Source: an uncultured Roseovarius sp. (lineage in GTDB: Bacteria > Pseudomonadota > Alphaproteobacteria > Rhodobacterales > Rhodobacteraceae). From it: a stretch of 64,000 nucleotides of DNA. The DNA is taken from positions 372,001 to 436,000 of the forward strand of contig CANMBU010000001.1 in NCBI GenBank assembly GCA_947496175.1, given 5' to 3'. How positions within the stretch are numbered: position 1 is the stretch's first letter; each line of letters opens with the position of its first letter. Under the pieces are notes generated by a model, which made no database searches, was not told where the DNA came from, and worked only from the letters and a program-made list of their open reading frames with translations. The translations under genes were made by a program, and so were the position numbers. This document shows positions 1-64,000 of this stretch, piece after piece.

Positions 1-541
1 CTTTAACCACCGTGGCTTGCGCGAAAACCCCTTCGTAGCTGAACCCAAGACGCTGCGCGGCCGCCCGTGAAGGTCGATTGAGTGCATCGCATTTCCACTC
101 ATATCGCCGGTAGCCCGCCTCAAAGGCCCATTCCATCATTAGATACATGGCTTCTGTAGACGCGCGCGTCCTCTGAAGCGCCGGAGCCATGGCAATGTAA
201 CCCACCTCAATAGAACCAGAGGCGGGCTTCATGCGCAGGTAGGACGCAAAACCACCAAACGCACCGGAATCCTTGTCAAAAATGGCGAAGAACAGGATAT
301 CATCTGCCGCAGTGGCCTCCTTCATCCAACGATGAAACTGCGCTGCCGACCCAAAGGGGCCCGCGGGCATGTAATCCCAAACCCAGTCATGCCCTTCAAA
401 CGCCTGAAACAACAGCGCCGCATGCAACTCTGCCTCCAAAGGCTCCAAGCGCGCATAGCGCCCCTCCAGGATCATCGCCCCTGGTAAAGGCGGTGTCTGC
501 CAACCCTCGACGACAGGTCCAACTGGACGACTTGTTGTCAT
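1..541 (-). CDS. GNAT family N-acetyltransferase (3' end beyond window)
   Basis: The minus-strand frame opens at the ATG at 541 (MTTSRPVGPVVEG) and stays open to base 1, so the C-terminus is missing (about 180 residues visible). The protein resembles RimJ/RimL-type GNAT acetyltransferases, which move an acetyl group from acetyl-CoA to an amino group. Visible family features are the early ILEGRYARLEPL strand, the GGFASYLRM and IEVGYIAMAP core strands, the LQRTRASTEAM segment where acetyl-CoA would bind, and the late NRPSRAAAQRLGFSYEG segment typical of this subfamily. Its start lies 68 bases after the aspS stop on the same strand, so the two may be cotranscribed. The substrate cannot be told. 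Confidence 0.85.
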   Translation of the reverse strand, partial: MTTSRPVGPVVEGWQTPPLPGAMILEGRYARLEPLEAELHAALLFQAFEGHDWVWDYMPAGPFGSAAQFHRWMKEATAADDILFFAIFDKDSGAFGGFASYLRMKPASGSIEVGYIAMAPALQRTRASTEAMYLMMEWAFEAGYRRYEWKCDALNRPSRAAAQRLGFSYEGVFAQATVVK

Positions 542-609
542 GTCCCCATTCCCTCACACATACGCAACGATAGGCCGCGATGCACATAAAGGCAAAGTAG
601 GAAACGGGT

Positions 610-2466
610 TTACTCTTGCGGAATAACCCGTAGCCCCAACTCCATCAGTTGATCGCTTGTCGGATCACTGGGTGCGTTCATCATCAGGTCTTCGGCGCGT
701 TGGTTCATCGGGAACATGATGACCTCGCGGATGTTGGACGTGCCCGCCAAAAGCATCACGATCCGGTCGATCCCGGCAGCACAGCCACCATGCGGAGGCG
801 CGCCATACTGGAACGCATTGACCATGCCGCCAAAGCGCTTGCGCACTTCTGCTTCGTCATAGCCAGCCAGTTCAAACGCCTTGATCATGATCTCTAGCTT
901 GTGGTTCCGAATGGCGCCGGAGACCAGCTCATATCCGTTGCAGGCCAAATCATACTGATATCCCAGCACAGACAGCGGATCGCTGGTGAGTGCGTCCAGC
1001 CCGCCTTGCGGCATGGAGAACGGGTTATGCGAGAAGTCAATCGCGCCGCTTTCCTCATCCGCCTCATACATCGGGAAGTCCACGATCCAGGCAAAAGCAA
1101 AGCGGTTCTGGTCGGTGAGGCCCAGCTCTTCGCCAATCACATCGCGGGCTTTGGCTGCGACACGCTCAAATGCCTGTGGCTTGCCGCCGAGGAAAAACGC
1201 CGCATCGCCGACGCCAAGGCCAAGCTGTTGGCGGATAGCCTCTGTACGTTCAGGGCCGATGTTTTTGGCAAGTGGTCCAGCGGCGGTAACGATTTTCTCC
1301 CCGCTCCAACCAAGAGGCTTTTCAATTTCTTTGCCATTTATCGACAACTGACCTTTTTCGGTCAAAATGGCTTCTTCCTCACGCCAAAAGATATACCCCA
1401 TTCCCGGCAGGCCCTCTTTCTGGGCAAAGGCATTCATACGGTCACAGAATTTGCGGCTGCCACCCGTAGGAGCCGGGATGGCGCGGATTTCTGTGCCCTC
1501 TTGCTCCAGAAGCTTGGCAAAGATCGCAAAGCCTGAGCCGCGGAAATGCTCGGACACGTCCTGCATTTCAATCGGGTTGCGCAGGTCCGGCTTGTCAGAG
1601 CCGTATTTCAGCAGTGCTTCTGCGTAAGGAATTTGCGGCCAGTTTTCCGGCGCATCCACGGCTTTACCGCCACCGAATTCCTCAAACACGCCAGCAATCA
1701 CAGGAGCCACTGTGTCAAACACATCTTGCTGTTCAACAAAGCTCATTTCCATGTCGAGTTGGTAGAAATCCGTGGGTGACCGGTCGGCGCGGGGATCCTC
1801 ATCGCGAAAGCAAGGCGCAATCTGGAAATACTTGTCAAAGCCCGACACCATGATCAGCTGTTTGAATTGCTGCGGGGCCTGCGGCAGGGCGTAGAATTGA
1901 CCAGGATGCAGGCGGCTTGGCACCAGAAAATCGCGCGCGCCTTCCGGGCTTGAGGCGGTGATAATCGGCGTTTGATATTCGCGGAACTCCTTATCCCACA
2001 TCCGTTTGCGGATAGAGGCCACCACGTCAGAGCGCAGCTTCATGCTTTCTTGCATGACCTCACGGCGCAGATCGAGGTAGCGATAGCGCAGGCGGGTCTC
2101 CTCAGGATATTCCTGATCGCCAAAGACAATCAAAGGCAGCTCTTCTGCAGAGCCCAGAACCTCCATATCCCGGATGAAGACTTCGATCTCCCCTGTGGGG
2201 ATCTTGGAATTCACCAGGTTTTCGTCCCGCGCTTTGACGTTGCCATCAATGCGAATACACCATTCAGAACGCAGCTTCTCCACTTCGGTAAAAACCGGGC
2301 TATCAGGGTCGCACAGCACCTGCGTCACGCCATAGTGATCGCGCAGATCGATAAAGAGCACGCCTCCGTGATCGCGAATGCGGTGCACCCAACCGGAAAG
2401 GCGCACAGTGTCGCCTACGTTTTCCTTGGTCAGCTCGGCACAGGAGTGAGAGCGATATGCGTGCAT
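610..2466 (-). CDS. aspS: Aspartyl-tRNA synthetase
   Basis: Class II aminoacyl-tRNA synthetase that charges tRNA-Asp in the cytoplasm. It begins [13 protein letters not shown], followed by an OB-fold anticodon-binding domain (about residues 15-110), the catalytic core with a motif 2-like [19 protein letters not shown] stretch, a GAD insert, and a motif 3-like [11 protein letters not shown] near the C-terminus. The 618 residues are slightly longer than the usual ~590. The reading frame continues 82 codons upstream, but the ATG at 2466 is preceded by GGAGG at good spacing and matches the family start. Many alphaproteobacterial AspRS are non-discriminating and also charge tRNA-Asn; the sequence alone does not settle this here. 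Confidence 0.97.
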
Positions 2467-2524
2467 TTTAAGGCCTCCGAGGCGTTCTTCGGCCCAAACA
2501 GGCCGCACATTTGACTGTCGGGCC

Positions 2525-2553
2525 GATACACATGGGTGCGCGGGTAAAGTCAA
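2525..2553 (-). promoter_or_regulatory. Putative sigma70 promoter of aspS
   Basis: Read on the minus strand: TTGACT (2553-2548), 17-base spacer, TGTATC (2530-2525), about 60 bases upstream of the chosen aspS ATG. Spacing and -35 are good, the -10 is moderate. It sits in the divergent aspS/cfa intergenic region and supports the shorter aspS start. Confidence 0.5.
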
Positions 2554-2729
2554 GACCCGGCGGATGTGCGGGAAACCGCGCAGCGGGGCAAAACCGTTTA
2601 CAGATGTGTCAAATTGCGCAAAAATCTTGCCCACAACGAATGAGCCGGAGTGGGAACCGGCACCGCGGCAGGACGGCATAAGGGACCTCGAGACCCGCCA
2701 TGACTGGCGCAAATGACATGGGGTGGACT

Positions 2730-3959
2730 ATGTGGATCAAACTGCTCGATGCCTTCCTCCGGCATCTTTTCCGTAAGGGTGAGTTGCGACTGACCTTTCC
2801 GGATGGAACCAAACAAACATATGGCGATGGCGGCACGCCTTCGGTGGCGATCACGCTCAATGAAGAAAACCTGCCACGGCGCATCATCATGTCTCCCGAC
2901 CTGGCAGTCGGCGAGGCTTATACTGATGGGACACTGACGATCGAGAATGACGACCTTTACGGGTTTTTGACTCTTGCTGTCAGCAACATCGCAGATCAGG
3001 GACAACCGTGGTTTCGCAAGCCACTTGTTGCACTTCGGCATCTTGGGCGACATCTACAACAGTTCAACCCGGCCAGCCGGTCACGCTCGAACGTGGCGCA
3101 TCACTATGATCTTTCGGGGGATCTGTATGATCTGTTCCTTGACGAGGATCGACAGTATTCCTGCGCCTACTTTGCTGATCCGGAGATGACACTGGAAGAA
3201 GCACAAGTCGCCAAAAAACAGCATATCGCGCGCAAATTGATGATTGAGCCGGGCATGCGCGTGCTTGATATCGGCTGCGGCTGGGGTGGCATGGGTCTCA
3301 CACTCGCGCGGGATTTCGGAGCCGATGTTGTAGGCGTTACTCTTTCAGAAGAGCAGCATGCCATGGCCAATCAACGCGCCGAAGCCATGGGATTGGCTGA
3401 CAGGGCACAGTTCAAGCTGATGGACTACCGCGATGTGCAAGGTACGTTCGACCGCATTGTATCGGTAGGCATGTTCGAACATGTTGGCGTGCCACATTAC
3501 AACGAGTATTTTCGTACCGTGCGCAAGCTATTGAAGGATGACGGCGTAGCACTGATCCACACCATCGGCCGCTGCGCCCCACCCAGCACAACAAGCCCGT
3601 GGATCGCCAAGTACATCTTCCCGGGCGGCTACGTGCCCTCCTTGTCCGAAGCCGCAAAGGCCATTGAGAACCACGACTTCCACACTGCTGATGTCGAAAT
3701 TTGGCGCCTGCATTACGCCGAGACGCTTCGCCATTGGTATGACCGCTTTATGGAAAATATCGAGAAAGCCGAAGCGCTTTACGACGCCCGGTTCTGTCGG
3801 ATGTGGCGGTATTACTTGGTGGCCTGCGAAACAACCTTCCGATTTAACAAACAGGTGGTTTTCCAGTTCCAACTTGCACCAAAGCAAGACACTGTGCCTT
3901 TGACGCGCGACTACCTCTATTCGTCCACGGCAGAAGGTGTGCGCCACGCCGCAGAGTGA
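2730..3959 (+). CDS. cfa: Cyclopropane-fatty-acyl-phospholipid synthase family methyltransferase
   Basis: SAM-dependent enzyme of the CfaA family, which methylenates unsaturated acyl chains of membrane phospholipids. The N-terminal part (LRLTFPDGTKQTYGDG) matches the family's lipid-binding domain. The C-terminal methyltransferase fold has the SAM motif VLDIGCGWGGMGLTLARDFG near residue 180 and the following EHVG motif. At ~409 residues the length is normal. I chose ATG 2730 (MWIKLLDAFL) because a GGGGTGG ribosome-binding site precedes it; ATG 2700 in the same frame would add ten residues and has a weaker site. The gene is divergent from aspS. Related roseobacter enzymes may modify other positions, so the exact product is not certain. 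Confidence 0.92.
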   Translation: MWIKLLDAFLRHLFRKGELRLTFPDGTKQTYGDGGTPSVAITLNEENLPRRIIMSPDLAVGEAYTDGTLTIENDDLYGFLTLAVSNIADQGQPWFRKPLVALRHLGRHLQQFNPASRSRSNVAHHYDLSGDLYDLFLDEDRQYSCAYFADPEMTLEEAQVAKKQHIARKLMIEPGMRVLDIGCGWGGMGLTLARDFGADVVGVTLSEEQHAMANQRAEAMGLADRAQFKLMDYRDVQGTFDRIVSVGMFEHVGVPHYNEYFRTVRKLLKDDGVALIHTIGRCAPPSTTSPWIAKYIFPGGYVPSLSEAAKAIENHDFHTADVEIWRLHYAETLRHWYDRFMENIEKAEALYDARFCRMWRYYLVACETTFRFNKQVVFQFQLAPKQDTVPLTRDYLYSSTAEGVRHAAE

Positions 3960-4177
3960 ATTGATCATAGCACCAACACTTTGCTTGCTCACAGCAAAGG
4001 AGGAAGTGTTGTTCGGCCTGTGCCGTCCAACCAAAAGCGCACGGAATAAGGTGGAGGCGAATGTAGAGCAAATATGCCACAACTCACAGCACCTGCCGCT
4101 GATGGGGCATATCTTTTGATTCCTTTTAGTCTTAAATTACGCCATCAGAGCAGTAGTGTGTGAGCAGGGGAACTAAA

Positions 4178-4831
4178 ATGAAACACTCCATGGTGTTGGC
4201 TGTCACGGCGTTTTTGAGCTTTGGAAGCATTCCGGCTCATGCGCAGGACTGGAGCGGTTTGTACGCCGGTGTTCAGGCGGGTTACGGAGAAGGCGATGCA
4301 GGGGGCTTTGCGACCGCTGTACCTGCAATACGCTTTGATTCCACTCCTGAAGGCCTGTTGGCAGGCGCCTTTGTTGGATATAACTGGCAAGTTTCACCCA
4401 GTTGGGTCGCTGGCGTCGAAGGCGATGTATTTGTATCAAACATATCGGACTTTGGCCCGGTAAACGTCGCTCCAGCGCAACAAGTTGACCAAACCTTGGA
4501 AGCCGGTGCCGCGTTGCGGTTTCGAGCTGGATACACGCAAGGCAGATACATGCCCTACGCGGCCATTGGCGGCGCAGCGGGCGAAATAGAGTTGCAAACC
4601 CTCAACGTCGCCGTTGGAGACCCTTCGCGCAATGAGACATTGTATGGATACACAGCGGCGTTGGGTTTGGATGTCGCTGTGACCAGCGGCTCAATGCTGA
4701 GGATCGAATATCGCTATACAAACTATGGTTCTTCGTCCACCAATGCGACGGACCTTCCGGGTGTCGTGCCTATAACGCTTGATGATTTCGAAACAAATGA
4801 GCTTCGTCTCGGTTACGCCTTGCGGTTCTGA
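4178..4831 (+). CDS. Outer-membrane beta-barrel protein (Omp25/porin-like)
   Basis: 217-residue small outer-membrane beta-barrel of the OmpA-like/Omp25 type. A signal peptide MKHSMVLAVTAFLSFGSIPAHA is followed by the classic mature start QDWSGLYAGVQAGYG. Alternating amphipathic strands follow (LAGAFVGYNWQV, WVAGVEGDVF, LRFRAGYTQGRYMPYAAIGG, MLRIEYRYTNYG), and the C-terminus LGYALRF ends in phenylalanine as expected for BAM-inserted barrels. The ATG at 4178 has an AGGGG site; an upstream GTG at 4160 would spoil the signal peptide. The gene stands alone and is followed by a strong terminator. The role is probably structural; no substrate can be assigned. Confidence 0.88.
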   Translation: MKHSMVLAVTAFLSFGSIPAHAQDWSGLYAGVQAGYGEGDAGGFATAVPAIRFDSTPEGLLAGAFVGYNWQVSPSWVAGVEGDVFVSNISDFGPVNVAPAQQVDQTLEAGAALRFRAGYTQGRYMPYAAIGGAAGEIELQTLNVAVGDPSRNETLYGYTAALGLDVAVTSGSMLRIEYRYTNYGSSSTNATDLPGVVPITLDDFETNELRLGYALRF

Positions 4832-4854
4832 GTATCTGACAGTTCATCCAATCA

Positions 4855-4890
4855 AATCGGTGCGGAGACTTGCGACCGCGCCGATTATTT
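4855..4890 (+). terminator. Rho-independent terminator after the Omp gene
   Basis: An 11-bp stem with one G-U-type mismatch (AATCGGTGCGG at 4855-4865 with CCGCGCCGATT at 4876-4886), a 10-base loop and a following ATTTT tract, 24 bases after the stop codon. Confidence 0.75.
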
Positions 4891-4922
4891 TGCAGGAAGC
4901 AGACCGGCACGTCCGATCTCGC

Positions 4923-4950
4923 TTGAAACTGCCCAACCTTTCCCTATAAC
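4923..4950 (+). promoter_or_regulatory. Putative sigma70 promoter of carB
   Basis: TTGAAA (4923-4928), 16-base spacer and TATAAC (4945-4950), about 70 bases upstream of the carB ATG and just after the Omp terminator. This gives carB its own transcription start. Confidence 0.55.
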
Positions 4951-5018
4951 CCACGACAATTTAGGTGCACTGGCCAATAGGGTTGGAGCAGCAAAGTCGT
5001 GCAGAACCGGGGGGTCAC

Positions 5019-8000
5019 ATGCCGAAAAGAACCGATATCAAATCCATCATGATCATCGGAGCGGGACCCATCATCATCGGGCAGGCATGTGAGTTTGACT
5101 ATTCCGGCGCTCAGGCGTGCAAGGCGCTTCGGGAAGAAGGCTACAGGGTGATCCTGGTCAACTCCAACCCGGCCACGATCATGACCGATCCTGAGCTTGC
5201 CGATGCCACCTATATCGAGCCGATCACGCCCGAAGTCGTCGCCCGGATCATTGAAAAAGAACGCCCTGATGCTCTTTTGCCGACTATGGGCGGGCAAACT
5301 GGTCTGAATACTGCACTGGACGTTGCGGACTTGGGTGTGCTTGAGAAGTTCGATGTCGAGTTGATCGGTGCCAACCGAGAAGCCATTGAAATGGCTGAGG
5401 ACCGCAAGCTCTTTCGTGAAGCGATGGACCGGTTGGGGATTGAGAATCCCAAGGCGACCATCGCCAATACCATGGACGAATGCATGGACGCGCTCGAAGA
5501 GATTGGCCTGCCTGCAATCATCCGGCCGGCCTTTACCCTTGGCGGCACAGGCGGCGGCGTGGCCTACAACCGCGCCGATTATGAGCATTTCTGCAAGTCC
5601 GGCCTCGACGCGTCACCAGTCAGTCAGATCCTGATCGACGAAAGCCTGCTGGGCTGGAAAGAATATGAGATGGAGGTTGTGCGCGACAAAGCCGACAACG
5701 CCATCATCGTCTGTTCAATTGAAAACGTGGATCCGATGGGCGTGCATACCGGCGATTCCATCACCGTGGCCCCTGCCCTGACGCTCACGGACAAGGAATA
5801 CCAGATCATGCGCAACGGCTCGATCGCCGTTCTGCGTGAGATCGGGGTCGAGACCGGCGGCTCCAACGTGCAATGGGCGATCAATCCCGATGATGGTCGC
5901 ATGGTGGTCATTGAGATGAACCCGCGCGTGTCGCGTTCCTCGGCACTGGCGTCCAAAGCAACCGGCTTCCCGATTGCCAAGATCGCGGCCAAGCTTGCGG
6001 TGGGCTACACGCTTGATGAGCTGGACAACGACATCACCAAGGTCACACCTGCAAGCTTTGAGCCGACCATCGACTATGTCGTCACCAAGATCCCGCGCTT
6101 TGCCTTTGAGAAGTTCCCTGGCTCTGAGCCGTACCTCACCACCGCCATGAAATCCGTGGGCGAGGCCATGTCGATCGGCCGGACAATCCACGAAAGCTTG
6201 CAAAAAGCGCTGGCGTCGATGGAAACCGGCCTCACCGGCTTTGACGAGATCGAGATCGACGGCGCGCCGGAGAAAACCGCCGTGGTCAAGGCGCTGGCCA
6301 AGCAAACCCCCGACAGGATCCGTGTCATCGCGCAGGCCATGCGCCACGGCCTTACCGACGATGAGATTTTCGCCGCCACCAAGTTCGATCCCTGGTTCCT
6401 GGCCCGCATCCGCGAAATCATCGAAGCCGAAGAAACCGTGCGCGTCGACGGCCTTCCCAGCGACGAGAAAAACCTGCGCAAGCTCAAAATGCTGGGCTTC
6501 ACCGATGCGCGTCTTGCCAAGCTTACAGGCTTCAAGGAGGCCGATGTCCGCCGTGCGCGTATCGCCCAGGGGGTGACGGCCGTCTTCAAACGCATCGACA
6601 CCTGTGCCGCAGAGTTTGAGGCACAGACACCGTATATGTACTCGACCTACGAGACCCCGATGATGGGCGATGTGGAATGCGAAGCGCGCCCCTCAGACCG
6701 CAAAAAGGTGGTGATCCTTGGCGGTGGGCCCAACCGCATCGGTCAGGGGATCGAGTTTGACTATTGCTGCTGTCATGCCTGCTTTGCTCTCACCGACGCG
6801 GGCTATGAGACCATCATGATCAACTGCAACCCCGAAACGGTGAGCACCGATTACGACACCTCCGACCGGCTTTATTTTGAGCCACTCACTTTTGAGCATG
6901 TCATGGAAATCCTGACCAAAGAGCAGGAAAACGGCACGCTGCATGGGGTTATTGTTCAGTTTGGCGGGCAAACACCCCTGAAACTCGCCAATGCGCTTGA
7001 GGCCGAAGGCATCCCGATCCTTGGCACCTCACCTGATGCCATTGATCTGGCCGAAGACCGCGAGCGTTTTCAAGCGTTGGTCAATCAGCTTGGCCTCAAA
7101 CAGCCCAAGAATGGCATCGCTCATAGCGACGCCGAAGCTTTGAAAATTGCTGAAGATATTGGCTTCCCACTGGTCATTCGCCCCTCCTACGTACTGGGCG
7201 GTCGTGCGATGGAAATCGTGCGCGATATGGCACAATTAGAGCGGTACATTTCAGAGGCGGTGGTGGTTTCGGGAGACAGCCCCGTACTACTTGACGGGTA
7301 CCTCTCAGGCGCCATCGAATGCGATGTCGATGCACTCTCGGATGGCACTGATGTACATGTCACCGGCATCCTGGAGCATATCGAAGAGGCCGGCGTGCAT
7401 TCCGGTGACAGCGCCTGCTGCCTGCCCCCGCATACCCTGCCACAATCGACCATTGACGAGATCGACCGCCAGACGCGTGCGCTGGCATTAGCCCTAAATG
7501 TCCGAGGGCTGATGAACGTGCAATTCGCGGTCAAGGAGGACGAGATTTACCTCATCGAGGTGAACCCCCGCGCCTCCCGCACGGTGCCCTTCGTGGCCAA
7601 GGCCACAGACTCAGCAATTGCCTCAATCGCCGCGCGCCTCATGGCTGGAGAGAGCCTGAGCGCCTTCCCAAATCGCGGCTCCTATCCCGAGGACGCCAAA
7701 CCCGGCACGCTGCCCATGGCTGATCAGATGACCCTCGCCGATCCGGCGATGCCGTGGTTCTCAGTCAAAGAGGCCGTCATGCCCTTTGCCCGCTTCCCCG
7801 GCGTCGACACCATCCTTGGCCCTGAAATGCGCTCCACCGGCGAGGTCATGGGGTGGGACGTGAATTTCCCCCGCGCTTTCCTCAAGGCGCAGATGGGCGC
7901 AGGCGTCACCTTCCCCGAAAGCGGCAAGGTGTTCTTCTCGATCAAGAATGACGACAAGACCGATCAGCTTGTTGAGACCGCGCGGCATCTGGTGGACATG

Positions 8001-8315
8001 GGCTTTGCCATTGTGGCTACCCGCGGCACAGCATCCTTCCTGGAAGGGCACGAGATCGCCTGCGAGGTGGTGAATAAGGTTTACGAAGGTCGCCCGGATG
8101 TGGTCGACATGCTCAAAGACGGCCAAATCAGCCTGGTGATGAACACGACAGAAGGCGCGCAAGCGGTTGAAGACAGCCGTTCCATCCGCTCCGTCGCGCT
8201 TTATGACAAGATTCCTTATTACACAACAGCCGCCGCCGCACATGCCGCGGCCCTGGCGATGAAAGCCCGGCAGGATGGAGATATTGTGGTAATGCCGCTA
8301 CAGGGCACTGCCTGA
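5019..8315 (+). CDS. carB: Carbamoyl-phosphate synthase large subunit
   Basis: Makes carbamoyl phosphate from bicarbonate, ammonia (from the CarA glutaminase) and 2 ATP, feeding arginine and pyrimidine synthesis. Two homologous ATP-grasp halves are visible: the first begins [20 protein letters not shown] (residue ~10), the second [19 protein letters not shown] (~residue 563). Each contains a [10 protein letters not shown] or [13 protein letters not shown] motif, and the C-terminal ~140 residues form the MGS-like allosteric domain. The 1098 residues fit the family (E. coli 1073). ATG 5019 is preceded by a GGGGG stretch; an upstream in-frame ATG at 4965 lacks family support. carA is not in this window. 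Confidence 0.98.
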
Positions 8316-8318
8316 ACA

Positions 8319-8341
8319 GTTGTTTCCAGCCCCGAAACAAC
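8319..8341 (+). terminator. Hairpin after carB
   Basis: Perfect 8-bp stem GTTGTTTC (8319-8326) with GAAACAAC (8334-8341), 7-base loop, four bases after the carB stop. No T-tract follows directly, so it may be a weak terminator or an mRNA-stabilising hairpin. Confidence 0.4.
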
Positions 8342-8534
8342 AGAATAAGTATATGTTTTAAAATATTAAATTTTACTTATCCACAGCTATGTTGTGGGGC
8401 CATTTCAGGCATGCACAAAATGCATGGATTTTTTAGTCGAAATTAATTGCATCGGCATTTTTTTTCACTACATGCGTTTCATAGAACAAGTCGTGTTCGA
8501 CCCAAAACGTACTCGCCAACCGAAGGAGGCACCC

Positions 8535-8657
8535 ATGACACGCGACGAACTGAACCGCGAACTTCGTATGCATAGTGCCACCTGGCAAGCTGTCGTACTC
8601 GTATACGGCGTACTTGTCGGCACCTTGGTTTTCTCAGCCATGGCCATCGTTGGCTGA
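8535..8657 (+). CDS. 40-residue single-span membrane protein (tandem copy 1)
   Basis: Small gene with an excellent ribosome-binding site (AAGGAGG, 7 bases before the ATG). The product starts MTRDELNRELRMHSATWQA and continues into a hydrophobic helix (VVLVYGVLVGTLVFSAMAIVG), so it is a charged N-terminal tail of ~18 residues plus one transmembrane segment. It is not a recognisable family member. The neighbouring gene at 8758 encodes a clear paralogue with the same layout. Upstream lies an AT-rich ~220-base region after carB. Function unknown; such proteins often act as accessory subunits or regulators of larger membrane complexes, but nothing here identifies a partner. Confidence 0.8.
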   Translation: MTRDELNRELRMHSATWQAVVLVYGVLVGTLVFSAMAIVG

Positions 8658-8757
8658 GGCGCTAACCACGCGTTAAACCTTTCTGCCTATATACGGCAAG
8701 CCAAGGCGTTGAGCGGTATCCCCGTTTAACGCCTCTGTGTTTTTGGGAGTGATCACA

Positions 8758-8877
8758 ATGACCCGCGATGAACTGATCCGTGAAATGCAGGCACGGCGAG
8801 GCTCTTGGCCGGCGCTTCTCTTAGTCTACGGGATTCTCGTGGGCACCATGGTTTTTACCGCACTGAGTATTATCTAA
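8758..8877 (+). CDS. 39-residue single-span membrane protein (tandem copy 2)
   Basis: Paralogue of the 8535 gene: MTRDELIREMQARRGSWPA, then a hydrophobic segment with LLLVYGILVGTMVF and ending LSII. About half of the positions match copy 1, including MTRDEL, RE, W.A, LVYG.LVGT and VF.A. GGGAG lies 9-13 bases before the ATG. Between the copies a 7-bp hairpin (AGGCGTT 8704-8710 with AACGCCT 8728-8734) followed by GTGTTTTTG could terminate or modulate the first transcript. The gene is too short for ordinary ORF cut-offs. Conservation of both the protein pattern and the ribosome-binding site argues it is real. Function unknown. Confidence 0.78.
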   Translation: MTRDELIREMQARRGSWPALLLVYGILVGTMVFTALSII

Positions 8878-8906
8878 AAAAAGACGGGTGAATTGCTCCA
8901 CCCGTC
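8876..8906 (-). terminator. Rho-independent terminator shared by convergent genes
   Basis: Perfect 8-bp stem GACGGGTG (8883-8890) with CACCCGTC (8899-8906). On the minus strand it is followed by seven T residues (8882-8876), giving a strong terminator for the ABC transporter operon whose last stop is at 8941. On the plus strand it also closes the small membrane-protein transcript. Confidence 0.85.
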
Positions 8907-8940
8907 GATTTATCAGCTTGTCGAAAGCACGTTTGAGGTT

Positions 8941-10623
8941 TTACCCCTGTACTCTGGGATCGTCCGGGTCGATCTTGGCCGCAGCCGCATCCCCCACATT
9001 GTCGACACCACGCTCTTCCAAAAGCGTTGTGAGCCAGTTGGGATCCATCTCAGGCACCGAGCTCAACAACAAGTCGGTATAAGGATGGTGCGGTGGGGTA
9101 AACATGTCGTCCTTCGGCCCCTGCTCTACCACCTTGCCCTGCTGCATCACGATCACCTCATCGGCAATCGAGCGCACCGTCGCAAGGTCATGCGTGATGA
9201 ACATATAGGCCAGATTGAGCTCGTTCTGCAGCCGGTCCAGCAGGCGCAGAATACCTTCCGCCACAAGCTGGTCGAGCGCCGAAGTGACCTCGTCACAGAC
9301 GATGAAGGTCGGTTCAGCCGCCAGCGCCCGGGCAATCCCGATCCGCTGTTTCTGACCACCGGACAGCTCAGATGGATACCGATTGTAGAATTTCGACGGA
9401 TCAAGCTCGATCAGATCGAGAATTTCATCCACCCGGTTCTTCAAATCCGCTCCGGTCAGCCCAGAATAAAACTGCGCGGGTCTGCCGATGATCTCGGAAA
9501 TCTTCACCTTCGGGTTCAGCGCGGTATCGGCCATCTGATAAATCATCTGGCATTGCCGCAGCTGGTCCTTCGACCTGTTCCGATAATCCGGCGGGAAAGG
9601 CTCACCCTTGAACAAAACCTCGCCCTTTTGCGGCGGCAGAAGGCCTGTAATCACGCGTGCGGTGGTGGACTTACCTGAACCGGACTCCCCCACGACCGCC
9701 ACGGTCATGCCTTCGTAGATATCAAAAGACACGTCATCCAGAATTTTAGGCCCAGCCGTATAGGCCGCATCCACATTCTTCACCGAAATCAGCGGCGTGC
9801 CATCCTTGGGCCGGTACCGCTGCGGGCTTTCAAAGCTGCGCACAGCCCAGAGCGACTTGGTGTAGTCCTCTTTGGGATTGTTGAGCATCTCCTCGGTCGA
9901 GGCTTCCTCAACCTCGTTGCCCTTCAGCAGCACTTTGATCGTGTCGGCCATCTGCGCCACGACCGCGAGGTCATGGGTGATGTAAAGTGCGGCTGTGTTG
10001 AACTGATCCACGATATCCCGGATCGCGGCCAAAACCTCGATCTGGGTGGTCACGTCGAGGGCCGTGGTCGGTTCATCAAAGATGATCAGGTCAGGACGAC
10101 AGGACATCGCCATCGCCGTCATCGCGCGCTGTAGCTGACCACCAGACACCTGGTGCGGATAGCGGAACCCGATTTCTTTCGGGTTCGGCAACCGCAGCCG
10201 CTCATACAGGTCCATCGCATCTTCCTGCGCTTCCATGCGCTTTTGGATCCGATAATGCAATGGCGCCTCGGTGTGCTGATCAATGATCTTGTGCGCCGGG
10301 TTGAACGACGCCGCCGCGGACTGCGCCACATAGGCGATCCGAGAGCCGCGCAGGGCGCGTTTCTCAGATTCCGAGGCCGTGGTGAGCTCCATCCCGTCAA
10401 ACTCGATCTTGGAGCCTTCCACAATGCGCGTGCCGTCCCGGGCATAGCCCATGGCCGCCGCTCCGATGGTCGACTTACCCGCGCCGGATTCCCCGATGAG
10501 GCCCATGACCTCACCGCGGTGCAGGGTTAGATCAACGCCTTTGATGATGGGCACCCAGGTTTCGTCTGAGTACCCCTCAATCTTGAGGTCTTTGATATTC
10601 AGAAGGACTTCTTTTTTAGCCAT
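8941..10623 (-). CDS. Peptide ABC transporter, fused double ATP-binding protein
   Basis: 560-residue fusion of two OppD/OppF (DppD/DppF)-type ATPase domains that would power the adjacent permeases. Domain 1 has Walker A GESGAGKST and signature VSGGQLQRA; domain 2 has Walker A GESGSGKST (about residue 315) and signature LSGGQKQRI. Walker B segments LIIFDEPTTALD and FIVCDEVTSALD are intact in both, so both sites look active. The linker carries an oligopeptide-type LWAVRSFESP element. It begins 2 bases after the permease stop, so it is translated as the last gene of the operon, which ends at the terminator 8876-8906. Confidence 0.95.
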   Translation of the reverse strand: MAKKEVLLNIKDLKIEGYSDETWVPIIKGVDLTLHRGEVMGLIGESGAGKSTIGAAAMGYARDGTRIVEGSKIEFDGMELTTASESEKRALRGSRIAYVAQSAAASFNPAHKIIDQHTEAPLHYRIQKRMEAQEDAMDLYERLRLPNPKEIGFRYPHQVSGGQLQRAMTAMAMSCRPDLIIFDEPTTALDVTTQIEVLAAIRDIVDQFNTAALYITHDLAVVAQMADTIKVLLKGNEVEEASTEEMLNNPKEDYTKSLWAVRSFESPQRYRPKDGTPLISVKNVDAAYTAGPKILDDVSFDIYEGMTVAVVGESGSGKSTTARVITGLLPPQKGEVLFKGEPFPPDYRNRSKDQLRQCQMIYQMADTALNPKVKISEIIGRPAQFYSGLTGADLKNRVDEILDLIELDPSKFYNRYPSELSGGQKQRIGIARALAAEPTFIVCDEVTSALDQLVAEGILRLLDRLQNELNLAYMFITHDLATVRSIADEVIVMQQGKVVEQGPKDDMFTPPHHPYTDLLLSSVPEMDPNWLTTLLEERGVDNVGDAAAAKIDPDDPRVQG

Positions 10624-10625
10624 GA

Positions 10626-11849
10626 TTATTGCTCCTTCAAACCAGAGGACCGGAACAGCATCCAGTCAACCACGAAGTTGACCGCCACCGTCAACAGCGC
10701 AATCGATGCCGCCGGGATAAGTGGCGTGATGTCACCAAACGAGATCAGCGTCGCGTTTTCGCGCACCATGGAACCCCAGTCCGCCGTGGGCGGCTGAATA
10801 CCAAGGCCAAGGAAGCTGAGACCCGCGACAAGCAGGAACACAAAGCAGAACTCCAGACCAAATTCAGCGATCAGAGGTGCAGTTGAGTTTGGCAAGATTT
10901 CCCGGCGGATCAGGTATCCGGTGCCTTCACCGCGCAGCTTGGCTGCTTCGATATAGTCCATGACCACAACGTTGCCCGCGACCGCTCGGGTCAGGCGGAA
11001 CACGCGCGGAGCATAGATGATGGCGACGGCACAGATGATGACCAGAGTGCTGGGCCCAAAGATCGAGAGCATCAGAAGCGCGAAGATCAAGGATGGGATC
11101 GACATGATCACATCAGCAATCCGGCCCATCAACTGATCAAACCAGCCGCCTTTGGTGGCAGCCAGAAGCCCGGCACCTGCCCCAAGCACAAACGCCGCCA
11201 CAGTCGCGGTCAGCGCGAGGCCCACCGAGTTGCGTGCGCCATAGACAATGCGGCTGAACATATCCCGACCAAGCTGATCCGCGCCTAGCAGCATGGATTC
11301 GTCCGCAGGTGCAAAGGCGGACGATATCACCTCTGCCTCGCCATGCGGCGCGATGTAGGGCGCAAAGATGCCGGCAATCGCATAGGTGAAGATCACGAAC
11401 ATCCCGAACGCCGCCGTCATCGGCGCAGTCCGAAGCTCCTTGGCGGTCTCCGAGTTCATCCCGATGAGGATGATCACGAGAATGAGCGCTGCGAGCGCAA
11501 ACTCCGTGATTGGCCACTCTAGCAAGCGAGACAGCACAATCAGCACAATCGGGATGATGATGCAGCCATAGAGCACAGGCGGATTGTTGGTGAAGGACAA
11601 TCCGATATTGCTTTCGGCCATCTGGATGAGGAATTCGCGGAAGGCGTAGGACACCATCCCGGTCAAAAGCAACAAGCCGGCGCAAATGGCCACAGCCCGC
11701 AGAGCACCCGGCCCACCAACGATCCCAAGGACAAACGAGACCAAAGTCAGCGAGAAGGCCAAGAGGAAGATCGTCTTTTTGTTGAAATAAGCTGCAAGGC
11801 ACGAAACCACCAGCAGCAGGGTGTAGTATCCGATAACGAATAGGCTCAT
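10626..11849 (-). CDS. Peptide ABC transporter permease (DppC/OppC type) with extra N-terminal membrane domain
   Basis: 407 residues, about 100 more than usual DppC/OppC permeases. The C-terminal ~270 residues are the standard BPD_transp_1 permease: GADQLGRDMFSRIVYGARNS, then the EAA loop YIEAAKLRGEGTGYLIRREI that docks the ATPase, and the family end segment. The first ~130 residues hold about four additional hydrophobic segments (LLLVVSCLAAYF, TIFLLAFSLTLVSFVLGIVG, AVAICAGLLLLTGMVSYAF, GCIIIPIVLIVLSRLL) that standard permeases lack. It lies 12 bases after the partner permease and 2 bases before the ATPase gene. Confidence 0.93.
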   Translation of the reverse strand: MSLFVIGYYTLLLVVSCLAAYFNKKTIFLLAFSLTLVSFVLGIVGGPGALRAVAICAGLLLLTGMVSYAFREFLIQMAESNIGLSFTNNPPVLYGCIIIPIVLIVLSRLLEWPITEFALAALILVIILIGMNSETAKELRTAPMTAAFGMFVIFTYAIAGIFAPYIAPHGEAEVISSAFAPADESMLLGADQLGRDMFSRIVYGARNSVGLALTATVAAFVLGAGAGLLAATKGGWFDQLMGRIADVIMSIPSLIFALLMLSIFGPSTLVIICAVAIIYAPRVFRLTRAVAGNVVVMDYIEAAKLRGEGTGYLIRREILPNSTAPLIAEFGLEFCFVFLLVAGLSFLGLGIQPPTADWGSMVRENATLISFGDITPLIPAASIALLTVAVNFVVDWMLFRSSGLKEQ

Positions 11850-11861
11850 ATCTCTACCCCC

Positions 11862-12818
11862 TTACTTCGGATGCCGCAGACGCGGATTGGTGAGGATCGC
11901 GCCGACATCCGCTGCAAGATTGAGCAGGATGAAGGTTGCGGCGAAAATCAGACAGCAAGCTTGCACAACCGGGAAGTCTCGTTTGGATACGGCGTCCACA
12001 AGCGCCTGGCCGATGCCCGGATAGACGAACACCACCTCTACCAGAACCACACCTGTGATCAGGTAAGCCAGGTTCAGCGCCACAACGTTGATGATCGGCG
12101 CCCAAGCGTTTGGCAGGGCGTGTTTTACGATCACCTTCCAGGGCGGGGTGCCTTTCAGCCGTGCCATTTCGATATAAGGCGAGGCCAGAAGGTTGATGAT
12201 CGCCGCTCGGGTCATGCGCATCATGTGTGCCACAACCACAAGAACCAGTGTCAGAGCAGGAAGGAAGGTTCGGTTGAGAAGCTCGCCAAACGACATCCCT
12301 TCACTCAAGCTCGAAATCGCAGGGAACATGCCCCACTTGACCGAGAAATAGAGGATCAGGATGTAGCCCAGGAAAAACTCAGGCGAGGAAATCGACGTCA
12401 GCGTGGCCACGTTGGCCACCCGGTCGAAGATCGAGTTGCGCAAAAGCGCGACAAGAACACCCAAGATGATTGCAACCGGCACAGCAATCACGGCCGCATA
12501 GGCCGCGAGGAAGAGCGTATTCATGAACCGCTCGCCGATGATCTCAGTGACCGGAGTTTTCGTCACGATCGAGCTGCCAAAGTCGAACGTCACCGCATCC
12601 TTAAGCCAGGCCAAGTACCTGACGATGGCGGGTTGATCCAATCCCATTTCCTTGCGCAGTGCCGCAAGGTTCTCTTCCGTCGCCCCCTGACCGAGAACTG
12701 CCTGCGCGATATCGCCAGGCAGAAGTTCGACCATGAAGAAGATGATGACGGAGATGATTAACAAAATGATCAACCCGAGACCAAGACGCTGGCCTACGAG
12801 TCGTGCAATGTCACCCAT
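11862..12818 (-). CDS. Peptide ABC transporter permease (DppB/OppB type)
   Basis: 318-residue inner-membrane permease of the DppB/OppB family. It starts MGDIARLVGQRLGLGLIILL, with the typical first helix followed by a periplasmic loop (LPGDIAQAVLGQGATEENLAALRKEMGLDQP) seen across DppB proteins, and has the EAA loop YIEMARLKGTPPWKVIVKHA. I chose ATG 12818 because AGGAGGG stands 7 bases before it; an in-frame ATG at 12845 has no such site. It is the second gene of the operon, separated from the binding-protein gene by a 186-base spacer with a perfect palindrome. Confidence 0.95.
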   Translation of the reverse strand: MGDIARLVGQRLGLGLIILLIISVIIFFMVELLPGDIAQAVLGQGATEENLAALRKEMGLDQPAIVRYLAWLKDAVTFDFGSSIVTKTPVTEIIGERFMNTLFLAAYAAVIAVPVAIILGVLVALLRNSIFDRVANVATLTSISSPEFFLGYILILYFSVKWGMFPAISSLSEGMSFGELLNRTFLPALTLVLVVVAHMMRMTRAAIINLLASPYIEMARLKGTPPWKVIVKHALPNAWAPIINVVALNLAYLITGVVLVEVVFVYPGIGQALVDAVSKRDFPVVQACCLIFAATFILLNLAADVGAILTNPRLRHPK

Positions 12819-12972
12819 GTGTCCCTCCTGCTGTTGTGCTGACATCCGCCGACACGCGACCTGTCGATTCTCAGCATTTTTGTTGTGGGGTCTTTATGAA
12901 CACGTCCGTCCATTTTGCCCCCTTTTTGCATCAGACACAGCTTTGTCCAAAAAAGCTATGCCCAAAATGCGT

Positions 12973-12996
12973 GCCCCGGCACCTAGGTGCCGGGGC
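12973..12996 (-). promoter_or_regulatory. Intercistronic perfect palindrome between SBP and permease genes
   Basis: A perfect 24-bp palindrome with 12-base arms (GCCCCGGCACCT and its complement), 9 bases after the binding-protein stop. On the minus strand it is followed only by a weak ATTTT run, so it is more likely an mRNA-stabilising or partial-termination hairpin. Such hairpins commonly let the periplasmic binding protein be made in excess of the membrane subunits. Confidence 0.7.
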
Positions 12997-13004
12997 AAAG
13001 TGTT

Positions 13005-14612
13005 TTATGCGAACCACCAGCGCTGTGCTGCGCGGGCGCCGTCCATTGGCCAGCTCGCCGCAAGTTCACCTGAATGCTCCAGGTTGCCGCGACGCGCATA
13101 GACGAAGTTCGGGAAGTACGGAATGACCGTGCCACCGTCATCACGCGCGATCTGACCCATTTCGGTGTAGATTTCTGCGCGCACCGCATCGTCCAGCTCT
13201 GCCTTGCCTTGACGTAAAAGAACGTTGAAGCGCTCATTCTGCCAGAACGACTCGTTCCAAGACGCATCGTCTTTGTAGGCCAGGCTGTACATAACGTCCG
13301 GCGTTGGGCGTGCGCCCCACTGAACCATGCACCATGGCTTCTTGAGCCAGACGTCTGAGTAGTAGCCATCATTGGCTTCGCGCACGACGTTGATCGTGAT
13401 GCCCGCTGCCTTGGCGTGCTCAGCATAGAGAACAGCCGCGTCAACCGCACCCGATGTCACCGAGTCTGCTGTGCTGAGGCTCACTGTCAAACCTTCTGCG
13501 CCCGCTTTCTTCAACAGGGCCTTGGCCTGATCAGGGTCATAAGGACGCTGTTCAATGCTTTCGGGGAAGTACGGCATCGCTGGCGAATGATGGAAGTCAT
13601 TGCCAATGGTGGCTGCACCAAACTGAATCTTCTCGATCAGCTCTTCACGGTTGACCGACATTTTCAGAGCGTTGCGAACATCCGGGTTGTCGAATGGCGC
13701 GGTGTTTGTGTGCATCGGCATTGTCACCGCCGCAGCAGACGCCACGTTGTCGATCTTGATGTCCGGGTTGCGCGACAGCAAGCCAAGCGTCTTGTTCTCA
13801 AGCTGGCTGGCTGCGTCCACATCACCGGTGATCACGGCCGTCTGGCGCGCGTTCGGGTCGTTGATGATGAGGATCTGTACTTCATCGAAGTAAGCGCCTT
13901 CACCGTGCCAACCATCATGGCGGACAAGACGTGAGCCGACACCAAACTCGTTCTCTACAAGCTTGTAAGGGCCAGAGCCGTCGCCGCTCTGCCAATTGGC
14001 CGAGCCGTCTTCGTTGGCCGGAACAATGGCCAGGTGATAGTCGGTCATAAGCCATGGCAGGTCAGCGTTGGGCGAGCCCAGCTTGAATGTGACAGTGTTG
14101 TCACCATTGTCGACGATATCTTCCACATCCGCCAAAAGTGCAGCCGCAGCCGATGTGTTGCCCTCGCCACGGTGGTGGTTCATCGAGGCAAGGATATCGT
14201 TCGCTGTGACTTTTCCACCGCTGTGGAACGACGCTTTGTCGGTCAGTTTGAACGTCCACTCTTTTGCATCCGGCGTCGCCGACCATTCGGTCGCAATGTC
14301 ACCACCCAAAGACTGGTCTGGGTTAATCTGAGTGAGATACGAACGATAGGTATGCGCCAGGTTGATCATGGCGAAGGTCAGGTACGTGCCGGGGTCGTGT
14401 GTGTCCGACGAGTTGCCGTCGTGCTGCGCCAGGCGGTAGGTCCCGCCACGCTTGGGTTCTGCCTTGGCCGAGCTGGTCCACAGCCCGGTGGCGGTCGTGC
14501 TTGTGACACCGGCTACGGCTGCATAATGCATAAATGAGCGACGCGAAATTTTCCCCTCGCGTGCGGCATTTGCCAGTTTGTCTAGCAAGACTTGGTCTTT
14601 TGCGTTTGTCAT
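13005..14612 (-). CDS. ABC transporter substrate-binding protein, family 5 (peptide/solute)
   Basis: 535-residue periplasmic binding protein of the SBP_bac_5 (DppA/OppA) family and first gene of the transporter operon. The N-terminus has a twin-arginine type signal (SRRSFMHYAAVAGVTSTTA) ending near SSAKA; mature protein starts EPKRGGTYRLAQHDG. Family landmarks include WTFKLTDKASFHSGGKVTA and the RNALKMSVNREELI segment. The ATG at 14612 follows AGGGAGAA; an upstream frame extension of six residues is unlikely. Family 5 proteins bind peptides, opines, nickel or sugars, so the ligand is not certain, although the operon as a whole is peptide-type. Confidence 0.94.
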   Translation of the reverse strand: MTNAKDQVLLDKLANAAREGKISRRSFMHYAAVAGVTSTTATGLWTSSAKAEPKRGGTYRLAQHDGNSSDTHDPGTYLTFAMINLAHTYRSYLTQINPDQSLGGDIATEWSATPDAKEWTFKLTDKASFHSGGKVTANDILASMNHHRGEGNTSAAAALLADVEDIVDNGDNTVTFKLGSPNADLPWLMTDYHLAIVPANEDGSANWQSGDGSGPYKLVENEFGVGSRLVRHDGWHGEGAYFDEVQILIINDPNARQTAVITGDVDAASQLENKTLGLLSRNPDIKIDNVASAAAVTMPMHTNTAPFDNPDVRNALKMSVNREELIEKIQFGAATIGNDFHHSPAMPYFPESIEQRPYDPDQAKALLKKAGAEGLTVSLSTADSVTSGAVDAAVLYAEHAKAAGITINVVREANDGYYSDVWLKKPWCMVQWGARPTPDVMYSLAYKDDASWNESFWQNERFNVLLRQGKAELDDAVRAEIYTEMGQIARDDGGTVIPYFPNFVYARRGNLEHSGELAASWPMDGARAAQRWWFA

Positions 14613-14927
14613 GATTTCTCCCTGTGACATTTTATGTCGCTCCAGCCGCTTGCAGACCGAAGTCTCAGCAGCTTCGCGTTGTTTCCCCCGTCCAGTCGGC
14701 TTGTTTGCGACATAAAGTTAACAAATCACGAAATTTTCCACGCATCTAGCCTCTAACTGCTTTCCAAACAAAAGTTTCATTTTTTTCTGTATACAAAACG
14801 GTTTAGAGCGGTCAAATCGCATATTACCTGAAGTCATGTTCAGGAATTCTGAAGACTCCGTCAGATTCATAGTCAAAAAACGACATTCATAACGATTCGA
14901 GAGCGCCCGGTGCAGAGCGAGAATCGC
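14613..14927 (-). promoter_or_regulatory. Leader and promoter region of the ABC transporter operon
   Basis: A 315-base gene-free stretch. On the minus strand it holds a good promoter candidate, TTGACC (14815-14810), 16-base spacer, TATACA (14793-14788), giving a long leader of ~170 bases. Inside that leader a 10-bp inverted repeat, TTTATGTCGC (14631-14640) and GCGACATAAA (14707-14716), brackets the ribosome-binding region. It could fold the leader into a long hairpin or be a split operator. No riboswitch family is recognised. The lower part of the region is the rarA 3' flank. Confidence 0.5.
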
Positions 14928-16247
14928 TTACTCTGCGTCAGACCCACGTTTTGAGCGTAACTTAGAAAAGTAGTCGAGCCGCTTTTTTAACTCCCGCTCA
15001 AAACCACGTTCAACTGGTTGATAAAGCGACGGTCTCTCAATGCCTTCCGGGAAGTAGTTTTGTCCGGAAAACCCATCTTGCGCATCGTGGTCATAGGCGT
15101 ATCCCGCACCATAGCCGTGATCTTTCATCAATCTTGTGGGCGCATTCAGGATGTGCTTGGGCGGTGGTGTGCTGCCGGTTTCCTTGGCGTGACGCATGGC
15201 AGATTTGTAAGCCACATAGGCCGCGTTCGATTTTGGCGCGAGGGCGAGATACAAAACTGCCTGTGCTAACGCCAATTCGCCCTCAGGACTACCCAAACGC
15301 TCATATGTTTCCCAAGCCTGAAGGCACTGCACCTGCGCCTGAGGATCGGCCAGCCCGATGTCTTCAACCGCCATTCGGGTGATGCGCCGTGCGAGGTATC
15401 GCGGATCCTCACCGCCCGCCAGCATCCGCGCCAGCCAGTAGACAGCGGCATCGGGATCCGACCCGCGCACCGATTTATGAAGCGCCGAGATCAGATTGTA
15501 GTGCTCGTCTCCTGACTTATCGTACTTCGCCGCCCGTTTCATCAGGCGCGCAGACAGCGCATCTGTATTGAGCTTGCCCTCGACCTTCCAAGCTGCCACC
15601 TGTTCGATCAGATTTAGAAGCGCGCGACCGTCCCCGTCTGCCATCTCCAGAAGTGCCTCGCGCGCTGCCCCGTCGAGCGGCAAGGCCACGCCAAGCTCCT
15701 GCTCTGCCCGCTGTGCCAACCGTTCCAGATCGGCCAATTCAAGACGTTCAAGAACCAGAACCTGCGCCCGGCTCAGCAAGGCGGCGTTCAACTCAAAGCT
15801 CGGATTCTCCGTCGTTGCGCCCACAAGAAGGATCGTGCCATCCTCCATATGCGGCAAAAATCCGTCCTGTTGCGCTTTGTTAAAGCGATGAATTTCGTCC
15901 ACAAATAACAGTGTGCCGCGCCCGTTGCCGCGCCGCATCTTGGCCTCTTCAAACACCTTGCGCAGCTCAGGCACACCTGTGAAAATCGCGCTGATCTGCA
16001 CAAATTGCAGATCCGTTTCATCCGCCAATAATCGGGCGATGGTGGTTTTTCCAACACCGGGCGGCCCCCAAAAGACCAACGAAGACAGACTCCGCGAGGC
16101 CAGCATGACACCCAACGGTGCCTCAGGTCCCAAAACCTGATCCTGCCCTATGACGTCCGACAGTTTTTGCGGACGCAATCGGTCAGCCAAAGGCCGCGGC
16201 GCAGTATCGGGAACGGCGTCCTGGGCCTGATCAAAAAGATCGCTCAC
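14928..16247 (-). CDS. rarA: Replication-associated recombination protein A (AAA+ ATPase)
   Basis: 439-residue clamp-loader-like AAA+ ATPase of the RarA/MgsA/WRNIP1 family that acts at stalled forks and in recombination. Walker A is GPPGVGKTT (about residue 61), Walker B LLFVDEIHRFNKAQQD, sensor 1 GATTENPSFELN, followed by the RarA C-terminal tetramerisation part (HKSVRGSDPDAAVYWLARML and GYAYDHDAQDGFSGQNYFPE). Length is normal. The gene starts 2 bases after the upstream DegP-type protease stop, so the two form an operon. Confidence 0.96.
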   Translation of the reverse strand: MSDLFDQAQDAVPDTAPRPLADRLRPQKLSDVIGQDQVLGPEAPLGVMLASRSLSSLVFWGPPGVGKTTIARLLADETDLQFVQISAIFTGVPELRKVFEEAKMRRGNGRGTLLFVDEIHRFNKAQQDGFLPHMEDGTILLVGATTENPSFELNAALLSRAQVLVLERLELADLERLAQRAEQELGVALPLDGAAREALLEMADGDGRALLNLIEQVAAWKVEGKLNTDALSARLMKRAAKYDKSGDEHYNLISALHKSVRGSDPDAAVYWLARMLAGGEDPRYLARRITRMAVEDIGLADPQAQVQCLQAWETYERLGSPEGELALAQAVLYLALAPKSNAAYVAYKSAMRHAKETGSTPPPKHILNAPTRLMKDHGYGAGYAYDHDAQDGFSGQNYFPEGIERPSLYQPVERGFERELKKRLDYFSKLRSKRGSDAE

Positions 16248-16249
16248 GC

Positions 16250-17635
16250 CTAAAGCCTGAGCCGCAAGGTCGATCGCTTTGCCCCTCGCTGCACATTAAG
16301 CGTGAGCCACCGCCCCCCTTGCGATAAGAGCGTTTCCACATCACGCGTTGAACGCACAAGCTCCCCATTGATTTCCCGCAAGATATCCCCAGGCCGCAAC
16401 CCGGCGCGTTGCCCCACACGACCCGGTGACTCAACCACCACGCCCTGTGCCGTCAGAGGCAGGTTGCGTTCGGCAATCACGCCTGGATTGACCGTCGAAA
16501 CAGTCAGCCCCGGGATCAATGTGTCTTCGCTGGTCTCGCGCGTATTGCGCGGAGGGTCCTCAGGTGCGACCCCAAGCTTCAACGTCAACTGATCCTCTTC
16601 GCCACTACGAAGGCGCGTAATGCGTGTTTCGCCCCCAATACCCGCGACAGACATCCGATAGATCATGTCCGGGGCTGCGTTCACAGGCTGGCCATCGACA
16701 TGTGTGATCACATCACCCGGTGCGATACCAACCTCAGCAAACGGGCTCTGCGGATGTATATCTGATACCAGCAATCCACCCGGACTGGTCAAACCCAGCG
16801 CCTCAGTCATATCCGCGCCAACCGGCTGACCGCTCAACCCTGCCCAGGGGCGCTCAAATACTGTTTTGCCCGCCCGCGCCTGCGCCACAAACTGCGCAAC
16901 CAAGGCTGAAGGGATCGCAAAGCCGATACCGTTCGACCCTCCAGAACGGCTCAGGATACGTGTATTGATGCCGATGAGGTCACCGTTGATATCCACTAAA
17001 GCACCGCCGGAGTTGCCTGGATTAATTGGCGCGTCTGTCTGAATGAAATATCCGCGCGCATTGCCCGTCGCCGTCCCGGAGCGCGCCAGACCTGAGACAA
17101 TACCACTGGTCACGGTCTGACCGACGCCAAACGGATTTCCAATCGCCAAGGCCAGCTCACCCACTTCCAGCGTATCACTATCCCGCAAAGTCAAAGCCGG
17201 CATGTCGGACGCGTCGTCAAGCTTTAGGATCGCCAAATCACTTTCTTGATCTGACAACAAAACACGCGCCGAATACTCCCGGCGATCATTCAGCACCACA
17301 CGAATATCGGTGGCCATGCCAACGACGTGATAGTTTGACACCACAATACCGTCTTGGCTCAGGATCACGCCGGACCCGAGTGAGTTCTGTACCCTTTGGC
17401 GCGTGGAACCAAAATCGCGAAACATATCCTCGAAGAAAGGATCATTGCGAAACGGGCTGGAACGCACATTCACGATCCTTTTGGCATAGATATTGACCAC
17501 CGCTGGTGCAGCGTCTTTCACAACCGGCACAAACCCCATGCTGATCTCGGCCTGACTTTGCGGCACACGCATTTCAGAGGCCAGTGCTGGCGCACTCAAG
17601 GCCAGGATCACGGCAAAAATCAAACGATGCATCAT
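16250..17635 (-). CDS. DegP/DegQ-type periplasmic serine endoprotease
   Basis: 461-residue HtrA-family protease-chaperone of the cell envelope. A signal peptide MMHRLIFAVILALSAPALA is followed by a trypsin-like domain with the triad His in VVSNYHVVG, Asp in ESDLAILKL and Ser in NPGNSGGALV. Two PDZ domains follow: the first around GLLVSDIHPQSPFAEVGIAPGD, the second around VVESPGRVGQRAGLRPGDIL. The start at 17635 is chosen because it gives the signal peptide; the upstream in-frame ATG at 17695 would bury it. It is transcribed just ahead of rarA. Confidence 0.93.
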   Translation of the reverse strand: MMHRLIFAVILALSAPALASEMRVPQSQAEISMGFVPVVKDAAPAVVNIYAKRIVNVRSSPFRNDPFFEDMFRDFGSTRQRVQNSLGSGVILSQDGIVVSNYHVVGMATDIRVVLNDRREYSARVLLSDQESDLAILKLDDASDMPALTLRDSDTLEVGELALAIGNPFGVGQTVTSGIVSGLARSGTATGNARGYFIQTDAPINPGNSGGALVDINGDLIGINTRILSRSGGSNGIGFAIPSALVAQFVAQARAGKTVFERPWAGLSGQPVGADMTEALGLTSPGGLLVSDIHPQSPFAEVGIAPGDVITHVDGQPVNAAPDMIYRMSVAGIGGETRITRLRSGEEDQLTLKLGVAPEDPPRNTRETSEDTLIPGLTVSTVNPGVIAERNLPLTAQGVVVESPGRVGQRAGLRPGDILREINGELVRSTRDVETLLSQGGRWLTLNVQRGAKRSTLRLRL

Positions 17636-17733
17636 CCACAAACCCCATGTGTCTGTGCTTTTGATATGCTCAGACCCTTGCTCAAATGCAAGCATCTCCT
17701 ACCCAAAGAGATCAACCGGGCACAAACAACGAC

Positions 17734-17760
17734 AAACCCCCGCAACCAGGGCGGGGGTTT
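17734..17760 (-). terminator. Terminator of the alpha (rplQ) operon
   Basis: Perfect 10-bp stem AAACCCCCGC (17734-17743) with GCGGGGGTTT (17751-17760), 7-base loop, 24 bases after the rplQ stop on the minus strand. The U-rich end is within the stem plus TTTG. Confidence 0.8.
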
Positions 17761-17784
17761 CAATACCGGTCAGACGTAAAAGCT

Positions 17785-18210
17785 TTACTCTTCGTCGGCT
17801 GCAATCTCTTCTGCGGCGGTGCGGGCCTTGTCAGCAGCACCTTTGGCATCCAAATCGCGATCCACGAATTCGATGATCGCCATCGGAGCCATATCGCCAT
17901 AACGGAAACCCGCTTTGAGCACGCGGACATAGCCACCTTTGCGCTCTTTGTAGCGGGGGCCAAGCACGTCAAAAAGCTTGGCGACGTATTGGTCTTGCTT
18001 AAGCTGCGATGCGGCCTGACGGCGCGCATGCAGATCGCCCCGTTTTCCAAGCGTGATCAGTTTTTCAACCACCCGGCGCAATTCCTTGGCCTTGGGCAGT
18101 GTTGTTTTGATTTGCTCATGTTCGATGAGCGAGCCTGCCATGTTTGCCCAAAGCGCCTTGCGGTGCTCATGGGTGCGGTTCAGGCGGCGATAGCCTCGTG
18201 CGTGACGCAT
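17785..18210 (-). CDS. rplQ: 50S ribosomal protein L17
   Basis: 141 residues, starting [20 protein letters not shown], the standard L17 N-terminus that binds 23S rRNA near the exit tunnel. The core ([23 protein letters not shown]) is intact. The C-terminus is longer than the E. coli protein and ends acidic ([10 protein letters not shown]), as seen in alphaproteobacteria. It is the last gene of the alpha block, after rpoA and a palindrome-bearing spacer. Confidence 0.98.
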
Positions 18211-18313
18211 TTTCTTTACTCCTATTGCCCTCTACGGGCGGTTTTGCTTTGTCTGGCCAGCGATGCGTGTCACCGGCTCTCCTTGGGGCAACGTGCCCGG
18301 TATGGTGTAGGCC

Positions 18314-18370
18314 GCCCCGGACCTGATCCGGGGCCTCCCAGTTTTTGAGATCCCGGGTCAGGCCCGGGAT
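18314..18370. repeat. Two GC-rich palindromes in the rpoA/rplQ spacer
   Basis: First hairpin GCCCCGGA (18314-18321) with TCCGGGGC (18327-18334), 5-base loop. Second ATCCCGGG (18350-18357) with CCCGGGAT (18363-18370), 5-base loop. The same arm motif recurs at 31348 and 42460. It lies within 15-70 bases of the rpoA stop and no T-tract follows. Confidence 0.75.
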
Positions 18371-18383
18371 GATCGCCATGCGA

Positions 18384-19400
18384 TCAGAACTGGTCTTCGA
18401 ATTTCTTCGCCAGGTCTTCAATATTGTCGGGTGGCCAATCCTCAACATCCATGCCGAGGTGCAGACCCATGCCAGACAGCACTTCCTTGATCTCGTTCAA
18501 GGATTTGCGGCCGAAGTTCGGCGTGCGCAGCATTTCCGCTTCTGTCTTCTGAATCAAGTCGCCAATATAGACAATATTGTCGTTTTTCAAGCAGTTAGCC
18601 GAACGTACAGACAGCTCCAGCTCATCCACTTTCTTGAGCAAAAGTGGGTTGAACTCAAGACCGTCATCCTCGTCCTGACGGCTCGCGGATTCTGGCTCTT
18701 CGAAGTTCACGAAGATCGACAGCTGATCCTGCAGAATACGCGCGGCAAAGGCCACCGCGTCTTCCGGCGTGATCGAACCATCTGTTTCGAGCTTCATGGT
18801 CAGCTTGTCATAGTCCAGAACCTGACCTTCCCGTGTGGGCTGTACGTCATAGCTCACCTTGGTGACAGGCGAATAGATCGCATCAATCGCGATCAGGCCA
18901 ATTGGCGCGTCTTCCGGCTTGTTCTTATCGGCCGCGACATAGCCTTTGCCGGTGTTGACGGTCAGCTCCATAAAGAGATCCGCGCCATCATCAAGGTGGC
19001 AAATCACGTGATCCTTGTTCAGGATCTCAATGCCTGCGCTGTCAGAAATCTCAGCAGCGGTCACGACGCCTGGCCCTTTTGCAGAGACCGACAAACGCTT
19101 GGGCCCTTCGACGTCCATGCGAAGCGCCACGCCCTTGAGGTTAAGAACGATGTCGGTGACGTCTTCACGCACACCGGCCACGCTTGAAAACTCATGCAGC
19201 ACGTTGTCAATCTGCACAGATGTAATGGCCGCACCTTGCAGAGACGACAAAAGCACACGCCGCAGCGCGTTGCCCATCGTCAGACCAAACCCGCGTTCCA
19301 GCGGTTCGGCCACAACAATCGCCTGACGCAGCGGGTCATTGCCCGGCTTTACATCAAGCTGTGTCGGTTTGATCAGTTCGGCCCAGTTCTTATGGATCAT
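18384..19400 (-). CDS. rpoA: DNA-directed RNA polymerase subunit alpha
   Basis: 338-residue RNA polymerase assembly subunit. The N-terminal domain (about 1-235) has the dimer and beta/beta' contacts ([20 protein letters not shown]). The C-terminal domain has [20 protein letters not shown], including the arginine equivalent to E. coli Arg265 that binds UP elements and activators, and the helix-hairpin-helix [16 protein letters not shown] 19400 ([10 protein letters not shown]) follows GGAGGGACC at ideal spacing; an ATG at 19424 in frame has no site. It lies in the usual place between rpsK and rplQ. Confidence 0.98.
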
Positions 19401-19512
19401 GCGGTCCCTCCATTCCTGTTCCAAGCTGCATGTCCGTGGGCTTGGAACGCCCGAGGTTTAAAATGTCGGAATGGGGCCGTGCAAAAACACGGTCCCCATC
19501 CATGAATACTTT

Positions 19513-19902
19513 TTAGACCCGACGACGTTTCGGCGGGCGGCAACCATTATGCGCAATCGGCGTCACATCACGGATCGACGTGATGTTAAAGCCAACAGCC
19601 GCCAGCGCGCGCAGCGCGCTTTCACGGCCAGAGCCAGGCCCCTGCACTTCAACTTCCAGCGTTTTCATACCGTGTTCCTGCGCCTTGCGGCCCGCGTCCT
19701 CTGCGGCCATCTGCGCGGCATAAGGCGTCGACTTCCGAGAGCCTTTGAAGCCCATGGTGCCCGCCGACGACCACGCAATCGCGTTGCCTTGCACATCCGA
19801 GATCAGGATCTTGGTGTTGTTGAACGAGCTGTTTACATGCGCCACACCCGTGGCGATGTTCTTGGAAACCTTGCGCTTGGTGCGTTTTGTATCACGTGCC
19901 AT
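19513..19902 (-). CDS. rpsK: 30S ribosomal protein S11
   Basis: 129 residues, normal length. It carries the S11 platform features [20 protein letters not shown] and the C-terminal [13 protein letters not shown]-type end (here [14 protein letters not shown]). It lies 15 bases after rpsM and ahead of rpoA. GGGAGGG precedes the ATG. Confidence 0.98.
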
Positions 19903-19917
19903 TGGTTCAGCCCTCCC

Positions 19918-20286
19918 TTACTTCTTCTTGCCGGCAATGGCCTTAGCAGGGCCTTTGCGCGTGCGTGCGTTGGTATGGGTGCGCTGACCACGAACCGGCA
20001 GGTTGCGGCGATGACGCAGGCCACGGTAGCAGCCAAGGTCCATCAGGCGCTTGATGTTCATCTGCACTTCGCGGCGCAGGTCACCTTCGACCATGTAGTT
20101 GGCGTCAATATGCTCGCGCACCGCCAGAACCTCGGCATCCGAGAGTTCATTGACGCGACGCGCAGGGTCAATCTTGACCGCTTCGCAGATGGCCTTGGCC
20201 GAAGAATGGCCGATACCAGTGATGTAAGTCAGGGCAATCGGGACCCGTTTATGGGTCGGAATGTTAACGCCGGCGATACGTGCCAC
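19918..20286 (-). CDS. rpsM: 30S ribosomal protein S13 (GTG start)
   Basis: 122 residues beginning [20 protein letters not shown], head protein contacting P-site tRNA and bridge B1. The basic C-terminus [18 protein letters not shown] is intact. The start codon is GTG at 20286 with AAGGA upstream, unlike the ATG starts of its neighbours. In this genome it is preceded not directly by adk but by a ~0.6-kb insert and its own promoter. Confidence 0.97.
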
Positions 20287-20441
20287 GTGTCATATCCTTT
20301 CGTTGCGGGTCCGTAGTTCCAGACCCTTTTTTCACAACGTAGGCCCGTCGCATTCGCTCCGGGCCGCAGCTGAATTCAGGTGGTCGATTCGGGCAACAGG
20401 AGCGACCTGTCAAGAATCATTACTCTCGTGCGAGATGGTGC

Positions 20442-20470
20442 GTGTTAGAAGGGTTTGGAAGGGGCGTCAA
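20442..20470 (-). promoter_or_regulatory. Putative sigma70 promoter of the rpsM-rpsK-rpoA-rplQ block
   Basis: Minus strand: TTGACG (20470-20465), 17-base spacer, TAACAC (20447-20442), giving a leader of ~145 bases before rpsM. It lies between the adk-side insert and rpsM, so the alpha block can be transcribed independently of secY-adk. Confidence 0.6.
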
Positions 20471-20569
20471 GCCTCTGGTCAGAGATTTCCTCATTTAGAG
20501 AAAAGACTAAAGAAAAAGGGGGGGAACTCGTGCTTGTCTTCATAAATCTCAACACGCGTGCATTTCGCT

Positions 20570-20920
20570 TCAAAGTTTAAACACGCCAGGATTTTCCGCT
20601 GGGTCATTTAAGATAACGAGACCTCTCTGAGTGAAAGACCTTTGAATCTGTTCTTGCTTATATGCAATTTCTCGAGATGTTCGAAAAATACTTTTTTCCG
20701 GGTTCATTGAACGCATCCAAAAACCCATTGCCAGCATCCAAACAAGCGATACAAAGGATCCAGTGGGGAAGTCAAAATAGAGAACACAGAACTGAAATGC
20801 TCCAATGGCTCCAATCCAAACGCCGCATTCTTTCCAAAAATACCCCGCCTGAATTCGGTTCAGTTCTTTGAATTCGTCAACCAGTGGTTTGAGATCGTCA
20901 GGTATAAGAGCAGGTACCAA
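20570..20920 (-). CDS. Hypothetical two-span membrane protein inserted between adk and rpsM
   Basis: 116 residues of no recognised family. A polar helix (LKPLVDEFKELNRIQAGYFWKE) precedes two hydrophobic segments (VWIGAIGAFQFCVLYF and FVSLVWMLAMGFWM), then a basic, Gln-rich tail (SREIAYKQEQIQRSF). The start lies 2 bases after the adk stop, so it may be translated with secY-adk. The region is visibly more AT-rich than the flanking ribosomal genes. adk and rpsM are normally close neighbours, so this looks like an acquired gene. Function unknown. Confidence 0.65.
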   Translation of the reverse strand: MVPALIPDDLKPLVDEFKELNRIQAGYFWKECGVWIGAIGAFQFCVLYFDFPTGSFVSLVWMLAMGFWMRSMNPEKSIFRTSREIAYKQEQIQRSFTQRGLVILNDPAENPGVFKL

Positions 20921-20922
20921 GT

Positions 20923-21567
20923 TTAGCCCAAAACACCCGCAATCTCTGCCTTGACCTCATCAATCTCGCCAAGGCCATTGACCCAGGCCAGATTGCCTTT
21001 GGCGTGGTAATAGCCAATCAGCATCGAGGTTTTCTTGTAATATTCCATCAGGCGGTTCTTGAGGCTTTCCTCATTGTCATCCGCGCGGCGGGTAAAGCCT
21101 TTGGCCTGACCACATTTGGCGCAAACTTCATCAGCCGGAATGGGTTTGGTAATATCGTTATAGACCTCACCACACCCGGCACAGGTTGCGCGTGCCGTGA
21201 TGCGGGCCACCAACGCGTCGTCGTTGACTTCCATTGCCACAACCTTGTCGAGCGTCTCACCAGTTTCATCCAGCAAGTCCGCCAAGGCATCGGCCTGAGC
21301 CAGCGTCCTTGGGAACCCGTCAAAGATGAACCCACCCTTTTTGTCGCCCTGCAGCTTTTCGCGGATCAGTCCAATGACGATCTCATCGGTTACAAGATCC
21401 CCGCGCGCCATCACATCGGCCACGATCTTGCCCATCTCGGACCCGCTGTCCTTGGCCTCGCGCAGCATGTCACCTGTGCTCAGCTGGATCATGTTGCGTT
21501 CTTCCACGAGGAAATGCGCTTGCGTGCCTTTGCCCGCCCCGGGCGGTCCGAGAAGAATGATATTCAT
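20923..21567 (-). CDS. adk: Adenylate kinase (zinc LID type)
   Basis: 214 residues; interconverts ATP + AMP and 2 ADP. The P-loop is [10 protein letters not shown] near the N-terminus, with the AMP-binding segment [11 protein letters not shown] and [14 protein letters not shown]. The LID carries four cysteines (CAGC and CAKC around residues 130-150), so it should bind structural zinc, unlike the E. coli enzyme. The start overlaps the secY stop by 4 bases (ATGA), showing translational coupling. Confidence 0.98.
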
Positions 21568-22928
21568 CGACGTGCTGTCCCTTTCCTGCGCGCCCGTTTT
21601 TTACCTTTGCCACCGAGCTGCGATTTCTCGATCAGATCCTCATATTGATGCGCCAGAAGGTGGGATTGCACCTGTTGGATCGTGTCCATGGTCACCGATA
21701 CAACGATCAAAACCGAAGTTCCGCCAAAATAGAAGGGGATCGCAAATTGCCCACGCAGAATTTCCGGGAGGAGACAAACCGCCGCAAGATAGGCCGAACC
21801 GAGCACCAGGATGCGCGTGACAACATATTCCAGGTATTCCGCGGTTTTCTTGCCTGGGCGAATGCCTGGGACAAACCCGTTCTGGTTCTTCAGGTTGTCG
21901 GCCACGTCATCCACTTTGAACGACACGTTGTAGGTGTAGAAATAGGTGAAGAAGACGATCATCACCGTAAAGAACACCAGATAGGCAGGCTGTCCTGGAC
22001 CAAAATAAGCCATGATCGTGGACATCACCGGCCCGGTCTGATCGCCCGAAAATGTACTGAGCGTTGCGGGCAACAGCAGCAGCGACGAGGCAAAGATTGC
22101 CGGGATCACACCCGCGGGGTTCACCTTGACTGGCAAGTGGCTTGAGCCGCCATCATAGACCTTCATCCCCACCTGACGGCGTGGATACTGAATGTGAATC
22201 TTGCGCAAAGAGCGCTCCATAAAGACCACAAAGGCAATGGTCGCAATCACCATGACGATGACGCCGATGATCACCGCCGGGCTAAGCGCACCAGAGCGGC
22301 CAGACGCGAAGAACTGTGCCAAGGCGGCAGGAAGTTCGGCAATAATGCCCACAAAGATGATCAGCGAGATACCGTTGCCCACGCCGCGTGCGGTGATCTG
22401 CTCCCCCAGCCACATCAGGAACATCGTCCCGCCCACAAGCGTGATCATGCAGCTTGCAATAAAGAAGAACCCTGGGTCAGACGCCAATCCGCCGCCCTGC
22501 AACGAGGCGGCCAGACCATATGACTGCAAGGTCGCCAGGAACACCGTGCCGTAGCGCGTATACTGGTTGATCTTCTTGCGCCCCTGCTCGCCTTCTTTCT
22601 TGAGCTGCTCCAACGCCGGCACCATGGCCGTCATGAGCTGCACAATAATAGAGGCCGAGATATAGGGCATAATGCCCAGCGCAAAGATCCCCATCCGGCC
22701 CAGCGCACCACCGGTGAACATCGACAGCATCCCGCCAATCGAGGCCTGTGCGCCCTCCATGAACTGGCGAAGTTCAGCCCCATCAATGCCCGGCACCGGA
22801 ATGAACGTGCCAATCCGGTAAACGATCAACAGGCCGATGGTGAAGAAGATACGCTTGCGAAGCTCTGTTGCTTTGCCCAGGGCAGCCCAGCTTGTGTTGG
22901 CCGCCATTTGTTCTGCTGCAGATACCAT
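21564..22928 (-). CDS. secY: Preprotein translocase subunit SecY
   Basis: 454-residue core channel of the Sec translocon, ten membrane spans. It starts with the amphipathic AELRKRIFF-like segment ([21 protein letters not shown]), has the plug-region [22 protein letters not shown], and the cytoplasmic [21 protein letters not shown] region. The C-terminus is strongly basic ([15 protein letters not shown]). It lies between rplO and adk as in the canonical spc operon. Confidence 0.98.
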
Positions 22929-23037
22929 GCGTGGTCTCTTTGTTATGTCAAACGCCGCCCGGGGCCGTTTTCCGGCCAGGCGGCGTCCAAAGGAAAACTA
23001 GAAGCTATGTAAGGGGACATGCGCCCTCTCACAAGTT

Positions 23038-23511
23038 TTATTCAGCCGCCTGAGCCGCCGCGACGGTCAAAGAACCGCCTGCTTTTTCCACTGCTTCAAT
23101 AGCCGATTTAGACGCGCCCGTCACTTCCAGCTTGAGCTTGGCACTCACCTCGCCCTTGGCCAGCACGCGGATACCGTCCAGCTTGCGCCGCACAAGACCG
23201 CTTTCAACGAGCACGTCCTCGGTGATCGCTTTCTTGGCATCCAGTTTCTTCGCATCGACGAATTTCTGAATGAGACCAAGGTTCACAACGGCAAATTTCT
23301 TGCGGTTCGGCTTGTTAAAGCCACGCTTGGGCAGGCGTTGGTAGAGCGGCATTTGCCCGCCTTCATAGCCATTGATAGCCACGCCCGAGCGGGATTTCTG
23401 ACCTTTGATACCACGGCCAGCAGTCTTACCCATGCCAGAGCCAGGACCACGGCCAACGCGTTTCTTACGTTTGGTCGCGCCGGGATTGTCGCGCAATTCA
23501 TTGAGTTTCAT
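23038..23511 (-). CDS. rplO: 50S ribosomal protein L15
   Basis: 157 residues beginning [20 protein letters not shown]; glycine/arginine-rich extension ([20 protein letters not shown]) followed by the globular part. ATG 23511 has AGGAGAAG upstream; the frame runs 17 codons further but without family support. rpmD, its usual upstream neighbour, is ~7 kb away, and a promoter candidate stands directly upstream. Confidence 0.97.
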
Positions 23512-23606
23512 ATCGCTTCTCCTAAGCCGGATGTGACCCCCGAAGCGTAACGGGCCAACCACGGCGTTTCTTGATTGTGAGTCGTATGGTGTAACACCAC
23601 CGGGGG

Positions 23607-23635
23607 CGTATAGACCCGAAGCGATATGTGATCAA
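23607..23635 (-). promoter_or_regulatory. Putative sigma70 promoter of the rplO-secY-adk block
   Basis: Minus strand: TTGATC (23635-23630), 17-base spacer, TATACG (23612-23607), ~95 bases upstream of rplO. It starts transcription again after the 7-kb insert. Confidence 0.65.
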
Positions 23636-23644
23636 GTGCGAAGA

Positions 23645-24028
23645 CTATTGCAACCGCGCCGGACTGGCCTGCCTCCGACGTTCGCTCACGAAAGTCGGGC
23701 GCTCAGACGCCGCCGCATGGGTCGATGTGACCTCAACAGACGGCAGACGCCGCGACCCCAACTGCCGCCAACGCTTCACCGCACCGCCCAACGACATCAC
23801 GATGTAAAACCCCTGGATCAGCGCCGCACTGAGATTGAAATCCACACTCAGCGACACCATCACACAAGACGCCGCGCTGCCCGTCAGCAAAAAATATGTC
23901 GGCGTGGAACAGCTCAGGCGTCCGGTACATAAAGCAAAAAACCCCAACACATAAATAGACACCCCCACCAGACCCACGGCACGACATACAAATACAGTAT
24001 CAACACTCGAAAACTCATACCAAACCAT
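23645..24028 (-). CDS. CBU_0592-like small membrane protein
   Basis: 127 residues with about three hydrophobic segments (FVCRAVGLVGVSIYVLGFFA, TYFLLTGSAASCVMVSLSV, AALIQGFYIVMSLGGAVKRW), matching the small CBU_0592-type membrane proteins in layout. The Gln-containing third helix ending VKRW fits that family. The C-terminal 35 residues are polar and probably disordered. ATG 24028 is preferred to an adjacent GTG. It is the first gene of the rpmD/rplO insert, and its stop lies 10 bases from the rplO promoter. Function unknown. Confidence 0.65.
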   Translation of the reverse strand: MVWYEFSSVDTVFVCRAVGLVGVSIYVLGFFALCTGRLSCSTPTYFLLTGSAASCVMVSLSVDFNLSAALIQGFYIVMSLGGAVKRWRQLGSRRLPSVEVTSTHAAASERPTFVSERRRQASPARLQ

Positions 24029-24272
24029 CACACACCCGGCTCTTTCTCAGCCCACGGTATATTTGGAACGCGCGTTAGGCTATGAAACCAAGCTTTCCCG
24101 ACCTGTGTTAGGGCGGTGTAAAGCGCAGCGTTAACGAAGCGTGAAAAAGGAAGGGAAACAGCTTAATCCGCGCGTTTTGTGAACTCAGCGGCGTACAGCG
24201 CACGTGACGCAAAGGTCAGTTGCGAGCCCAAGAAGACTCCCCTCGCGCGGAATCAAGGCGCGGTAGCGCCGC

Positions 24273-24409
24273 CGCGCGATCGCCAGACCGCCCCCCGGGC
24301 TGGCGATTGGTCCACGTGGGCGCTGAGATCAACGAGTTTGCGGGCTTGGCTGCCATAAAGTGACCTAGACCAATGGCAGGTCGCCACCCCGCGGTCTGGC
24401 CATCGCGCG
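24273..24409 (+). repeat. MITE-like element copy A (137 bp with terminal inverted repeats)
   Basis: The ends are CGCGCGATCGCCAGACCGC (24273-24291) and its inverted copy (24391-24409), matching at 18 of 19 positions. A second copy in opposite orientation lies at 42632-42767. The ends and the GGCTGGCGATTGGTC and TTGGCTG..TAAAG internal stretches are shared; the middle has diverged. An 8-bp inverted repeat (ATCGCCAG 24279-24286, CTGGCGAT 24300-24307) forms a sub-hairpin. No transposase is present. The surrounding gene-free stretch 24029-24596 shows nothing else I can support. Confidence 0.75.
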
Positions 24410-24596
24410 TCTTCGCACTCCAATTGCCAATGTCCGCTTCGTCCGCAAAGCCGTCCTCAAATTTTGGCTTCCTGTCCCATTCCTCATCCCCGCTGAAAAC
24501 TCTCTCCTTTCGCAACGGCAGTATTCGCAAACCGCATGGGCTGGTCAAAGCCTGCATCCAGCATAAATTTATCCAAAGCATCAACCGGAGCCAGAC

Positions 24597-24836
24597 ATGT
24601 CCAAACCAGAAATCGCCCAGAAATCCCCGTATCCCGTCGATGTCGAAGCAGGGAAAAATTACTTTTGGTGTGCTTGCGGGAAAAGCAGCAACCAGCCCTT
24701 TTGCGACGGAAGTCACAAAGATACGGATTTCACGCCCCTAAAGTACACGGCAGAAAAGGACGGCAAGGTCTTTTTCTGTGGGTGCAAGGCCACCGGCAAG
24801 TCCCCAATGTGCGATGGAAGCCACTCGAAACTTTGA
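24597..24836 (+). CDS. CDGSH iron-sulfur domain protein (two domains)
   Basis: 79 residues with two CDGSH-type [2Fe-2S] sites, each with three cysteines and one histidine: CACGKSSNQPFCDGSH (about residues 25-40) and CGCKATGKSPMCDGSH (about 61-76). Such tandem bacterial mitoNEET-like proteins bind redox-active or transferable clusters in the cytoplasm. CCGGAG precedes the ATG. It reads in the same direction as the Rieske gene 83 bases downstream. Electron-transfer or cluster-delivery role inferred only. Confidence 0.92.
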   Translation: MSKPEIAQKSPYPVDVEAGKNYFWCACGKSSNQPFCDGSHKDTDFTPLKYTAEKDGKVFFCGCKATGKSPMCDGSHSKL

Positions 24837-24919
24837 CCCCTTGCCTTGCAGATTAATGTATCTTTAGGTGCAAGGCGTCGCCTCTTGTTGGCTGGCCGAA
24901 ACGACCCAAAGAGCGCCCT

Positions 24920-25918
24920 ATGCAAAACCTGCACCCGCGTCACTACACCTGCGCCGAGGTCCACGCCTCTGATGTGCAGCGCATCTTTGCCAGCACATGG
25001 CAGATGATCGGCCCGGCCTCGCGTCTGGCCGAGCGCGGCGACTACATCGCCACCGAGATCGCCGGTCAAAAGGTATTCGTGGTGCGCGCCAAGGACGGGC
25101 TGCGCGCCTTTCGCAATGTCTGTCGTCATCGCGGCGCGCGCCTGCTGCCTGAGGGAGCGGGGCGGTGCAGCACGATCCGCTGTCCCTATCACCAATGGGT
25201 CTGGGGCGAAGACGGGTCCTTGCTGAACGTGCCGTGGTGGGGCGACAACGCCGACTTCAACATGGCCGACTGGTCCCTGGACACTGTGTCTTTCGAAATT
25301 TGGCGCGGGTTGTTGTTTGTCGCGATTGCACCAGAGATCAGCCTGACCAAGCAGCTCGCCGATACGGTGCCGGAACTGGAAAACGAACCTTTGGAAACCT
25401 TCCACTGGGTCCACGAGGAGCGTCTGATCTTCGACGCCAACTGGAAAATCTACACAGACAACTTCGTCGAAGGCTATCACATCCCGGGCATCCATCCCGA
25501 GTTTCACGCCGCAATCGACTTTGAACAGTTCGAGACCGTGGCCTGCGATGGTCTGGTGCGTATGTCCGCGCCGCCCAAGGACGCGCTTTTCTATCGCGGC
25601 AAATGGCTTTGGATGTGGCCCAACTGGACGCTGTCACTTTTCAATGGCGGTATGAACACATCGCGGATCAATCCCATCAACCACCGGCAAACCGAATTGA
25701 TCTACAACTTCTATTTCGCCGACACCTCTGAGGCGACCAAAGCGGCACGAGACAAGACAATCGCCGACAATCTGGCAGTGGTGCGTGAGGATTTTGAGGT
25801 CTGCCTGGAAACCCAGAAGAACTACGAAAGCGGAGGCTATCGTCCCGGCCCCCTGTCACCGCGCCACGAACAAGGTGTCGCCTATTTCCAACAGCGGTTG
25901 CGCGCCGCGCAAGAGTGA
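24920..25918 (+). CDS. Rieske non-heme iron oxygenase, alpha-subunit type
   Basis: 332 residues of the aromatic-ring-hydroxylating dioxygenase alpha-subunit family. The Rieske [2Fe-2S] site is CRHRGARLLPEGAGRCS..CPYHQW (Cys/His pairs around residues 68-91). The mononuclear iron site is DNFVEGYHIPGIHPEF (two His about residues 190-196), with the third ligand expected near the C-terminus. Proteins of this type demethylate or hydroxylate small amines or aromatic compounds. No reductase or ferredoxin gene adjoins it. The CDGSH protein is the only nearby Fe-S partner. A hairpin (CAACATC 25962-25968 with GATGTTG 25973-25979) follows the stop. Confidence 0.92.
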   Translation: MQNLHPRHYTCAEVHASDVQRIFASTWQMIGPASRLAERGDYIATEIAGQKVFVVRAKDGLRAFRNVCRHRGARLLPEGAGRCSTIRCPYHQWVWGEDGSLLNVPWWGDNADFNMADWSLDTVSFEIWRGLLFVAIAPEISLTKQLADTVPELENEPLETFHWVHEERLIFDANWKIYTDNFVEGYHIPGIHPEFHAAIDFEQFETVACDGLVRMSAPPKDALFYRGKWLWMWPNWTLSLFNGGMNTSRINPINHRQTELIYNFYFADTSEATKAARDKTIADNLAVVREDFEVCLETQKNYESGGYRPGPLSPRHEQGVAYFQQRLRAAQE

Positions 25919-26027
25919 AAACTGGCCACGTCTGACTAAAGTTATGCTTGCTTAACTCTCTCAACATCTTGCGATGTTGCGCCCGAACGGCGCATTAAAT
26001 TCGGCCGGAAACCGATGCCGCACCGAC

Positions 26028-26062
26028 GCAATACCGACGTGATACTGATGCAATACCGACGT
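26028..26062. repeat. Short direct repeats downstream of the Rieske gene
   Basis: GCAATACCGACGT occurs at 26028-26040 and 26050-26062 with GATACTGAT between. Only two copies, no regular array. It lies in the 452-base gene-free stretch 25919-26370, which otherwise holds a hairpin (25962-25979) and the ectC remnant. Confidence 0.6.
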
Positions 26063-26112
26063 TCAAATCCTGCGAAATAAGGGCGTTAACCTTTAAGCGG
26101 CTGTTTGCATTT

Positions 26113-26205
26113 TCACTCGGGCGCCGCATAGCTCCCATCGGCGTCATGGGTCTCTTGACCACTGAGCGCTGGCGTAAAGATACAGATGAACCGCAGGTCC
26201 GTTTC
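26113..26205 (-). pseudogene. Truncated ectC remnant (C-terminal 29 codons)
   Basis: On the minus strand the stretch translates in frame as ETDLRFICIFTPALSGQETH then DADGSYAAPE and a TGA stop. It matches the C-terminus of the intact ectoine synthase gene at 28117-28509: bases 26124-26205 and 28137-28218 agree at 77 of 82 positions. Upstream of 26205 the similarity stops abruptly and no catalytic core is present. The remnant has its own stop (AAPE end, unlike AVPCNSE in the intact gene), so it is the tail of a second ectC copy rather than a perfect recent duplication. Confidence 0.85.
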
Positions 26206-26370
26206 TCGGGATCGTGGAACAACATCCCTTCCGAACACTCGGAGGGAATCTCGGTCTGAGAAATCTGGAATCTGTGGGATAATACTCTGCGGACCCGCCT
26301 GTCTGAAATGGTGTCTGCACTTTAGTGGTCAATGTCACAACCCAGACAGAGTCTGTAGCTCCATCGACGC

Positions 26371-27030
26371 TTATGCCTCTTCGCGAGCCTTCAACGCCTC
26401 ACTGATCTGATCACGATGCCAAAGTCCCATATAACGTCGTTGACGGAAATCTTCGTCGCCGCCTTCATCTTGACCAATGGGTACATCTGAAATCAACTCC
26501 AAAGGCTGCGGGAAGTTGAAAGGTTCAATACGCGGATTGAACCAGCGGAATTTCCCATTCTCCGGAACGTTTCGGTTAAAAGGATTATCGTGCACAGTCG
26601 TCAATAGATAAGACGAATGAGATGCCAGGAAGTTCTCAAAAAACTCCCAGCGCAACCAGAATTTCAGGTGAAACAAGCAATCACGGCACATGATCATATC
26701 GGCCTTGGGCAGCGGATCATTGGTGATATCGGCCAGCTCAAACTTTACGCTTCGACTGCCAAACTGCTTTGTGTTGGTTTCAACCAGGTCTTCGACGATC
26801 TCAAGCCCAATGTATGAGACACCTTTCAGGTCGACCTTTTGCATCCAATGCCAGTCGCCGCAAGGCGCGTCGACAAAACTCTTGACCTGGTACTTGCGAA
26901 ACAACATCGGCAACGCCGCGCGCAAGGACTCAGTATGCGCAAGAGTAGATCCCGGACCAGAGCGCGGAACGCCCTTTTTGTGCTCAGACCAGTCAATCGC
27001 AGAGAAGGAATCTTGAAGCTTCTGACGCAT
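26371..27030 (-). CDS. Class I SAM-dependent methyltransferase
   Basis: 219 residues with a Rossmann-like methyltransferase core: motif I is VDAPCGDWHWM (about residue 55), followed by the acidic SYIGLEIVEDLV strand end, FELADITNDPLP (motif II area) and MIMCRDCLFHL. This version of motif I, with PCGDWHW, occurs in methyltransferases of surface-polysaccharide or small-molecule clusters. GAAGGGGA stands upstream of the ATG. It begins 14 bases after the glycosyltransferase-like gene, so the two form an operon. Substrate unknown. Confidence 0.8.
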   Translation of the reverse strand: MRQKLQDSFSAIDWSEHKKGVPRSGPGSTLAHTESLRAALPMLFRKYQVKSFVDAPCGDWHWMQKVDLKGVSYIGLEIVEDLVETNTKQFGSRSVKFELADITNDPLPKADMIMCRDCLFHLKFWLRWEFFENFLASHSSYLLTTVHDNPFNRNVPENGKFRWFNPRIEPFNFPQPLELISDVPIGQDEGGDEDFRQRRYMGLWHRDQISEALKAREEA

Positions 27031-27044
27031 TGGTATCCCCTTCG

Positions 27045-27920
27045 CTATTTCCCAGCACGATAGAGTTTTCGGCGCAGTTGCGCACTTTCTTTGCTGTCTC
27101 GATGTGTGATGGGGTGGGTTTCGGGGTCAATCCGGTGCGCTCGGCAAAGCAATTCGAGAAAGCTATCAACTGGCGGGACGCCGTTCATGCCTTGCCTGAC
27201 CAACCGACGGCGAATGCCAGACGCATAAAGATGCATAGACATGCTGCGGCGGCGCAACTCCGCTAAATCATATTGCGTGGGTGTTGCAATCAATGTGGTA
27301 GAGTGGCGTGCCATCACTGGGTTCAGAATAGAAAACTCCGTCGCCATGCTGTCCTCGCCGCTCTCACACAGAAAATACCCAAACGCTTCCGGGCCGGTCA
27401 CGCCCACCGGCAGTTTCTCGAAGGAAAAGTCACCTACGAGATCTTCCTGGGTTTTAACCTGTAAATCACTCCACCAGGGCGGGCGCACACCGGTTTGAGA
27501 TACAAAGTTTTCCATCTCCAGAGTTGCTGGGCTGTTGCGTGGTGTGCGGATAACACTGTTTGGCACGAAGTTCTTCTTGCGCACAGCAAACAAATAACCC
27601 TTCGTCGTGACATGGGGTTGGAGCGCATAGATGTCCGCGTCCACCCAAATGTGATCTGTTTTGCGCATTAGCATGACGCGGAAAATGTCCGAATGTATGC
27701 GCGGATCATCAAGACGATCCTTGCCCCAGTATGTCTGCGTAAAAGCTTCGTCCATCACCTCTCTCGCATCGCGCAGATCGACATAGTCAGGGACGTCCTC
27801 AATTTCGTCGTATGTATAAAGAATTGGGGTTTGGCCGATGTCGTGAAAAGACTTCAGGCTAAGACGCTCGAGCCAAGATAGTTGGGGCCCTATCCAAAGG
27901 GTCGCCACGGTGTTTGTCAT
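27045..27920 (-). CDS. Glycosyltransferase-like protein (capsular-polysaccharide type, DXD)
   Basis: 291 residues resembling glycosyltransferases with a DXD sugar-nucleotide site. The N-terminus TVATLWIGPQLSWLERLSLKSF matches that family's opening, LYTYDEIEDVPDYV gives the donor fold, and the acidic pair lies in DHIWVDADIYAL. The nearby FAVRKKNFVPNSVIR is typical as well. ATG 27920 has AGGA just upstream; a frame extension of five residues is possible. Together with the downstream methyltransferase it suggests decoration of a surface glycan, an inference from context only. Confidence 0.78.
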   Translation of the reverse strand: MTNTVATLWIGPQLSWLERLSLKSFHDIGQTPILYTYDEIEDVPDYVDLRDAREVMDEAFTQTYWGKDRLDDPRIHSDIFRVMLMRKTDHIWVDADIYALQPHVTTKGYLFAVRKKNFVPNSVIRTPRNSPATLEMENFVSQTGVRPPWWSDLQVKTQEDLVGDFSFEKLPVGVTGPEAFGYFLCESGEDSMATEFSILNPVMARHSTTLIATPTQYDLAELRRRSMSMHLYASGIRRRLVRQGMNGVPPVDSFLELLCRAHRIDPETHPITHRDSKESAQLRRKLYRAGK

Positions 27921-28116
27921 ATGTCCTGCACTCAAGATTTGGAGCTTTTTTCGCCGTAAATAGTGCGTAACACATGGCCGGCTATCGACAAAGGTCGGAT
28001 AAAGGCGAAATTTCGGCCTCGTATACGACCGAATCTTTTGTGCAACACCTAAGACCAGAAGTGCTGGTTACGGATCAGAACAGCCCCCAATCGACCTTTT
28101 ATTTAGCGTCAGAGCG

Positions 28117-28509
28117 TTACTCAGAATTGCATGGCACCGCATAGCTCCCGTCGGCATCATGCGTCTCCTGCCCACTGAGCGCTGGCGTAAAGATACAGAT
28201 GAACCGCAGGTCCGTTTCAGCCCGGATGATATGGGGGTCATGCTCATCCAGCACATACATCACCCCGGGCTCCAAGGGCCAGGTTTCACCGGTGGCGGCG
28301 TTCTCAACTTCTCCTTTCCCTTCAATGCAGTAGTTCGCCTCAATATGGTTCTTGTAGTGCAGATGCTGGGTGCTGCCGGCCTTCACCACCGTGTCGTGAA
28401 ACGAATACCCCAACCCATCCCGCGCCAACAAAATCCGCCGGCTTTCAAAAGCGTCTCCTGTGGCATGATCTGGTGTGCCAAGTACGTCAGAAAGCGTTTT
28501 TACCAACAT
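28117..28509 (-). CDS. ectC: L-ectoine synthase (solitary EctC)
   Basis: 130-residue cupin that would close N-gamma-acetyl-diaminobutyrate to ectoine. EctC landmarks are DGLGYSFHDTVVKAGSTQHL, HYKNHIEANYCIEGKGEVE and PGVMYVLDEHDPHIIRA. They contain the Glu, Tyr and His expected as iron ligands. The end is SGQETHDADGSYAVP. ATG 28509 follows GAGGGAA. The usual ectA and ectB partners are absent from the window; neighbours are a glycosyltransferase gene and VWA genes. Solitary EctC proteins are known and may use imported precursors or have another ring-closing role. A 3' remnant of a second copy lies at 26113. Confidence 0.88.
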   Translation of the reverse strand: MLVKTLSDVLGTPDHATGDAFESRRILLARDGLGYSFHDTVVKAGSTQHLHYKNHIEANYCIEGKGEVENAATGETWPLEPGVMYVLDEHDPHIIRAETDLRFICIFTPALSGQETHDADGSYAVPCNSE

Positions 28510-28570
28510 ATTCAATTCCCTCGCAGTGCTGTGAGTTGATTTTAGGCCCGTTGGGATATGTTATGACAAC

Positions 28571-29269
28571 ATGAAGAGCACAAAGACAATCCTGGCCAGC
28601 TGCCTCGCCGCAAGCCTCACGTTCAGCACAACAGCCTCTGCCACCGATTGCGCCCGTGATGCGATGCTGGTGTTTGACGGATCAGCCTCCATGGCCGAAT
28701 TGGGCCTCAACCTTGCAGATCCCAAGCGCATCGACGACGCCCGCACTGCGTTACACGACGCGATGCCGCAGATTGCCCCGGTGCGCCGGATTGGTCTGTT
28801 GACCTATGGGCCGGGTCCGGAGAACTCCTGTGAAGGGATCAACCTCAAGTTTGGGCCTGTCGCGGATGCTGCGCAGCCGATCCTTGAGGCGATAGAGCTA
28901 CTTGATCCCAATGGCTTAACCCCCCTGACAGAGGCCGTACGCACCGCTGCAGATGTACTTAACTATCGCTCAGAACCCGGTATCGTGGTGCTTGTTACAG
29001 ATGGCAACGAAACCTGCGGTGGACGCCCCTGCGCCCTGGGCGCGGAACTCGCGGCAACGGATCGCGACCTCACTGTGCACGTCATCGGCTTCCGCGTGGT
29101 GACAGACAGGTTTGCCTGGGACAGCCCCGAGGCCAATGTGTACCCCGATGGCATTTCCGTGGCCAAATGCCTCTCCGATCAGACAGGCGGCATGTATGTG
29201 TCAACCGACACTATTGATGAGCTAAGCCAGGCCCTGCGACGCACTCTGGGATGCGCCCTCATTGGGTAG
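28571..29269 (+). CDS. Secreted VWA-domain protein (tandem copy 1)
   Basis: 232 residues. A signal peptide MKSTKTILASCLAASLTFSTTASA is followed by a von Willebrand factor A domain. The metal-ion-dependent adhesion site is DGSAS in AMLVFDGSASMAELG, with the other MIDAS parts in LTPLTEAV and LVTDGNETCGG. Conserved cysteines (DCARD, NSCEG, ETCGGRPC, AKCLSD, GCALIG) suggest disulfides in the periplasm. The next gene is a paralogue overlapping by 8 bases. Likely role is metal-dependent binding of a protein partner in the periplasm; the partner is unknown. Confidence 0.88.
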   Translation: MKSTKTILASCLAASLTFSTTASATDCARDAMLVFDGSASMAELGLNLADPKRIDDARTALHDAMPQIAPVRRIGLLTYGPGPENSCEGINLKFGPVADAAQPILEAIELLDPNGLTPLTEAVRTAADVLNYRSEPGIVVLVTDGNETCGGRPCALGAELAATDRDLTVHVIGFRVVTDRFAWDSPEANVYPDGISVAKCLSDQTGGMYVSTDTIDELSQALRRTLGCALIG

Positions 29270-29948
29270 GGTGCTGAAGACCGCCGCCGCAACGGGCCTT
29301 GCGTTATGCGTGGCCACCCAGAGCATGGCGCAATGCAGCCGGGACGCCATGCTGGTCTTTGACGGCTCAGCCTCCATGGCGGAACTTGGCTTTGGCACCA
29401 GCGGCCCCTCACGCATTGAAGAAGCCCGCACGGCGGTGAGCGAGGTGATGCCGCAGGTCGCCCCGGTCCGTCGCATCGGGCTTTTGACCTATGGGCCGGG
29501 CGCAGCGGACAGCTGTCGCGGGATACAGGTGAAATTCACACCAAGGGCAGATGCAGATCGGGCCGTGATTGCAGAAGTCGAATCCCTGCGCCCCTCGGGC
29601 CTCACCCCGCTCACGGATGCCGTGCGCGAGGCCGCAGAGGTGCTGGACTACCGCAGCACGCCCGGCATCATCGTTCTGGTCACGGACGGCTCGGAAACCT
29701 GCGGCGGCGCACCCTGTCGGCTTGGCCGGCACCTGGCATCGACAGGTCGCGATCTGACGGTGCACATCATCGGGTTCCGACTGGTATTTGACCCATTCTC
29801 TTGGAACAGCATTGAGGCGTTTCAGGCCGCCGCCGCGGAGGTGCAATGCCTCGCAGATCAGACCGGCGGGAGCTATGTGACAACCGAGACGGTGGACGAG
29901 TTGGCGGAAGCGTTACGGCGGACATTGGGGTGTGCGGTGGTGGGGTGA
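29262..29948 (+). CDS. Secreted VWA-domain protein (tandem copy 2)
   Basis: 228 residues from TTG 29262, or 225 from GTG 29271, both inside or just after the end of the preceding VWA gene. The signal peptide is LKTAAATGLALCVATQSMA and the mature part starts QCSRDAMLVFDGSASMAELG. The MIDAS motif, the ETCGGAPCRLG segment and the C-terminal VDELAEALRRTLGCAVVG match copy 1 closely, so the pair arose by duplication. Overlap of 8 bases and the non-ATG start point to coupled translation. Function as for copy 1, unknown partner. Confidence 0.86.
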   Translation: MGRVLKTAAATGLALCVATQSMAQCSRDAMLVFDGSASMAELGFGTSGPSRIEEARTAVSEVMPQVAPVRRIGLLTYGPGAADSCRGIQVKFTPRADADRAVIAEVESLRPSGLTPLTDAVREAAEVLDYRSTPGIIVLVTDGSETCGGAPCRLGRHLASTGRDLTVHIIGFRLVFDPFSWNSIEAFQAAAAEVQCLADQTGGSYVTTETVDELAEALRRTLGCAVVG

Positions 29949-29974
29949 TGGCATGCCATAACCATAATGCCTTG

Positions 29975-30343
29975 TTATTTTTTCTCACAATTTCCAAAAT
30001 GCTGAGCCGCCACAATTTCTCCAAACAAAACAGTGTTACGCGAGTGAACTGCCTGTCCACCACTCATCACGGTTGTTGTTTGGATAGCACCCGAAGATAG
30101 TTTTTCCGTGAATGAGAACGCACTTTCACCAACATAAATCTCTACTGCAACAAACCCGGCGTTGCCCTGCATATAGGCCTTCTGAGAAATGGTATCCACT
30201 TTGAACATCAATAGCATTTCCTCTTTGGCGACACCGTCGGCGTCGACTCTAGTTTCAAAGTCACAATCCCAATCTAGCACCTCGGAAGAAGTCGGGCTGG
30301 CACTACAGGCCAAAACGAAAATCACACTATTAAAAAACTTCAT
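29975..30343 (-). CDS. Hypothetical small exported protein (possible lipoprotein)
   Basis: 122 residues from ATG 30343 (MKFFNSVIFVLACSASPTSS). The hydrophobic start ends at VLAC, so it may be a lipoprotein signal, though the -2 leucine is not ideal. The rest (SEVLDWDCDFETRVDADG, AVEIYVGESAFSFTEK) looks like a beta-rich secreted domain with a C-terminal Cys. No family recognised. Convergent with the VWA genes and followed on its own strand by none. The DNA is more AT-rich than its neighbours. Confidence 0.65.
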   Translation of the reverse strand: MKFFNSVIFVLACSASPTSSEVLDWDCDFETRVDADGVAKEEMLLMFKVDTISQKAYMQGNAGFVAVEIYVGESAFSFTEKLSSGAIQTTTVMSGGQAVHSRNTVLFGEIVAAQHFGNCEKK

Positions 30344-30407
30344 TGCAAATTGGTCCACCAAATAACTCTCAATTCAGAGTAGAGTTTTTTAAGCTTACAA
30401 TAAAACT

Positions 30408-30438
30408 AAAAACACCCCGGCCATTTCTGACCGGGGTG
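30408..30438 (-). terminator. Rho-independent terminator after rpmD
   Basis: Perfect 8-bp stem CACCCCGG (30413-30420) with CCGGGGTG (30431-30438). On the minus strand it is followed by TTTTTAGTTTTA. It ends the rpmC-to-rpmD block at the edge of the 7-kb insert. Confidence 0.8.
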
Positions 30439-30442
30439 CACC

Positions 30443-30495
30443 GGCGGGGGTGAACCCCGCCCTACATATTGGGGTAGGCCGGGGTTTACCCCGGC
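30443..30495. repeat. Two GTAGGG-type palindromes after rpmD
   Basis: Copy 1 (30443-30465, reverse orientation) has GGCGGGG with CCCCGCC arms. Copy 2 (30474-30495) has GCCGGGG with CCCCGGC arms around TTTA. Each carries GTAGGG or GTAGGC just outside the stem. Further copies are at 39675, 43266, 46706 and 46737. Confidence 0.75.
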
Positions 30496-30501
30496 ACGTA
30501 T

Positions 30502-30690
30502 TCACCCTTTTTCTTCGACGATTTCCACCAGATGCGGGATCTTGTTGATCATGCCGCGCACGGAAGGTGTGTCTTCCAGCTCGCGGGTTTTGTGCATCTT
30601 GTTGAGGCCCAGACCAATCAGCGTGGCGCGCTGGTCCTGAGGGCGGCGGATGGGCGAGCCCACTTGTTTGACGACGATGGTTTTTGCCAT
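30502..30690 (-). CDS. rpmD: 50S ribosomal protein L30
   Basis: 62 residues, normal length, with the L30 core [20 protein letters not shown] and [20 protein letters not shown]. It closes the block that begins at rpmC and is followed by a strong terminator. Its usual downstream neighbour rplO is ~7 kb away. The start lies 12 bases after rpsE. Confidence 0.97.
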
Positions 30691-30702
30691 GTGTCCGTCT
30701 CC

Positions 30703-31269
30703 TTACGCTTCGGCCGCTGCATCAGCAGCAGGCGCTTCATCCTTGCGCAGGATGTCGGCAACTTTCTTGCCACGACGCTGAGCCACCATGCGCGGGCTGG
30801 CTTCTTTTTGCAGGCCGTCGATTGTGGCGCGGATCATGTTGTAAGGGTTGGCCGAGCCGATCGACTTGGCCACAACGTCCTGCACGCCCAGCATCTCGAA
30901 CACAGCCCGCATCGGACCACCGGCGATGATACCGGTACCGGTCGGTGCTGTGCGCATGACCACTTTACCGGCGCCATGACGGCCTTCGATGTCGTGGTGC
31001 AGCGTGCGGCCTTCGCGCAGAGGTACGCGGATCATCTGACGTTTGGCTTGCTCAGTGGCCTTGCGAATAGCTTCGGGCACCTCTTTGGCTTTGCCTTTGC
31101 CAAAACCAACACGGCCCTTTTGGTCGCCGACAACGACGAGGGCCGCAAAACCAAAGTTCTTACCGCCCTTGGTTGTTTTTGAAACACGGTTGATCGCAAC
31201 CAGGCGATCGGCGAATTCCGGGGCTTCGTCGCGATCGCGACCACCACGGCGATTGTCATCTCTTGCCAT
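30703..31269 (-). CDS. rpsE: 30S ribosomal protein S5
   Basis: 188 residues from ATG 31269 ([20 protein letters not shown]), with AAAGGTGG upstream. The S5 double-stranded RNA-binding core is [20 protein letters not shown], then [14 protein letters not shown] and the [20 protein letters not shown] part. The C-terminus has an Ala-rich tail ([13 protein letters not shown]) that E. coli S5 lacks. The frame extends 24 codons upstream across a palindromic spacer, without family support. Confidence 0.97.
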
Positions 31270-31347
31270 TATAGGCCACCTTTCTTTGGCGCTGTGCGCC
31301 GGTTTTTCCAATCCCAGTGAGTTCAAAGACCCCCGGATCATCGAGAG

Positions 31348-31368
31348 GCCCCGGACATGATTCGGGGC
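31348..31368. repeat. GCCCCGGA palindrome between rplR and rpsE
   Basis: GCCCCGGA (31348-31355) pairs with TTCGGGGC (31361-31368) around a 5-base loop. Same motif as at 18314 and 42460. It sits between two cotranscribed ribosomal genes, so it is not a full terminator. Confidence 0.7.
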
Positions 31369-31376
31369 ATCTGCGC

Positions 31377-31736
31377 TTAGATTTTCAAGCCACCTTCACG
31401 TGCGGCATCTGCCACGGCTTTGACTTTGCCGTGAAAGAGAAACCCGCCACGGTCAAAATAGGCCTCGGTCACGCCCGCTTTCTTGGCGCGTTCCGCAATG
31501 GCGGCCCCAACCTTGGTTGCAGCTTCCACATTGTTTTTGCCCACAACGCCGAGATCTTTTTCGAGCGTCGAAGCTGCAGCCAGCGTCACACCATTGACGT
31601 CGTCAATAAGCTGCACGCTGATGTTTTTGTTCGAGCGGTGGACCGACAGGCGCGCGCGCCCGGCGTTGACCTTGCGAAGTTTGTTCCGGACGCGCAGGCG
31701 GCGCTTAAGGAACAGTGTTCTTTTGCTGTTTGCCAT
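31377..31736 (-). CDS. rplR: 50S ribosomal protein L18
   Basis: 119 residues; binds 5S rRNA with L5. [20 protein letters not shown] at the start and the C-terminal [20 protein letters not shown] are family-typical. It lies 12 bases after rplF. The spacer to rpsE (~107 bases) is longer than elsewhere in the block and holds a palindrome. Confidence 0.97.
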
Positions 31737-31748
31737 CTCTCTGCGTCC

Positions 31749-32282
31749 TTACTTCTTCTTGCCTTCCTTCTGGAAGATATACTCGTCCTTGTAGCGAATG
31801 CCTTTGCCCTTATAGGGCTCTGGCCGACGCCAGTCGCGGATATTGGCCGCGACTTGACCGACGAGCTGCTTGTCATGGCCTTCCACGATCAATTCCGTGG
31901 GCTTTGGCGCCGTGACAGTCACACCTTCCGGAACCGGGAAATCCACATCATGGCTCAGGCCAAGGTTCAGCTTCAGGACGTTGCCCTGCATCTGAGCCCG
32001 GTAACCAACGCCTCGGATTTCCAGCTCTTTCTTGAATGTTTCTTTCGAGCCGTGGATCATGTTGGCAATCACGGTGCGAGTCATACCCCATTGCTGGCGT
32101 GCACGCTTGGATTTCCCACGTGGTTCCACGGTGACCGTGCCATCCGCAACCGTCAGCGTCACGTCATCCGTGGCAGTGAACGATTTGGTGGCCTTGGGCC
32201 CTTTGATCTCGATTGTCTGACCACTCAGTGTCGCCGTGACACCATCAGGCAGAGCAACCGGTTGTTTGCCGATACGAGACAT
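31749..32282 (-). CDS. rplF: 50S ribosomal protein L6
   Basis: 177 residues with two related domains: [20 protein letters not shown] at the start and the second-domain [20 protein letters not shown], ending in [17 protein letters not shown] plus a lysine tail. Binds 23S rRNA near the GTPase centre. Standard position between rpsH and rplR. Confidence 0.98.
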
Positions 32283-32296
32283 TTCTCAAAGCCCCC

Positions 32297-32689
32297 TTAG
32301 AATACGGTGCAAAGCACTTCGCCGCCCACATTGGCCGCACGTGCATTTGCATCCGACATCACACCTTTGGAGGTGGAGACAATCGACACGCCCAGACCCT
32401 GACGGACCTGTGGAATGTCACCGACGCTCATGTAAACCCGACGACCGGGTTTTGAGACCCGCTTCATCTCGCGGATCACAGGAGCGCCATCGAAATACTT
32501 CAGGCTCACTTCGATAGCCGGATGGCCATCTTTACCCGTGGCATTTTCAAACCCGCGGATGTAGCCTTCGTCGGCCAGCACATCCAGAACGCGCACGCGC
32601 ATTTTGGAGGCCGGAACCATGACAGTGGATTTGCCACGCATGCCCGCGTTGCGGATACGGGTGAGCATATCGCCGATAGGATCGTTCAT
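32297..32689 (-). CDS. rpsH: 30S ribosomal protein S8
   Basis: 130 residues from ATG 32689 ([20 protein letters not shown]), with AGGGA upstream. The C-terminal [20 protein letters not shown] is typical. Central 16S rRNA binder; in E. coli it is the translational repressor of the spc operon through an rplE leader structure, which I did not identify here. The frame extends 25 codons upstream into rpsN and is not used. Confidence 0.97.
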
Positions 32690-32702
32690 CTCATGTCCCT
32701 CC

Positions 32703-33008
32703 TTACCAGCTCGACTTGACCATGCCCGGAAGCTGACCGGCTGACCCAAGCTCGCGCAGGGCAATCCGGCTGATTTTCAGCTTACGGTAATAGGCATGCG
32801 GCCGGCCTGTGAGCTGGCAGCGGTTATGAAGACGAGTGGCCGAGCTGTTGCGCGGCAGGTTCGCCAGTTTCAGAGAAGCCCGGAATCGATCTTCCATCGG
32901 CTTGTCCTGATCATTGATGATCTCTTTCAAAGCGGCCCGCTTGGCGGCGTATTGCTTCACCAGGCGCTGACGCTTCTTTTCGCGTTCGATCATTGCTTTC
33001 TTAGCCAT
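32703..33008 (-). CDS. rpsN: 30S ribosomal protein S14
   Basis: 101 residues, long form without the CXXC zinc pairs, as usual in proteobacteria. Contains [20 protein letters not shown] and [20 protein letters not shown]. Assembles late into the 30S head. Between rplE and rpsH with short spacers. Confidence 0.97.
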
Positions 33009-33026
33009 GTCTAAAGTCCCTCGCGA

Positions 33027-33590
33027 TTAGCTGCTGAAAGGCATGTTGAAATGCTTCAACAGTGCCTTGGCTTCAGCGTCGGTCTGCGCCGTGGTTCCGA
33101 TAACAACGTCCATGCCCCAAACTTCGTCGACCTTGTCGAAGTTGATCTCTGGGAAAACGATGTGTTCCTTGATGCCCATGGCATAGTTGCCACGGCCGTC
33201 AAACGACTTGCCCGACACGCCGCGGAAGTCACGGATGCGCGGCATGGCCACAGTGATCAGACGATCCAGGAATTCATACATGCGGTCGCCGCGCAGGGTT
33301 ACTTTTGCGCCCATTGGCATGCCCTCACGCACCCGGAACCCCGCGATGGAATTCTTGGCGGTGGTCATGACTGCGTGCTGGCCTGCAATAGTGGTCAGGT
33401 CCTCCTGAGCCGACTTGGCTTTCTTGGAGTCTTTGACCGCCTCGGCGCCACAGCCGATATTGAGAACGATTTTCTCAAGGCGCGGGATCTGCATGTCGTT
33501 CTTGTAGCCGAATTCCTCTTTCAGGGCGGCGCGGATGGCGTCCTTGTAAGCGGCTTTCAGGCGTGGGGTGTAGTTGCTCGTATCAAGCAT
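33027..33590 (-). CDS. rplE: 50S ribosomal protein L5
   Basis: 187 residues; 5S rRNA-binding protein of the central protuberance. Contains [20 protein letters not shown] and the [20 protein letters not shown] loop that meets the P-site tRNA. Start overlaps the rplX end by 8 bases, indicating coupled translation. Confidence 0.98.
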
Positions 33591-33894
33591 CGATCACGTC
33601 CCCCGTGGTCTTGGCGTAACGCACTTTCTTGTCGCCTTCCATCTTGAAGCCGACGCGAGTGGGTTTGCCCTTTGCATCAACAAAAGCCAGGTTGCTCAGG
33701 TCAATTGGCATCGCCTTGGGAAGGCGGCCACCCTGGCTTGTCTGGCTTTGGCGTGTGTGGCGGATGGCCATGTTCACGCCATCGACGACCGCTTTGCCGG
33801 CCTTGGGGTCAACAGAGGCAATCGTGCCTTCCTTGCCCTTGTCCTTGCCAGCCAGAACGACGACCTTGTCGCCTTTTTTCAACTTAGCAGCCAT
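33583..33894 (-). CDS. rplX: 50S ribosomal protein L24
   Basis: 103 residues with the KOW motif [20 protein letters not shown] at the start. Early assembly initiator of the 50S subunit. Overlaps rplE by 8 bases and lies one base from rplN. Confidence 0.98.
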
Positions 33895-33895
33895 A

Positions 33896-34264
33896 TCACA
33901 GCACCTCCGGGGCGAGCGAAATGATCTTCATGAAGTTCTTGGCCCGCAATTCGCGCACAACCGGCCCGAAGATACGGGTGCCGATGGGTTCACCTGCGGT
34001 ATTCAGGATCACAGCGGCGTTGCGGTCAAAGCGAATGGCAGTGCCGTCTTCACGGCGGATTTCCTTGGCGGTGCGAACAACAACGGCCTTACGAACGTCG
34101 CCCTTCTTCACACGGCCGCGTGGGATGGCTTCCTTCACCGAGACGACAATGATATCGCCCACGGACGCATATTTGCGCTTGGAACCACCCAGGACCTTGA
34201 TGCACTGAACCCGGCGAGCACCGGAGTTGTCAGCAACATCCAGATTGGTCTGCATCTGGATCAT
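33896..34264 (-). CDS. rplN: 50S ribosomal protein L14
   Basis: 122 residues starting [20 protein letters not shown]; highly conserved through [20 protein letters not shown]. Bridge B8 protein at the subunit interface. Preceded by rpsQ with a ~75-base spacer. Confidence 0.98.
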
Positions 34265-34339
34265 GAGGTTTCTCCCGACCTTTGGGGGGCGTTATTGCCT
34301 TTTCCCCAGGGTTTCGATCAAACCGAAAGGCTCAAAGGC

Positions 34340-34570
34340 TTACGCCTCCAAAACCTCCCAGCGTTTCGTTTTCGATTTCGGCGCGCATTCGATAATGCGG
34401 ACTTGGTCACCGACCTTGAAAGCGTTCTTTTCATCGTGAGCCCGGTACTTCTTGGACTTACGAATGGTTTTCTGAAGCACAGGGTGCTTGAAGCGGCGTT
34501 CAACCGAGACGGTGACGGTTTGGGCGTTTGCGTCGGAGGTCACGACGCCGGACAGTATACGCTTGGGCAT
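34340..34570 (-). CDS. rpsQ: 30S ribosomal protein S17
   Basis: 76 residues, [20 protein letters not shown] start and OB-fold core [20 protein letters not shown]. Normal for short alphaproteobacterial S17. Between rpmC and rplN. Confidence 0.97.
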
Positions 34571-34581
34571 AGGTGCTCTCC

Positions 34582-34785
34582 TTAATCCGCAGCCGCGTCA
34601 GCAGCTTTTTCATTCAACACGGTTTTGACACGCGCCACATCACGGCGCACTGTTTTGATCCGTGCAGGGTTTTCCAGCGACCCGGTCGCTGCCTGAAAAC
34701 GCAGGTTGAACTGCTCTTTTTTCAGGTTGGCCAGCTCCTCACGAAGCTGGTCAGGCGTTTTATCACGCAACTCAGTGGCGTTCAT
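34582..34785 (-). CDS. rpmC: 50S ribosomal protein L29
   Basis: 67 residues from ATG 34785 ([20 protein letters not shown]). AAGGAAG lies 7-13 bases upstream, so this ATG is preferred to the one at 34791. Binds near the exit tunnel. Its usual upstream neighbour rplP is ~4.9 kb away. The gene is first of a separate block with its own promoter at 34909 and a leader hairpin. Confidence 0.96.
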
Positions 34786-34875
34786 TGCCATCTTCCTTCT
34801 CAAAACACCGGCCTGCCCCTGATTTGGATGGCTCAGGGTCACACGGAGTACCCGGTGGATGAATAACAAAGCGAA

Positions 34876-34894
34876 TCCCCGCACGAAGCGGGGA
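34876..34894 (-). promoter_or_regulatory. Leader hairpin of the rpmC block
   Basis: TCCCCGC (34876-34882) pairs with GCGGGGA (34888-34894) around ACGAA. It lies 15 bases past the -10 element, so it would form at the very 5' end of the transcript. Confidence 0.5.
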
Positions 34895-34908
34895 CGTCAG
34901 ATGGGCGC

Positions 34909-34937
34909 GGTATAGGGGAGGTTTGGGCGTGGGGCAA
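34909..34937 (-). promoter_or_regulatory. Putative sigma70 promoter of the rpmC-rpmD block
   Basis: Minus strand: TTGCCC (34937-34932), 17-base spacer, TATACC (34914-34909), about 125 bases before rpmC. It would restart transcription downstream of the rplP/rpmC insert. Confidence 0.6.
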
Positions 34938-35033
34938 GGGAAAGTTCTACCCTGTACTCATTACCACTTTAAGTTACAAACAATATAAACCACACACGTT
35001 AAAACGGGATCTGTTCAAAAGTGGATTACCAAC

Positions 35034-35621
35034 ATGAGAAAAGTTAAAGTCGTAGGAAGTATTTTTGCAGGATTAGTCGCATTAGGAACTCTGCTCGTTG
35101 GGGTTTTGCAACTCAATTCAGATAATGTCGACCGGGGCATAGCGGAACATGCTATTGAGACTGAGAAAGAACTTATCGCTACACTGCTAAATTTTATGGA
35201 AGCGCTTAGAGGTCGGTCAATTAGTTTTTCACAGGAAGGTGCTAAAGAAATTGCAGAAAATTTTGAGCTACTCGGCAAAACTATCGAGAAATCAAGTTCC
35301 GAAAATGGCGAAGCTAGAGTAGTAATAAAAAATGTATACGAAGGGTCATTTGTCGTTCCCTTCCAAGAGACAATTGAGTTGCGTTCCCCAAGTGGCAAGT
35401 CTGCTCCATTTAATTTTTACAGAGCCCAAAGAGGTCAAATTTGGTACAAGCTGAACGGAGGAAAAGGTAGCATGGCGGAGGCAGACATCGAGGTATTCTC
35501 TAAAATGGGTGTTAATGCGATCCGGCAAGCTTTTGATGGCGAAGATTGTAGGCTCTTAGCATCAAAAATAGACACTGAAATCGAACCTCCAATCTTTAAG
35601 GCAAAGTTCTGGTGCGAATAA
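35034..35621 (+). CDS. Hypothetical membrane-anchored protein, AT-rich
   Basis: 195 residues. One N-terminal membrane segment (VVGSIFAGLVALGTLLVGVLQL) precedes a polar, probably coiled-coil stretch (IAEHAIETEKELIATLLNFM) and a beta-rich end that closes with a Cys-Glu pair (FKAKFWCE). I recognise no family. Base composition is clearly more AT-rich than all neighbours and it reads against the ribosomal genes. It probably arrived by transfer. Function unknown. Confidence 0.65.
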   Translation: MRKVKVVGSIFAGLVALGTLLVGVLQLNSDNVDRGIAEHAIETEKELIATLLNFMEALRGRSISFSQEGAKEIAENFELLGKTIEKSSSENGEARVVIKNVYEGSFVVPFQETIELRSPSGKSAPFNFYRAQRGQIWYKLNGGKGSMAEADIEVFSKMGVNAIRQAFDGEDCRLLASKIDTEIEPPIFKAKFWCE

Positions 35622-35657
35622 GCGGTACGACATCTTTAAGAAAGAGAGATGTAAACC

Positions 35658-36278
35658 CTACCCCCACCCATAATTAAAACTCACCGAAATCCGGTCATCT
35701 TCACTCATATTCATCGGCACCTCGTGGCGCAGCCAACTTTCCCAAAGCAGCACGTCACCCACCTCCGGCTTGGCATAGACGAAGGTCCGCAACTCCTCTC
35801 GCGCGTCTTTTTTGCGGGCGGGTGCCGCCATCATGCGCGCGGAGCGCGGGTCTTCGAGCTTCAACGCCGAGGCCCCATCCGGCATCGCCACATAGGTTGT
35901 GCCGGAAATCACCGAATGCGGGTGGATGTGGGAGCTATGCGTGCCGCCTTCGGGCAGAATGTTGATCCAGATATCCTCTACCGTCAGCGCCCGGTCTTCC
36001 AGATCGAACTCCAGATCCTTGGCAAACGCCGCCACATGCGCGTCGAGCGCCTTGACCAGATCACCAAAGATCGGAAAGCGCCACGGCAAGTCTGTCAAAG
36101 ACGCATAGGACGTGTAGCCGGGATACCCGTTCTCTTCGCACCAGGCTTGTCCGGCTTCATCATCTTCGGCAATCGAATAGCAGGAGCTTTCCAACTCACC
36201 CGGATCAATCTTGGGCGATTGCTCGGACAAGGCGGCATGATAGAGGCGGGTGACAAAGAGTGAGGATATCTTGGGCAT
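35658..36278 (-). CDS. Putative 2OG-Fe(II) oxygenase (TIGR02466-like)
   Basis: 206 residues from ATG 36278 (MPKISSLFVTRLYHAALSEQ). The pattern fits the TIGR02466 family of 2-oxoglutarate/iron(II) oxygenases: EDIWINILPEGGTHSSHIHPH supplies the iron ligands, then GTTYVAMPDGASALKLEDPR, then GDVLLWESWLRHEVPMNMS with the third His and later RISVSFNYGW with the 2OG-binding Arg. It follows the AA_synth-like gene on the same strand by ~38 bases. The substrate is unknown. The longer frame to 36383 lacks support. Confidence 0.82.
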   Translation of the reverse strand: MPKISSLFVTRLYHAALSEQSPKIDPGELESSCYSIAEDDEAGQAWCEENGYPGYTSYASLTDLPWRFPIFGDLVKALDAHVAAFAKDLEFDLEDRALTVEDIWINILPEGGTHSSHIHPHSVISGTTYVAMPDGASALKLEDPRSARMMAAPARKKDAREELRTFVYAKPEVGDVLLWESWLRHEVPMNMSEDDRISVSFNYGWG

Positions 36279-36316
36279 GGCTTGGCATAGCGCAGCCGGG
36301 CAGATGAAACCAGAGC

Positions 36317-36865
36317 CTAGCTCTTCACCGGTCCCGAGCCGCAGCGCGGATTGGGCCGACCGCCATCGGCATAGGCCAGGCACAGAACGATCTCTTCAGG
36401 TCCCGGCGCATCGGCCAGGAACAATGTCATCGTGTCGAAGTGATCAAAGGACCACGGATCATCCTTGTGCCCCAATGGCACATCAATCAGCGTGCCCGGG
36501 GGGCCGATTTTGACGTTGGACGGGATCAAAGCCTTGCCACCACCTGCAGCGGCACGCATTGGCGCACCCAGCTTGGGGTGAATGACAGCGCCGCCATGCT
36601 CCATTTCGCACATTGGCCCGACAAGCGCGGCTTTGCCATAAGACACCGGTGCGCCAGGCAGCTGTGCAATCGCTTCTCCAGACAGTTGCTCCCCCAAGGC
36701 GTGACCAATCTGGAAGAGTGGCGAGAGATCGTCGACCACCTGCCCTGCCAGAGGATTGCGAAAAACGGCCATCGCCGCCACTCGGGTAATTGGATCACAG
36801 GGCGCACCGGCATAGGCCGCTGTCACCACTTCGCGTTGAAACACCACTTTGCGCGGCTTGATCAT
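36317..36865 (-). CDS. AA_synth (DUF1185) family protein
   Basis: 182 residues from ATG 36865 (MIKPRKVVFQREVVTAAYAG). It resembles the Pfam 'amino acid synthesis' family, a group of small cytosolic proteins of unknown mechanism. Recognisable stretches are RVAAMAVFRNPLAGQVVDDL, GKAALVGPMCEMEHGGAVIH, GGKALIPSNVKIGPPGTLID and HFDTMTLFLADAPGPEEIVL. It lies between two oxygenase genes on the same strand (25 bases after one, 38 before the other), so the three probably form one operon. Biochemical role not established. Confidence 0.8.
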   Translation of the reverse strand: MIKPRKVVFQREVVTAAYAGAPCDPITRVAAMAVFRNPLAGQVVDDLSPLFQIGHALGEQLSGEAIAQLPGAPVSYGKAALVGPMCEMEHGGAVIHPKLGAPMRAAAGGGKALIPSNVKIGPPGTLIDVPLGHKDDPWSFDHFDTMTLFLADAPGPEEIVLCLAYADGGRPNPRCGSGPVKS

Positions 36866-36890
36866 ATCAACCTGCCTTTCCCGATGGATT

Positions 36891-37718
36891 TCAGAAATTC
36901 CGACGTTTCTCCGCCCCATGATAGAGCACTTCGGACCAGACCTGATTGACCCGGTCTCGCATGATAACATCATCGGGATCCATATCGCGTTTTGGGCGGC
37001 CGATCATCTCGAAATTTCCGTATGGGTCCTGACCTCGCACATGCTGAGCGGCCATGGGCCGGACCGTCTGTTTTACATGCGGTGGGATGAAGCATTGCAG
37101 GACAAACCCGATCCGCCGGTCATCGCTTTGATTGGGCAAGGAGCTATGGATGACGCGATCACTGTGGATCGACATCTGACCCGGCTTAAGGTCCAACGTC
37201 ACAGCGGTGCTTTCATCCAGATCTTCAATTTCCTGTCCGCGCGTGAGAATATTCTCTTCGCCGAACGTATCCTTGTGCGCTCTGATCCGGTCATGCGTGC
37301 CCGGGATCATGCGCATGCTGCCGCTGTGTTCATTTGCATGTGACAGCGCCACCCAAAGCGTGATGCCCACATGCGGCTCTAATCCCATATAGCGCGCGTC
37401 CTGATGCCAACTGACGAAACCCGGATCATGCGCCTCTTTGATAAAAAGAACTGTTCCGCAATTCAGGATATCCGGGCCAATCAGATCCTCTGCGGCGTCG
37501 ACTATGCGCGGATGATGCGTGATCTCATCAAGGCACATGATGTTGAGATGCGCGTTGTTGCGTGCGGCACCTTCAAAGGCACCAGGCCATTTAGTCTCCG
37601 CCGCTTCAAGTTCGCGGCGCAGACGCAAGGCCTCCTCTTCCGAGAAGACCGTGATGGGGGCGACAAACCCATCACGATGAAAGGCCTCCATTTGCGCATC
37701 AGTCAAAACTTTGCCCAT
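36891..37718 (-). CDS. Phytanoyl-CoA dioxygenase (PhyH) family oxygenase
   Basis: 275 residues from ATG 37718 (MGKVLTDAQMEAFHRDGF). AGGA lies 8 bases upstream; the next ATG at 37724 is too close to it. The 2OG-Fe(II) site reads HQD in SWHQDARYMG (two ligands), with the distal His in SIHSDRVIHSS and an Arg in DRRIGFVLQC. PhyH-family enzymes hydroxylate small molecules such as acyl-CoAs, ectoine or other metabolites. First gene of a three-gene operon with the AA_synth and TIGR02466-like genes. Confidence 0.88.
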   Translation of the reverse strand: MGKVLTDAQMEAFHRDGFVAPITVFSEEEALRLRRELEAAETKWPGAFEGAARNNAHLNIMCLDEITHHPRIVDAAEDLIGPDILNCGTVLFIKEAHDPGFVSWHQDARYMGLEPHVGITLWVALSHANEHSGSMRMIPGTHDRIRAHKDTFGEENILTRGQEIEDLDESTAVTLDLKPGQMSIHSDRVIHSSLPNQSDDRRIGFVLQCFIPPHVKQTVRPMAAQHVRGQDPYGNFEMIGRPKRDMDPDDVIMRDRVNQVWSEVLYHGAEKRRNF

Positions 37719-37879
37719 GCCCATCGTCCTTTCGCCCCGATACTGCCTGACGATAGCATACAAGCGCGACGCCAATGGTCCATCTGCGACGTGGATGTCG
37801 TTTTCCCAAAACACAATTCGTTCAATGAATGTTGAGATTTGCGCCGTAAACACACCCAAAGCACCAGAAGGGGCGCGGC

Positions 37880-38581
37880 GTGGTACGAGTTATAGTTACG
37901 ATTTTCTTCTGGATTGGTGCGGGTTGTATCTGCGTGGCCGACACTGCGCAGAGTGGCGTGTTCACCGCACGCGCGCCGCTGTTTTCCCAAACACCCCAAA
38001 ACCGCTCTTATGTCTCATCGGCCAGTCTTTTTGTGGGTGAGGCCGAGGGAGGTTTGTTCGCCGCTCTACCCGGACGGCATGATGCGGCCTTGCGCCATGG
38101 CGGGCCCAAGGCTGCACGCCTGCGCGATCTGATCGCCTCGGTCGAGGCCGGGCGCGCCGGATATGATGCGGTCCAGCTTGGGGCGCGCATCAAACCACCC
38201 AAACGCCCCACAGATATGACCCTGCAGGAGATCTACGACTGGATCGCCGCGACACCAGGACAAAACCATGCCATTGGCCGATACCAGTTTATCCCGGCAA
38301 CGCTCCGCCATTCTGCGGCACGCCTGGGTCTTGGCTCCGGCACACGATTTAACGCTGACGTGCAGGATCAGTTGGCCAATCTTCTTCTGGGGGATGCAGG
38401 TCTGCGCAAAGTTCAGACAGGTGAGATCAACACCAAGACCTTTATGCTCAATCTCGCAAAAATCTGGGCTGGCCTGCCCACGCCATCAGGGCGCAGCTAC
38501 TATGACGATGTGGCCGGCAACAAGGCGGGCATGCAGTATGACCATTATGCAGTTCAAGTTCAGAACATCCTGGACAGTTGA
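37880..38581 (+). CDS. Exported muramidase-like protein (lambda-lysozyme type)
   Basis: 233 residues from GTG 37880. An N-terminal export signal MVRVIVTIFFWIGAGCICVA leads to a domain with RDLIASVEAGRAGYDAVQLG, in which the Glu is the likely catalytic acid, and HAIGRYQFIPATLRHSAARL, the GRYQF signature of lambda endolysin and lytic-transglycosylase-like proteins. The likely substrate is peptidoglycan in the periplasm. It stands divergently from the PhyH gene and ahead of a GST gene. It could be an old phage lysin turned cell-wall enzyme. Confidence 0.75.
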   Translation: MVRVIVTIFFWIGAGCICVADTAQSGVFTARAPLFSQTPQNRSYVSSASLFVGEAEGGLFAALPGRHDAALRHGGPKAARLRDLIASVEAGRAGYDAVQLGARIKPPKRPTDMTLQEIYDWIAATPGQNHAIGRYQFIPATLRHSAARLGLGSGTRFNADVQDQLANLLLGDAGLRKVQTGEINTKTFMLNLAKIWAGLPTPSGRSYYDDVAGNKAGMQYDHYAVQVQNILDS

Positions 38582-38697
38582 TCTCAAACGCGGTGTGGCG
38601 ATCTTGGATTTGTGAACTGGGCGAGAGCATTGTTCATGGCGAAGCTCGCCAAAGATCGGTAGGCACACCATAGCCATTCCAAGCCGAAAGCCGGACC

Positions 38698-39630
38698 ATG
38701 CCAGACATTATCCTGCACAATTACCCGCAGTCGCCAGTTGCTGAAAAGGCCCGCGTGGCCCTCGGCATCAAAGGGCTGAGCTGGCGTTCTGTCGAAATTC
38801 CGCGGCTTGCTCCCAAACCGATGCTCACCAAGCTGACCAGTGGGTATCGGCGTACGCCGGTGATGCAGATTGGCGCGGATATATATTGTGACAGTCAATG
38901 CGTCATCCGTGAACTGGAGCGCCGTTTTCCCACGCCCAGCTTCTTTCCCACAGCCGATGCAGGTCTGATGTGGTGCCTGAGCCGATGGACGGATGGGGCC
39001 TTGTTTGACGCAACAGTCAAACTGGTGCTCGGGGCCGCGGGCGATGCGCTGCCACAGGATTTCGCCGCTGATCGCGGTCGGCTTTATCTTGGCCCGGACT
39101 GGGCCGATGGGCTCAAAGCGGCCAACGCCGCCCTACCCCACCTGGCCACCCAACTGCGCGCACCGCTCTTCTGGGCCAATCAGCAATTCGCCGATGGCCG
39201 CGCGTTCCTGACCGGAGATACGCCTGCGGCGATTGATGCACAGCTTTACCATGTGGTCTGGTTCATCCGTGGCCGCTGGGAGAACGGCCCGGCCTTTTTG
39301 TCTGAATTCCAAGGGCTGGAGACCTGGGAAGCCAAGATTGCCGCCATTGGTCATGGCAGCTCAACCACCATGACCCCCGAGCAGGCTATTGCAGAAGCCG
39401 CCGCGCATGATCCGGTGCACATATCGGGACACGACCCGCATGATCCACAGGGATTAAAGCCAGGCATAGAGGTAACCGTTTCACCTGATCTTGATGGCGG
39501 GGAACAACCGGTCTCAGGCACGGTTGTTGCCGCCAGCGTCGACACCATCACGGTCGCACGATCAGACAGCGGTATTGGCAAGGTGCATGTGCATTTTCCA
39601 CGTGCGGGCTATCGGGTGAACATCTTCTAA
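38698..39630 (+). CDS. Glutathione S-transferase family protein with extra C-terminal domain
   Basis: 310 residues. The thioredoxin-like GST N-domain (IILHNYPQSPVAEKARVALG, then GYRRTPVMQIGADIYCDSQC) is followed by the helical C-domain (WCLSRWTDGALFDATVKLVL). About 90 further residues form an additional beta-rich segment (ISGHDPHDPQGLKPGIEVTV) ending GKVHVHFPRAGYRVNIF. The segment is absent from plain ~210-residue GSTs. The CDSQC and SP motifs suggest a Ser or Cys at the active site. Last plus-strand gene of the rplP/rpmC insert. Substrate unknown. Confidence 0.85.
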   Translation: MPDIILHNYPQSPVAEKARVALGIKGLSWRSVEIPRLAPKPMLTKLTSGYRRTPVMQIGADIYCDSQCVIRELERRFPTPSFFPTADAGLMWCLSRWTDGALFDATVKLVLGAAGDALPQDFAADRGRLYLGPDWADGLKAANAALPHLATQLRAPLFWANQQFADGRAFLTGDTPAAIDAQLYHVVWFIRGRWENGPAFLSEFQGLETWEAKIAAIGHGSSTTMTPEQAIAEAAAHDPVHISGHDPHDPQGLKPGIEVTVSPDLDGGEQPVSGTVVAASVDTITVARSDSGIGKVHVHFPRAGYRVNIF

Positions 39631-39633
39631 AAC

Positions 39634-39664
39634 AAAAAACCCCCGCCAATTTCCCGGCAGGGGC
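39634..39664 (-). terminator. Rho-independent terminator after rplP
   Basis: On the minus strand a CCCCTGCC / GGCGGGG stem with one bulge (39641-39664) is followed by GTTTTTTGTTTT (39639-39628 area). It ends the rplB-to-rplP block; the GST stop lies just beside it. Confidence 0.75.
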
Positions 39665-39674
39665 TCTCTATGTC

Positions 39675-39697
39675 GTAGGGTAGGGTTTCACCCCACC
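39675..39697. repeat. GTAGGG-type palindrome after rplP
   Basis: GTAGGGTAGGGT-TTC-ACCCCACC, stem with one mismatch, three bases after the rplP stop. Same family as the copies at 30443, 30474, 43266, 46706 and 46737. Confidence 0.7.
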
Positions 39698-39699
39698 AA

Positions 39700-40113
39700 T
39701 CACCAGTCCTCGCGGACCACCACGCGGGTTTTCACCGGCAGCTTCATCGCCGCAAGGCGCAAAGCCTCCATGGCAACGCCTTCGGCAACGCCGTCGATCT
39801 CGAACATGATCCGGCCTGGCTTGACCTTACAGGCCCAGCGATCCACAGACCCTTTACCTTTACCCATCCGAACCTCAATCGGTTTGGCGGTGACAGGCGT
39901 GTCCGGGAAAATCCGGATCCACACACGGCCCTGACGTTTCATGTGACGCGTCATGGCACGACGTGCAGCCTCGATCTGGCGCGCGGTGACGCGCTCTGGC
40001 TGGGTCGCTTTCAGGCCATAGGTGCCAAAGTTCAGGTCAGACCCGCCCTTGGCTTCGCCCTTGATACGGCCCTTGAACTGTTTGCGGAATTTTGTGCGCT
40101 TTGGTTGAAGCAT
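39700..40113 (-). CDS. rplP: 50S ribosomal protein L16
   Basis: 137 residues. Core parts are [20 protein letters not shown] and the loop near the peptidyl-transferase centre ([20 protein letters not shown]). The Arg in EVRMGKGKG corresponds to E. coli Arg81, which the 2OG oxygenase YcfD/RoxA hydroxylates. rpmC, normally next, is ~4.9 kb away. Three bases after rpsC. Confidence 0.98.
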
Positions 40114-40115
40114 GA

Positions 40116-40829
40116 TTAGTTCCTCCGACCGCCGCCAGCACCGCGCGGTGCGGGACCGTCCTGCAGCTCTTGCGCTTTGCGATCACGGGCCGACGGATCG
40201 TGCTCCATGATGTCGCCTTTGAAGATCCAGACCTTGATGCCGATGATGCCATAGGGCGTCTCCGCCTCGGTTGGCGCGTAGTCAATGTCAGCACGCAGAG
40301 TATGAAGCGGCACGCGACCTTCACGGTACCATTCGGTCCGCGCGATTTCCGCACCACCCAGACGACCGGCAACATTCACACGAATGCCCAGAGCGCCCAT
40401 GCGCATGGCGTTTTGAACCGCGCGCTTCATGGCACGGCGGAAGGACACACGGCGCTCAAGCTGTTGCGCGATGCTTTCGCCCACAAGGGCTGCATCCAGC
40501 TCAGGCTTGCGCACTTCAACCACATTGAGATGCAGTTCGCTGTCGGTCATGTTGGCCAGCTTGCGGCGCAGACCTTCGATGTCGGCCCCTTTCTTGCCGA
40601 TGATCACACCCGGACGCGCGGTGTGCACTGTGACGCGGCACTTCTTGTGCGGACGCTCAATGATCACACGGCTGATACCGGCTTGCTTGCACTCTTTGTT
40701 GATGAAATCACGGATCGCGATGTCTTCCAGCAGAAGATCACCATAATCCTTGGTGTCGGCGTACCAGCGGCTGTCCCAGGTGCGGTTGACCTGAAGGCGC
40801 ATGCCGATCGGATTGACTTTATTTCCCAT
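40116..40829 (-). CDS. rpsC: 30S ribosomal protein S3
   Basis: 237 residues; KH domain with [20 protein letters not shown] and C-terminal S3 domain ([20 protein letters not shown]). The tail ends GAGGGRRN. mRNA-entry helicase. Start overlaps the rplV stop by one base (TAATG). Confidence 0.98.
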
Positions 40830-41209
40830 TAGGCTTGCTCCTCAACTTCACGCACCTTGATGGTGAGTTCGGAAAACGGCTTCAGAATGCGACCAAACCG
40901 GCCACGCGCCCGCGGACGCCCGCGTTTCATGATCAGGTTCTTTCCAACATAGGCTTCTGCCACGATCAACTCATCCACATCCAGATTGTGGTTGTTCTCG
41001 GCATTGGCAATCGCTGACTGAAGGCATTTCTTCACGTCCTCGGCAATCCGCTTGTTCGAGAAGGTCAGGTCATTAAGCGCCTTATCGACCTTCTTGCCAC
41101 GGATCATGGCCGCAACCAGGTTCAGTTTCTGCGGGCTGGTCCGAAGCATGCGCAGTTTTGCCATTGCTTCGTTTTCAGCCACGCGGCGGGGGTTCTTTTC
41201 CTTGCCCAT
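40829..41209 (-). CDS. rplV: 50S ribosomal protein L22
   Basis: 126 residues. Has [20 protein letters not shown] and the tunnel hairpin [20 protein letters not shown]. Erythromycin-relevant loop is intact. It lies between rpsS and rpsC with short spacers. Confidence 0.98.
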
Positions 41210-41212
41210 GAC

Positions 41213-41491
41213 TTACTTCCGTTTCGCTTTTTTGTCGGCCGCATGACCGTAATAGGTACGGGTCGGTGCGTATTCGCCGAATTTCTGACCAATCATATCT
41301 TCCGATACGTTGACCGGGATATGTTTCTGACCGTTGTAGACGCCAAACGTCAAGCCCACGAACTGGGGCAGGATCGTCGAGCGACGCGACCAGATTTTGA
41401 TGACTTCATTACGACCGCTTTCGCGCGAGGCTTCGGCTTTCTTAAGCACGTAAGCATCCACAAAAGGGCCTTTCCAGACTGAGCGGCTCAT
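41213..41491 (-). CDS. rpsS: 30S ribosomal protein S19
   Basis: 92 residues, [20 protein letters not shown] start and [20 protein letters not shown] end. Head protein. Three bases after rplB, three before rplV. Confidence 0.98.
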
Positions 41492-41494
41492 ATG

Positions 41495-42337
41495 TTAACG
41501 GCCCTTCTTCTTGGCGTGACGCGAGCGGATAATAAGCTTCTGCGACGCCTTGTTCTTGTTGCGGGTGCGTGCCCCTTTGGTCGGTTTGCCCCATGGGGTC
41601 ACCGGATGACGACCACCCGAAGTCCGGCCCTCACCACCACCATGTGGGTGATCGATCGGGTTCATCACCACACCACGTACGGATGGACGAATGCCTTTGT
41701 GGCGCATCCGGCCTGCTTTACCGTAGTTCTGGTTTGAGTTGTCAGGGTTCGATACCGCACCAACTGTGGCCATGCATTCCTGGCGAACCATACGAAGCTC
41801 ACCCGAGCTCAGACGGATCTGAGCGTAGCCGCCATCGCGGCCTACGAATTGCGCATAGGTGCCTGCGGCGCGGGCGATCTGACCGCCTTTGCCTGGCTTG
41901 AGCTCAATGTTGTGAACGATTGTGCCGATGGGCATGCCCGAGAACGGCATTGCGTTGCCCGGCTTGATGTCGGCTTTGGCGCTCGCGATGACCTTGTCAC
42001 CAACCGCCAGACGCTGAGGGGCCAGGATATAGGCCTGCTCGCCATCCTCATATTTCACAAGAGCGATGAACGCGGTCCGGTTCGGGTCATATTCGATCCG
42101 TTCAACCGTGGCCGCCACATCAAATTTACGACGTTTGAAATCAACGATCCGGTAAAGGCGTTTCGCACCTCCCCCACGACGACGTGAGGTAATCCGCCCG
42201 GTGTTGTTCCGGCCGCCCGACTTCGTCAAACCCTCAGTAAGGGCCTTGACGGGGCGTCCTTTGTACAGCTCCGAACGGTCGATCAGCACCAGCCCGCGCT
42301 GGCCCGGCGTCGTTGGCTTATACGACTTAAGTGCCAT
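41495..42337 (-). CDS. rplB: 50S ribosomal protein L2
   Basis: 280 residues. [20 protein letters not shown] start, C-terminal [20 protein letters not shown] with the conserved His region needed for peptidyl transferase assembly. First gene of its block: upstream is a ~1-kb insert separating it from rplW, and a weak promoter candidate at 42407. Confidence 0.98.
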
Positions 42338-42387
42338 GCTTTCTGTCTTCCGTTTAGCAAACGCGAACCCGTTGGTCCGCTATGTAA

Positions 42388-42412
42388 GGTGGATTGCTAT
42401 CCACCGACTATA
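42388..42412 (-). promoter_or_regulatory. Putative promoter and 5' hairpin upstream of rplB
   Basis: Minus strand -10 TATAGT (42412-42407) with no convincing -35, immediately followed by a hairpin GGTGGAT (42388-42394) / ATCCACC (42399-42405). Some promoter must serve rplB because a hairpin cluster and terminator-like stem close rplW upstream. Confidence 0.4.
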
Positions 42413-42459
42413 GGCCCCCGGAGGTGCCCGGTTGAGATGGTCTTGCGACCAAAAGCACA

Positions 42460-42613
42460 GCCCCGGACGAATCCGGGGCCTTGCCGATGGGGTCGTTTAC
42501 GAAAGAGAGGGGGGCGGGTCAAGGGGGCGGGGTGATAAACTCCACGCCGTCATCCTCGGGCTTGACCCGAGGACCACTTGGCCAGGAGATCCCCGATCAA
42601 GTCGGGGATGACG
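42460..42613. repeat. Intergenic palindromes upstream of rplB
   Basis: GCCCCGGA (42460-42467) pairs with TCCGGGGC (42472-42479). A composite element at 42548-42613 has outer arms CGTCATCC / GGATGACG and two inner hairpins, CCTCGGG-CTTGA-CCCGAGG (42554-42572) and ATCCCCGA-TCAAG-TCGGGGAT (42589-42609). The CGTCATCCTCGGGCTTGA type is common between alphaproteobacterial genes. Confidence 0.75.
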
Positions 42614-42631
42614 AGGCGCAGAGTGGTAAGT

Positions 42632-42767
42632 CGCGCGCTCGCCAGACCGCGGGATGGCGATCAACAACGGTTCCGCGTACTTTAATCCAGCCAACTCGGC
42701 CTGTCCTTTGACCGAGGCGCTTACGTTGACCAATCACCAGCCCGGGGGGCGGTCTGGCGATCCCGCG
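42632..42767 (-). repeat. MITE-like element copy B (136 bp, inverted relative to copy A)
   Basis: Ends CGCGCGCTCGCCAGACCGC (42632-42650) and inverted GCGGTCTGGCGATCCCGCG (42749-42767), 17 of 19 positions matching. Relative to copy A at 24273-24409 it lies in opposite orientation. The gene-free stretch 42338-42896 thus holds a promoter, palindromes, this element and ~130 bases with nothing else I can support. Confidence 0.75.
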
Positions 42768-42896
42768 GCAGCCTTACGGCCGCTATTCGCGCGGTACAGA
42801 AGTCAACTTTCGAAAAAGAGGATTGCAATAAAGTTGAAATGTCTAAGATCGATATCCACTTTCAACTGACAGTTATTCAGAGACCTAGAATATGGA

Positions 42897-43226
42897 ATGT
42901 GGCCCTTCAATCGCGAGAGAGTAACGAAAAGGCTAAATACGGTAGATCTCGACCCAGAACTTGGAGACGTCGAGTTTCTATGTGCGATGGAGGAAGTCTT
43001 TGGCGTGAATATAAGCAAAGACGCTGCGGCGAACCTAATCAAGGTAGGCGCACTGCATGCGCTCATTCTGAAGCAAAAAACTGACCTATCACAAAGTGAG
43101 AGCATTTGGTCATCGCTTACAGAGCTTCTGCGCGAACACACTGGTACCAAGGACCCAATTGATCACGAAACAACATTCTTTCCAAAATTCGCAAAAGAGC
43201 GCGGCAGACCTGGAACGACCGAATAA
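42897..43226 (+). CDS. Hypothetical acidic protein with acyl-carrier-like pattern
   Basis: 109 residues, MWPFNRERVTKRLNTVDLDP start. The middle, GDVEFLCAMEEVFGVNISKD, then ANLIKVGALHALILK, resembles the helix pattern of acyl carrier proteins of the DUF1493 kind, but no DSL serine is visible, so a phosphopantetheine role is doubtful. The gene reads against the ribosomal genes inside the rplW/rplB insert, is AT-richer than its surroundings and has no clear ribosome-binding site. Unknown function; a decayed or atypical gene is possible. Confidence 0.55.
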   Translation: MWPFNRERVTKRLNTVDLDPELGDVEFLCAMEEVFGVNISKDAAANLIKVGALHALILKQKTDLSQSESIWSSLTELLREHTGTKDPIDHETTFFPKFAKERGRPGTTE

Positions 43227-43258
43227 GAAACCCCGACCACTCACGCAGCCGGGGTTTC
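43227..43258. terminator. Terminator-like stem between rplW and the hypothetical gene
   Basis: Perfect 9-bp stem GAAACCCCG (43227-43235) with CGGGGTTTC (43250-43258). On the minus strand TTTCTTATT follows, so it can end the rpsJ-to-rplW transcript; it also follows the plus-strand stop at 43226. Confidence 0.65.
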
Positions 43259-43265
43259 CAAAATC

Positions 43266-43288
43266 GTAGGGTGGGGTTTCACCCCACC
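43266..43288. repeat. GTAGGG-type palindrome after rplW
   Basis: GTAGGGTGGGGT (from 43266) with ACCCCACC (43281-43288); perfect 8-bp stem, TTC loop, 6 bases after the rplW stop. Confidence 0.75.
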
Positions 43289-43293
43289 AAGGC

Positions 43294-43590
43294 TCAAAGC
43301 CCCGTGGTCACGTCAATCGTGTTGCCTTCTTCCAGCGTCACATAGGCTTTCTTCACGTCTTTCCGTTTGCCCATCTGGCCGCGGAAACGTTTGACTTTGC
43401 CTTTGGTGATCGCCGTATTGACCGCCTTCACCTTCACACCAAAGAGCGCCTCAACGGCCTCTTTGATCTGTGGCTTGGCTGCGTCAATCGCCACCTCAAA
43501 GACCACCGCGTTGGCCTCAGAGGCCATTGTGGCTTTCTCGGTGATGATCGGCTTGCGGATCACGTCGTAATGTTCTGGTTTCGCGCTCAT
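43294..43590 (-). CDS. rplW: 50S ribosomal protein L23
   Basis: 98 residues with the tunnel-exit docking loop and the basic [20 protein letters not shown] stretch. Binding platform for trigger factor and SRP. Start overlaps the rplD end by 4 bases. Last gene before the insert. Confidence 0.97.
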
Positions 43591-44204
43591 TTCAGCCGCG
43601 CCTCCAATGCTTCGACCCCTGCTTTGGTCAACACAAGCGTGTCGCGGCGCAGGATGTCATATACGTTTGCGCCCATGCTTGGCAGCACGTCGAGACCGTC
43701 AATATTGGCCGCCGCTTTGGCAAACCCTTCATTGACTTCGGCCCCGTCGATCACCAAGGCCCGCTTCCAGCCCAGATCCTTGACCTGTTTGGCCAGGTCT
43801 TTGGTTTTGCCTTTGGCGTCTGCGACGTCGAGCACCACAAGCTCACCTGCTTTGGCCTTGGCCGACAGAGCGTGCTTGAGGCCCAGCATCCGGACCTTCT
43901 TGGGCAGATCATGCGCGTGGCTGCGCGGGGTCGGCCCCTTGTAGATACCACCCTTGCGGAAGATCGGCGCGTTCCGGTCCCCGTGACGCGCGCCACCGGT
44001 GCCCTTTTGGCGATAGATCTTCTTGGTCGAGTAGCTGGTCTCCGACCGTGTCTTGACCTTGTGCGTACCAGCCTGCGCCTTGTTGCGCTGCCAGCGGACG
44101 ACGCGGTGCAGGATATCGGCGCGGGGCTCGAGACCAAAGATCTCTTCGCCCAGATCGACCGACCCGGCTTTCTTGCCGTCGAGTTTGATCACGTCGAGTT
44201 TCAT
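43587..44204 (-). CDS. rplD: 50S ribosomal protein L4
   Basis: 205 residues with the tunnel-extension loop [20 protein letters not shown] and family end part. In E. coli L4 represses the S10 operon; no such leader structure was identified here. Coupled to rplC and rplW by 4-base overlaps. Confidence 0.97.
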
Positions 44205-45070
44205 GCCTCACCGTCCTTCTTCTCTTCAGCTTCAGCAGCTTCTGCCTCGGCCACGGTATCGATCTTGGCCTCGTCCGCCTCAGCCGCTTCCATCGCGGCT
44301 TGCTCTGCTTCGGCGGCGGCGGCTGCCGCGGCTTCTGCTTCAGCAGCGGCCGCAGCCGCAGCTTCTTCAGCGGCTTTTTCAGCTTCGGCAGCGGCGGATT
44401 TCAAGGCAGCCGGCAGAATGGCGTTCTCAGGGAAAGGCTTTTTCACCGCATCCTTGATCGTCACCCAACCGCCTTTGGAGCCTGGAACCGCGCCCTTGAC
44501 CATGATCAGGCCACGGTCGGCATCTGTACGCACCACTTGCAAGTTTTGGGTGGTCACGCGGGCAGCTCCCATGTGGCCGGCCATCTTTTTGCCTTTGAAC
44601 ACGCGGCCCGGATCCTGACATTGTCCGGTTGAGCCGTGCGAACGGTGGCTGATCGACACACCGTGCGTGGCGCGCAAACCGCCAAAGTTGTGGCGTTTCA
44701 TGGCGCCAGCAAAACCTTTACCAATCGACGTGCCCGAGACATCCACAAACTGACCCTCAAAGTAGTGGTTCGCGGTGATCTCTTCACCCACAGCGATCAT
44801 GTTCTCAGGCGCAACGCGGAATTCCGCAACCTTGCGCTTGGGTTCCACCTTCGCCGCCGAGAAATGACCCCGCATGGCCTTTGAAGTCCGCTTTGCCTTG
44901 GCCGAGCCAGCACCCAACTGCACAGCGGCATAGCCATGTGCGTCGGGCGTGCGCTGAGCCACGACCTGCAATTTGTCCAGTTGAAGCACGGTCACAGGAA
45001 TCTGCTTGCCGTCCTCCATGAAAAGCCGGGTCATGCCGACTTTCTTTGCGATAACACCAGAGCGCAACAT
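44201..45070 (-). CDS. rplC: 50S ribosomal protein L3 with Ala/Glu-rich C-terminal extension
   Basis: 289 residues, about 80 longer than E. coli L3. The core [20 protein letters not shown] to [20 protein letters not shown] carries the peptidyl-transferase-centre loop and the [20 protein letters not shown] motif with the conserved Gln. The last ~75 residues are almost only Ala and Glu ([19 protein letters not shown]), probably a long acidic helix or disordered tail outside the ribosome. 4-base overlap with rplD. Confidence 0.96.
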
Positions 45071-45082
45071 ATGAAGCCCCCC

Positions 45083-45397
45083 TTAGACCGAGATTTGCAC
45101 GTCCACACCAGCAGCCAGGTCGAGCTTCATCAGCGCATCGACAGTTTGCGGTGTGGGATCAACGATGTCCAAGAGACGCTTATGCGTGCGGATCTCGAAC
45201 TGGTCGCGCGATTTCTTGTTGACGTGGGGACCACGCAGAACAGTGAATTTTTCGATCTTGTTCGGCAGTGGAATGGGTCCACGTACGTCTGCTCCGGTCC
45301 GTTTGGCCGTGTTGACGATTTCCTGCGTGCTGGCGTCCAGCACACGATAATCAAACGCCTTCAGGCGGATGCGGATGTTTTGGCTTTGAACGGCCAT
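45083..45397 (-). CDS. rpsJ: 30S ribosomal protein S10
   Basis: 104 residues, [20 protein letters not shown] start; NusE/S10 fold with [20 protein letters not shown]. Also the NusE transcription factor of antitermination. First gene of the S10 block after tuf, 12 bases ahead of rplC. Confidence 0.98.
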
Positions 45398-45472
45398 TGT
45401 TCTTATCCCTCAAAGGGTTCAAGCGGAGAGGAAGAGAGGCGGGATTGCCACGCTTCATCGCGCCAAAATGAA

Positions 45473-45494
45473 GGGGTGCGCTTGCACGCACCCC
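45473..45494 (-). terminator. Hairpin after tuf
   Basis: Perfect 8-bp stem GGGGTGCG (45473-45480) with CGCACCCC (45487-45494), 12 bases past the tuf stop. A weak U-tract (TTCATTTT) follows on the minus strand, so it may only attenuate read-through into rpsJ. Confidence 0.6.
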
Positions 45495-45506
45495 AATTTG
45501 TTTACA

Positions 45507-46682
<1,176 letters not shown>

Positions 46683-46705
46683 GATGGCCTCCTATCTTTG
46701 CGGAT

Positions 46706-46758
46706 GGTGGGCGTTTTGCCCACCCTACTGTAGTGGGTAGGGCGGGGTTCACCCCGCC
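46706..46758. repeat. Two GTAGGG-type palindromes between fusA and tuf
   Basis: GGTGGGC (46706-46712) with GCCCACC (46718-46724); GGCGGGG (46741-46747) with CCCCGCC (46752-46758). The GTAGGG motif borders each (46728-46723 and 46737-46742). Placed where tuf output could be tuned relative to fusA. Confidence 0.7.
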
Positions 46759-46765
46759 ACCCGGG

Positions 46766-48883
46766 TTATGCGTATTTCGATTGAATCTCTTCCGAGATGT
46801 TCGATGGTACCGGCTCATAATGCGAGAACTGCATGGTGAACTGGGCGCGGCCCGATGACATCGAGCGCAGCGTGTTGATGTAGCCGAACATGTTGGCCAG
46901 CGGTACGTTTGCGTTAATCGCAATCGCGTTGCCGCGTGGCTCTTGTCCAGAGACCTGGCCACGGCGAGATGTCAGGTCACCAATGATACCACCGGTGTAT
47001 TCTTCCGGCGTGATCACTTCGACCTTCATGATCGGCTCAAGCAGTTTCGCGCCCGCCTTTTTCAGACCTTCGCGCATGCCCATACGTCCGGCAATCTCAA
47101 ACGCCATCACCGACGAGTCCACATCGTGGAATTTACCGTCGATCAGAGCAACCTTGAAATCGATCACAGGGAAGCCAGCCAGAGGGCCGCTGTCCATGAC
47201 GCTCTCGATGCCTTTTTCCACGCCCGGGATGTATTCCTTGGGCACGGCACCACCGACGATACGGCTCTCAAAGGAATACCCTTCGCCAGCTTCGGTCGGC
47301 GTGATGATCATCTTCACCTCGGCGAACTGACCTGACCCACCCGACTGTTTCTTGTGGGTGTAGGTATGCTCGACCTCATGAGAAATGGTCTCGCGATAGG
47401 CCACCTGAGGCGCACCGATGTTGGCCTCAACCTTGAACTCACGCTTCAGTCGGTCGACGAGAATGTCGAGGTGCAATTCGCCCATGCCTTTCATGATGGT
47501 CTGACCAGATTCAAGGTCAGTTTCCACACGGAAGGACGGATCCTCCGCCGCCAGACGCGCCAGACCCTGAGACATTTTCTCCTGGTCGCCTTTTGTTTTC
47601 GGCTCAACCGCGATCTCAATGACCGGATCCGGGAAGGTCATGGTTTCAAGAACCACCGGATCCTTCTCGTCACAGAGCGTATCTCCGGTTGTGGTGTCCT
47701 TCAGACCCGCAAGCGCGATGATGTCGCCGGCAAAAGCCTCTTCAATCTCTTCACGGTTGTTGGAGTGCATCATCATCATCCGACCAACGCGCTCTTTCTT
47801 ACCTTTGGTCGAGTTCAGCATGGACCCGCCTTTGGTAAGTGTACCGGAATAAATCCGCGTGAATGTGAGCGAGCCAACGAACGGATCGTTCATGATTTTG
47901 AACGCCAGACCAGAGAAGGCCATCGCATCATCCGCGCGGCGGGCGATGTTACGCTCTTCGTTTTCGTCGCCCGGCTTAAAGCCCATGTAGTCCACAACAT
48001 CCAATGGGCTTGGAAGATAGTCGATCACAGCGTTAAGCAGCGGCTGAACACCTTTGTTCTTGAACGCAGAGCCACCCAGAACCGGCACAAAGTCCAGCGC
48101 CAGCGTGCCCTTACGGAGCAGTTTGCGCAGCGTTGGCACGTCAGGCTCATTGCCTTCCAGGTAAGCCTCCATTGCGTCGTCATCTTGCTCGACGGCGGCT
48201 TCGATCATCTTCTCGCGCCACTCAGCAGCCATGTCAGCCAGACCGTCGCGAATAGGGGCTTTGATCCAGCTCGCGCCGAGGTCTTCGCCCTGCCACAACC
48301 ATTCTTCCATAGTCACGAGATCGACAAGACCCTCAAGATCGCTTTCAGACCCAATCGGAATGCCAATCGGCACTGGTCGTGCACCAGTGCGTTCCTCGAT
48401 CATCTTCACACAGTTGAAGAAATCGGCACCGATCTTGTCCATTTTATTGACGAAAACCATGCGCGGTACTTTATACCGGTCGGCCTGACGCCACACGGTT
48501 TCGGTTTGCGGTTCAACACCCGCATTGCCATCCAGAACACAGACCGCCCCGTCCAGAACGGCCAGCGAACGCTCAACTTCGATGGTGAAGTCGACGTGGC
48601 CAGGGGTGTCGATGATGTTCAGGCGGTGCTTTTCGGAATCGGGCGTCTGGCCATCTTCTGTGCGCTCCCAGAATGTGGTCGTCGCAGCCGAGGTGATGGT
48701 GATCCCGCGTTCCTGCTCCTGCTCCATCCAGTCCATGGTGGCCGCACCATCGTGCACCTCACCAATGTTGTGGGATTTCCCAGTGTAAAACAGGATGCGC
48801 TCGCTGCAGGTGGTTTTGCCTGCATCGATATGGGCCATAATGCCAAAGTTGCGGTAACGGTCGAGCGGATAATCGCGTGCCAT
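46766..48883 (-). CDS. fusA: Elongation factor G
   Basis: 705 residues, GTPase driving tRNA-mRNA translocation. G1 [15 protein letters not shown], switch [17 protein letters not shown] (G3), NKMDKIG (G4), five-domain EF-G with the domain [16 protein letters not shown] region. Standard position after rpsG. Confidence 0.98.
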
Positions 48884-48903
48884 GGTCTAATGCCTCTAAA
48901 GGT

Positions 48904-49386
<483 letters not shown>

Positions 49387-49758
49387 TTATTTAGGACGCT
49401 TGGCGCCGTATTTCGAACGACGCTGCTTACGATCTTTGACGCCTTGGGTATCCAGAACGCCGCGAAGAATGTGGTAGCGAACACCAGGAAGGTCTTTCAC
49501 ACGACCACCCCGGATCAGAACCACAGAGTGCTCCTGAAGGTTGTGGCTTTCACCTGGGATGTAGCTGATCACCTCGAACCCGTTGGTCAGGCGCACCTTG
49601 GCCACTTTCCGCATCGCCGAGTTCGGCTTCTTCGGTGTGGTGGTGTAGACGCGTGTGCACACGCCACGTTTCTGCGGGCACCCCTGAAGGTGCAGCGATT
49701 TGGTGGATCGGACTTTGGGCTGACGCGGTTTGCGGATCAGCTGTTGGATCGTTGGCAT
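49387..49758 (-). CDS. rpsL: 30S ribosomal protein S12
   Basis: 123 residues. Decoding-site loop with [19 protein letters not shown]: the Lys at the E. coli K42/43 position is wild type. The KDLPGVRYH motif holds the Asp that RimO methylthiolates. No substitution of the streptomycin-resistance kind is visible. First gene of the str operon, preceded by a strong promoter. Confidence 0.98.
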
Positions 49759-49990
49759 AGGGTCTCTTTCCCGTCTCTCAACACATATGTCTGCACAAGA
49801 ACGACCTCGTGCGGGTTCATCTCAAAGCGCTTCACGCGTCCGCAAAGCGAAAAGGCCGCAATCGTTTCCATTCCGAGGCAAACGACGCGGTGGGCTCCCA
49901 GAGGATCGGGGCAACTCAAACGGCCCGGATCTTGTCCACTTAAATTTTGATTTCGGATTTCGGGGTCACCCCCGGCACCGAGATGAGCGG

Positions 49991-50019
49991 CGTATAGGGG
50001 GAGTCGGAGCGGCTGTCAA
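49991..50019 (-). promoter_or_regulatory. Strong sigma70 promoter of the str operon
   Basis: Minus strand: TTGACA (50019-50014), 17-base spacer, TATACG (49996-49991), leader of ~235 bases before rpsL. The best promoter in the window. The gene-free stretch 49759-50047 shows no other clear structure. Confidence 0.8.
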
Positions 50020-50047
50020 CAGCCCGGCAAGCATTGGGCAAACGCCG

Positions 50048-50485
50048 TCACACTTGTGTTTCTTCGCGTCCTGACCTCTCATAGATTTCCCGGATTTGCA
50101 CCTCTCGCGACGCCGCAGAGATATCAAGCACCAAACACCTATGTAATTCGACATCATCATAGGTAAGCGCAGCATTGTGTTTGGCAAATTCGAAAACGTC
50201 GCTCAGTTTATCTTCTGTATGCCAGGTCGTCATCACAAAATGCTCTGGAGGAATTTCACCGTAGTCAAAGCGCTTCAGATCGGCCAGGTCCACGCTGTCG
50301 TCCCACAGGCTACAATCCTTACCCCAAGCCATCATGTAGCGACACCCAGTTTGCACTAGGGTTTCGCTAACCTCTTGGCGAAATTCGGACGTGACGTCCC
50401 GCTCTATCAACACCACACACTTGTAAGGAGCCTTGATCGTTTTCAGTGCAAATGGCACTTCAGGATTCACGAATTGATACTGCAA
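50048..50485 (-). CDS. Hypothetical protein upstream of rpsL
   Basis: 145 residues from TTG 50485, or shorter from GTG 50470. Contains CVVLIERDVTSEFRQEVSET, GKDCSLWDDSVDLADLKRFD and TTWHTEDKLSDVFEFAKHNA, with mixed alpha/beta character and no membrane segment. It may belong to a domain of unknown function; I recognise no catalytic motif. It ends ~29 bases beyond the rpsL promoter. Confidence 0.6.
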   Translation of the reverse strand: MQYQFVNPEVPFALKTIKAPYKCVVLIERDVTSEFRQEVSETLVQTGCRYMMAWGKDCSLWDDSVDLADLKRFDYGEIPPEHFVMTTWHTEDKLSDVFEFAKHNAALTYDDVELHRCLVLDISAASREVQIREIYERSGREETQV

Positions 50486-50591
50486 CGCAAATTGACCCGT
50501 CTTTCAAAGCGCATTTACCCGGGTTGGGACTTGTTTGCGCCATAGGCATTTGTAATCCTGTAGCTCAACTTGGTCAAAGGTGCCCCACTTC

Positions 50592-51416
50592 ATGCGCGTT
50601 ATCGGACTTTGCCGGTTTTCCTACCCCGCCATCGGCGGGTTCAAACGCATGCATGATACCGTCGAAGAGCGTGAAGCTTATCTCTACACGCCCGAGCGTT
50701 TGGATCTGCGCTTTCGTCATTTTGAAGCCCTCACGCTGCCCTCTATCGCGGCCCAGAGGGACAAGCGTTTCACGTTTCTGGTCGTCACCGGCGAGCGTAT
50801 GCCAAAAACCTATTGGGATCGCCTCAACGACATTTGCGCGCCAGTGCCAGAGGTAAAGGTGGTCACGGCCCCGCCTGCCAAGCATCGCACAGCCATGCAG
50901 GATGTGATCAAGGCAGAGCTAGGAGAAGACCAGACCGAAAGCCTGCAATTCCGGCTTGATGACGATGATGCCGTTGGAACAAATTTCATTCGTGGCATCC
51001 GTCGCACCGCACGTCTCGTCTGGAAACTGCGTGCCGATTGGCAGAACCTCGTCATTGAGTATTCAAGCGGCTATTCTGTAAAATTAACCCCGGATGGTAT
51101 TTTGGCAAAAGACATGCAAGGGCAGTTTCTGGCCTGCGGACTAGCCGTCCTGTTTCGTCCACAAGACAAGAAGACGGTGATGAACTTCGCCCATCACAAA
51201 CTGCATCACTCCATGCCGACCATAATTGACCCCACCACACCTATGTATCTGCGTGCCATACATGACGACAATGACAGCCGCGCACGGGGCAAAGACACAA
51301 CTCTTGTACCGCTTAACGATGAAGAGCGGGCATTCTTCAAAGCCCGGTTCAATGTCGACGAGGCGGCTGTGCAAGCGGCCTTTTCCGCCCAGCCTGCACT
51401 TCGCGATAAAGTGTGA
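50592..51416 (+). CDS. Putative rhamnosyl/glycosyltransferase
   Basis: 274 residues from ATG 50592 (MRVIGLCRFSYPAIGGFKRM), with AAAGGTG upstream. The pattern fits the 'putative rhamnosyl transferase' family: RRFEALTLPSIAAQ-like helix (RFRHFEALTLPSIAAQRDKR), FTFLVVTGERMPKTYWDRLN, and a DDDD acidic motif in LQFRLDDDDAVGTNFI for donor binding. The 3' end overlaps the convergent transporter gene by 68 bases. Acceptor unknown. Confidence 0.85.
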   Translation: MRVIGLCRFSYPAIGGFKRMHDTVEEREAYLYTPERLDLRFRHFEALTLPSIAAQRDKRFTFLVVTGERMPKTYWDRLNDICAPVPEVKVVTAPPAKHRTAMQDVIKAELGEDQTESLQFRLDDDDAVGTNFIRGIRRTARLVWKLRADWQNLVIEYSSGYSVKLTPDGILAKDMQGQFLACGLAVLFRPQDKKTVMNFAHHKLHHSMPTIIDPTTPMYLRAIHDDNDSRARGKDTTLVPLNDEERAFFKARFNVDEAAVQAAFSAQPALRDKV

Positions 51417-52251
51417 AAAGCCCGCTGGCGACAACGATGGCGGCGCCAATCAACGTTACCGCATCCGGCCATTCACCAAAAACGGCCCAGCCCAAAAAAA
51501 GTGCCCAGATCAGGCTCGTGTAACGAAAGGGCGCGATAAAGCTGATCTCTCCCACACGCATGGTCATGATCGAAAACAGGTACCCGCCAATAACCAACAC
51601 ACCGGCCAACCCAATGAGTCCACCCTGTCGCCCGCTCAGAGGAACCCAGTCAATTCCGAGGCTCAGCGCACCGAAGATGATCATCACCGCCGCAGACGTA
51701 ATCAGTGTGACAAGAATCGAAGGGGTGTTCGGCGACAAACGCCGTGTCGTCAGATCACGCAAGGTGACAAACCCCACTGCGACAAGCGTATAAATCGCAT
51801 AGAAGTTAAAATCATCCGTGCCCGGGCGCACGATCAGCATCACGCCGGCAAACCCCACCATAATAGCCAGCATTCGCCGCCATCCCACAGGTTCTCCCAG
51901 AAACAGTGCGGCGGCGAGCGTGATTGTCAGCGGCAGCGCCTGAAGAACCGCTGTCACGTTGGCAATGGGCATGTTGAACAGCGCAGTCAAAAAGAAATAG
52001 ACCGCTCCCACCTCGGCCAATGTCCTCACGGCAATCAGCCCCCAATCTCGTCTTGGCAGCCGCGAACGCAAGGCGCCCATCCGCCATGCCAGACCAAAAA
52101 TCAGCATTGTGGTCAGCACACCGCGCAGCACCAAAATCTGAAACAGCGGGACTTCACCCGCCAATGCCTTCACCGCCGCATCATTGAACGTGAACGACGC
52201 CATCGACGCCATCATCAGAACTGCGCCGGTCAGGTTATCAGATCGTGCCAT
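51349..52251 (-). CDS. DMT (EamA) family exporter
   Basis: 300 residues with ten predicted membrane spans and two EamA repeats. Pattern elements: LMMASMASFTFNDAAVKALA, ANVTAVLQALPLTITLAAAL, PFRYTSLIWALFLGWAVFGE, GAAIVVASGLFTLYREV. Such proteins export small metabolites or take up SAM or sugars. Convergent overlap of 68 bases with the preceding gene. Confidence 0.92.
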   Translation of the reverse strand: MARSDNLTGAVLMMASMASFTFNDAAVKALAGEVPLFQILVLRGVLTTMLIFGLAWRMGALRSRLPRRDWGLIAVRTLAEVGAVYFFLTALFNMPIANVTAVLQALPLTITLAAALFLGEPVGWRRMLAIMVGFAGVMLIVRPGTDDFNFYAIYTLVAVGFVTLRDLTTRRLSPNTPSILVTLITSAAVMIIFGALSLGIDWVPLSGRQGGLIGLAGVLVIGGYLFSIMTMRVGEISFIAPFRYTSLIWALFLGWAVFGEWPDAVTLIGAAIVVASGLFTLYREVQAGRKRPLAQPPRRH

Positions 52252-52265
52252 GTTCTGGCTCTAAA

Positions 52266-52467
52266 GCGTTTCGCGTTTAATCTGAGACATCGGCGAAAAG
52301 CGAAACGCGTGCAACGGTTGGGTGTCGCGCTGCGGTTCGCGATCATCTGTGACTCAGGTTTATCGCGACCCGCTTTAGTCCGCCGCGCGACCCGACACAA
52401 GCGGCACGAGCGCTCATGCTTCTTTCTTGTTCAAAATACCCCGGGGGTTTGGGGGCAGCGCCCCCAA
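52266..52467. repeat. Palindromes in the 52252-52522 spacer
   Basis: GCGTTTCGC (52266-52274) with GCGAAACGC (52300-52308). TTGGGGGC (52449-52456) with GCCCCCAA (52460-52467) around AGC. The second resembles a CTTGGGGGC roseobacter-type intergenic repeat and may close the downstream gene's transcript. Confidence 0.65.
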
Positions 52468-52522
52468 GACCTGCGTAACCAAAAAGCAAAACCGCTGCGG
52501 AACAAGGCCACATCTTTTAGGC

Positions 52523-53314
52523 TCAGATCGTCGCGCCCTCGACCAATGAGTGCTGTAACGCTTTGTGCAGATCAGGATTTGCAGCAAGAACACCCGGAAC
52601 TTTGGGCTCTTGATTGTTGAAAACCAAACCGGTGCCGCTTTGATCCGACACCGCCGCCCCCGCTTCACTGAGAATAAGAGCCCCCGCCGCAATGTCCCAC
52701 TCCCAGGCGCTGCGCAGGGTCATCATCGCGTCGAACCGGCCTTCAGCCACAAGCGCCATGCGATAGGCGAGAGAGGGACGAAAATTTCGAACCAGACCTG
52801 GATGCGCACCAGCCCGCCAGAATTCCTCTTTGAAGTTCGGTTTGGCCGCCAGCATCGTCGCTCCACTCAGCGCATTGCGCGCACCCACAGAGAGAGCCAT
52901 GTCATTGAGCGTGGCGCCACCCCCCTGCTCTGCCGCGTAAAGCTTGTCGCGCATCGGAAGATAAATGACGCCTGCCAGCACACGCCCGCGCTCGACAATC
53001 GCCAAAGAATGCGCCCAGGTGTTTGAGCCTTCTATGAAACTCCGCGTGCCATCAATCGGATCAACAATGAAAACACGGTCCCGCTCCAGTCTCTCGCCGC
53101 TGTCATCACTCTCTTCGGACAGCCATCCATAGTCCGAACGCGCCGTGCGCAATGTGTCTTCCAAAACCCGGTTCACCGCCAAGTCTGCCTCGGTCACAGG
53201 ACCTGCCCCGTCGGGTTTGTCCCAAACTTTAGCGGACGGCCCGGAATATTGCCGTGCCACCTCTCCGGCAGCCCGCGCCGCCGTGACCAAAAGCTCCAGA
53301 TCAGGCGCCGGCAA
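52523..53314 (-). CDS. Inositol monophosphatase family protein (TTG start)
   Basis: 263 residues. Metal motifs VDPIDGTRSFIEG and WEWDIAAGALILSEAGA mark the Mg-dependent Li-sensitive phosphatase family (IMPase, CysQ/BPNT, HisN). The start is TTG 53314, inside the end of the PmbA gene; no ATG fits. The overlap of 14 bases implies re-initiation. A CysQ-like 3'(2'),5'-bisphosphate nucleotidase is one option; substrate cannot be fixed. Confidence 0.88.
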   Translation of the reverse strand: MPAPDLELLVTAARAAGEVARQYSGPSAKVWDKPDGAGPVTEADLAVNRVLEDTLRTARSDYGWLSEESDDSGERLERDRVFIVDPIDGTRSFIEGSNTWAHSLAIVERGRVLAGVIYLPMRDKLYAAEQGGGATLNDMALSVGARNALSGATMLAAKPNFKEEFWRAGAHPGLVRNFRPSLAYRMALVAEGRFDAMMTLRSAWEWDIAAGALILSEAGAAVSDQSGTGLVFNNQEPKVPGVLAANPDLHKALQHSLVEGATI

Positions 53315-54647
53315 GCGTCATACCCTCGACCAGAAGTGACGGCACGGTTCGACTGAGCCACATACGCGCATCATTTGCAGGCTCTATGCGCAACAGCATC
53401 TCTGGCAGGTTGCCCGCAATCGTGCACTCATTCACCGGATAGGTGATCTCACCGTTCTCAACCCAAAACCCCGAAGCGCCTCGTGAGTAGTCGCCGGTAT
53501 TAGGATTGATGGTTGACCCGATCATCGACGTCACCAAAAGCCCCGTACCCATCTCGGCAAGCAGGTCGCCTCGTGATTTGTTGCTTTGCGTCAATGCCAC
53601 GTTGCCCACGCTTGGGCTGGGCGGTGCAGATGTGCTGCGTCGCGCGTTGCCAGTGGACGCAAACCCAAGCTTGCGGCCTGTGGCCAAATCAAGCGTCCAC
53701 CATGTCAGCACGCCGTCTTCCACGATATTCCGAGTCGATACCGCAAGCCCCTCGGCATCAAATGGCCGCGAGCCGGGAACCCTCGGGCGCAGGGGATCTT
53801 CGACAAGTGAAAGGCCTCTGGGCAGGACCTGTTCCCCCAATTTCTCCATCAACCACGAAGAGCCGCGGGCCACGGATGACCCATTGCTCGCCACAAGCAG
53901 GTGCCCGATGAGCGTGCTGGATACACGTTCGTCAAAAAGCACGGGATATGCACCGGTGGGCGGCTTGCGCGCGCCAAGCTGCGCCACCGCGCGTTCACCC
54001 GCCGTGTTTCCAATGTGATCCGAGGGCCGCAAATCCGCCGCAAAAATACGACTATCCCCGTCGTAATCACGCTGCATCGACGTGCCCTCGCCAGCAATCG
54101 CAACACAGCTCAAGGACGTGCTGGTCCGCGCATAGCCTCCGGCAAACCCATTGCTTGCTGCGATGTGCATATTCTGAGACGAATACCCGCCTGAGGCGGA
54201 TTGCACCTGTGTCACACCCTTGACCGCCAGGGCCGAGGCTTCTGCCTCCAACGCTTGGACTTGAAGTTCTGAAGGCGCAGGTTCATCGGTAAGGTCGGCA
54301 AGCTGCAACGCCGTGGCATCCCAATCCCGAACAATCTGCTCTGGTTCGGCCAGGCCGATATGCGGGTCTTCCGGCGCTTCTTGCGCCATGGCCACCGCGC
54401 GCTCGGCCAGCATGGCAATTGTCGTATGACTTGTGTCAGACGCCGAAACGCAGGCCTGTTTTTGTCCAACAAGAACCCGTAGCCCTATATCTGTTCCTTC
54501 TGCGCGCTCCGCCTTTTCCAAGGCACCCTTGCGCACGGCGATGTCCAGAGACCTCCCCTTAACTGCAATCGCGTCCGCTGCGTCCGCTCCAGCCTTTTTC
54601 GCAGCCCTGAGAAGCGTGTCAGTCAGGGATTCAAGGGCATGCGGCAT
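53301..54647 (-). CDS. pmbA: PmbA/TldE metalloprotease-family protein
   Basis: 448 residues of the TldD/PmbA (TldE) family. Landmarks: SLDIAVRKGALEKAERAEGT, PVLFDERVSSTLIGHLLVAS, GLLVTSMIGSTINPNTGDYS and ASGFWVENGEITYPVNECTI. The HEXXXH zinc motif of TldD is missing, as expected for the TldE partner that forms a heterodimer with it; tldD is not in the window. It is followed by the IMPase-family gene overlapping by 14 bases. Confidence 0.93.
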   Translation of the reverse strand: MPHALESLTDTLLRAAKKAGADAADAIAVKGRSLDIAVRKGALEKAERAEGTDIGLRVLVGQKQACVSASDTSHTTIAMLAERAVAMAQEAPEDPHIGLAEPEQIVRDWDATALQLADLTDEPAPSELQVQALEAEASALAVKGVTQVQSASGGYSSQNMHIAASNGFAGGYARTSTSLSCVAIAGEGTSMQRDYDGDSRIFAADLRPSDHIGNTAGERAVAQLGARKPPTGAYPVLFDERVSSTLIGHLLVASNGSSVARGSSWLMEKLGEQVLPRGLSLVEDPLRPRVPGSRPFDAEGLAVSTRNIVEDGVLTWWTLDLATGRKLGFASTGNARRSTSAPPSPSVGNVALTQSNKSRGDLLAEMGTGLLVTSMIGSTINPNTGDYSRGASGFWVENGEITYPVNECTIAGNLPEMLLRIEPANDARMWLSRTVPSLLVEGMTLAGA

Positions 54648-54746
54648 TCACGTCTCCACTTCGGCCTGCAACAGGTAGACCGAGGCCCGCAGCCTTGCAA
54701 GACCGCGGGCCTCAATTTACCCATCAAAGCGGAGTGTTAAGCCAGA

Positions 54747-56279
54747 TCAACGCAAACGCTGACCGTTCGCCAGAACCTGACCATCACTCTTGACCTCAAT
54801 TTTCGAGTCAAGCGTATCCTCGCCATCACCCGGCACGGCGAAGAGGCCCATCATCATACGTGCGCCCATAGCCTGATCTTCAGGGACAAAACCCATCGAC
54901 ACCAGCGTATCAAGCAAAGCATTTGCTCCGACCAATTTAAGATCAACAGATCCATCCGGAGCTGGGATTCCATCAAAGGTCTCCAGATCCGTGTTGTCAA
55001 AAGTGAATGCACCCGTCCCGCTAAGCTCAGCCCCGGCGGCGCGAACAGTCAATGCGTTCAAGCTCAGCGAGTTCAACTCACCCGGCATCTCATCAGAGGT
55101 TTCCAGATTTTCCATTTCTTCAGGGTTCAGGAAATCGAAGAACAACTTCGCCTTGCCCGTCATGTCGATGGCAATCGTTGCAGGGTCACGCGGCAGCTGT
55201 CCGGTGGGATCAAAAATACCCCAGATCAAGTCCGACATTGTGAAATTGCTCATGTTGAAGCCAAAGGCGAAATCCTGTTCCTCTTCGCCTTTGACAATCG
55301 GCATGCCAAATTTGAAACCCGCTTCCTCAAGAGCGAACTCGACAGGGAACGGAACATCACCACCAGCCATAGAAACGTTTGTGCCCGTTGTTGCGACGTC
55401 GTAAATCAAGCCCTTATCGCTCATGGCTACTTTGATTTGGCCAGTGTCAGAGCTCGTTGTGCCCTGCACATTCTCATCCCCTTCCGTGAATTGAAACTCC
55501 ATTGCGTTTTCGCGATAGGATAGATCCGCATCGACTTCGAACCCGTTCGCCACGGCCTGATGCATCAGGGCTGCGTCCATTTCGAGAGGCAGCGTGCTGG
55601 TGCCGGTCGCATCCATACCTGCCAGACCGCCTTTGAGAACAAGTCGCGAATCTTCATTCTCAGGGTCTTTGAAATCAATGTTGTAGCTGACCGGACCGCT
55701 GGTCATTTTCTGATCCGCGACACGCAGGTCGCCGACTTTCATAGTTGTTGTACCGACAATATCGGCCACGGTGACATCCATCACACCCAGCTCAATGCTT
55801 TCACCTTCGGCAACAATTTCCTTGAATTTCAGCGCAATTTCCGCCGCCGTGTAATTATACGTGATGTCGTTTGGATCACCTGAGACATTCATCACCAAAC
55901 CGGTATTGTTGTAGTCCATCGCAATGGTCACGGGCTCCGGGCCATCAACTACGACGTTGAAAGGAATGGAGGCAGGAAATTCGACAGAAACAGTGCCGTC
56001 GCCTTTCTCAACGAAATTGATCTCACCCAGTTCAACGCTGATGTTGGTATCTTCTTCAGGGATCTCCATGCTCAGGACGATATTTTTGACAGCAAGCGTA
56101 TCGCCCGATAGCGTCTCTTCAGCGGACATCGTATACCCGGAACCCGCCATGTAACCTTTCCAGTCAGCCCAGACATCCTGAGCTGTCACATCGGCCAATG
56201 CTGCCGTTCCGGTCATGAAAATTCCCAAAGCCACTGCCGAAGTACTGCTGCGAAGTGTGGCCTGTCCAAATGAGGTCAT
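54747..56279 (-). CDS. DUF2125 domain exported protein
   Basis: 510 residues. A signal peptide TLRSSTSAVALGIFMTGTAALA precedes a beta-rich repetitive body that fits DUF2125, a family of alphaproteobacterial periplasmic or outer-membrane proteins of unknown role. Repeated structural pieces such as NISVELGEINFVEKGDGTVS, MTSGPVSYNIDFKDPE, and FDFLNPEEMENLETSDEMPG suggest long beta-sheets. Acidic overall. Stands alone, with a promoter not clearly defined. Confidence 0.85.
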   Translation of the reverse strand: MTSFGQATLRSSTSAVALGIFMTGTAALADVTAQDVWADWKGYMAGSGYTMSAEETLSGDTLAVKNIVLSMEIPEEDTNISVELGEINFVEKGDGTVSVEFPASIPFNVVVDGPEPVTIAMDYNNTGLVMNVSGDPNDITYNYTAAEIALKFKEIVAEGESIELGVMDVTVADIVGTTTMKVGDLRVADQKMTSGPVSYNIDFKDPENEDSRLVLKGGLAGMDATGTSTLPLEMDAALMHQAVANGFEVDADLSYRENAMEFQFTEGDENVQGTTSSDTGQIKVAMSDKGLIYDVATTGTNVSMAGGDVPFPVEFALEEAGFKFGMPIVKGEEEQDFAFGFNMSNFTMSDLIWGIFDPTGQLPRDPATIAIDMTGKAKLFFDFLNPEEMENLETSDEMPGELNSLSLNALTVRAAGAELSGTGAFTFDNTDLETFDGIPAPDGSVDLKLVGANALLDTLVSMGFVPEDQAMGARMMMGLFAVPGDGEDTLDSKIEVKSDGQVLANGQRLR

Positions 56280-56427
56280 GATGAACCCTTCCGTTTTTAA
56301 AAAATCGCCCCTAGCTTCTGTGCAAGCCAGAGGATGGTCAAGGGCTTGTTACGCAAGTCTGGGGCGCTTGATGGGAGTCTTTTTGACTTTCTTGTGACCC
56401 GGTTTGATACGCAAAAGGAACAAATGA

Positions 56428-57177
56428 ATGGATTTTTCGGGGAAAACAGTCCTGGTCACAGGCGCAAGTCGTGGAATTGGGGCATCAACAGCGCGTCAAT
56501 TTGCCAGTGCAGGCGCAAATGTCGTGCTGACCGCGCGGTCAGAAAGCGCGATCAAGGAGCTGGCGGCTGAAATCGGACAGAACGCGCGCGCAGTGCCCTG
56601 CGACGTGAGCCGCTATGATGACATTTCCAACGCAGTTCAGGTGGCCTGTGACAGTTTTGGTGGGCTTGACGTCCTAATTGGCAACGCCGGTGTCATCGAG
56701 CCAATCTCGCATCTGCAATCCGCCGACCCTGACGCTTGGGGGCAAGTTATCGACATAAATCTCAAAGGGGTATTCTACGGGATGCGCGCCGCGATGCCGG
56801 TGATGACAGAGGCAGGTGGCGGCACCATCATCACCATCAGTTCAGGGGCCGCGAGCAGCGCGCTCGAAGGCTGGAGCCACTATTGTACGTCCAAGGCCGG
56901 AGCCGCGATGCTCACGCGTTGCGCCGACAAAGAAGGGCGCGCGTCTGGCCTGCGCGTCATGGGCCTTTCGCCGGGCACTGTGGCCACCGAGATGCAGCAC
57001 GAGATCAAGGCCAGCGGCATCAACCCTGTGAGTCAGTTGGACTGGTCTGATCACATCCCACCTGATTGGCCCGCGCGCGCCCTGATGTGGATGTGCACCA
57101 AGGATGCCGATGAGTTCGTCGGCGAGGAAATCTCATTGCGCAACGAAGACATTCGCAAGCGGGTGGGCCTGATATGA
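56428..57177 (+). CDS. Short-chain dehydrogenase/reductase
   Basis: 249 residues. NAD(P) motif TGASRGIGASTARQF (about residue 12), NAG in VLIGNAGVIEP, catalytic Ser in ITISSGAASS and the YCTSK (Tyr-Lys) triad. Classical SDR of the 3-oxoacyl-ACP reductase kind; substrate unknown. AAAAGGAA stands upstream of ATG 56428. Followed without gap by an enoyl-CoA hydratase gene (ATGA overlap), so both may act in fatty or branched-chain acid breakdown. Confidence 0.92.
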   Translation: MDFSGKTVLVTGASRGIGASTARQFASAGANVVLTARSESAIKELAAEIGQNARAVPCDVSRYDDISNAVQVACDSFGGLDVLIGNAGVIEPISHLQSADPDAWGQVIDINLKGVFYGMRAAMPVMTEAGGGTIITISSGAASSALEGWSHYCTSKAGAAMLTRCADKEGRASGLRVMGLSPGTVATEMQHEIKASGINPVSQLDWSDHIPPDWPARALMWMCTKDADEFVGEEISLRNEDIRKRVGLI

Positions 57178-57788
57178 TCACTCTCGACAAAGGCAAAGAC
57201 GGGCTCTGGCAGGTTACCATCAACCGTCCGGACAAAGCCAATTCGCTGACCCGCGAGATGCTCAATGAGCTTGCTGACATAGCGGAGGCCGCGACTGAGG
57301 CCCGTGCCTTTGTTTTGACCGGCGAGGGCAAGGTCTTTTCGGCGGGCATGGACCTTGACGCTGCCAAAACGGGGCTCGCCACCGATCCGGTCTGGGAGCG
57401 CCTTTCTGGCGCCATCGCCGCCCTGCCCGGCCTGAGCATCGCGGCCCTCAATGGCACCGTGGCGGGTGGGGCCATCGGCATGGTTCTGGCTTGTGATCTG
57501 CGCGTGGCTGTGCCCAGCACCAAGATTTTCTATCCCGTGATGCGCCTTGGCTTTCTCCCGCAACCCTCAGATCCCGGACGCCTGAGACAGCTCATCGGTC
57601 CCTCACGCGCCAAGATGATCCTGATGGCCGGACAAAAGATCGAAGCCGAGCAAGCCCTTCACTGGGGGCTTTTTGATCAGGTTGTTGAGAAAGATGCGCT
57701 TGTGGACACGGCTCGCGATCTTGCAACGGACACATTGACCGCAACCGCCGAGCACGCGGCGGCAATCAAAGCGCTCTGTACCCGTTAA
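57174..57788 (+). CDS. Enoyl-CoA hydratase/isomerase family protein
   Basis: 204 residues, somewhat short for crotonases (~255). Opening TINRPDKANSLTREMLNELA, the oxyanion-hole segment SAGMDLDAAK, then ALNGTVAGGAIGMVLACDLR. The usual catalytic Glu of hydratases is not obvious, so isomerase or other crotonase chemistry is possible. 4-base overlap with the SDR gene; 4-base convergent overlap with the multicopper oxidase gene. Confidence 0.9.
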   Translation: MITLDKGKDGLWQVTINRPDKANSLTREMLNELADIAEAATEARAFVLTGEGKVFSAGMDLDAAKTGLATDPVWERLSGAIAALPGLSIAALNGTVAGGAIGMVLACDLRVAVPSTKIFYPVMRLGFLPQPSDPGRLRQLIGPSRAKMILMAGQKIEAEQALHWGLFDQVVEKDALVDTARDLATDTLTATAEHAAAIKALCTR

Positions 57789-59161
57789 GTTGCCTCCACC
57801 CTGATCCAATTCATCATGCCTGACATCTGGTGCGACGCCATATGGCAGTGGAACATCCAGTCGCCAGGGTTATCGGCCACAAACACGATCTCGCGCGTCT
57901 GATCACCATGAACAACCAGCGTGTCGCGCCACGGTCCGAGCGATCCGTCCTGCATGACTTCGCGAAAATGCATACCATGCAAATGCATCGCATGCGGGAA
58001 CGCGGTTTTGTTCTGCATCGGGATGCGGATTGTCTCGCCCAGGCTTGCGTCCACCAAAGGCGCATCCGTCATTCCCGCCACAGCGTTGAACGCCCAGAAC
58101 TGACCAGCCTCCGCAAGAGCACGCGCATCCATCTTTTCTCCCTGCCACGTCGCACCATTTGGCAAACCGCGCATCGCGCCGCCTTCCATCACAAGGGGAA
58201 CCGTCCTCGCAGTCGTCAGGTCGGGTGAAGGCATATCATTGGGCGGCAAGGGTTGTGGGGCGGGACGTGCGGCAGACCCTGACGTCACAGCGAAAGACGC
58301 CAACACAAATGTGCCGCCGCGCTCGACCGACCCGATCAGCGCCTCTTCCCCGTCTTCCGCCATCACATCAGCGATCAAATCCACGCGCTGCGCCGGGCCG
58401 ACCTCAACTGTCTCAGTCTCATACGGCACGCCAAGCGGCATCCCGTCCACCGCAACAACCCACGCGCGCCAACCTTGCAAGGCAAGCTGTATAATCTTGG
58501 CCGTCGCTGTGTTGACAAGACGAAGACGTACACGCGCGCCTTTGGGGTAGGAGCCTATGACGTCCGCCCCCCCGTTCACCGAGATATAGTTGCCCAAACG
58601 CCCGGCATGGGACATGTCATGCCGGTTGCCGAAAGACGGATGTATCTGCGCCTCTTCGGTCATGCGCCAATCCTGCAGCACGAGTGTCTCTTCGCCATCA
58701 ATGTCGGGCTGTTTATCCTCATCAACAATGATCACACCCGCCAGGCCGCGCGAAATCTGCTCGACCGAATTTTGATGCGGATGATACCAAAATGTGCCCG
58801 CGTCCCGCATCTGAAAGCGATAGTCAAAAGACGCGCCCGGCGCGACCGCCTCTTGTGTCATGCCCGGCACACCATCCATGTCATTGGGCAACCTGAGCCC
58901 ATGCCAATGGAGTGTCGTATCCTCCTGCAAATCGTTGATCAGCCGCGCCTCCAGCCAATCTCCTTGGCGAAACCGAAGGGTCGCGCCAGGCACCTGCCCA
59001 TTATACGCCCAAACCTCAGTCTGCGGATAACCGGCAGGGGCAATCTGCGCTGTGCCTGAACTTGCTCTGATGTCGCGCGCGCTTTCGGTCGCTAAAACAG
59101 AATGGCCAATCGAAGCGGCCAAGACCGAAGCAGAACCTTTCAGGAATGTGCGTCGTTTCAT
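57785..59161 (-). CDS. Multicopper oxidase family protein (Tat exported)
   Basis: 458 residues. A twin-arginine leader KRRTFLKGSASVLAASIGHS and three cupredoxin domains. Copper ligands sit in LHWHGLRLP, FWYHPHQNSVEQ, FPHAMHLHGMHF and MFHCHMASHQMSGM, covering type 1 and the trinuclear site. Laccase/CueO/NirK-like oxidases of this group oxidise metals or phenols in the periplasm. The ATG at 59161 follows AGTG; no clear site. Convergent with the enoyl-CoA hydratase gene. Confidence 0.93.
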   Translation of the reverse strand: MKRRTFLKGSASVLAASIGHSVLATESARDIRASSGTAQIAPAGYPQTEVWAYNGQVPGATLRFRQGDWLEARLINDLQEDTTLHWHGLRLPNDMDGVPGMTQEAVAPGASFDYRFQMRDAGTFWYHPHQNSVEQISRGLAGVIIVDEDKQPDIDGEETLVLQDWRMTEEAQIHPSFGNRHDMSHAGRLGNYISVNGGADVIGSYPKGARVRLRLVNTATAKIIQLALQGWRAWVVAVDGMPLGVPYETETVEVGPAQRVDLIADVMAEDGEEALIGSVERGGTFVLASFAVTSGSAARPAPQPLPPNDMPSPDLTTARTVPLVMEGGAMRGLPNGATWQGEKMDARALAEAGQFWAFNAVAGMTDAPLVDASLGETIRIPMQNKTAFPHAMHLHGMHFREVMQDGSLGPWRDTLVVHGDQTREIVFVADNPGDWMFHCHMASHQMSGMMNWIRVEAT

Positions 59162-59189
59162 GTCACTCTATCCGCCTATTTTGCGTCCC

Positions 59190-59483
59190 TCACCGCTTCC
59201 GCCGCCGCCCCGGTGTTTTGGAATGAAACCCCGGCGGGCGCTTGGCGATCCATGCCACAAACTTCTCAAGCCTTGGATGCGCGCGCAAGGCTTCTATCGT
59301 CGCATAGTCGCGCGCCAGTTCTGCCTCGGTCAGCGTGGCGTGGATTTCGTTGTGACAGATCTGGTGCAACAGCACAGTCTCCCCGCCTTTACCACCCTTC
59401 AGCTTCGGGATCAGGTGGTGTTGGCTTTGCTTAGCGTCCGGTGGGATCGGTCGGCGGCAGAGCGGGCAAATCGGGTCTTCCAT
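59190..59483 (-). CDS. HNH endonuclease-like protein
   Basis: 97 residues from ATG 59483 (MEDPICPLCRRPIPPDAKQS). CPLC and QICHN-EIH (with SQHHLIPKLKGGKG) give the zinc-bound HNH fold with CXXC, H-H and N-X-X-H pieces. A stand-alone HNH nuclease, 28 bases before the multicopper oxidase start on the same strand. Target unknown. Confidence 0.85.
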   Translation of the reverse strand: MEDPICPLCRRPIPPDAKQSQHHLIPKLKGGKGGETVLLHQICHNEIHATLTEAELARDYATIEALRAHPRLEKFVAWIAKRPPGFHSKTPGRRRKR

Positions 59484-59557
59484 GTCTTTTCCTTGATCCA
59501 CCTTTCCCGGTCAGGCAAGAGGGTGGCGGGAGTTTGAAGTTTGACAAGGGGTGCGTC

Positions 59558-60892
59558 ATGGATTGGGACAATCCGCCCGAGATTGTAGTACAGGCCATGG
59601 AATATGGTCAGCAGGGTATAGACATCGCCAAAGGTTGGCTCCTGAGCCCCGCTGCTTGGTCTCAATTCGCGGTCTTGATCGCAGCCTATCTGCTGGCCGT
59701 TCTGATCAGCCGCAAACTTCGCCCCGCCCTGACACGGCTGCTGACGCCGCCTGACGATCAAACCCATGTCATCGCAAGCGCCCGGCGCTTCGTTTTGATC
59801 TTTGTGCCTCTGGTGCTGCCTCTTCTGGCCTATGTTTTGACGGGCATCGGCGAAGCGGTCACGCGCTCCGTTTTTGGATCGGGCGAAGTGATTGCGTTCG
59901 GCAAGCGCGTCTTCCTCTTCCTGGCCGTGCGCATCCTTGTGCGCGACATCATCAGCGATCCATTCCTCAAATTGTTGGGGCGCTACGTGATGATCCCGGT
60001 GGCTGCGCTTTATGCGCTTGGCGTCCTGGACCTGGTGACAACGCGGCTTCAGGAAACAATCGTGCCGCTTGGCAACATGTCGTTTGATTTGTTGTGGCTT
60101 ATCAAAGCGGTTGTGGCTGGCGGACTTATGTTCTGGCTGGGCCGGTGGTCCAATGACCAATCCCACAGCTACATTCACGCCCAGGAAGACATGCGACCTG
60201 CCACGCGGCAGCTTGCGGCCAAAGCGGCGGAAATTGCCATCTTTGGCGCGGCCTTTCTCATCCTGATGAATTTTCTGGGCATTTCGCTCACTTCACTTGC
60301 AGTGCTCGGCGGTGCCATTGGCGTCGGCCTCGGCTTTGGCCTTCAAAAGATCGCGGCCAACTTCATCTCGGGCGTGATCCTCCTGCTCGAAGGGCAGGCC
60401 ACGGTGGGTGACTATGTGGAACTCGACAATGGCGAGTCCGGAACAATCGTGAAAACCACGGCGCGCGCGATGATCCTGGAGACCTTCGATGGCCGTTGGA
60501 TTGTTGTCCCGAACGAGGATTTCATAACGACCCGAGTGGTCAACTACTCTGATCAGGGCAGTGCCAACCGGTACGAGGCCCCTTTCTCGGTCAGCTATGA
60601 CACCGACATCAACATCGTTCCAGACATCATCGAAAAAGCCGTCAGCGAGCTCGATTTCATTCTGCAAGAGCCGGACAAACCCGATTGCGAATTGCGCGCC
60701 TTTGGAGACAGCGGCGTGGAGTTCGCGGTCGAGTTCTGGGTGAACGGCATTGATGACGGCAAGAACCGCTTCACGCCGCAGGTGCTTTTTGCGATCTGGA
60801 ACGCGCTCAAAGAACACAACATCGAGATTCCGTTCCCGCAACAGGTGGTGCACCACAAAGGCCTGGGCGAGGCAACGCCGCCGGGCGCATGA
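59558..60892 (+). CDS. MscS-family mechanosensitive channel
   Basis: 444 residues from ATG 59558 (MDWDNPPEIVVQAMEYGQQG), AAGGGG upstream. Several N-terminal membrane helices, then the pore helix and the beta domain: GLGFGLQKIAANFISGVILL, then GDYVELDNGESGTIVKTTAR and VVPNEDFITTRVVNYSDQ. Osmotic-shock efflux channel of the larger MscS type. Overlaps the next gene by 4 bases (ATGA). Confidence 0.94.
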   Translation: MDWDNPPEIVVQAMEYGQQGIDIAKGWLLSPAAWSQFAVLIAAYLLAVLISRKLRPALTRLLTPPDDQTHVIASARRFVLIFVPLVLPLLAYVLTGIGEAVTRSVFGSGEVIAFGKRVFLFLAVRILVRDIISDPFLKLLGRYVMIPVAALYALGVLDLVTTRLQETIVPLGNMSFDLLWLIKAVVAGGLMFWLGRWSNDQSHSYIHAQEDMRPATRQLAAKAAEIAIFGAAFLILMNFLGISLTSLAVLGGAIGVGLGFGLQKIAANFISGVILLLEGQATVGDYVELDNGESGTIVKTTARAMILETFDGRWIVVPNEDFITTRVVNYSDQGSANRYEAPFSVSYDTDINIVPDIIEKAVSELDFILQEPDKPDCELRAFGDSGVEFAVEFWVNGIDDGKNRFTPQVLFAIWNALKEHNIEIPFPQQVVHHKGLGEATPPGA

Positions 60893-62064
60893 CCACCGCC
60901 GTTGTTGTCGGGGCAGGCCCTGCCGGCCTCATGGCGGCGGACGTATTGGCACATGCAGGGGTACAAGTGACCATTGCTGAGGCCAAACCGTCACCCGCGC
61001 GCAAGTTTCTTATGGCTGGTAAATCGGGGTTGAACCTGACCAAGGATGAGCCCTTGGAGTCGTTCCTCGAACACTACGCCGAAGCTGTGCCGCATCTGCG
61101 CCCGGCTTTGGAGGCTTTTGGCCCTGAACAGGTAGTTCAATGGGTGAGCAGTCTCGGACAAGACACCTTTACAGGAAGCACGGGTCGTGTCTTTCCAAAG
61201 TCCATGAAAGCGTCGCCACTTTTGCGCGCCTGGTTGACGAGGCTTGAGGGCCTTGGGGTGAAGCTGCAACGGCGCTGGCGCTGGACCGGCTGGGACGGGA
61301 GTGCATTAAGGTTCGACACGCCTGACGGCGTACAAACGCGGCAAGCCGATGTCACAGTGTTGGCGTGCGGCGGGGCCAGCTGGGCAAGGCTCGGCTCGGA
61401 TGGGGCATGGGCCAGACATTTAGACGACACGCAGATCGCACCCTTTCAACCCGCCAATATGGGCTTTGACATCAGCTGGTCTTCCCACATGACCCAGCAC
61501 TTTGGCAGACCACTCAAGGGCATCGCCCTTGATGCAGGGGGCCACATATCTCGTGGCGAAGTCATACTGTCCCAGCGCGGTATCGAAGGCGGAGGAATAT
61601 ACGCGCTCTCGCGCGCTCTACGAGAAGGTGCCACGTTGACAATCGACCTGATGCCGGACGTGCCGCTTGAGGCGATCCAGGCGCGTCTTGCAAAACCTAG
61701 AGGCAAGGCCAGCCTGGGAAATCACCTGCGCAAAACCTTGCGGCTTAGTCCCGCAAAGCAGGCTTTGTTGATGGAATGCGCCCGTCCCCTACCCGACGAC
61801 ATAGCCCCCATGATCAAAGCCCTGCCAATCCCTTTGTCTGGCCCTCGCCCAATCGACGAAGCGATTTCCACCGCAGGGGGCCTGAAGATCGACGCACTGG
61901 ATGAAAACCTGATGCTGCGCACCCGTCCCGGTACATTCGTCGCCGGAGAAATGCTAGACTGGGAAGCCCCGACGGGGGGCTATCTGGTCACAGCATGTCT
62001 GGCCACCGGCCGTTGGGCGGGGCTGGCGGCGGCTCAATGGGCTACAAACGAGAAGACTACTTGA
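60889..62064 (+). CDS. HI0933-like flavoprotein
   Basis: 391 residues. FAD motif VVVGAGPAGLMAADVLAHAG at the N-terminus, then KFLMAGKSGLNLTKDEP and GCEG-type later parts (LACGGASWARLGSDGAWA), and a C-terminal TGGYLVTACLATGRWAGLAA for FAD completion. Members of the HI0933/TIGR03862 group are oxidoreductases of unclear substrate. Translation coupled to the MscS-like gene. Confidence 0.9.
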   Translation: MTTAVVVGAGPAGLMAADVLAHAGVQVTIAEAKPSPARKFLMAGKSGLNLTKDEPLESFLEHYAEAVPHLRPALEAFGPEQVVQWVSSLGQDTFTGSTGRVFPKSMKASPLLRAWLTRLEGLGVKLQRRWRWTGWDGSALRFDTPDGVQTRQADVTVLACGGASWARLGSDGAWARHLDDTQIAPFQPANMGFDISWSSHMTQHFGRPLKGIALDAGGHISRGEVILSQRGIEGGGIYALSRALREGATLTIDLMPDVPLEAIQARLAKPRGKASLGNHLRKTLRLSPAKQALLMECARPLPDDIAPMIKALPIPLSGPRPIDEAISTAGGLKIDALDENLMLRTRPGTFVAGEMLDWEAPTGGYLVTACLATGRWAGLAAAQWATNEKTT

Positions 62065-62302
62065 ATCCGGCCTCCTGATACTTGGCCTTCAGTTTGTCAA
62101 AATTCCGACTCCCGCCTTGTGTGTTTTCCACGGTTCTCCACTTGGTGTCAGGAGTCTTTTCTTTCACCCGACAGTTCGAACTGTCACACTTGATATGTAC
62201 CCGGGTTTCGTTTGGGCCAGTCATTTTGAGATCAGCGGCCGAAGCGGGCAGTGAGATGGACAAAACGAGCGCTGCGGCGGGCACCAGCTTGATCAAGGAC
62301 AT
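62057..62302 (-). CDS. Small exported protein
   Basis: 81 residues from ATG 62302, with GGAGGAG upstream. Signal peptide MSLIKLVPAAALVLSISLPASA followed by ADLKMTGPNETRVHIKCDSS and NCRVKEKTPDTKWRTVENTQ. Two Cys may form a disulfide. No family recognised. Its 3' end overlaps the convergent flavoprotein gene by 8 bases. Confidence 0.75.
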   Translation of the reverse strand: MSLIKLVPAAALVLSISLPASAADLKMTGPNETRVHIKCDSSNCRVKEKTPDTKWRTVENTQGGSRNFDKLKAKYQEAGFK

Positions 62303-62390
62303 TGTAATCTCCTCCGAATATATTGGACGAGATTGAACTATCCTGCCAGCAGCACACAGTCTTTTCACAGTTGCGTGGATTGCAGTGCGC

Positions 62391-62978
62391 TTACGGCAAT
62401 GTGACTACTTTTTGAAACGCATCCCGCGCTTCCATACGCGCCCTGTATGCCTCCAGCGCGTCCCCCGGTTTTTCAAAACCAGCCCGATCCGCCCAGCCGA
62501 GACAATGAGTCAAAACGATATCCGGCACGGTCATGGTCTCGCCCATAAGGAAAGGTCCTGCTAACCGATCAGAAATCCGCGCGATGTTGCGGTCATATTC
62601 CCACTTCAGCGTATCCTTCACCGCCGGAACACGCCGCTCTTCAGGAAGCACAAAACTGTGCCGTGCCGCCATCCAAAGAGTGCTGTCAATCTCATCCAAC
62701 ACTTGATGCAAAAGGCAGTCTTGCAAACCACGCTCTGGCGTTCCGGCAGGGTGCGTGAAAGCGCCGTGCTTGTCCGCCAGGTAGGTCAGGATCGCGGCGG
62801 AATCCGTCAGCACAACATCGCCGTCACGCATGCTTGGGACTTTGCCGGATGGGTTGTTGGCCAACGCCTCAGGGCTGCGTGGTTTTGCGGCGACATGGCT
62901 GTAAGGCACGCCTATTTCTTCCAGCATCCACAAAACCCGAATAGCCCGACTGCCCCGGCTTCCGAAGACCTCATACAT
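62391..62978 (-). CDS. Glutathione S-transferase family protein
   Basis: 195 residues from ATG 62978 (MYEVFGSRGSRAIRVLWMLE), GGAG upstream. GST N-domain with SRGSRAIR, SMRDGDVVLTDSAAILTYLA and a C-domain (HQVLDEIDSTLWMAARHS). Likely Ser- or Arg-type active site rather than Tyr. Normal length. Substrate unknown. Confidence 0.9.
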   Translation of the reverse strand: MYEVFGSRGSRAIRVLWMLEEIGVPYSHVAAKPRSPEALANNPSGKVPSMRDGDVVLTDSAAILTYLADKHGAFTHPAGTPERGLQDCLLHQVLDEIDSTLWMAARHSFVLPEERRVPAVKDTLKWEYDRNIARISDRLAGPFLMGETMTVPDIVLTHCLGWADRAGFEKPGDALEAYRARMEARDAFQKVVTLP

Positions 62979-63119
62979 GATCTGCTCCTGCTCTGACCTG
63001 ACTTCCCAAGTTCCGGTGCCCGGCCAAAAATGGCAAGGGCAAAGACAGCAATACTGACAATTCATGTCAGCAATCTAAGATAAGCTAAAATCAAACCGAT
63101 CCGACAGAAGGGAAACGAC

Positions 63120-63548
63120 ATGCCATGCACCGGACGCTGCCTTTGTGGCGCAGTTGAAATCGAATTGTCCCAGACGCCAAAATCAACGGGCGCCTGTCAC
63201 TGCTCAATGTGTCGAAAGTGGTCAGGCGGTGTTTTCTTGGGGCTAAATGTCAAAGCTGGTGAGGCGAAGATCAAAGGCGAAGACAACATCACCGCCTTCA
63301 CGTCATCAGAATGGGCAGAACGCTGTTTTTGCAATATTTGCGGAACGAACCTGTTTTACCGGGTCACGATGGATGGACCGATCAAAGGCGACATGCATAT
63401 CGGGTTGGGATTGCTCGACAAGCCCGACGGCATCATCATGACCGAAGAAATTTTTGTCGATGAAAAACCGGATGGCTACGCCTTTGCCGGAGACACCAAG
63501 AAAATGACCGGGGCCGAGGTCTTTGCGATGTACGCTCCGCCTGAGTGA
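63120..63548 (+). CDS. GFA (glutathione-dependent formaldehyde-activating) family protein
   Basis: 142 residues of the GFA/CENP-V zinc fold. Ligands are CTGRCLCGAVEIE, CHCSMCRKWSGG and CFCNICGTNLFY. The family includes glutathione-dependent formaldehyde-activating enzymes but most members are of unknown role. GAAGGG stands upstream. Convergent with holA with 3 bases between. Confidence 0.92.
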   Translation: MPCTGRCLCGAVEIELSQTPKSTGACHCSMCRKWSGGVFLGLNVKAGEAKIKGEDNITAFTSSEWAERCFCNICGTNLFYRVTMDGPIKGDMHIGLGLLDKPDGIIMTEEIFVDEKPDGYAFAGDTKKMTGAEVFAMYAPPE

Positions 63549-63551
63549 CCG

Positions 63552-64000
63552 CTACCGCCTCGCCAGGTTGGCCAGTCTGACCAAGGCCCGTTCAACAAGT
63601 GCCATATCCGGCGCGGTTTGCCCTGCCGAACGCAACCGCAGATCCGTATCGGTCAAAAGTCCCAGCGCATCCTCCAGCTTGGCCGCCCCCCAACTGGACG
63701 CCTGTCGCTGCATACGGTCCCGGCGTGGACCGAACACAGGCGGCCGCACTTTGGAAATCCCCTGCGACGGTCCTCCCGGATCAGAGGCCGCCGCGTAGAG
63801 CGTCCGAAAATGCCGCATCGCCGCCATGCAAAGCCCCACAGGCTGCACTCCCTGCGCGCGCAGACGTTTCATGACGGGCGCAATCTCACCAGAACGCGCC
63901 TCGGCCACGATATGGATCACATCGTCCAGATCCGCCTCCGTGGATGCAGGCGCGCAGGCCATGATGTCCTCGGAAGACACCGGCGCTGTATCGCTCAGCT
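63552..64000 (-). CDS. holA: DNA polymerase III subunit delta (5' part outside window)
   Basis: The minus-strand frame is open from the window end (LSDTAPVSSEDIMACAPAST) to the stop at 63552, about 149 residues of the C-terminal part. It resembles the HolA/DnaX-like clamp loader delta subunit: DLDDVIHIVAEARSGEIAPV, then CMAAMRHFRTLYAAAS and a C-terminal helix bundle (DMALVERALVRLANLARR). Delta opens the beta sliding clamp. N-terminal domains are beyond the window. Confidence 0.85.
   Translation of the reverse strand, partial: LSDTAPVSSEDIMACAPASTEADLDDVIHIVAEARSGEIAPVMKRLRAQGVQPVGLCMAAMRHFRTLYAAASDPGGPSQGISKVRPPVFGPRRDRMQRQASSWGAAKLEDALGLLTDTDLRLRSAGQTAPDMALVERALVRLANLARR

Follow-up and report, generated by a model that had tools for sequence, protein, structure and literature searches.

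An ectoine synthase-type gene without ectA and ectB that recurs in one slot among ribosomal-protein genes of Roseovarius and other genera

Why a genome without ectA and ectB keeps an ectoine synthase-type gene, and why a 93-bp piece of the same gene lies nearby, are the questions raised by a 64,000-nucleotide stretch of an uncultured Roseovarius sp. (assembly GCA_947496175.1, contig CANMBU010000001.1, positions 372,001 to 436,000), referred to here as the window. An earlier sequence-only reading placed an intact ectC at 28117..28509 on the minus strand, and this is upheld by a reading frame of 130 aa that starts with ATG at 28509; a TTG at 28515 (ORF 28117-28515) is an alternative start giving 132 aa. 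The gene is a member of the EctC family with an EctC-type fold. In profile searches, its protein reaches 177 bits with PF06339 (Ectoine_synth, cut-off 27) and 177 bits with NF009806 (cut-off 128). Its AlphaFold model, an Fe-cupin with a mean pLDDT of 86, has eight best PDB matches that are all ectoine synthases, 45-47% identical. All three iron ligands are kept (Glu-57, Tyr-84, and His-92 in P. lautus numbering), and to this extent the earlier statement that all expected ligand residues are present is correct. It does not hold for Trp-21, which is Phe, or for Asn-38, which is His.

The same reading described the gene as solitary with no ectA or ectB near it, and proposed a check for both elsewhere in the genome. 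A profile search now extends the absence to the whole genome, whose completeness is given as 99.96%: neither gene has a match over its family cut-off, the best EctA-model score being 23 bits (cut-off 120.6) and the best EctB-model score 177 bits (cut-off 552.2). The window gene is therefore a solitary ectC, defined as ectC in a genome without ectAB, and not part of an ectABC cluster. Within the genus, ectA is found in 35 of 60 genomes, in line with the ectoine production described for Roseovarius sp. MS2 (PMC8182680).

The gene lies in a slot inside the ribosomal-protein cluster, bordered upstream by rpmD (ribosomal protein L30; 30502..30690, minus strand) and downstream by rplO (ribosomal protein L15; 23038..23514, minus strand), both named by eye. 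A von Willebrand A (VWA) protein gene divergent from ectC (28571..29269, plus strand) and a second one (29262..29948, plus strand) are also present. The slot holds ectC in 22 of the 60 genus genomes, the window's own included. This count comprises 19 genomes with both rpmD and rplO in the stretch, G076 by coordinates, and G027 and G069 with rplO only, and it omits G071, which has the same proteins as L078 and only the VWA gene. The SecY comparison of the genus genomes leaves out G076, whose SecY lies outside its stretch. The gene has a match in 7 of 294 other genomes of a family sample, and four other genera of that sample have slot ectC (G261, G119, G218, and G156). Among 24 named loci, 16 have rpmD or rplO beside ectC. 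The content of the slot is variable and ranges from an empty gap of ~200 bp to more than 12 kb. In G010, an ectR-like/ectABC/aspartokinase operon is located directly upstream of rplO, where its sister species G082 has the orphan ectC, an apparent natural swap of the two. The ectC of L134, found with the window EctC as query, is 48% identical to it. The rpmD-rplO setting is not mentioned in the sequence-only reading, and the literature searched contains no paper that places ectC in a ribosomal cluster by title or abstract.

The recurrence in one slot goes together with a clade of its own. The tree contains 31 slot rows, 32 EctABC-type rows, and 11 others, with identical proteins counted once. 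The slot group is defined by rpmD, rplO, rpsE, or VWA in the stretch and hence includes L078, a contig with the VWA gene only. The EctABC-type rows are assigned by locus of origin, and one of them (G017) comes from an incomplete genome in which neither EctA nor EctB exceeds its cut-off. The tree leaves out the split gene of G028 and loci L144-L149, and a stop in the G026 row is treated as X. All 31 distinct slot proteins form one clade (support 100/97), and the 32 EctABC-type rows form one group (support 100/99). The nearest rows outside the slot clade are the orphan EctC proteins of L084, L085, and L086, which are 60-63% identical.

The two groups differ in a set of fixed residues. Position 21 is Phe in 31/31 slot rows, whereas it is Trp in 32/32 EctABC-type rows; at the same counts, position 107 is Thr against Asn, and position 109 is Ala against Pro. 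Position 85 is Val in 31/31 slot rows and Ala in 31/32 EctABC-type rows, and position 59 is Asn in 30/31 and Val in 32/32, respectively. The slot clade thus lacks the substrate-stacking Trp-21 that is expected of a functional EctC and reported as conserved across the EctC-type proteins surveyed in PMC6344544; in G156, the slot protein carries Leu here. The substrate contacts Arg-25, Thr-40, Tyr-52, and Glu-57 are each present in 31/31 slot rows, as are His-92 and Phe-106, and Tyr-84 is present in 30/31. Asn-38, which contacts the substrate carboxylate in P. lautus, is His in all 31 slot rows, but this change is not discriminating because His is also found in the 32 EctABC-type rows of the genus. 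Parts of the signature occur in the 11 other rows: Ala-109 in five, Asn-59 in three, Thr-107 in one, and Val-85 in one.

The preferred reading, to which we give about an even chance as a whole, is an active EctC-type enzyme, an Fe(II)-cupin that closes a ring in a retuned pocket and has a salvage role, with the 93-bp fragment as the old 3' end of its gene. Its activity, type of substrate, separate transcript, and salvage role are what we infer. The reaction would be the cyclodehydration of an N-acylated diamino acid to a cyclic amidine, and the pocket would be retuned by Phe-21 together with the changes at 59, 85, 107, and 109. The gene would stand outside de novo ectoine synthesis. EctA and EctB would not supply the substrate, which would most likely be imported or set free when an ectoine-like solute is degraded, and which may resemble N-gamma-acetyl-diaminobutyrate without necessarily being identical to it. 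The suggestion of the sequence-only reading that solitary EctC proteins may use other substrates is plausible here, since a substrate-contact residue is changed across the whole clade.

On the other hand, the protein may be an ordinary ectoine synthase supplied with N-gamma-acetyl-diaminobutyrate by scavenging or recycling, a role already suggested for the solitary EctC in Pseudomonas syringae, and the pocket changes may be neutral. We consider this rather unlikely. Trp to Phe is a conservative change, however, and Trp-21/Ala retains activity, at 26% in S. alaskensis (PMC4795551) and 9.7% in P. lautus (PMC6344544), which leaves room for normal ectoine synthesis. It is consistent with the retained metal ligands and most of the substrate contacts, with the ectABC operon of G010 in the place of the orphan gene of G082, and with the rarity of slot ectC where ectA is present (5/35 versus 17/25 genomes; Fisher p 3e-5 without a kinship correction). 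Moreover, in Halomonas elongata the products of ectoine hydrolase are the alpha and gamma isomers at 2:1, of which the latter is seemingly unused by the next enzyme (PMC5924519); an organism that consumes ectoine would therefore profit from a recycler. Against ordinary synthesis stand positions 21, 85, 107, and 109, fixed in the slot rows and unlike all 32 EctABC-type rows. In P. syringae, added N-gamma-ADABA is imported and no ectoine was seen, data that the review calls not yet conclusive (PMC5924519). In addition, the partner genes expected of a canonical ectoine consumer are uncertain in the window genome, as EutD, EutE, and EhuB are not over their cut-offs. EutB exceeds its cut-off in the profile search; two EutD-like proteins score 390 and 581 bits (cut-off 613), an EutA-like protein 239 bits (cut-off 318), EutE 51 bits (cut-off 402.7), and EhuB 41 bits (cut-off 190.9). 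The 581-bit EutD-like gene adjoins polyamine-type genes. An EutD-like class of 384-396 bits occurs in 8/60 genomes, all with slot ectC, and no weight is placed on it because several of these genomes are closely related and scores of 419 and 434 bits occur in two genomes free of slot ectC.

A farther-reaching proposal, which we regard as doubtful, is that the clade is specific to the family and has a changed substrate, and would close or open the ring of a cyclic amidine other than ectoine. The gene would then be kept in the ribosomal slot as a housekeeping solute or metabolite-repair enzyme, replaceable there by a full ectABC operon.

It is improbable that the gene is a passenger that serves no selected function and persists by chance at a hot spot for insertions. 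Such a role would suit the variable slot and the breakage of ectC in 2 of 22 slot genomes, G026 (one stop) and G028 (stops and a frame change); slot ectC is indeed dispensable, since it is broken in these two and missing from most of the family. In contrast, the dN/dS of slot ectC is low, 0.025 to G031 with a median of 0.12 (123/153 pairs with finite dS), and the signature is kept throughout the 31 rows. The ectC reading frame has also outlasted the insertion described below in both the window and G078, and in the latter one of the insert genes has decayed.

The fragment at 26113..26205 on the minus strand is a copy of the 3' end of ectC, as first read. It matches the 3' end of the intact gene at 80/86 bases (E 2e-33) and thus not by chance, close to the 77/82 counted before, and the EctC family model detects it alone with 32.9 bits at positions 98-125. 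Its terminus and flank are as in G031 and L067. The flank at 26005..26112 (no strand assigned) aligns with the stretch directly behind ectC in L051 and L067, each with a single ectC, and is read as the ancestral downstream flank. In the window as in G078, the intact gene has new last codons, with 9 extra bases, and a new flank behind them. Between the old and new 3' ends lies a 1.9-kb insert (26206..28116, minus strand) that is absent from L051 and present in G078 (= L110). No integrase gene is found in the insert, and its two ORFs give only weak Pfam matches under cut-off. The first, of 296 aa (27045..27935, minus strand), is glycosyltransferase-like by a Caps_synth match and by eye, and its damaged counterpart in G078 carries stops and a deletion within the gene. 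The second, of 219 aa (26371..27030, minus strand), is SAM methyltransferase-like; relatives occur in 17 plasmid records, with a class I SAM methyltransferase annotation in 8 of the 10 listed. Neither gene is found in the sets of 14 and 24 compared loci.

The fragment looks like an insertion scar and not a decayed paralogue. Of the two origins offered earlier, insertion is favoured over the decay of a second copy because single-ectC relatives carry the flank of the fragment and the 3' end of the intact gene is new. The two-gene insert would have arrived with a replacement 3' end and left the old one behind as the 93 bp. The other part of that claim, a larger ectoine locus at this site, is not supported because the window EctC clade is separate from the EctABC-type EctC, and a remnant of an ectABC operon of the genus is rejected on the same ground. 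There is a small chance that the fragment alone is what remains of a decayed second full ectC copy. Among relatives, L051 and L067 have one copy, and G075 (L068, L108) carries a pair of intact slot copies separated by a GNAT gene. The tail identities are also not tree-like. In the 5' part of ectC, G078 and G031 are closest (287/291) and the window stands at 277/291 to each; the intact tail of G078 matches the window fragment at 88/93 and the intact window tail at 86/93. As the insert is common to G078 and the window yet the identities group otherwise, later recombination must be assumed. Against decay of a second copy, the fragment keeps the flank and the short 3' terminus seen in the single-ectC relatives L051 and L067, and the new ones are on the intact gene.

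A terminator-like hairpin of 12 pairs with a T-rich tail lies behind rpmD (30412..30439, minus strand), and such hairpins, with stems of 10-12 pairs, separate rpmD and ectC in the window and 21 other loci tested. This claim is based on the conserved position and stem length; the 22-locus search ran without a shuffle control, and a generic terminator scan of 23000-31500 gives 6 against a shuffle mean of 9.3, i.e., no excess. Co-transcription of ectC with rpmD is unlikely because of the predicted hairpin between them, and ectC would be read separately behind it. No sigma-70-type promoter is found on the minus strand in the 61 bp before ectC, and no RNA family reaches the gathering threshold in 19000-35000. 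A translation-linked role, in which the protein or its product aids ribosome assembly or stability, would explain the recurrent position inside the ribosomal cluster, but is very improbable given the intervening hairpins and the use of the slot by unrelated genes (VWA, ectABC, and insert genes).

The survey in PMC5924519 counts 145 orphan EctC-type proteins among 582, and their role is stated as unresolved there and in PMC6344544. The slot clade is a tractable handle on this role, with a signature at a mechanistically studied residue, easily recognised orthologues, cultured hosts without ectAB such as Roseovarius albus CECT 7450 (L074), and the apparent ectABC swap between sister species. Compared with the EctC of ectABC clusters (P. 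lautus 5ONM/5ONN/5ONO and S. alaskensis 5BXX/5BY5), the window protein shares the cupin fold, the iron ligands, most substrate contacts, and the 45-47% identity. In contrast, it has no ectA or ectB partner, carries Phe for Trp-21 and the fixed residues at 85, 107, and 109 (59 in 30/31), and is encoded in a ribosomal slot. The solitary EctC of Pseudomonas syringae B728a likewise occurs without ectAB (PMC5924519). The surveyed orphans are reported to be 37-42% identical to P. lautus EctC and to keep the Trp, sometimes shifted by two residues (PMC6344544), whereas the slot clade has Phe-21 and one recurrent slot. The nearest orphans, L084 from a Marinibacterium MAG and L085 and L086 from alphaproteobacterial MAGs, also keep Trp-21, and their neighbourhoods, with acyl-CoA-type genes in L084 and MTTB-family genes in L085 and L086, are all unlike the slot.

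The intact ectC lies on the minus strand at 28117-28515 (ATG at 28509) and scores 177 bits against both PF06339 (cut-off 27) and NF009806 (cut-off 128), in line with the sequence-only reading, which had called the gene intact and found neither ectA nor ectB near it. Genome-wide, neither EctA nor EctB exceeds its cut-off, the top model scores being 23 bits against 120.6 and 177 bits against 552.2, respectively. The only PF06339 matches found by profile search of the whole window genome (3.85 Mb; tool-reported completeness 99.96%) are ectC and its fragment, and the gene is therefore solitary across the genome.

The slot of this orphan ectC is the interval between rpmD (30502-30690, minus strand) and rplO (23038-23514, minus strand), both named by eye; secY, adk and S13 lie past rplO, and S5, L18 and L6 past rpmD. 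In the window the slot spans 7 kb and contains CDGSH and Rieske genes on the plus strand, the fragment, two insert genes, ectC, tandem von Willebrand A (VWA) genes (28571-29948, plus strand, secretion signals judged by eye only), and a gene for a 128-aa unknown protein. Among 60 genomes of the genus, the window's counted, PF06339 matches occur in 54 and EctA hits over cut-off in 35; 19 carry ectC but not ectA, and 6 lack both. Slot ectC is present in 22 (17 without ectA, 5 with it), of which 19 are flanked by rpmD and rplO in the fetched stretch, G076 has rpmD, and rplO by coordinates, and G027 and G069 have rplO only. As a control, the stretch around rplO was fetched from 20 of the remaining 38 congeners (rpmD fell outside it in 5), and ectC was absent from it in 19, the exception being G010. 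In five controls (G007, G033, G021, G016, and G012) rpmD and rplO are 200-401 bp apart, and a VWA gene lies near rplO in 12 of the 20. Either rpmD or rplO adjoins ectC in 16 of 24 named loci, Lentibacter and a Rhodobacter MAG among them. In the 295-genome family sample, matches at E 1e-42 or better come from 8 genomes, the window's among them; four of the other seven carry the gene in the slot (G261, G119, G218, and G156), and G192, G092, and G161 have no slot genes within 6 kb of ectC. A terminator-like hairpin stands behind rpmD (30412-30439 in the window), with 10-12 pairs (G-T allowed) and a T-rich tail, starting 24-68 bp past the L30 match. It is seen in the window, in the 21 other tested ectC-bearing slot loci and in 3 of 4 ectC-less loci; given this conservation, the ribosomal cluster of this family is probably split there, with ectC sitting in the boundary.

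A truncated ectC tail had also been reported, and is confirmed as a 93-bp 3'-terminal copy at 26113-26205, identical to the intact gene at 80 of 86 bases (E 2e-33). Two origins had been offered, breakage of a larger ectC locus by insertion or decay of a duplicate, and relatives were to be compared for an ancestral second copy. The G031 locus (L051) has a single ectC with the fragment's flank directly behind it: L051 positions 7899-8087, covering the end of ectC and this flank, align with 26005-26205 of the window, and the L051 ectC body aligns from 28137 on. L067 shows the same pattern. The intact window ectC has nine additional bases at its end and another flank behind it, whereas the fragment terminates as in G031 and L067. 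On this flank and terminus, insertion is the simplest account: incoming DNA with two genes, one glycosyltransferase-like and one SAM methyltransferase-like, and a 3' end of ectC would have recombined into ectC, restoring the frame and leaving the old end behind. The mechanism is an inference, as the insert shows no recognisable integrase. G078 has the window's arrangement, but its glycosyltransferase-like gene is damaged. The window fragment matches the window intact tail at 85/93 bases, and G031 is matched at 82/92 by the fragment and 81/92 by the intact tail. In the ectC 5' part G078 and G031 are closest (287/291, the window being 277/291 to each), although G078 pairs with the window in the species tree (92/81) and shares its insert. 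The G078 intact tail, moreover, matches the window fragment at 88/93 versus 86/93 for the window intact tail. To account for these identities, one has to assume that recombination or conversion took place afterwards.

The dN/dS of ectC (Nei-Gojobori) is 0.025 for the window versus G031 and 0.04 versus L067; dS is finite for 123 of 153 pairs, over which the median is 0.12, and many dS values are near saturation. Slot ectC can be lost, since it is broken in 2 of 22 genomes, by a stop codon in G026 (L048) and by stops and a frame change in G028 (L050). It is negatively associated with ectA across the 60 genomes (5/35 with ectA versus 17/25 without; Fisher p 3e-5, kinship uncorrected), and the slot-only label requires 7 changes on a 45-row tree. 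In G010 (L134, contig G010:C17, 376-4973), the DNA immediately upstream of rplO holds a MarR gene, ectA, ectB and ectC, plus an amino-acid-kinase gene that we take for an ectoine-linked aspartokinase; the contig stops before rpmD. The sister of G010 in the SecY/L15/S5 tree (G082; 100/98) has an orphan ectC at that place. Two intact slot ectC of 126 and 127 aa occur on one strand in L068 (8004-9691; also L108, from G075). A two-domain GNAT acetyltransferase gene lies between the two copies of G075 on the same strand and is a candidate maker of the EctC substrate.

A tree of 75 EctC proteins includes 31 slot rows, 32 rows from ectABC loci (EctABC-type) and 11 other rows used for contrast. One branch (support 100/97) sets off the slot rows and another (100/99) the EctABC-type rows; the deeper joins are unsure owing to few columns and some long branches. 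In P. lautus EctC numbering, slot and EctABC-type rows differ at positions 21 (Phe 31/31 versus Trp 32/32), 59 (Asn 30/31 versus Val 32/32), 85 (Val 31/31 versus Ala 31/32), 107 (Thr 31/31 versus Asn 32/32) and 109 (Ala 31/31 versus Pro 32/32), and both have His at 38. Phe-21 is the only signature residue unique to slot rows in this tree, as the 11 others have Trp-21 in 10, Ala-109 in 5, Asn-59 in 3, Thr-107 in 1, and Val-85 in 1. In the family sample, position 21 is Leu in G156, Trp in G161 and Phe in the other five, including G192 and G092, which were not seen in the slot. The predicted window EctC fold has solved ectoine synthases as its best structural matches, with residues 118-130 of low confidence, and positions 59, 85, 107 and 109 may shape the pocket.

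EutB is over cut-off on contig G000:C2 of the window genome (L066, 378000-397000), clustered with EutD-like, EutA-like, ArgE-like, Rieske, PhyH-like and aminotransferase genes. L066 is a variant hydroxyectoine-type catabolic cluster with Rieske and PhyH-like oxygenase genes. By its gene content it suggests breakdown of an ectoine-like compound, though the best EutD and EutE scores in the genome are under cut-off, as is the EutA-like protein of L066. Ectoine hydrolase is reported to produce both ADABA isomers (PMC5924519), and the alpha isomer to be a substrate of EctC too, with 73-fold lower efficiency (PMC4795551); a recycling role for slot EctC is possible. Plain ectoine salvage comes second in weight, and we regard it as rather unlikely. 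The EctC rows nearest to the slot clade from outside (L084, L085, and L086) keep Trp-21, and their neighbourhoods hint at other EctC substrates, with MTTB-family genes in L085 and L086 and acyl-CoA-type genes in L084. L086 also has DAO and aminotransferase genes. Judged from sequence, we prefer to read slot EctC as a retuned EctC-type cyclase whose substrate is scavenged or catabolic, and give this an even chance. Trp-21 contacts the substrate, and its change to Ala keeps 9.7% activity in P. lautus EctC (PMC6344544) and 26% in S. alaskensis EctC (PMC4795551). It is reported as conserved in 437 clustered EctC and 145 orphans (PMC6344544). In the orphans of that survey Trp-21 is at times shifted by two residues, whereas the slot clade has Phe-21.
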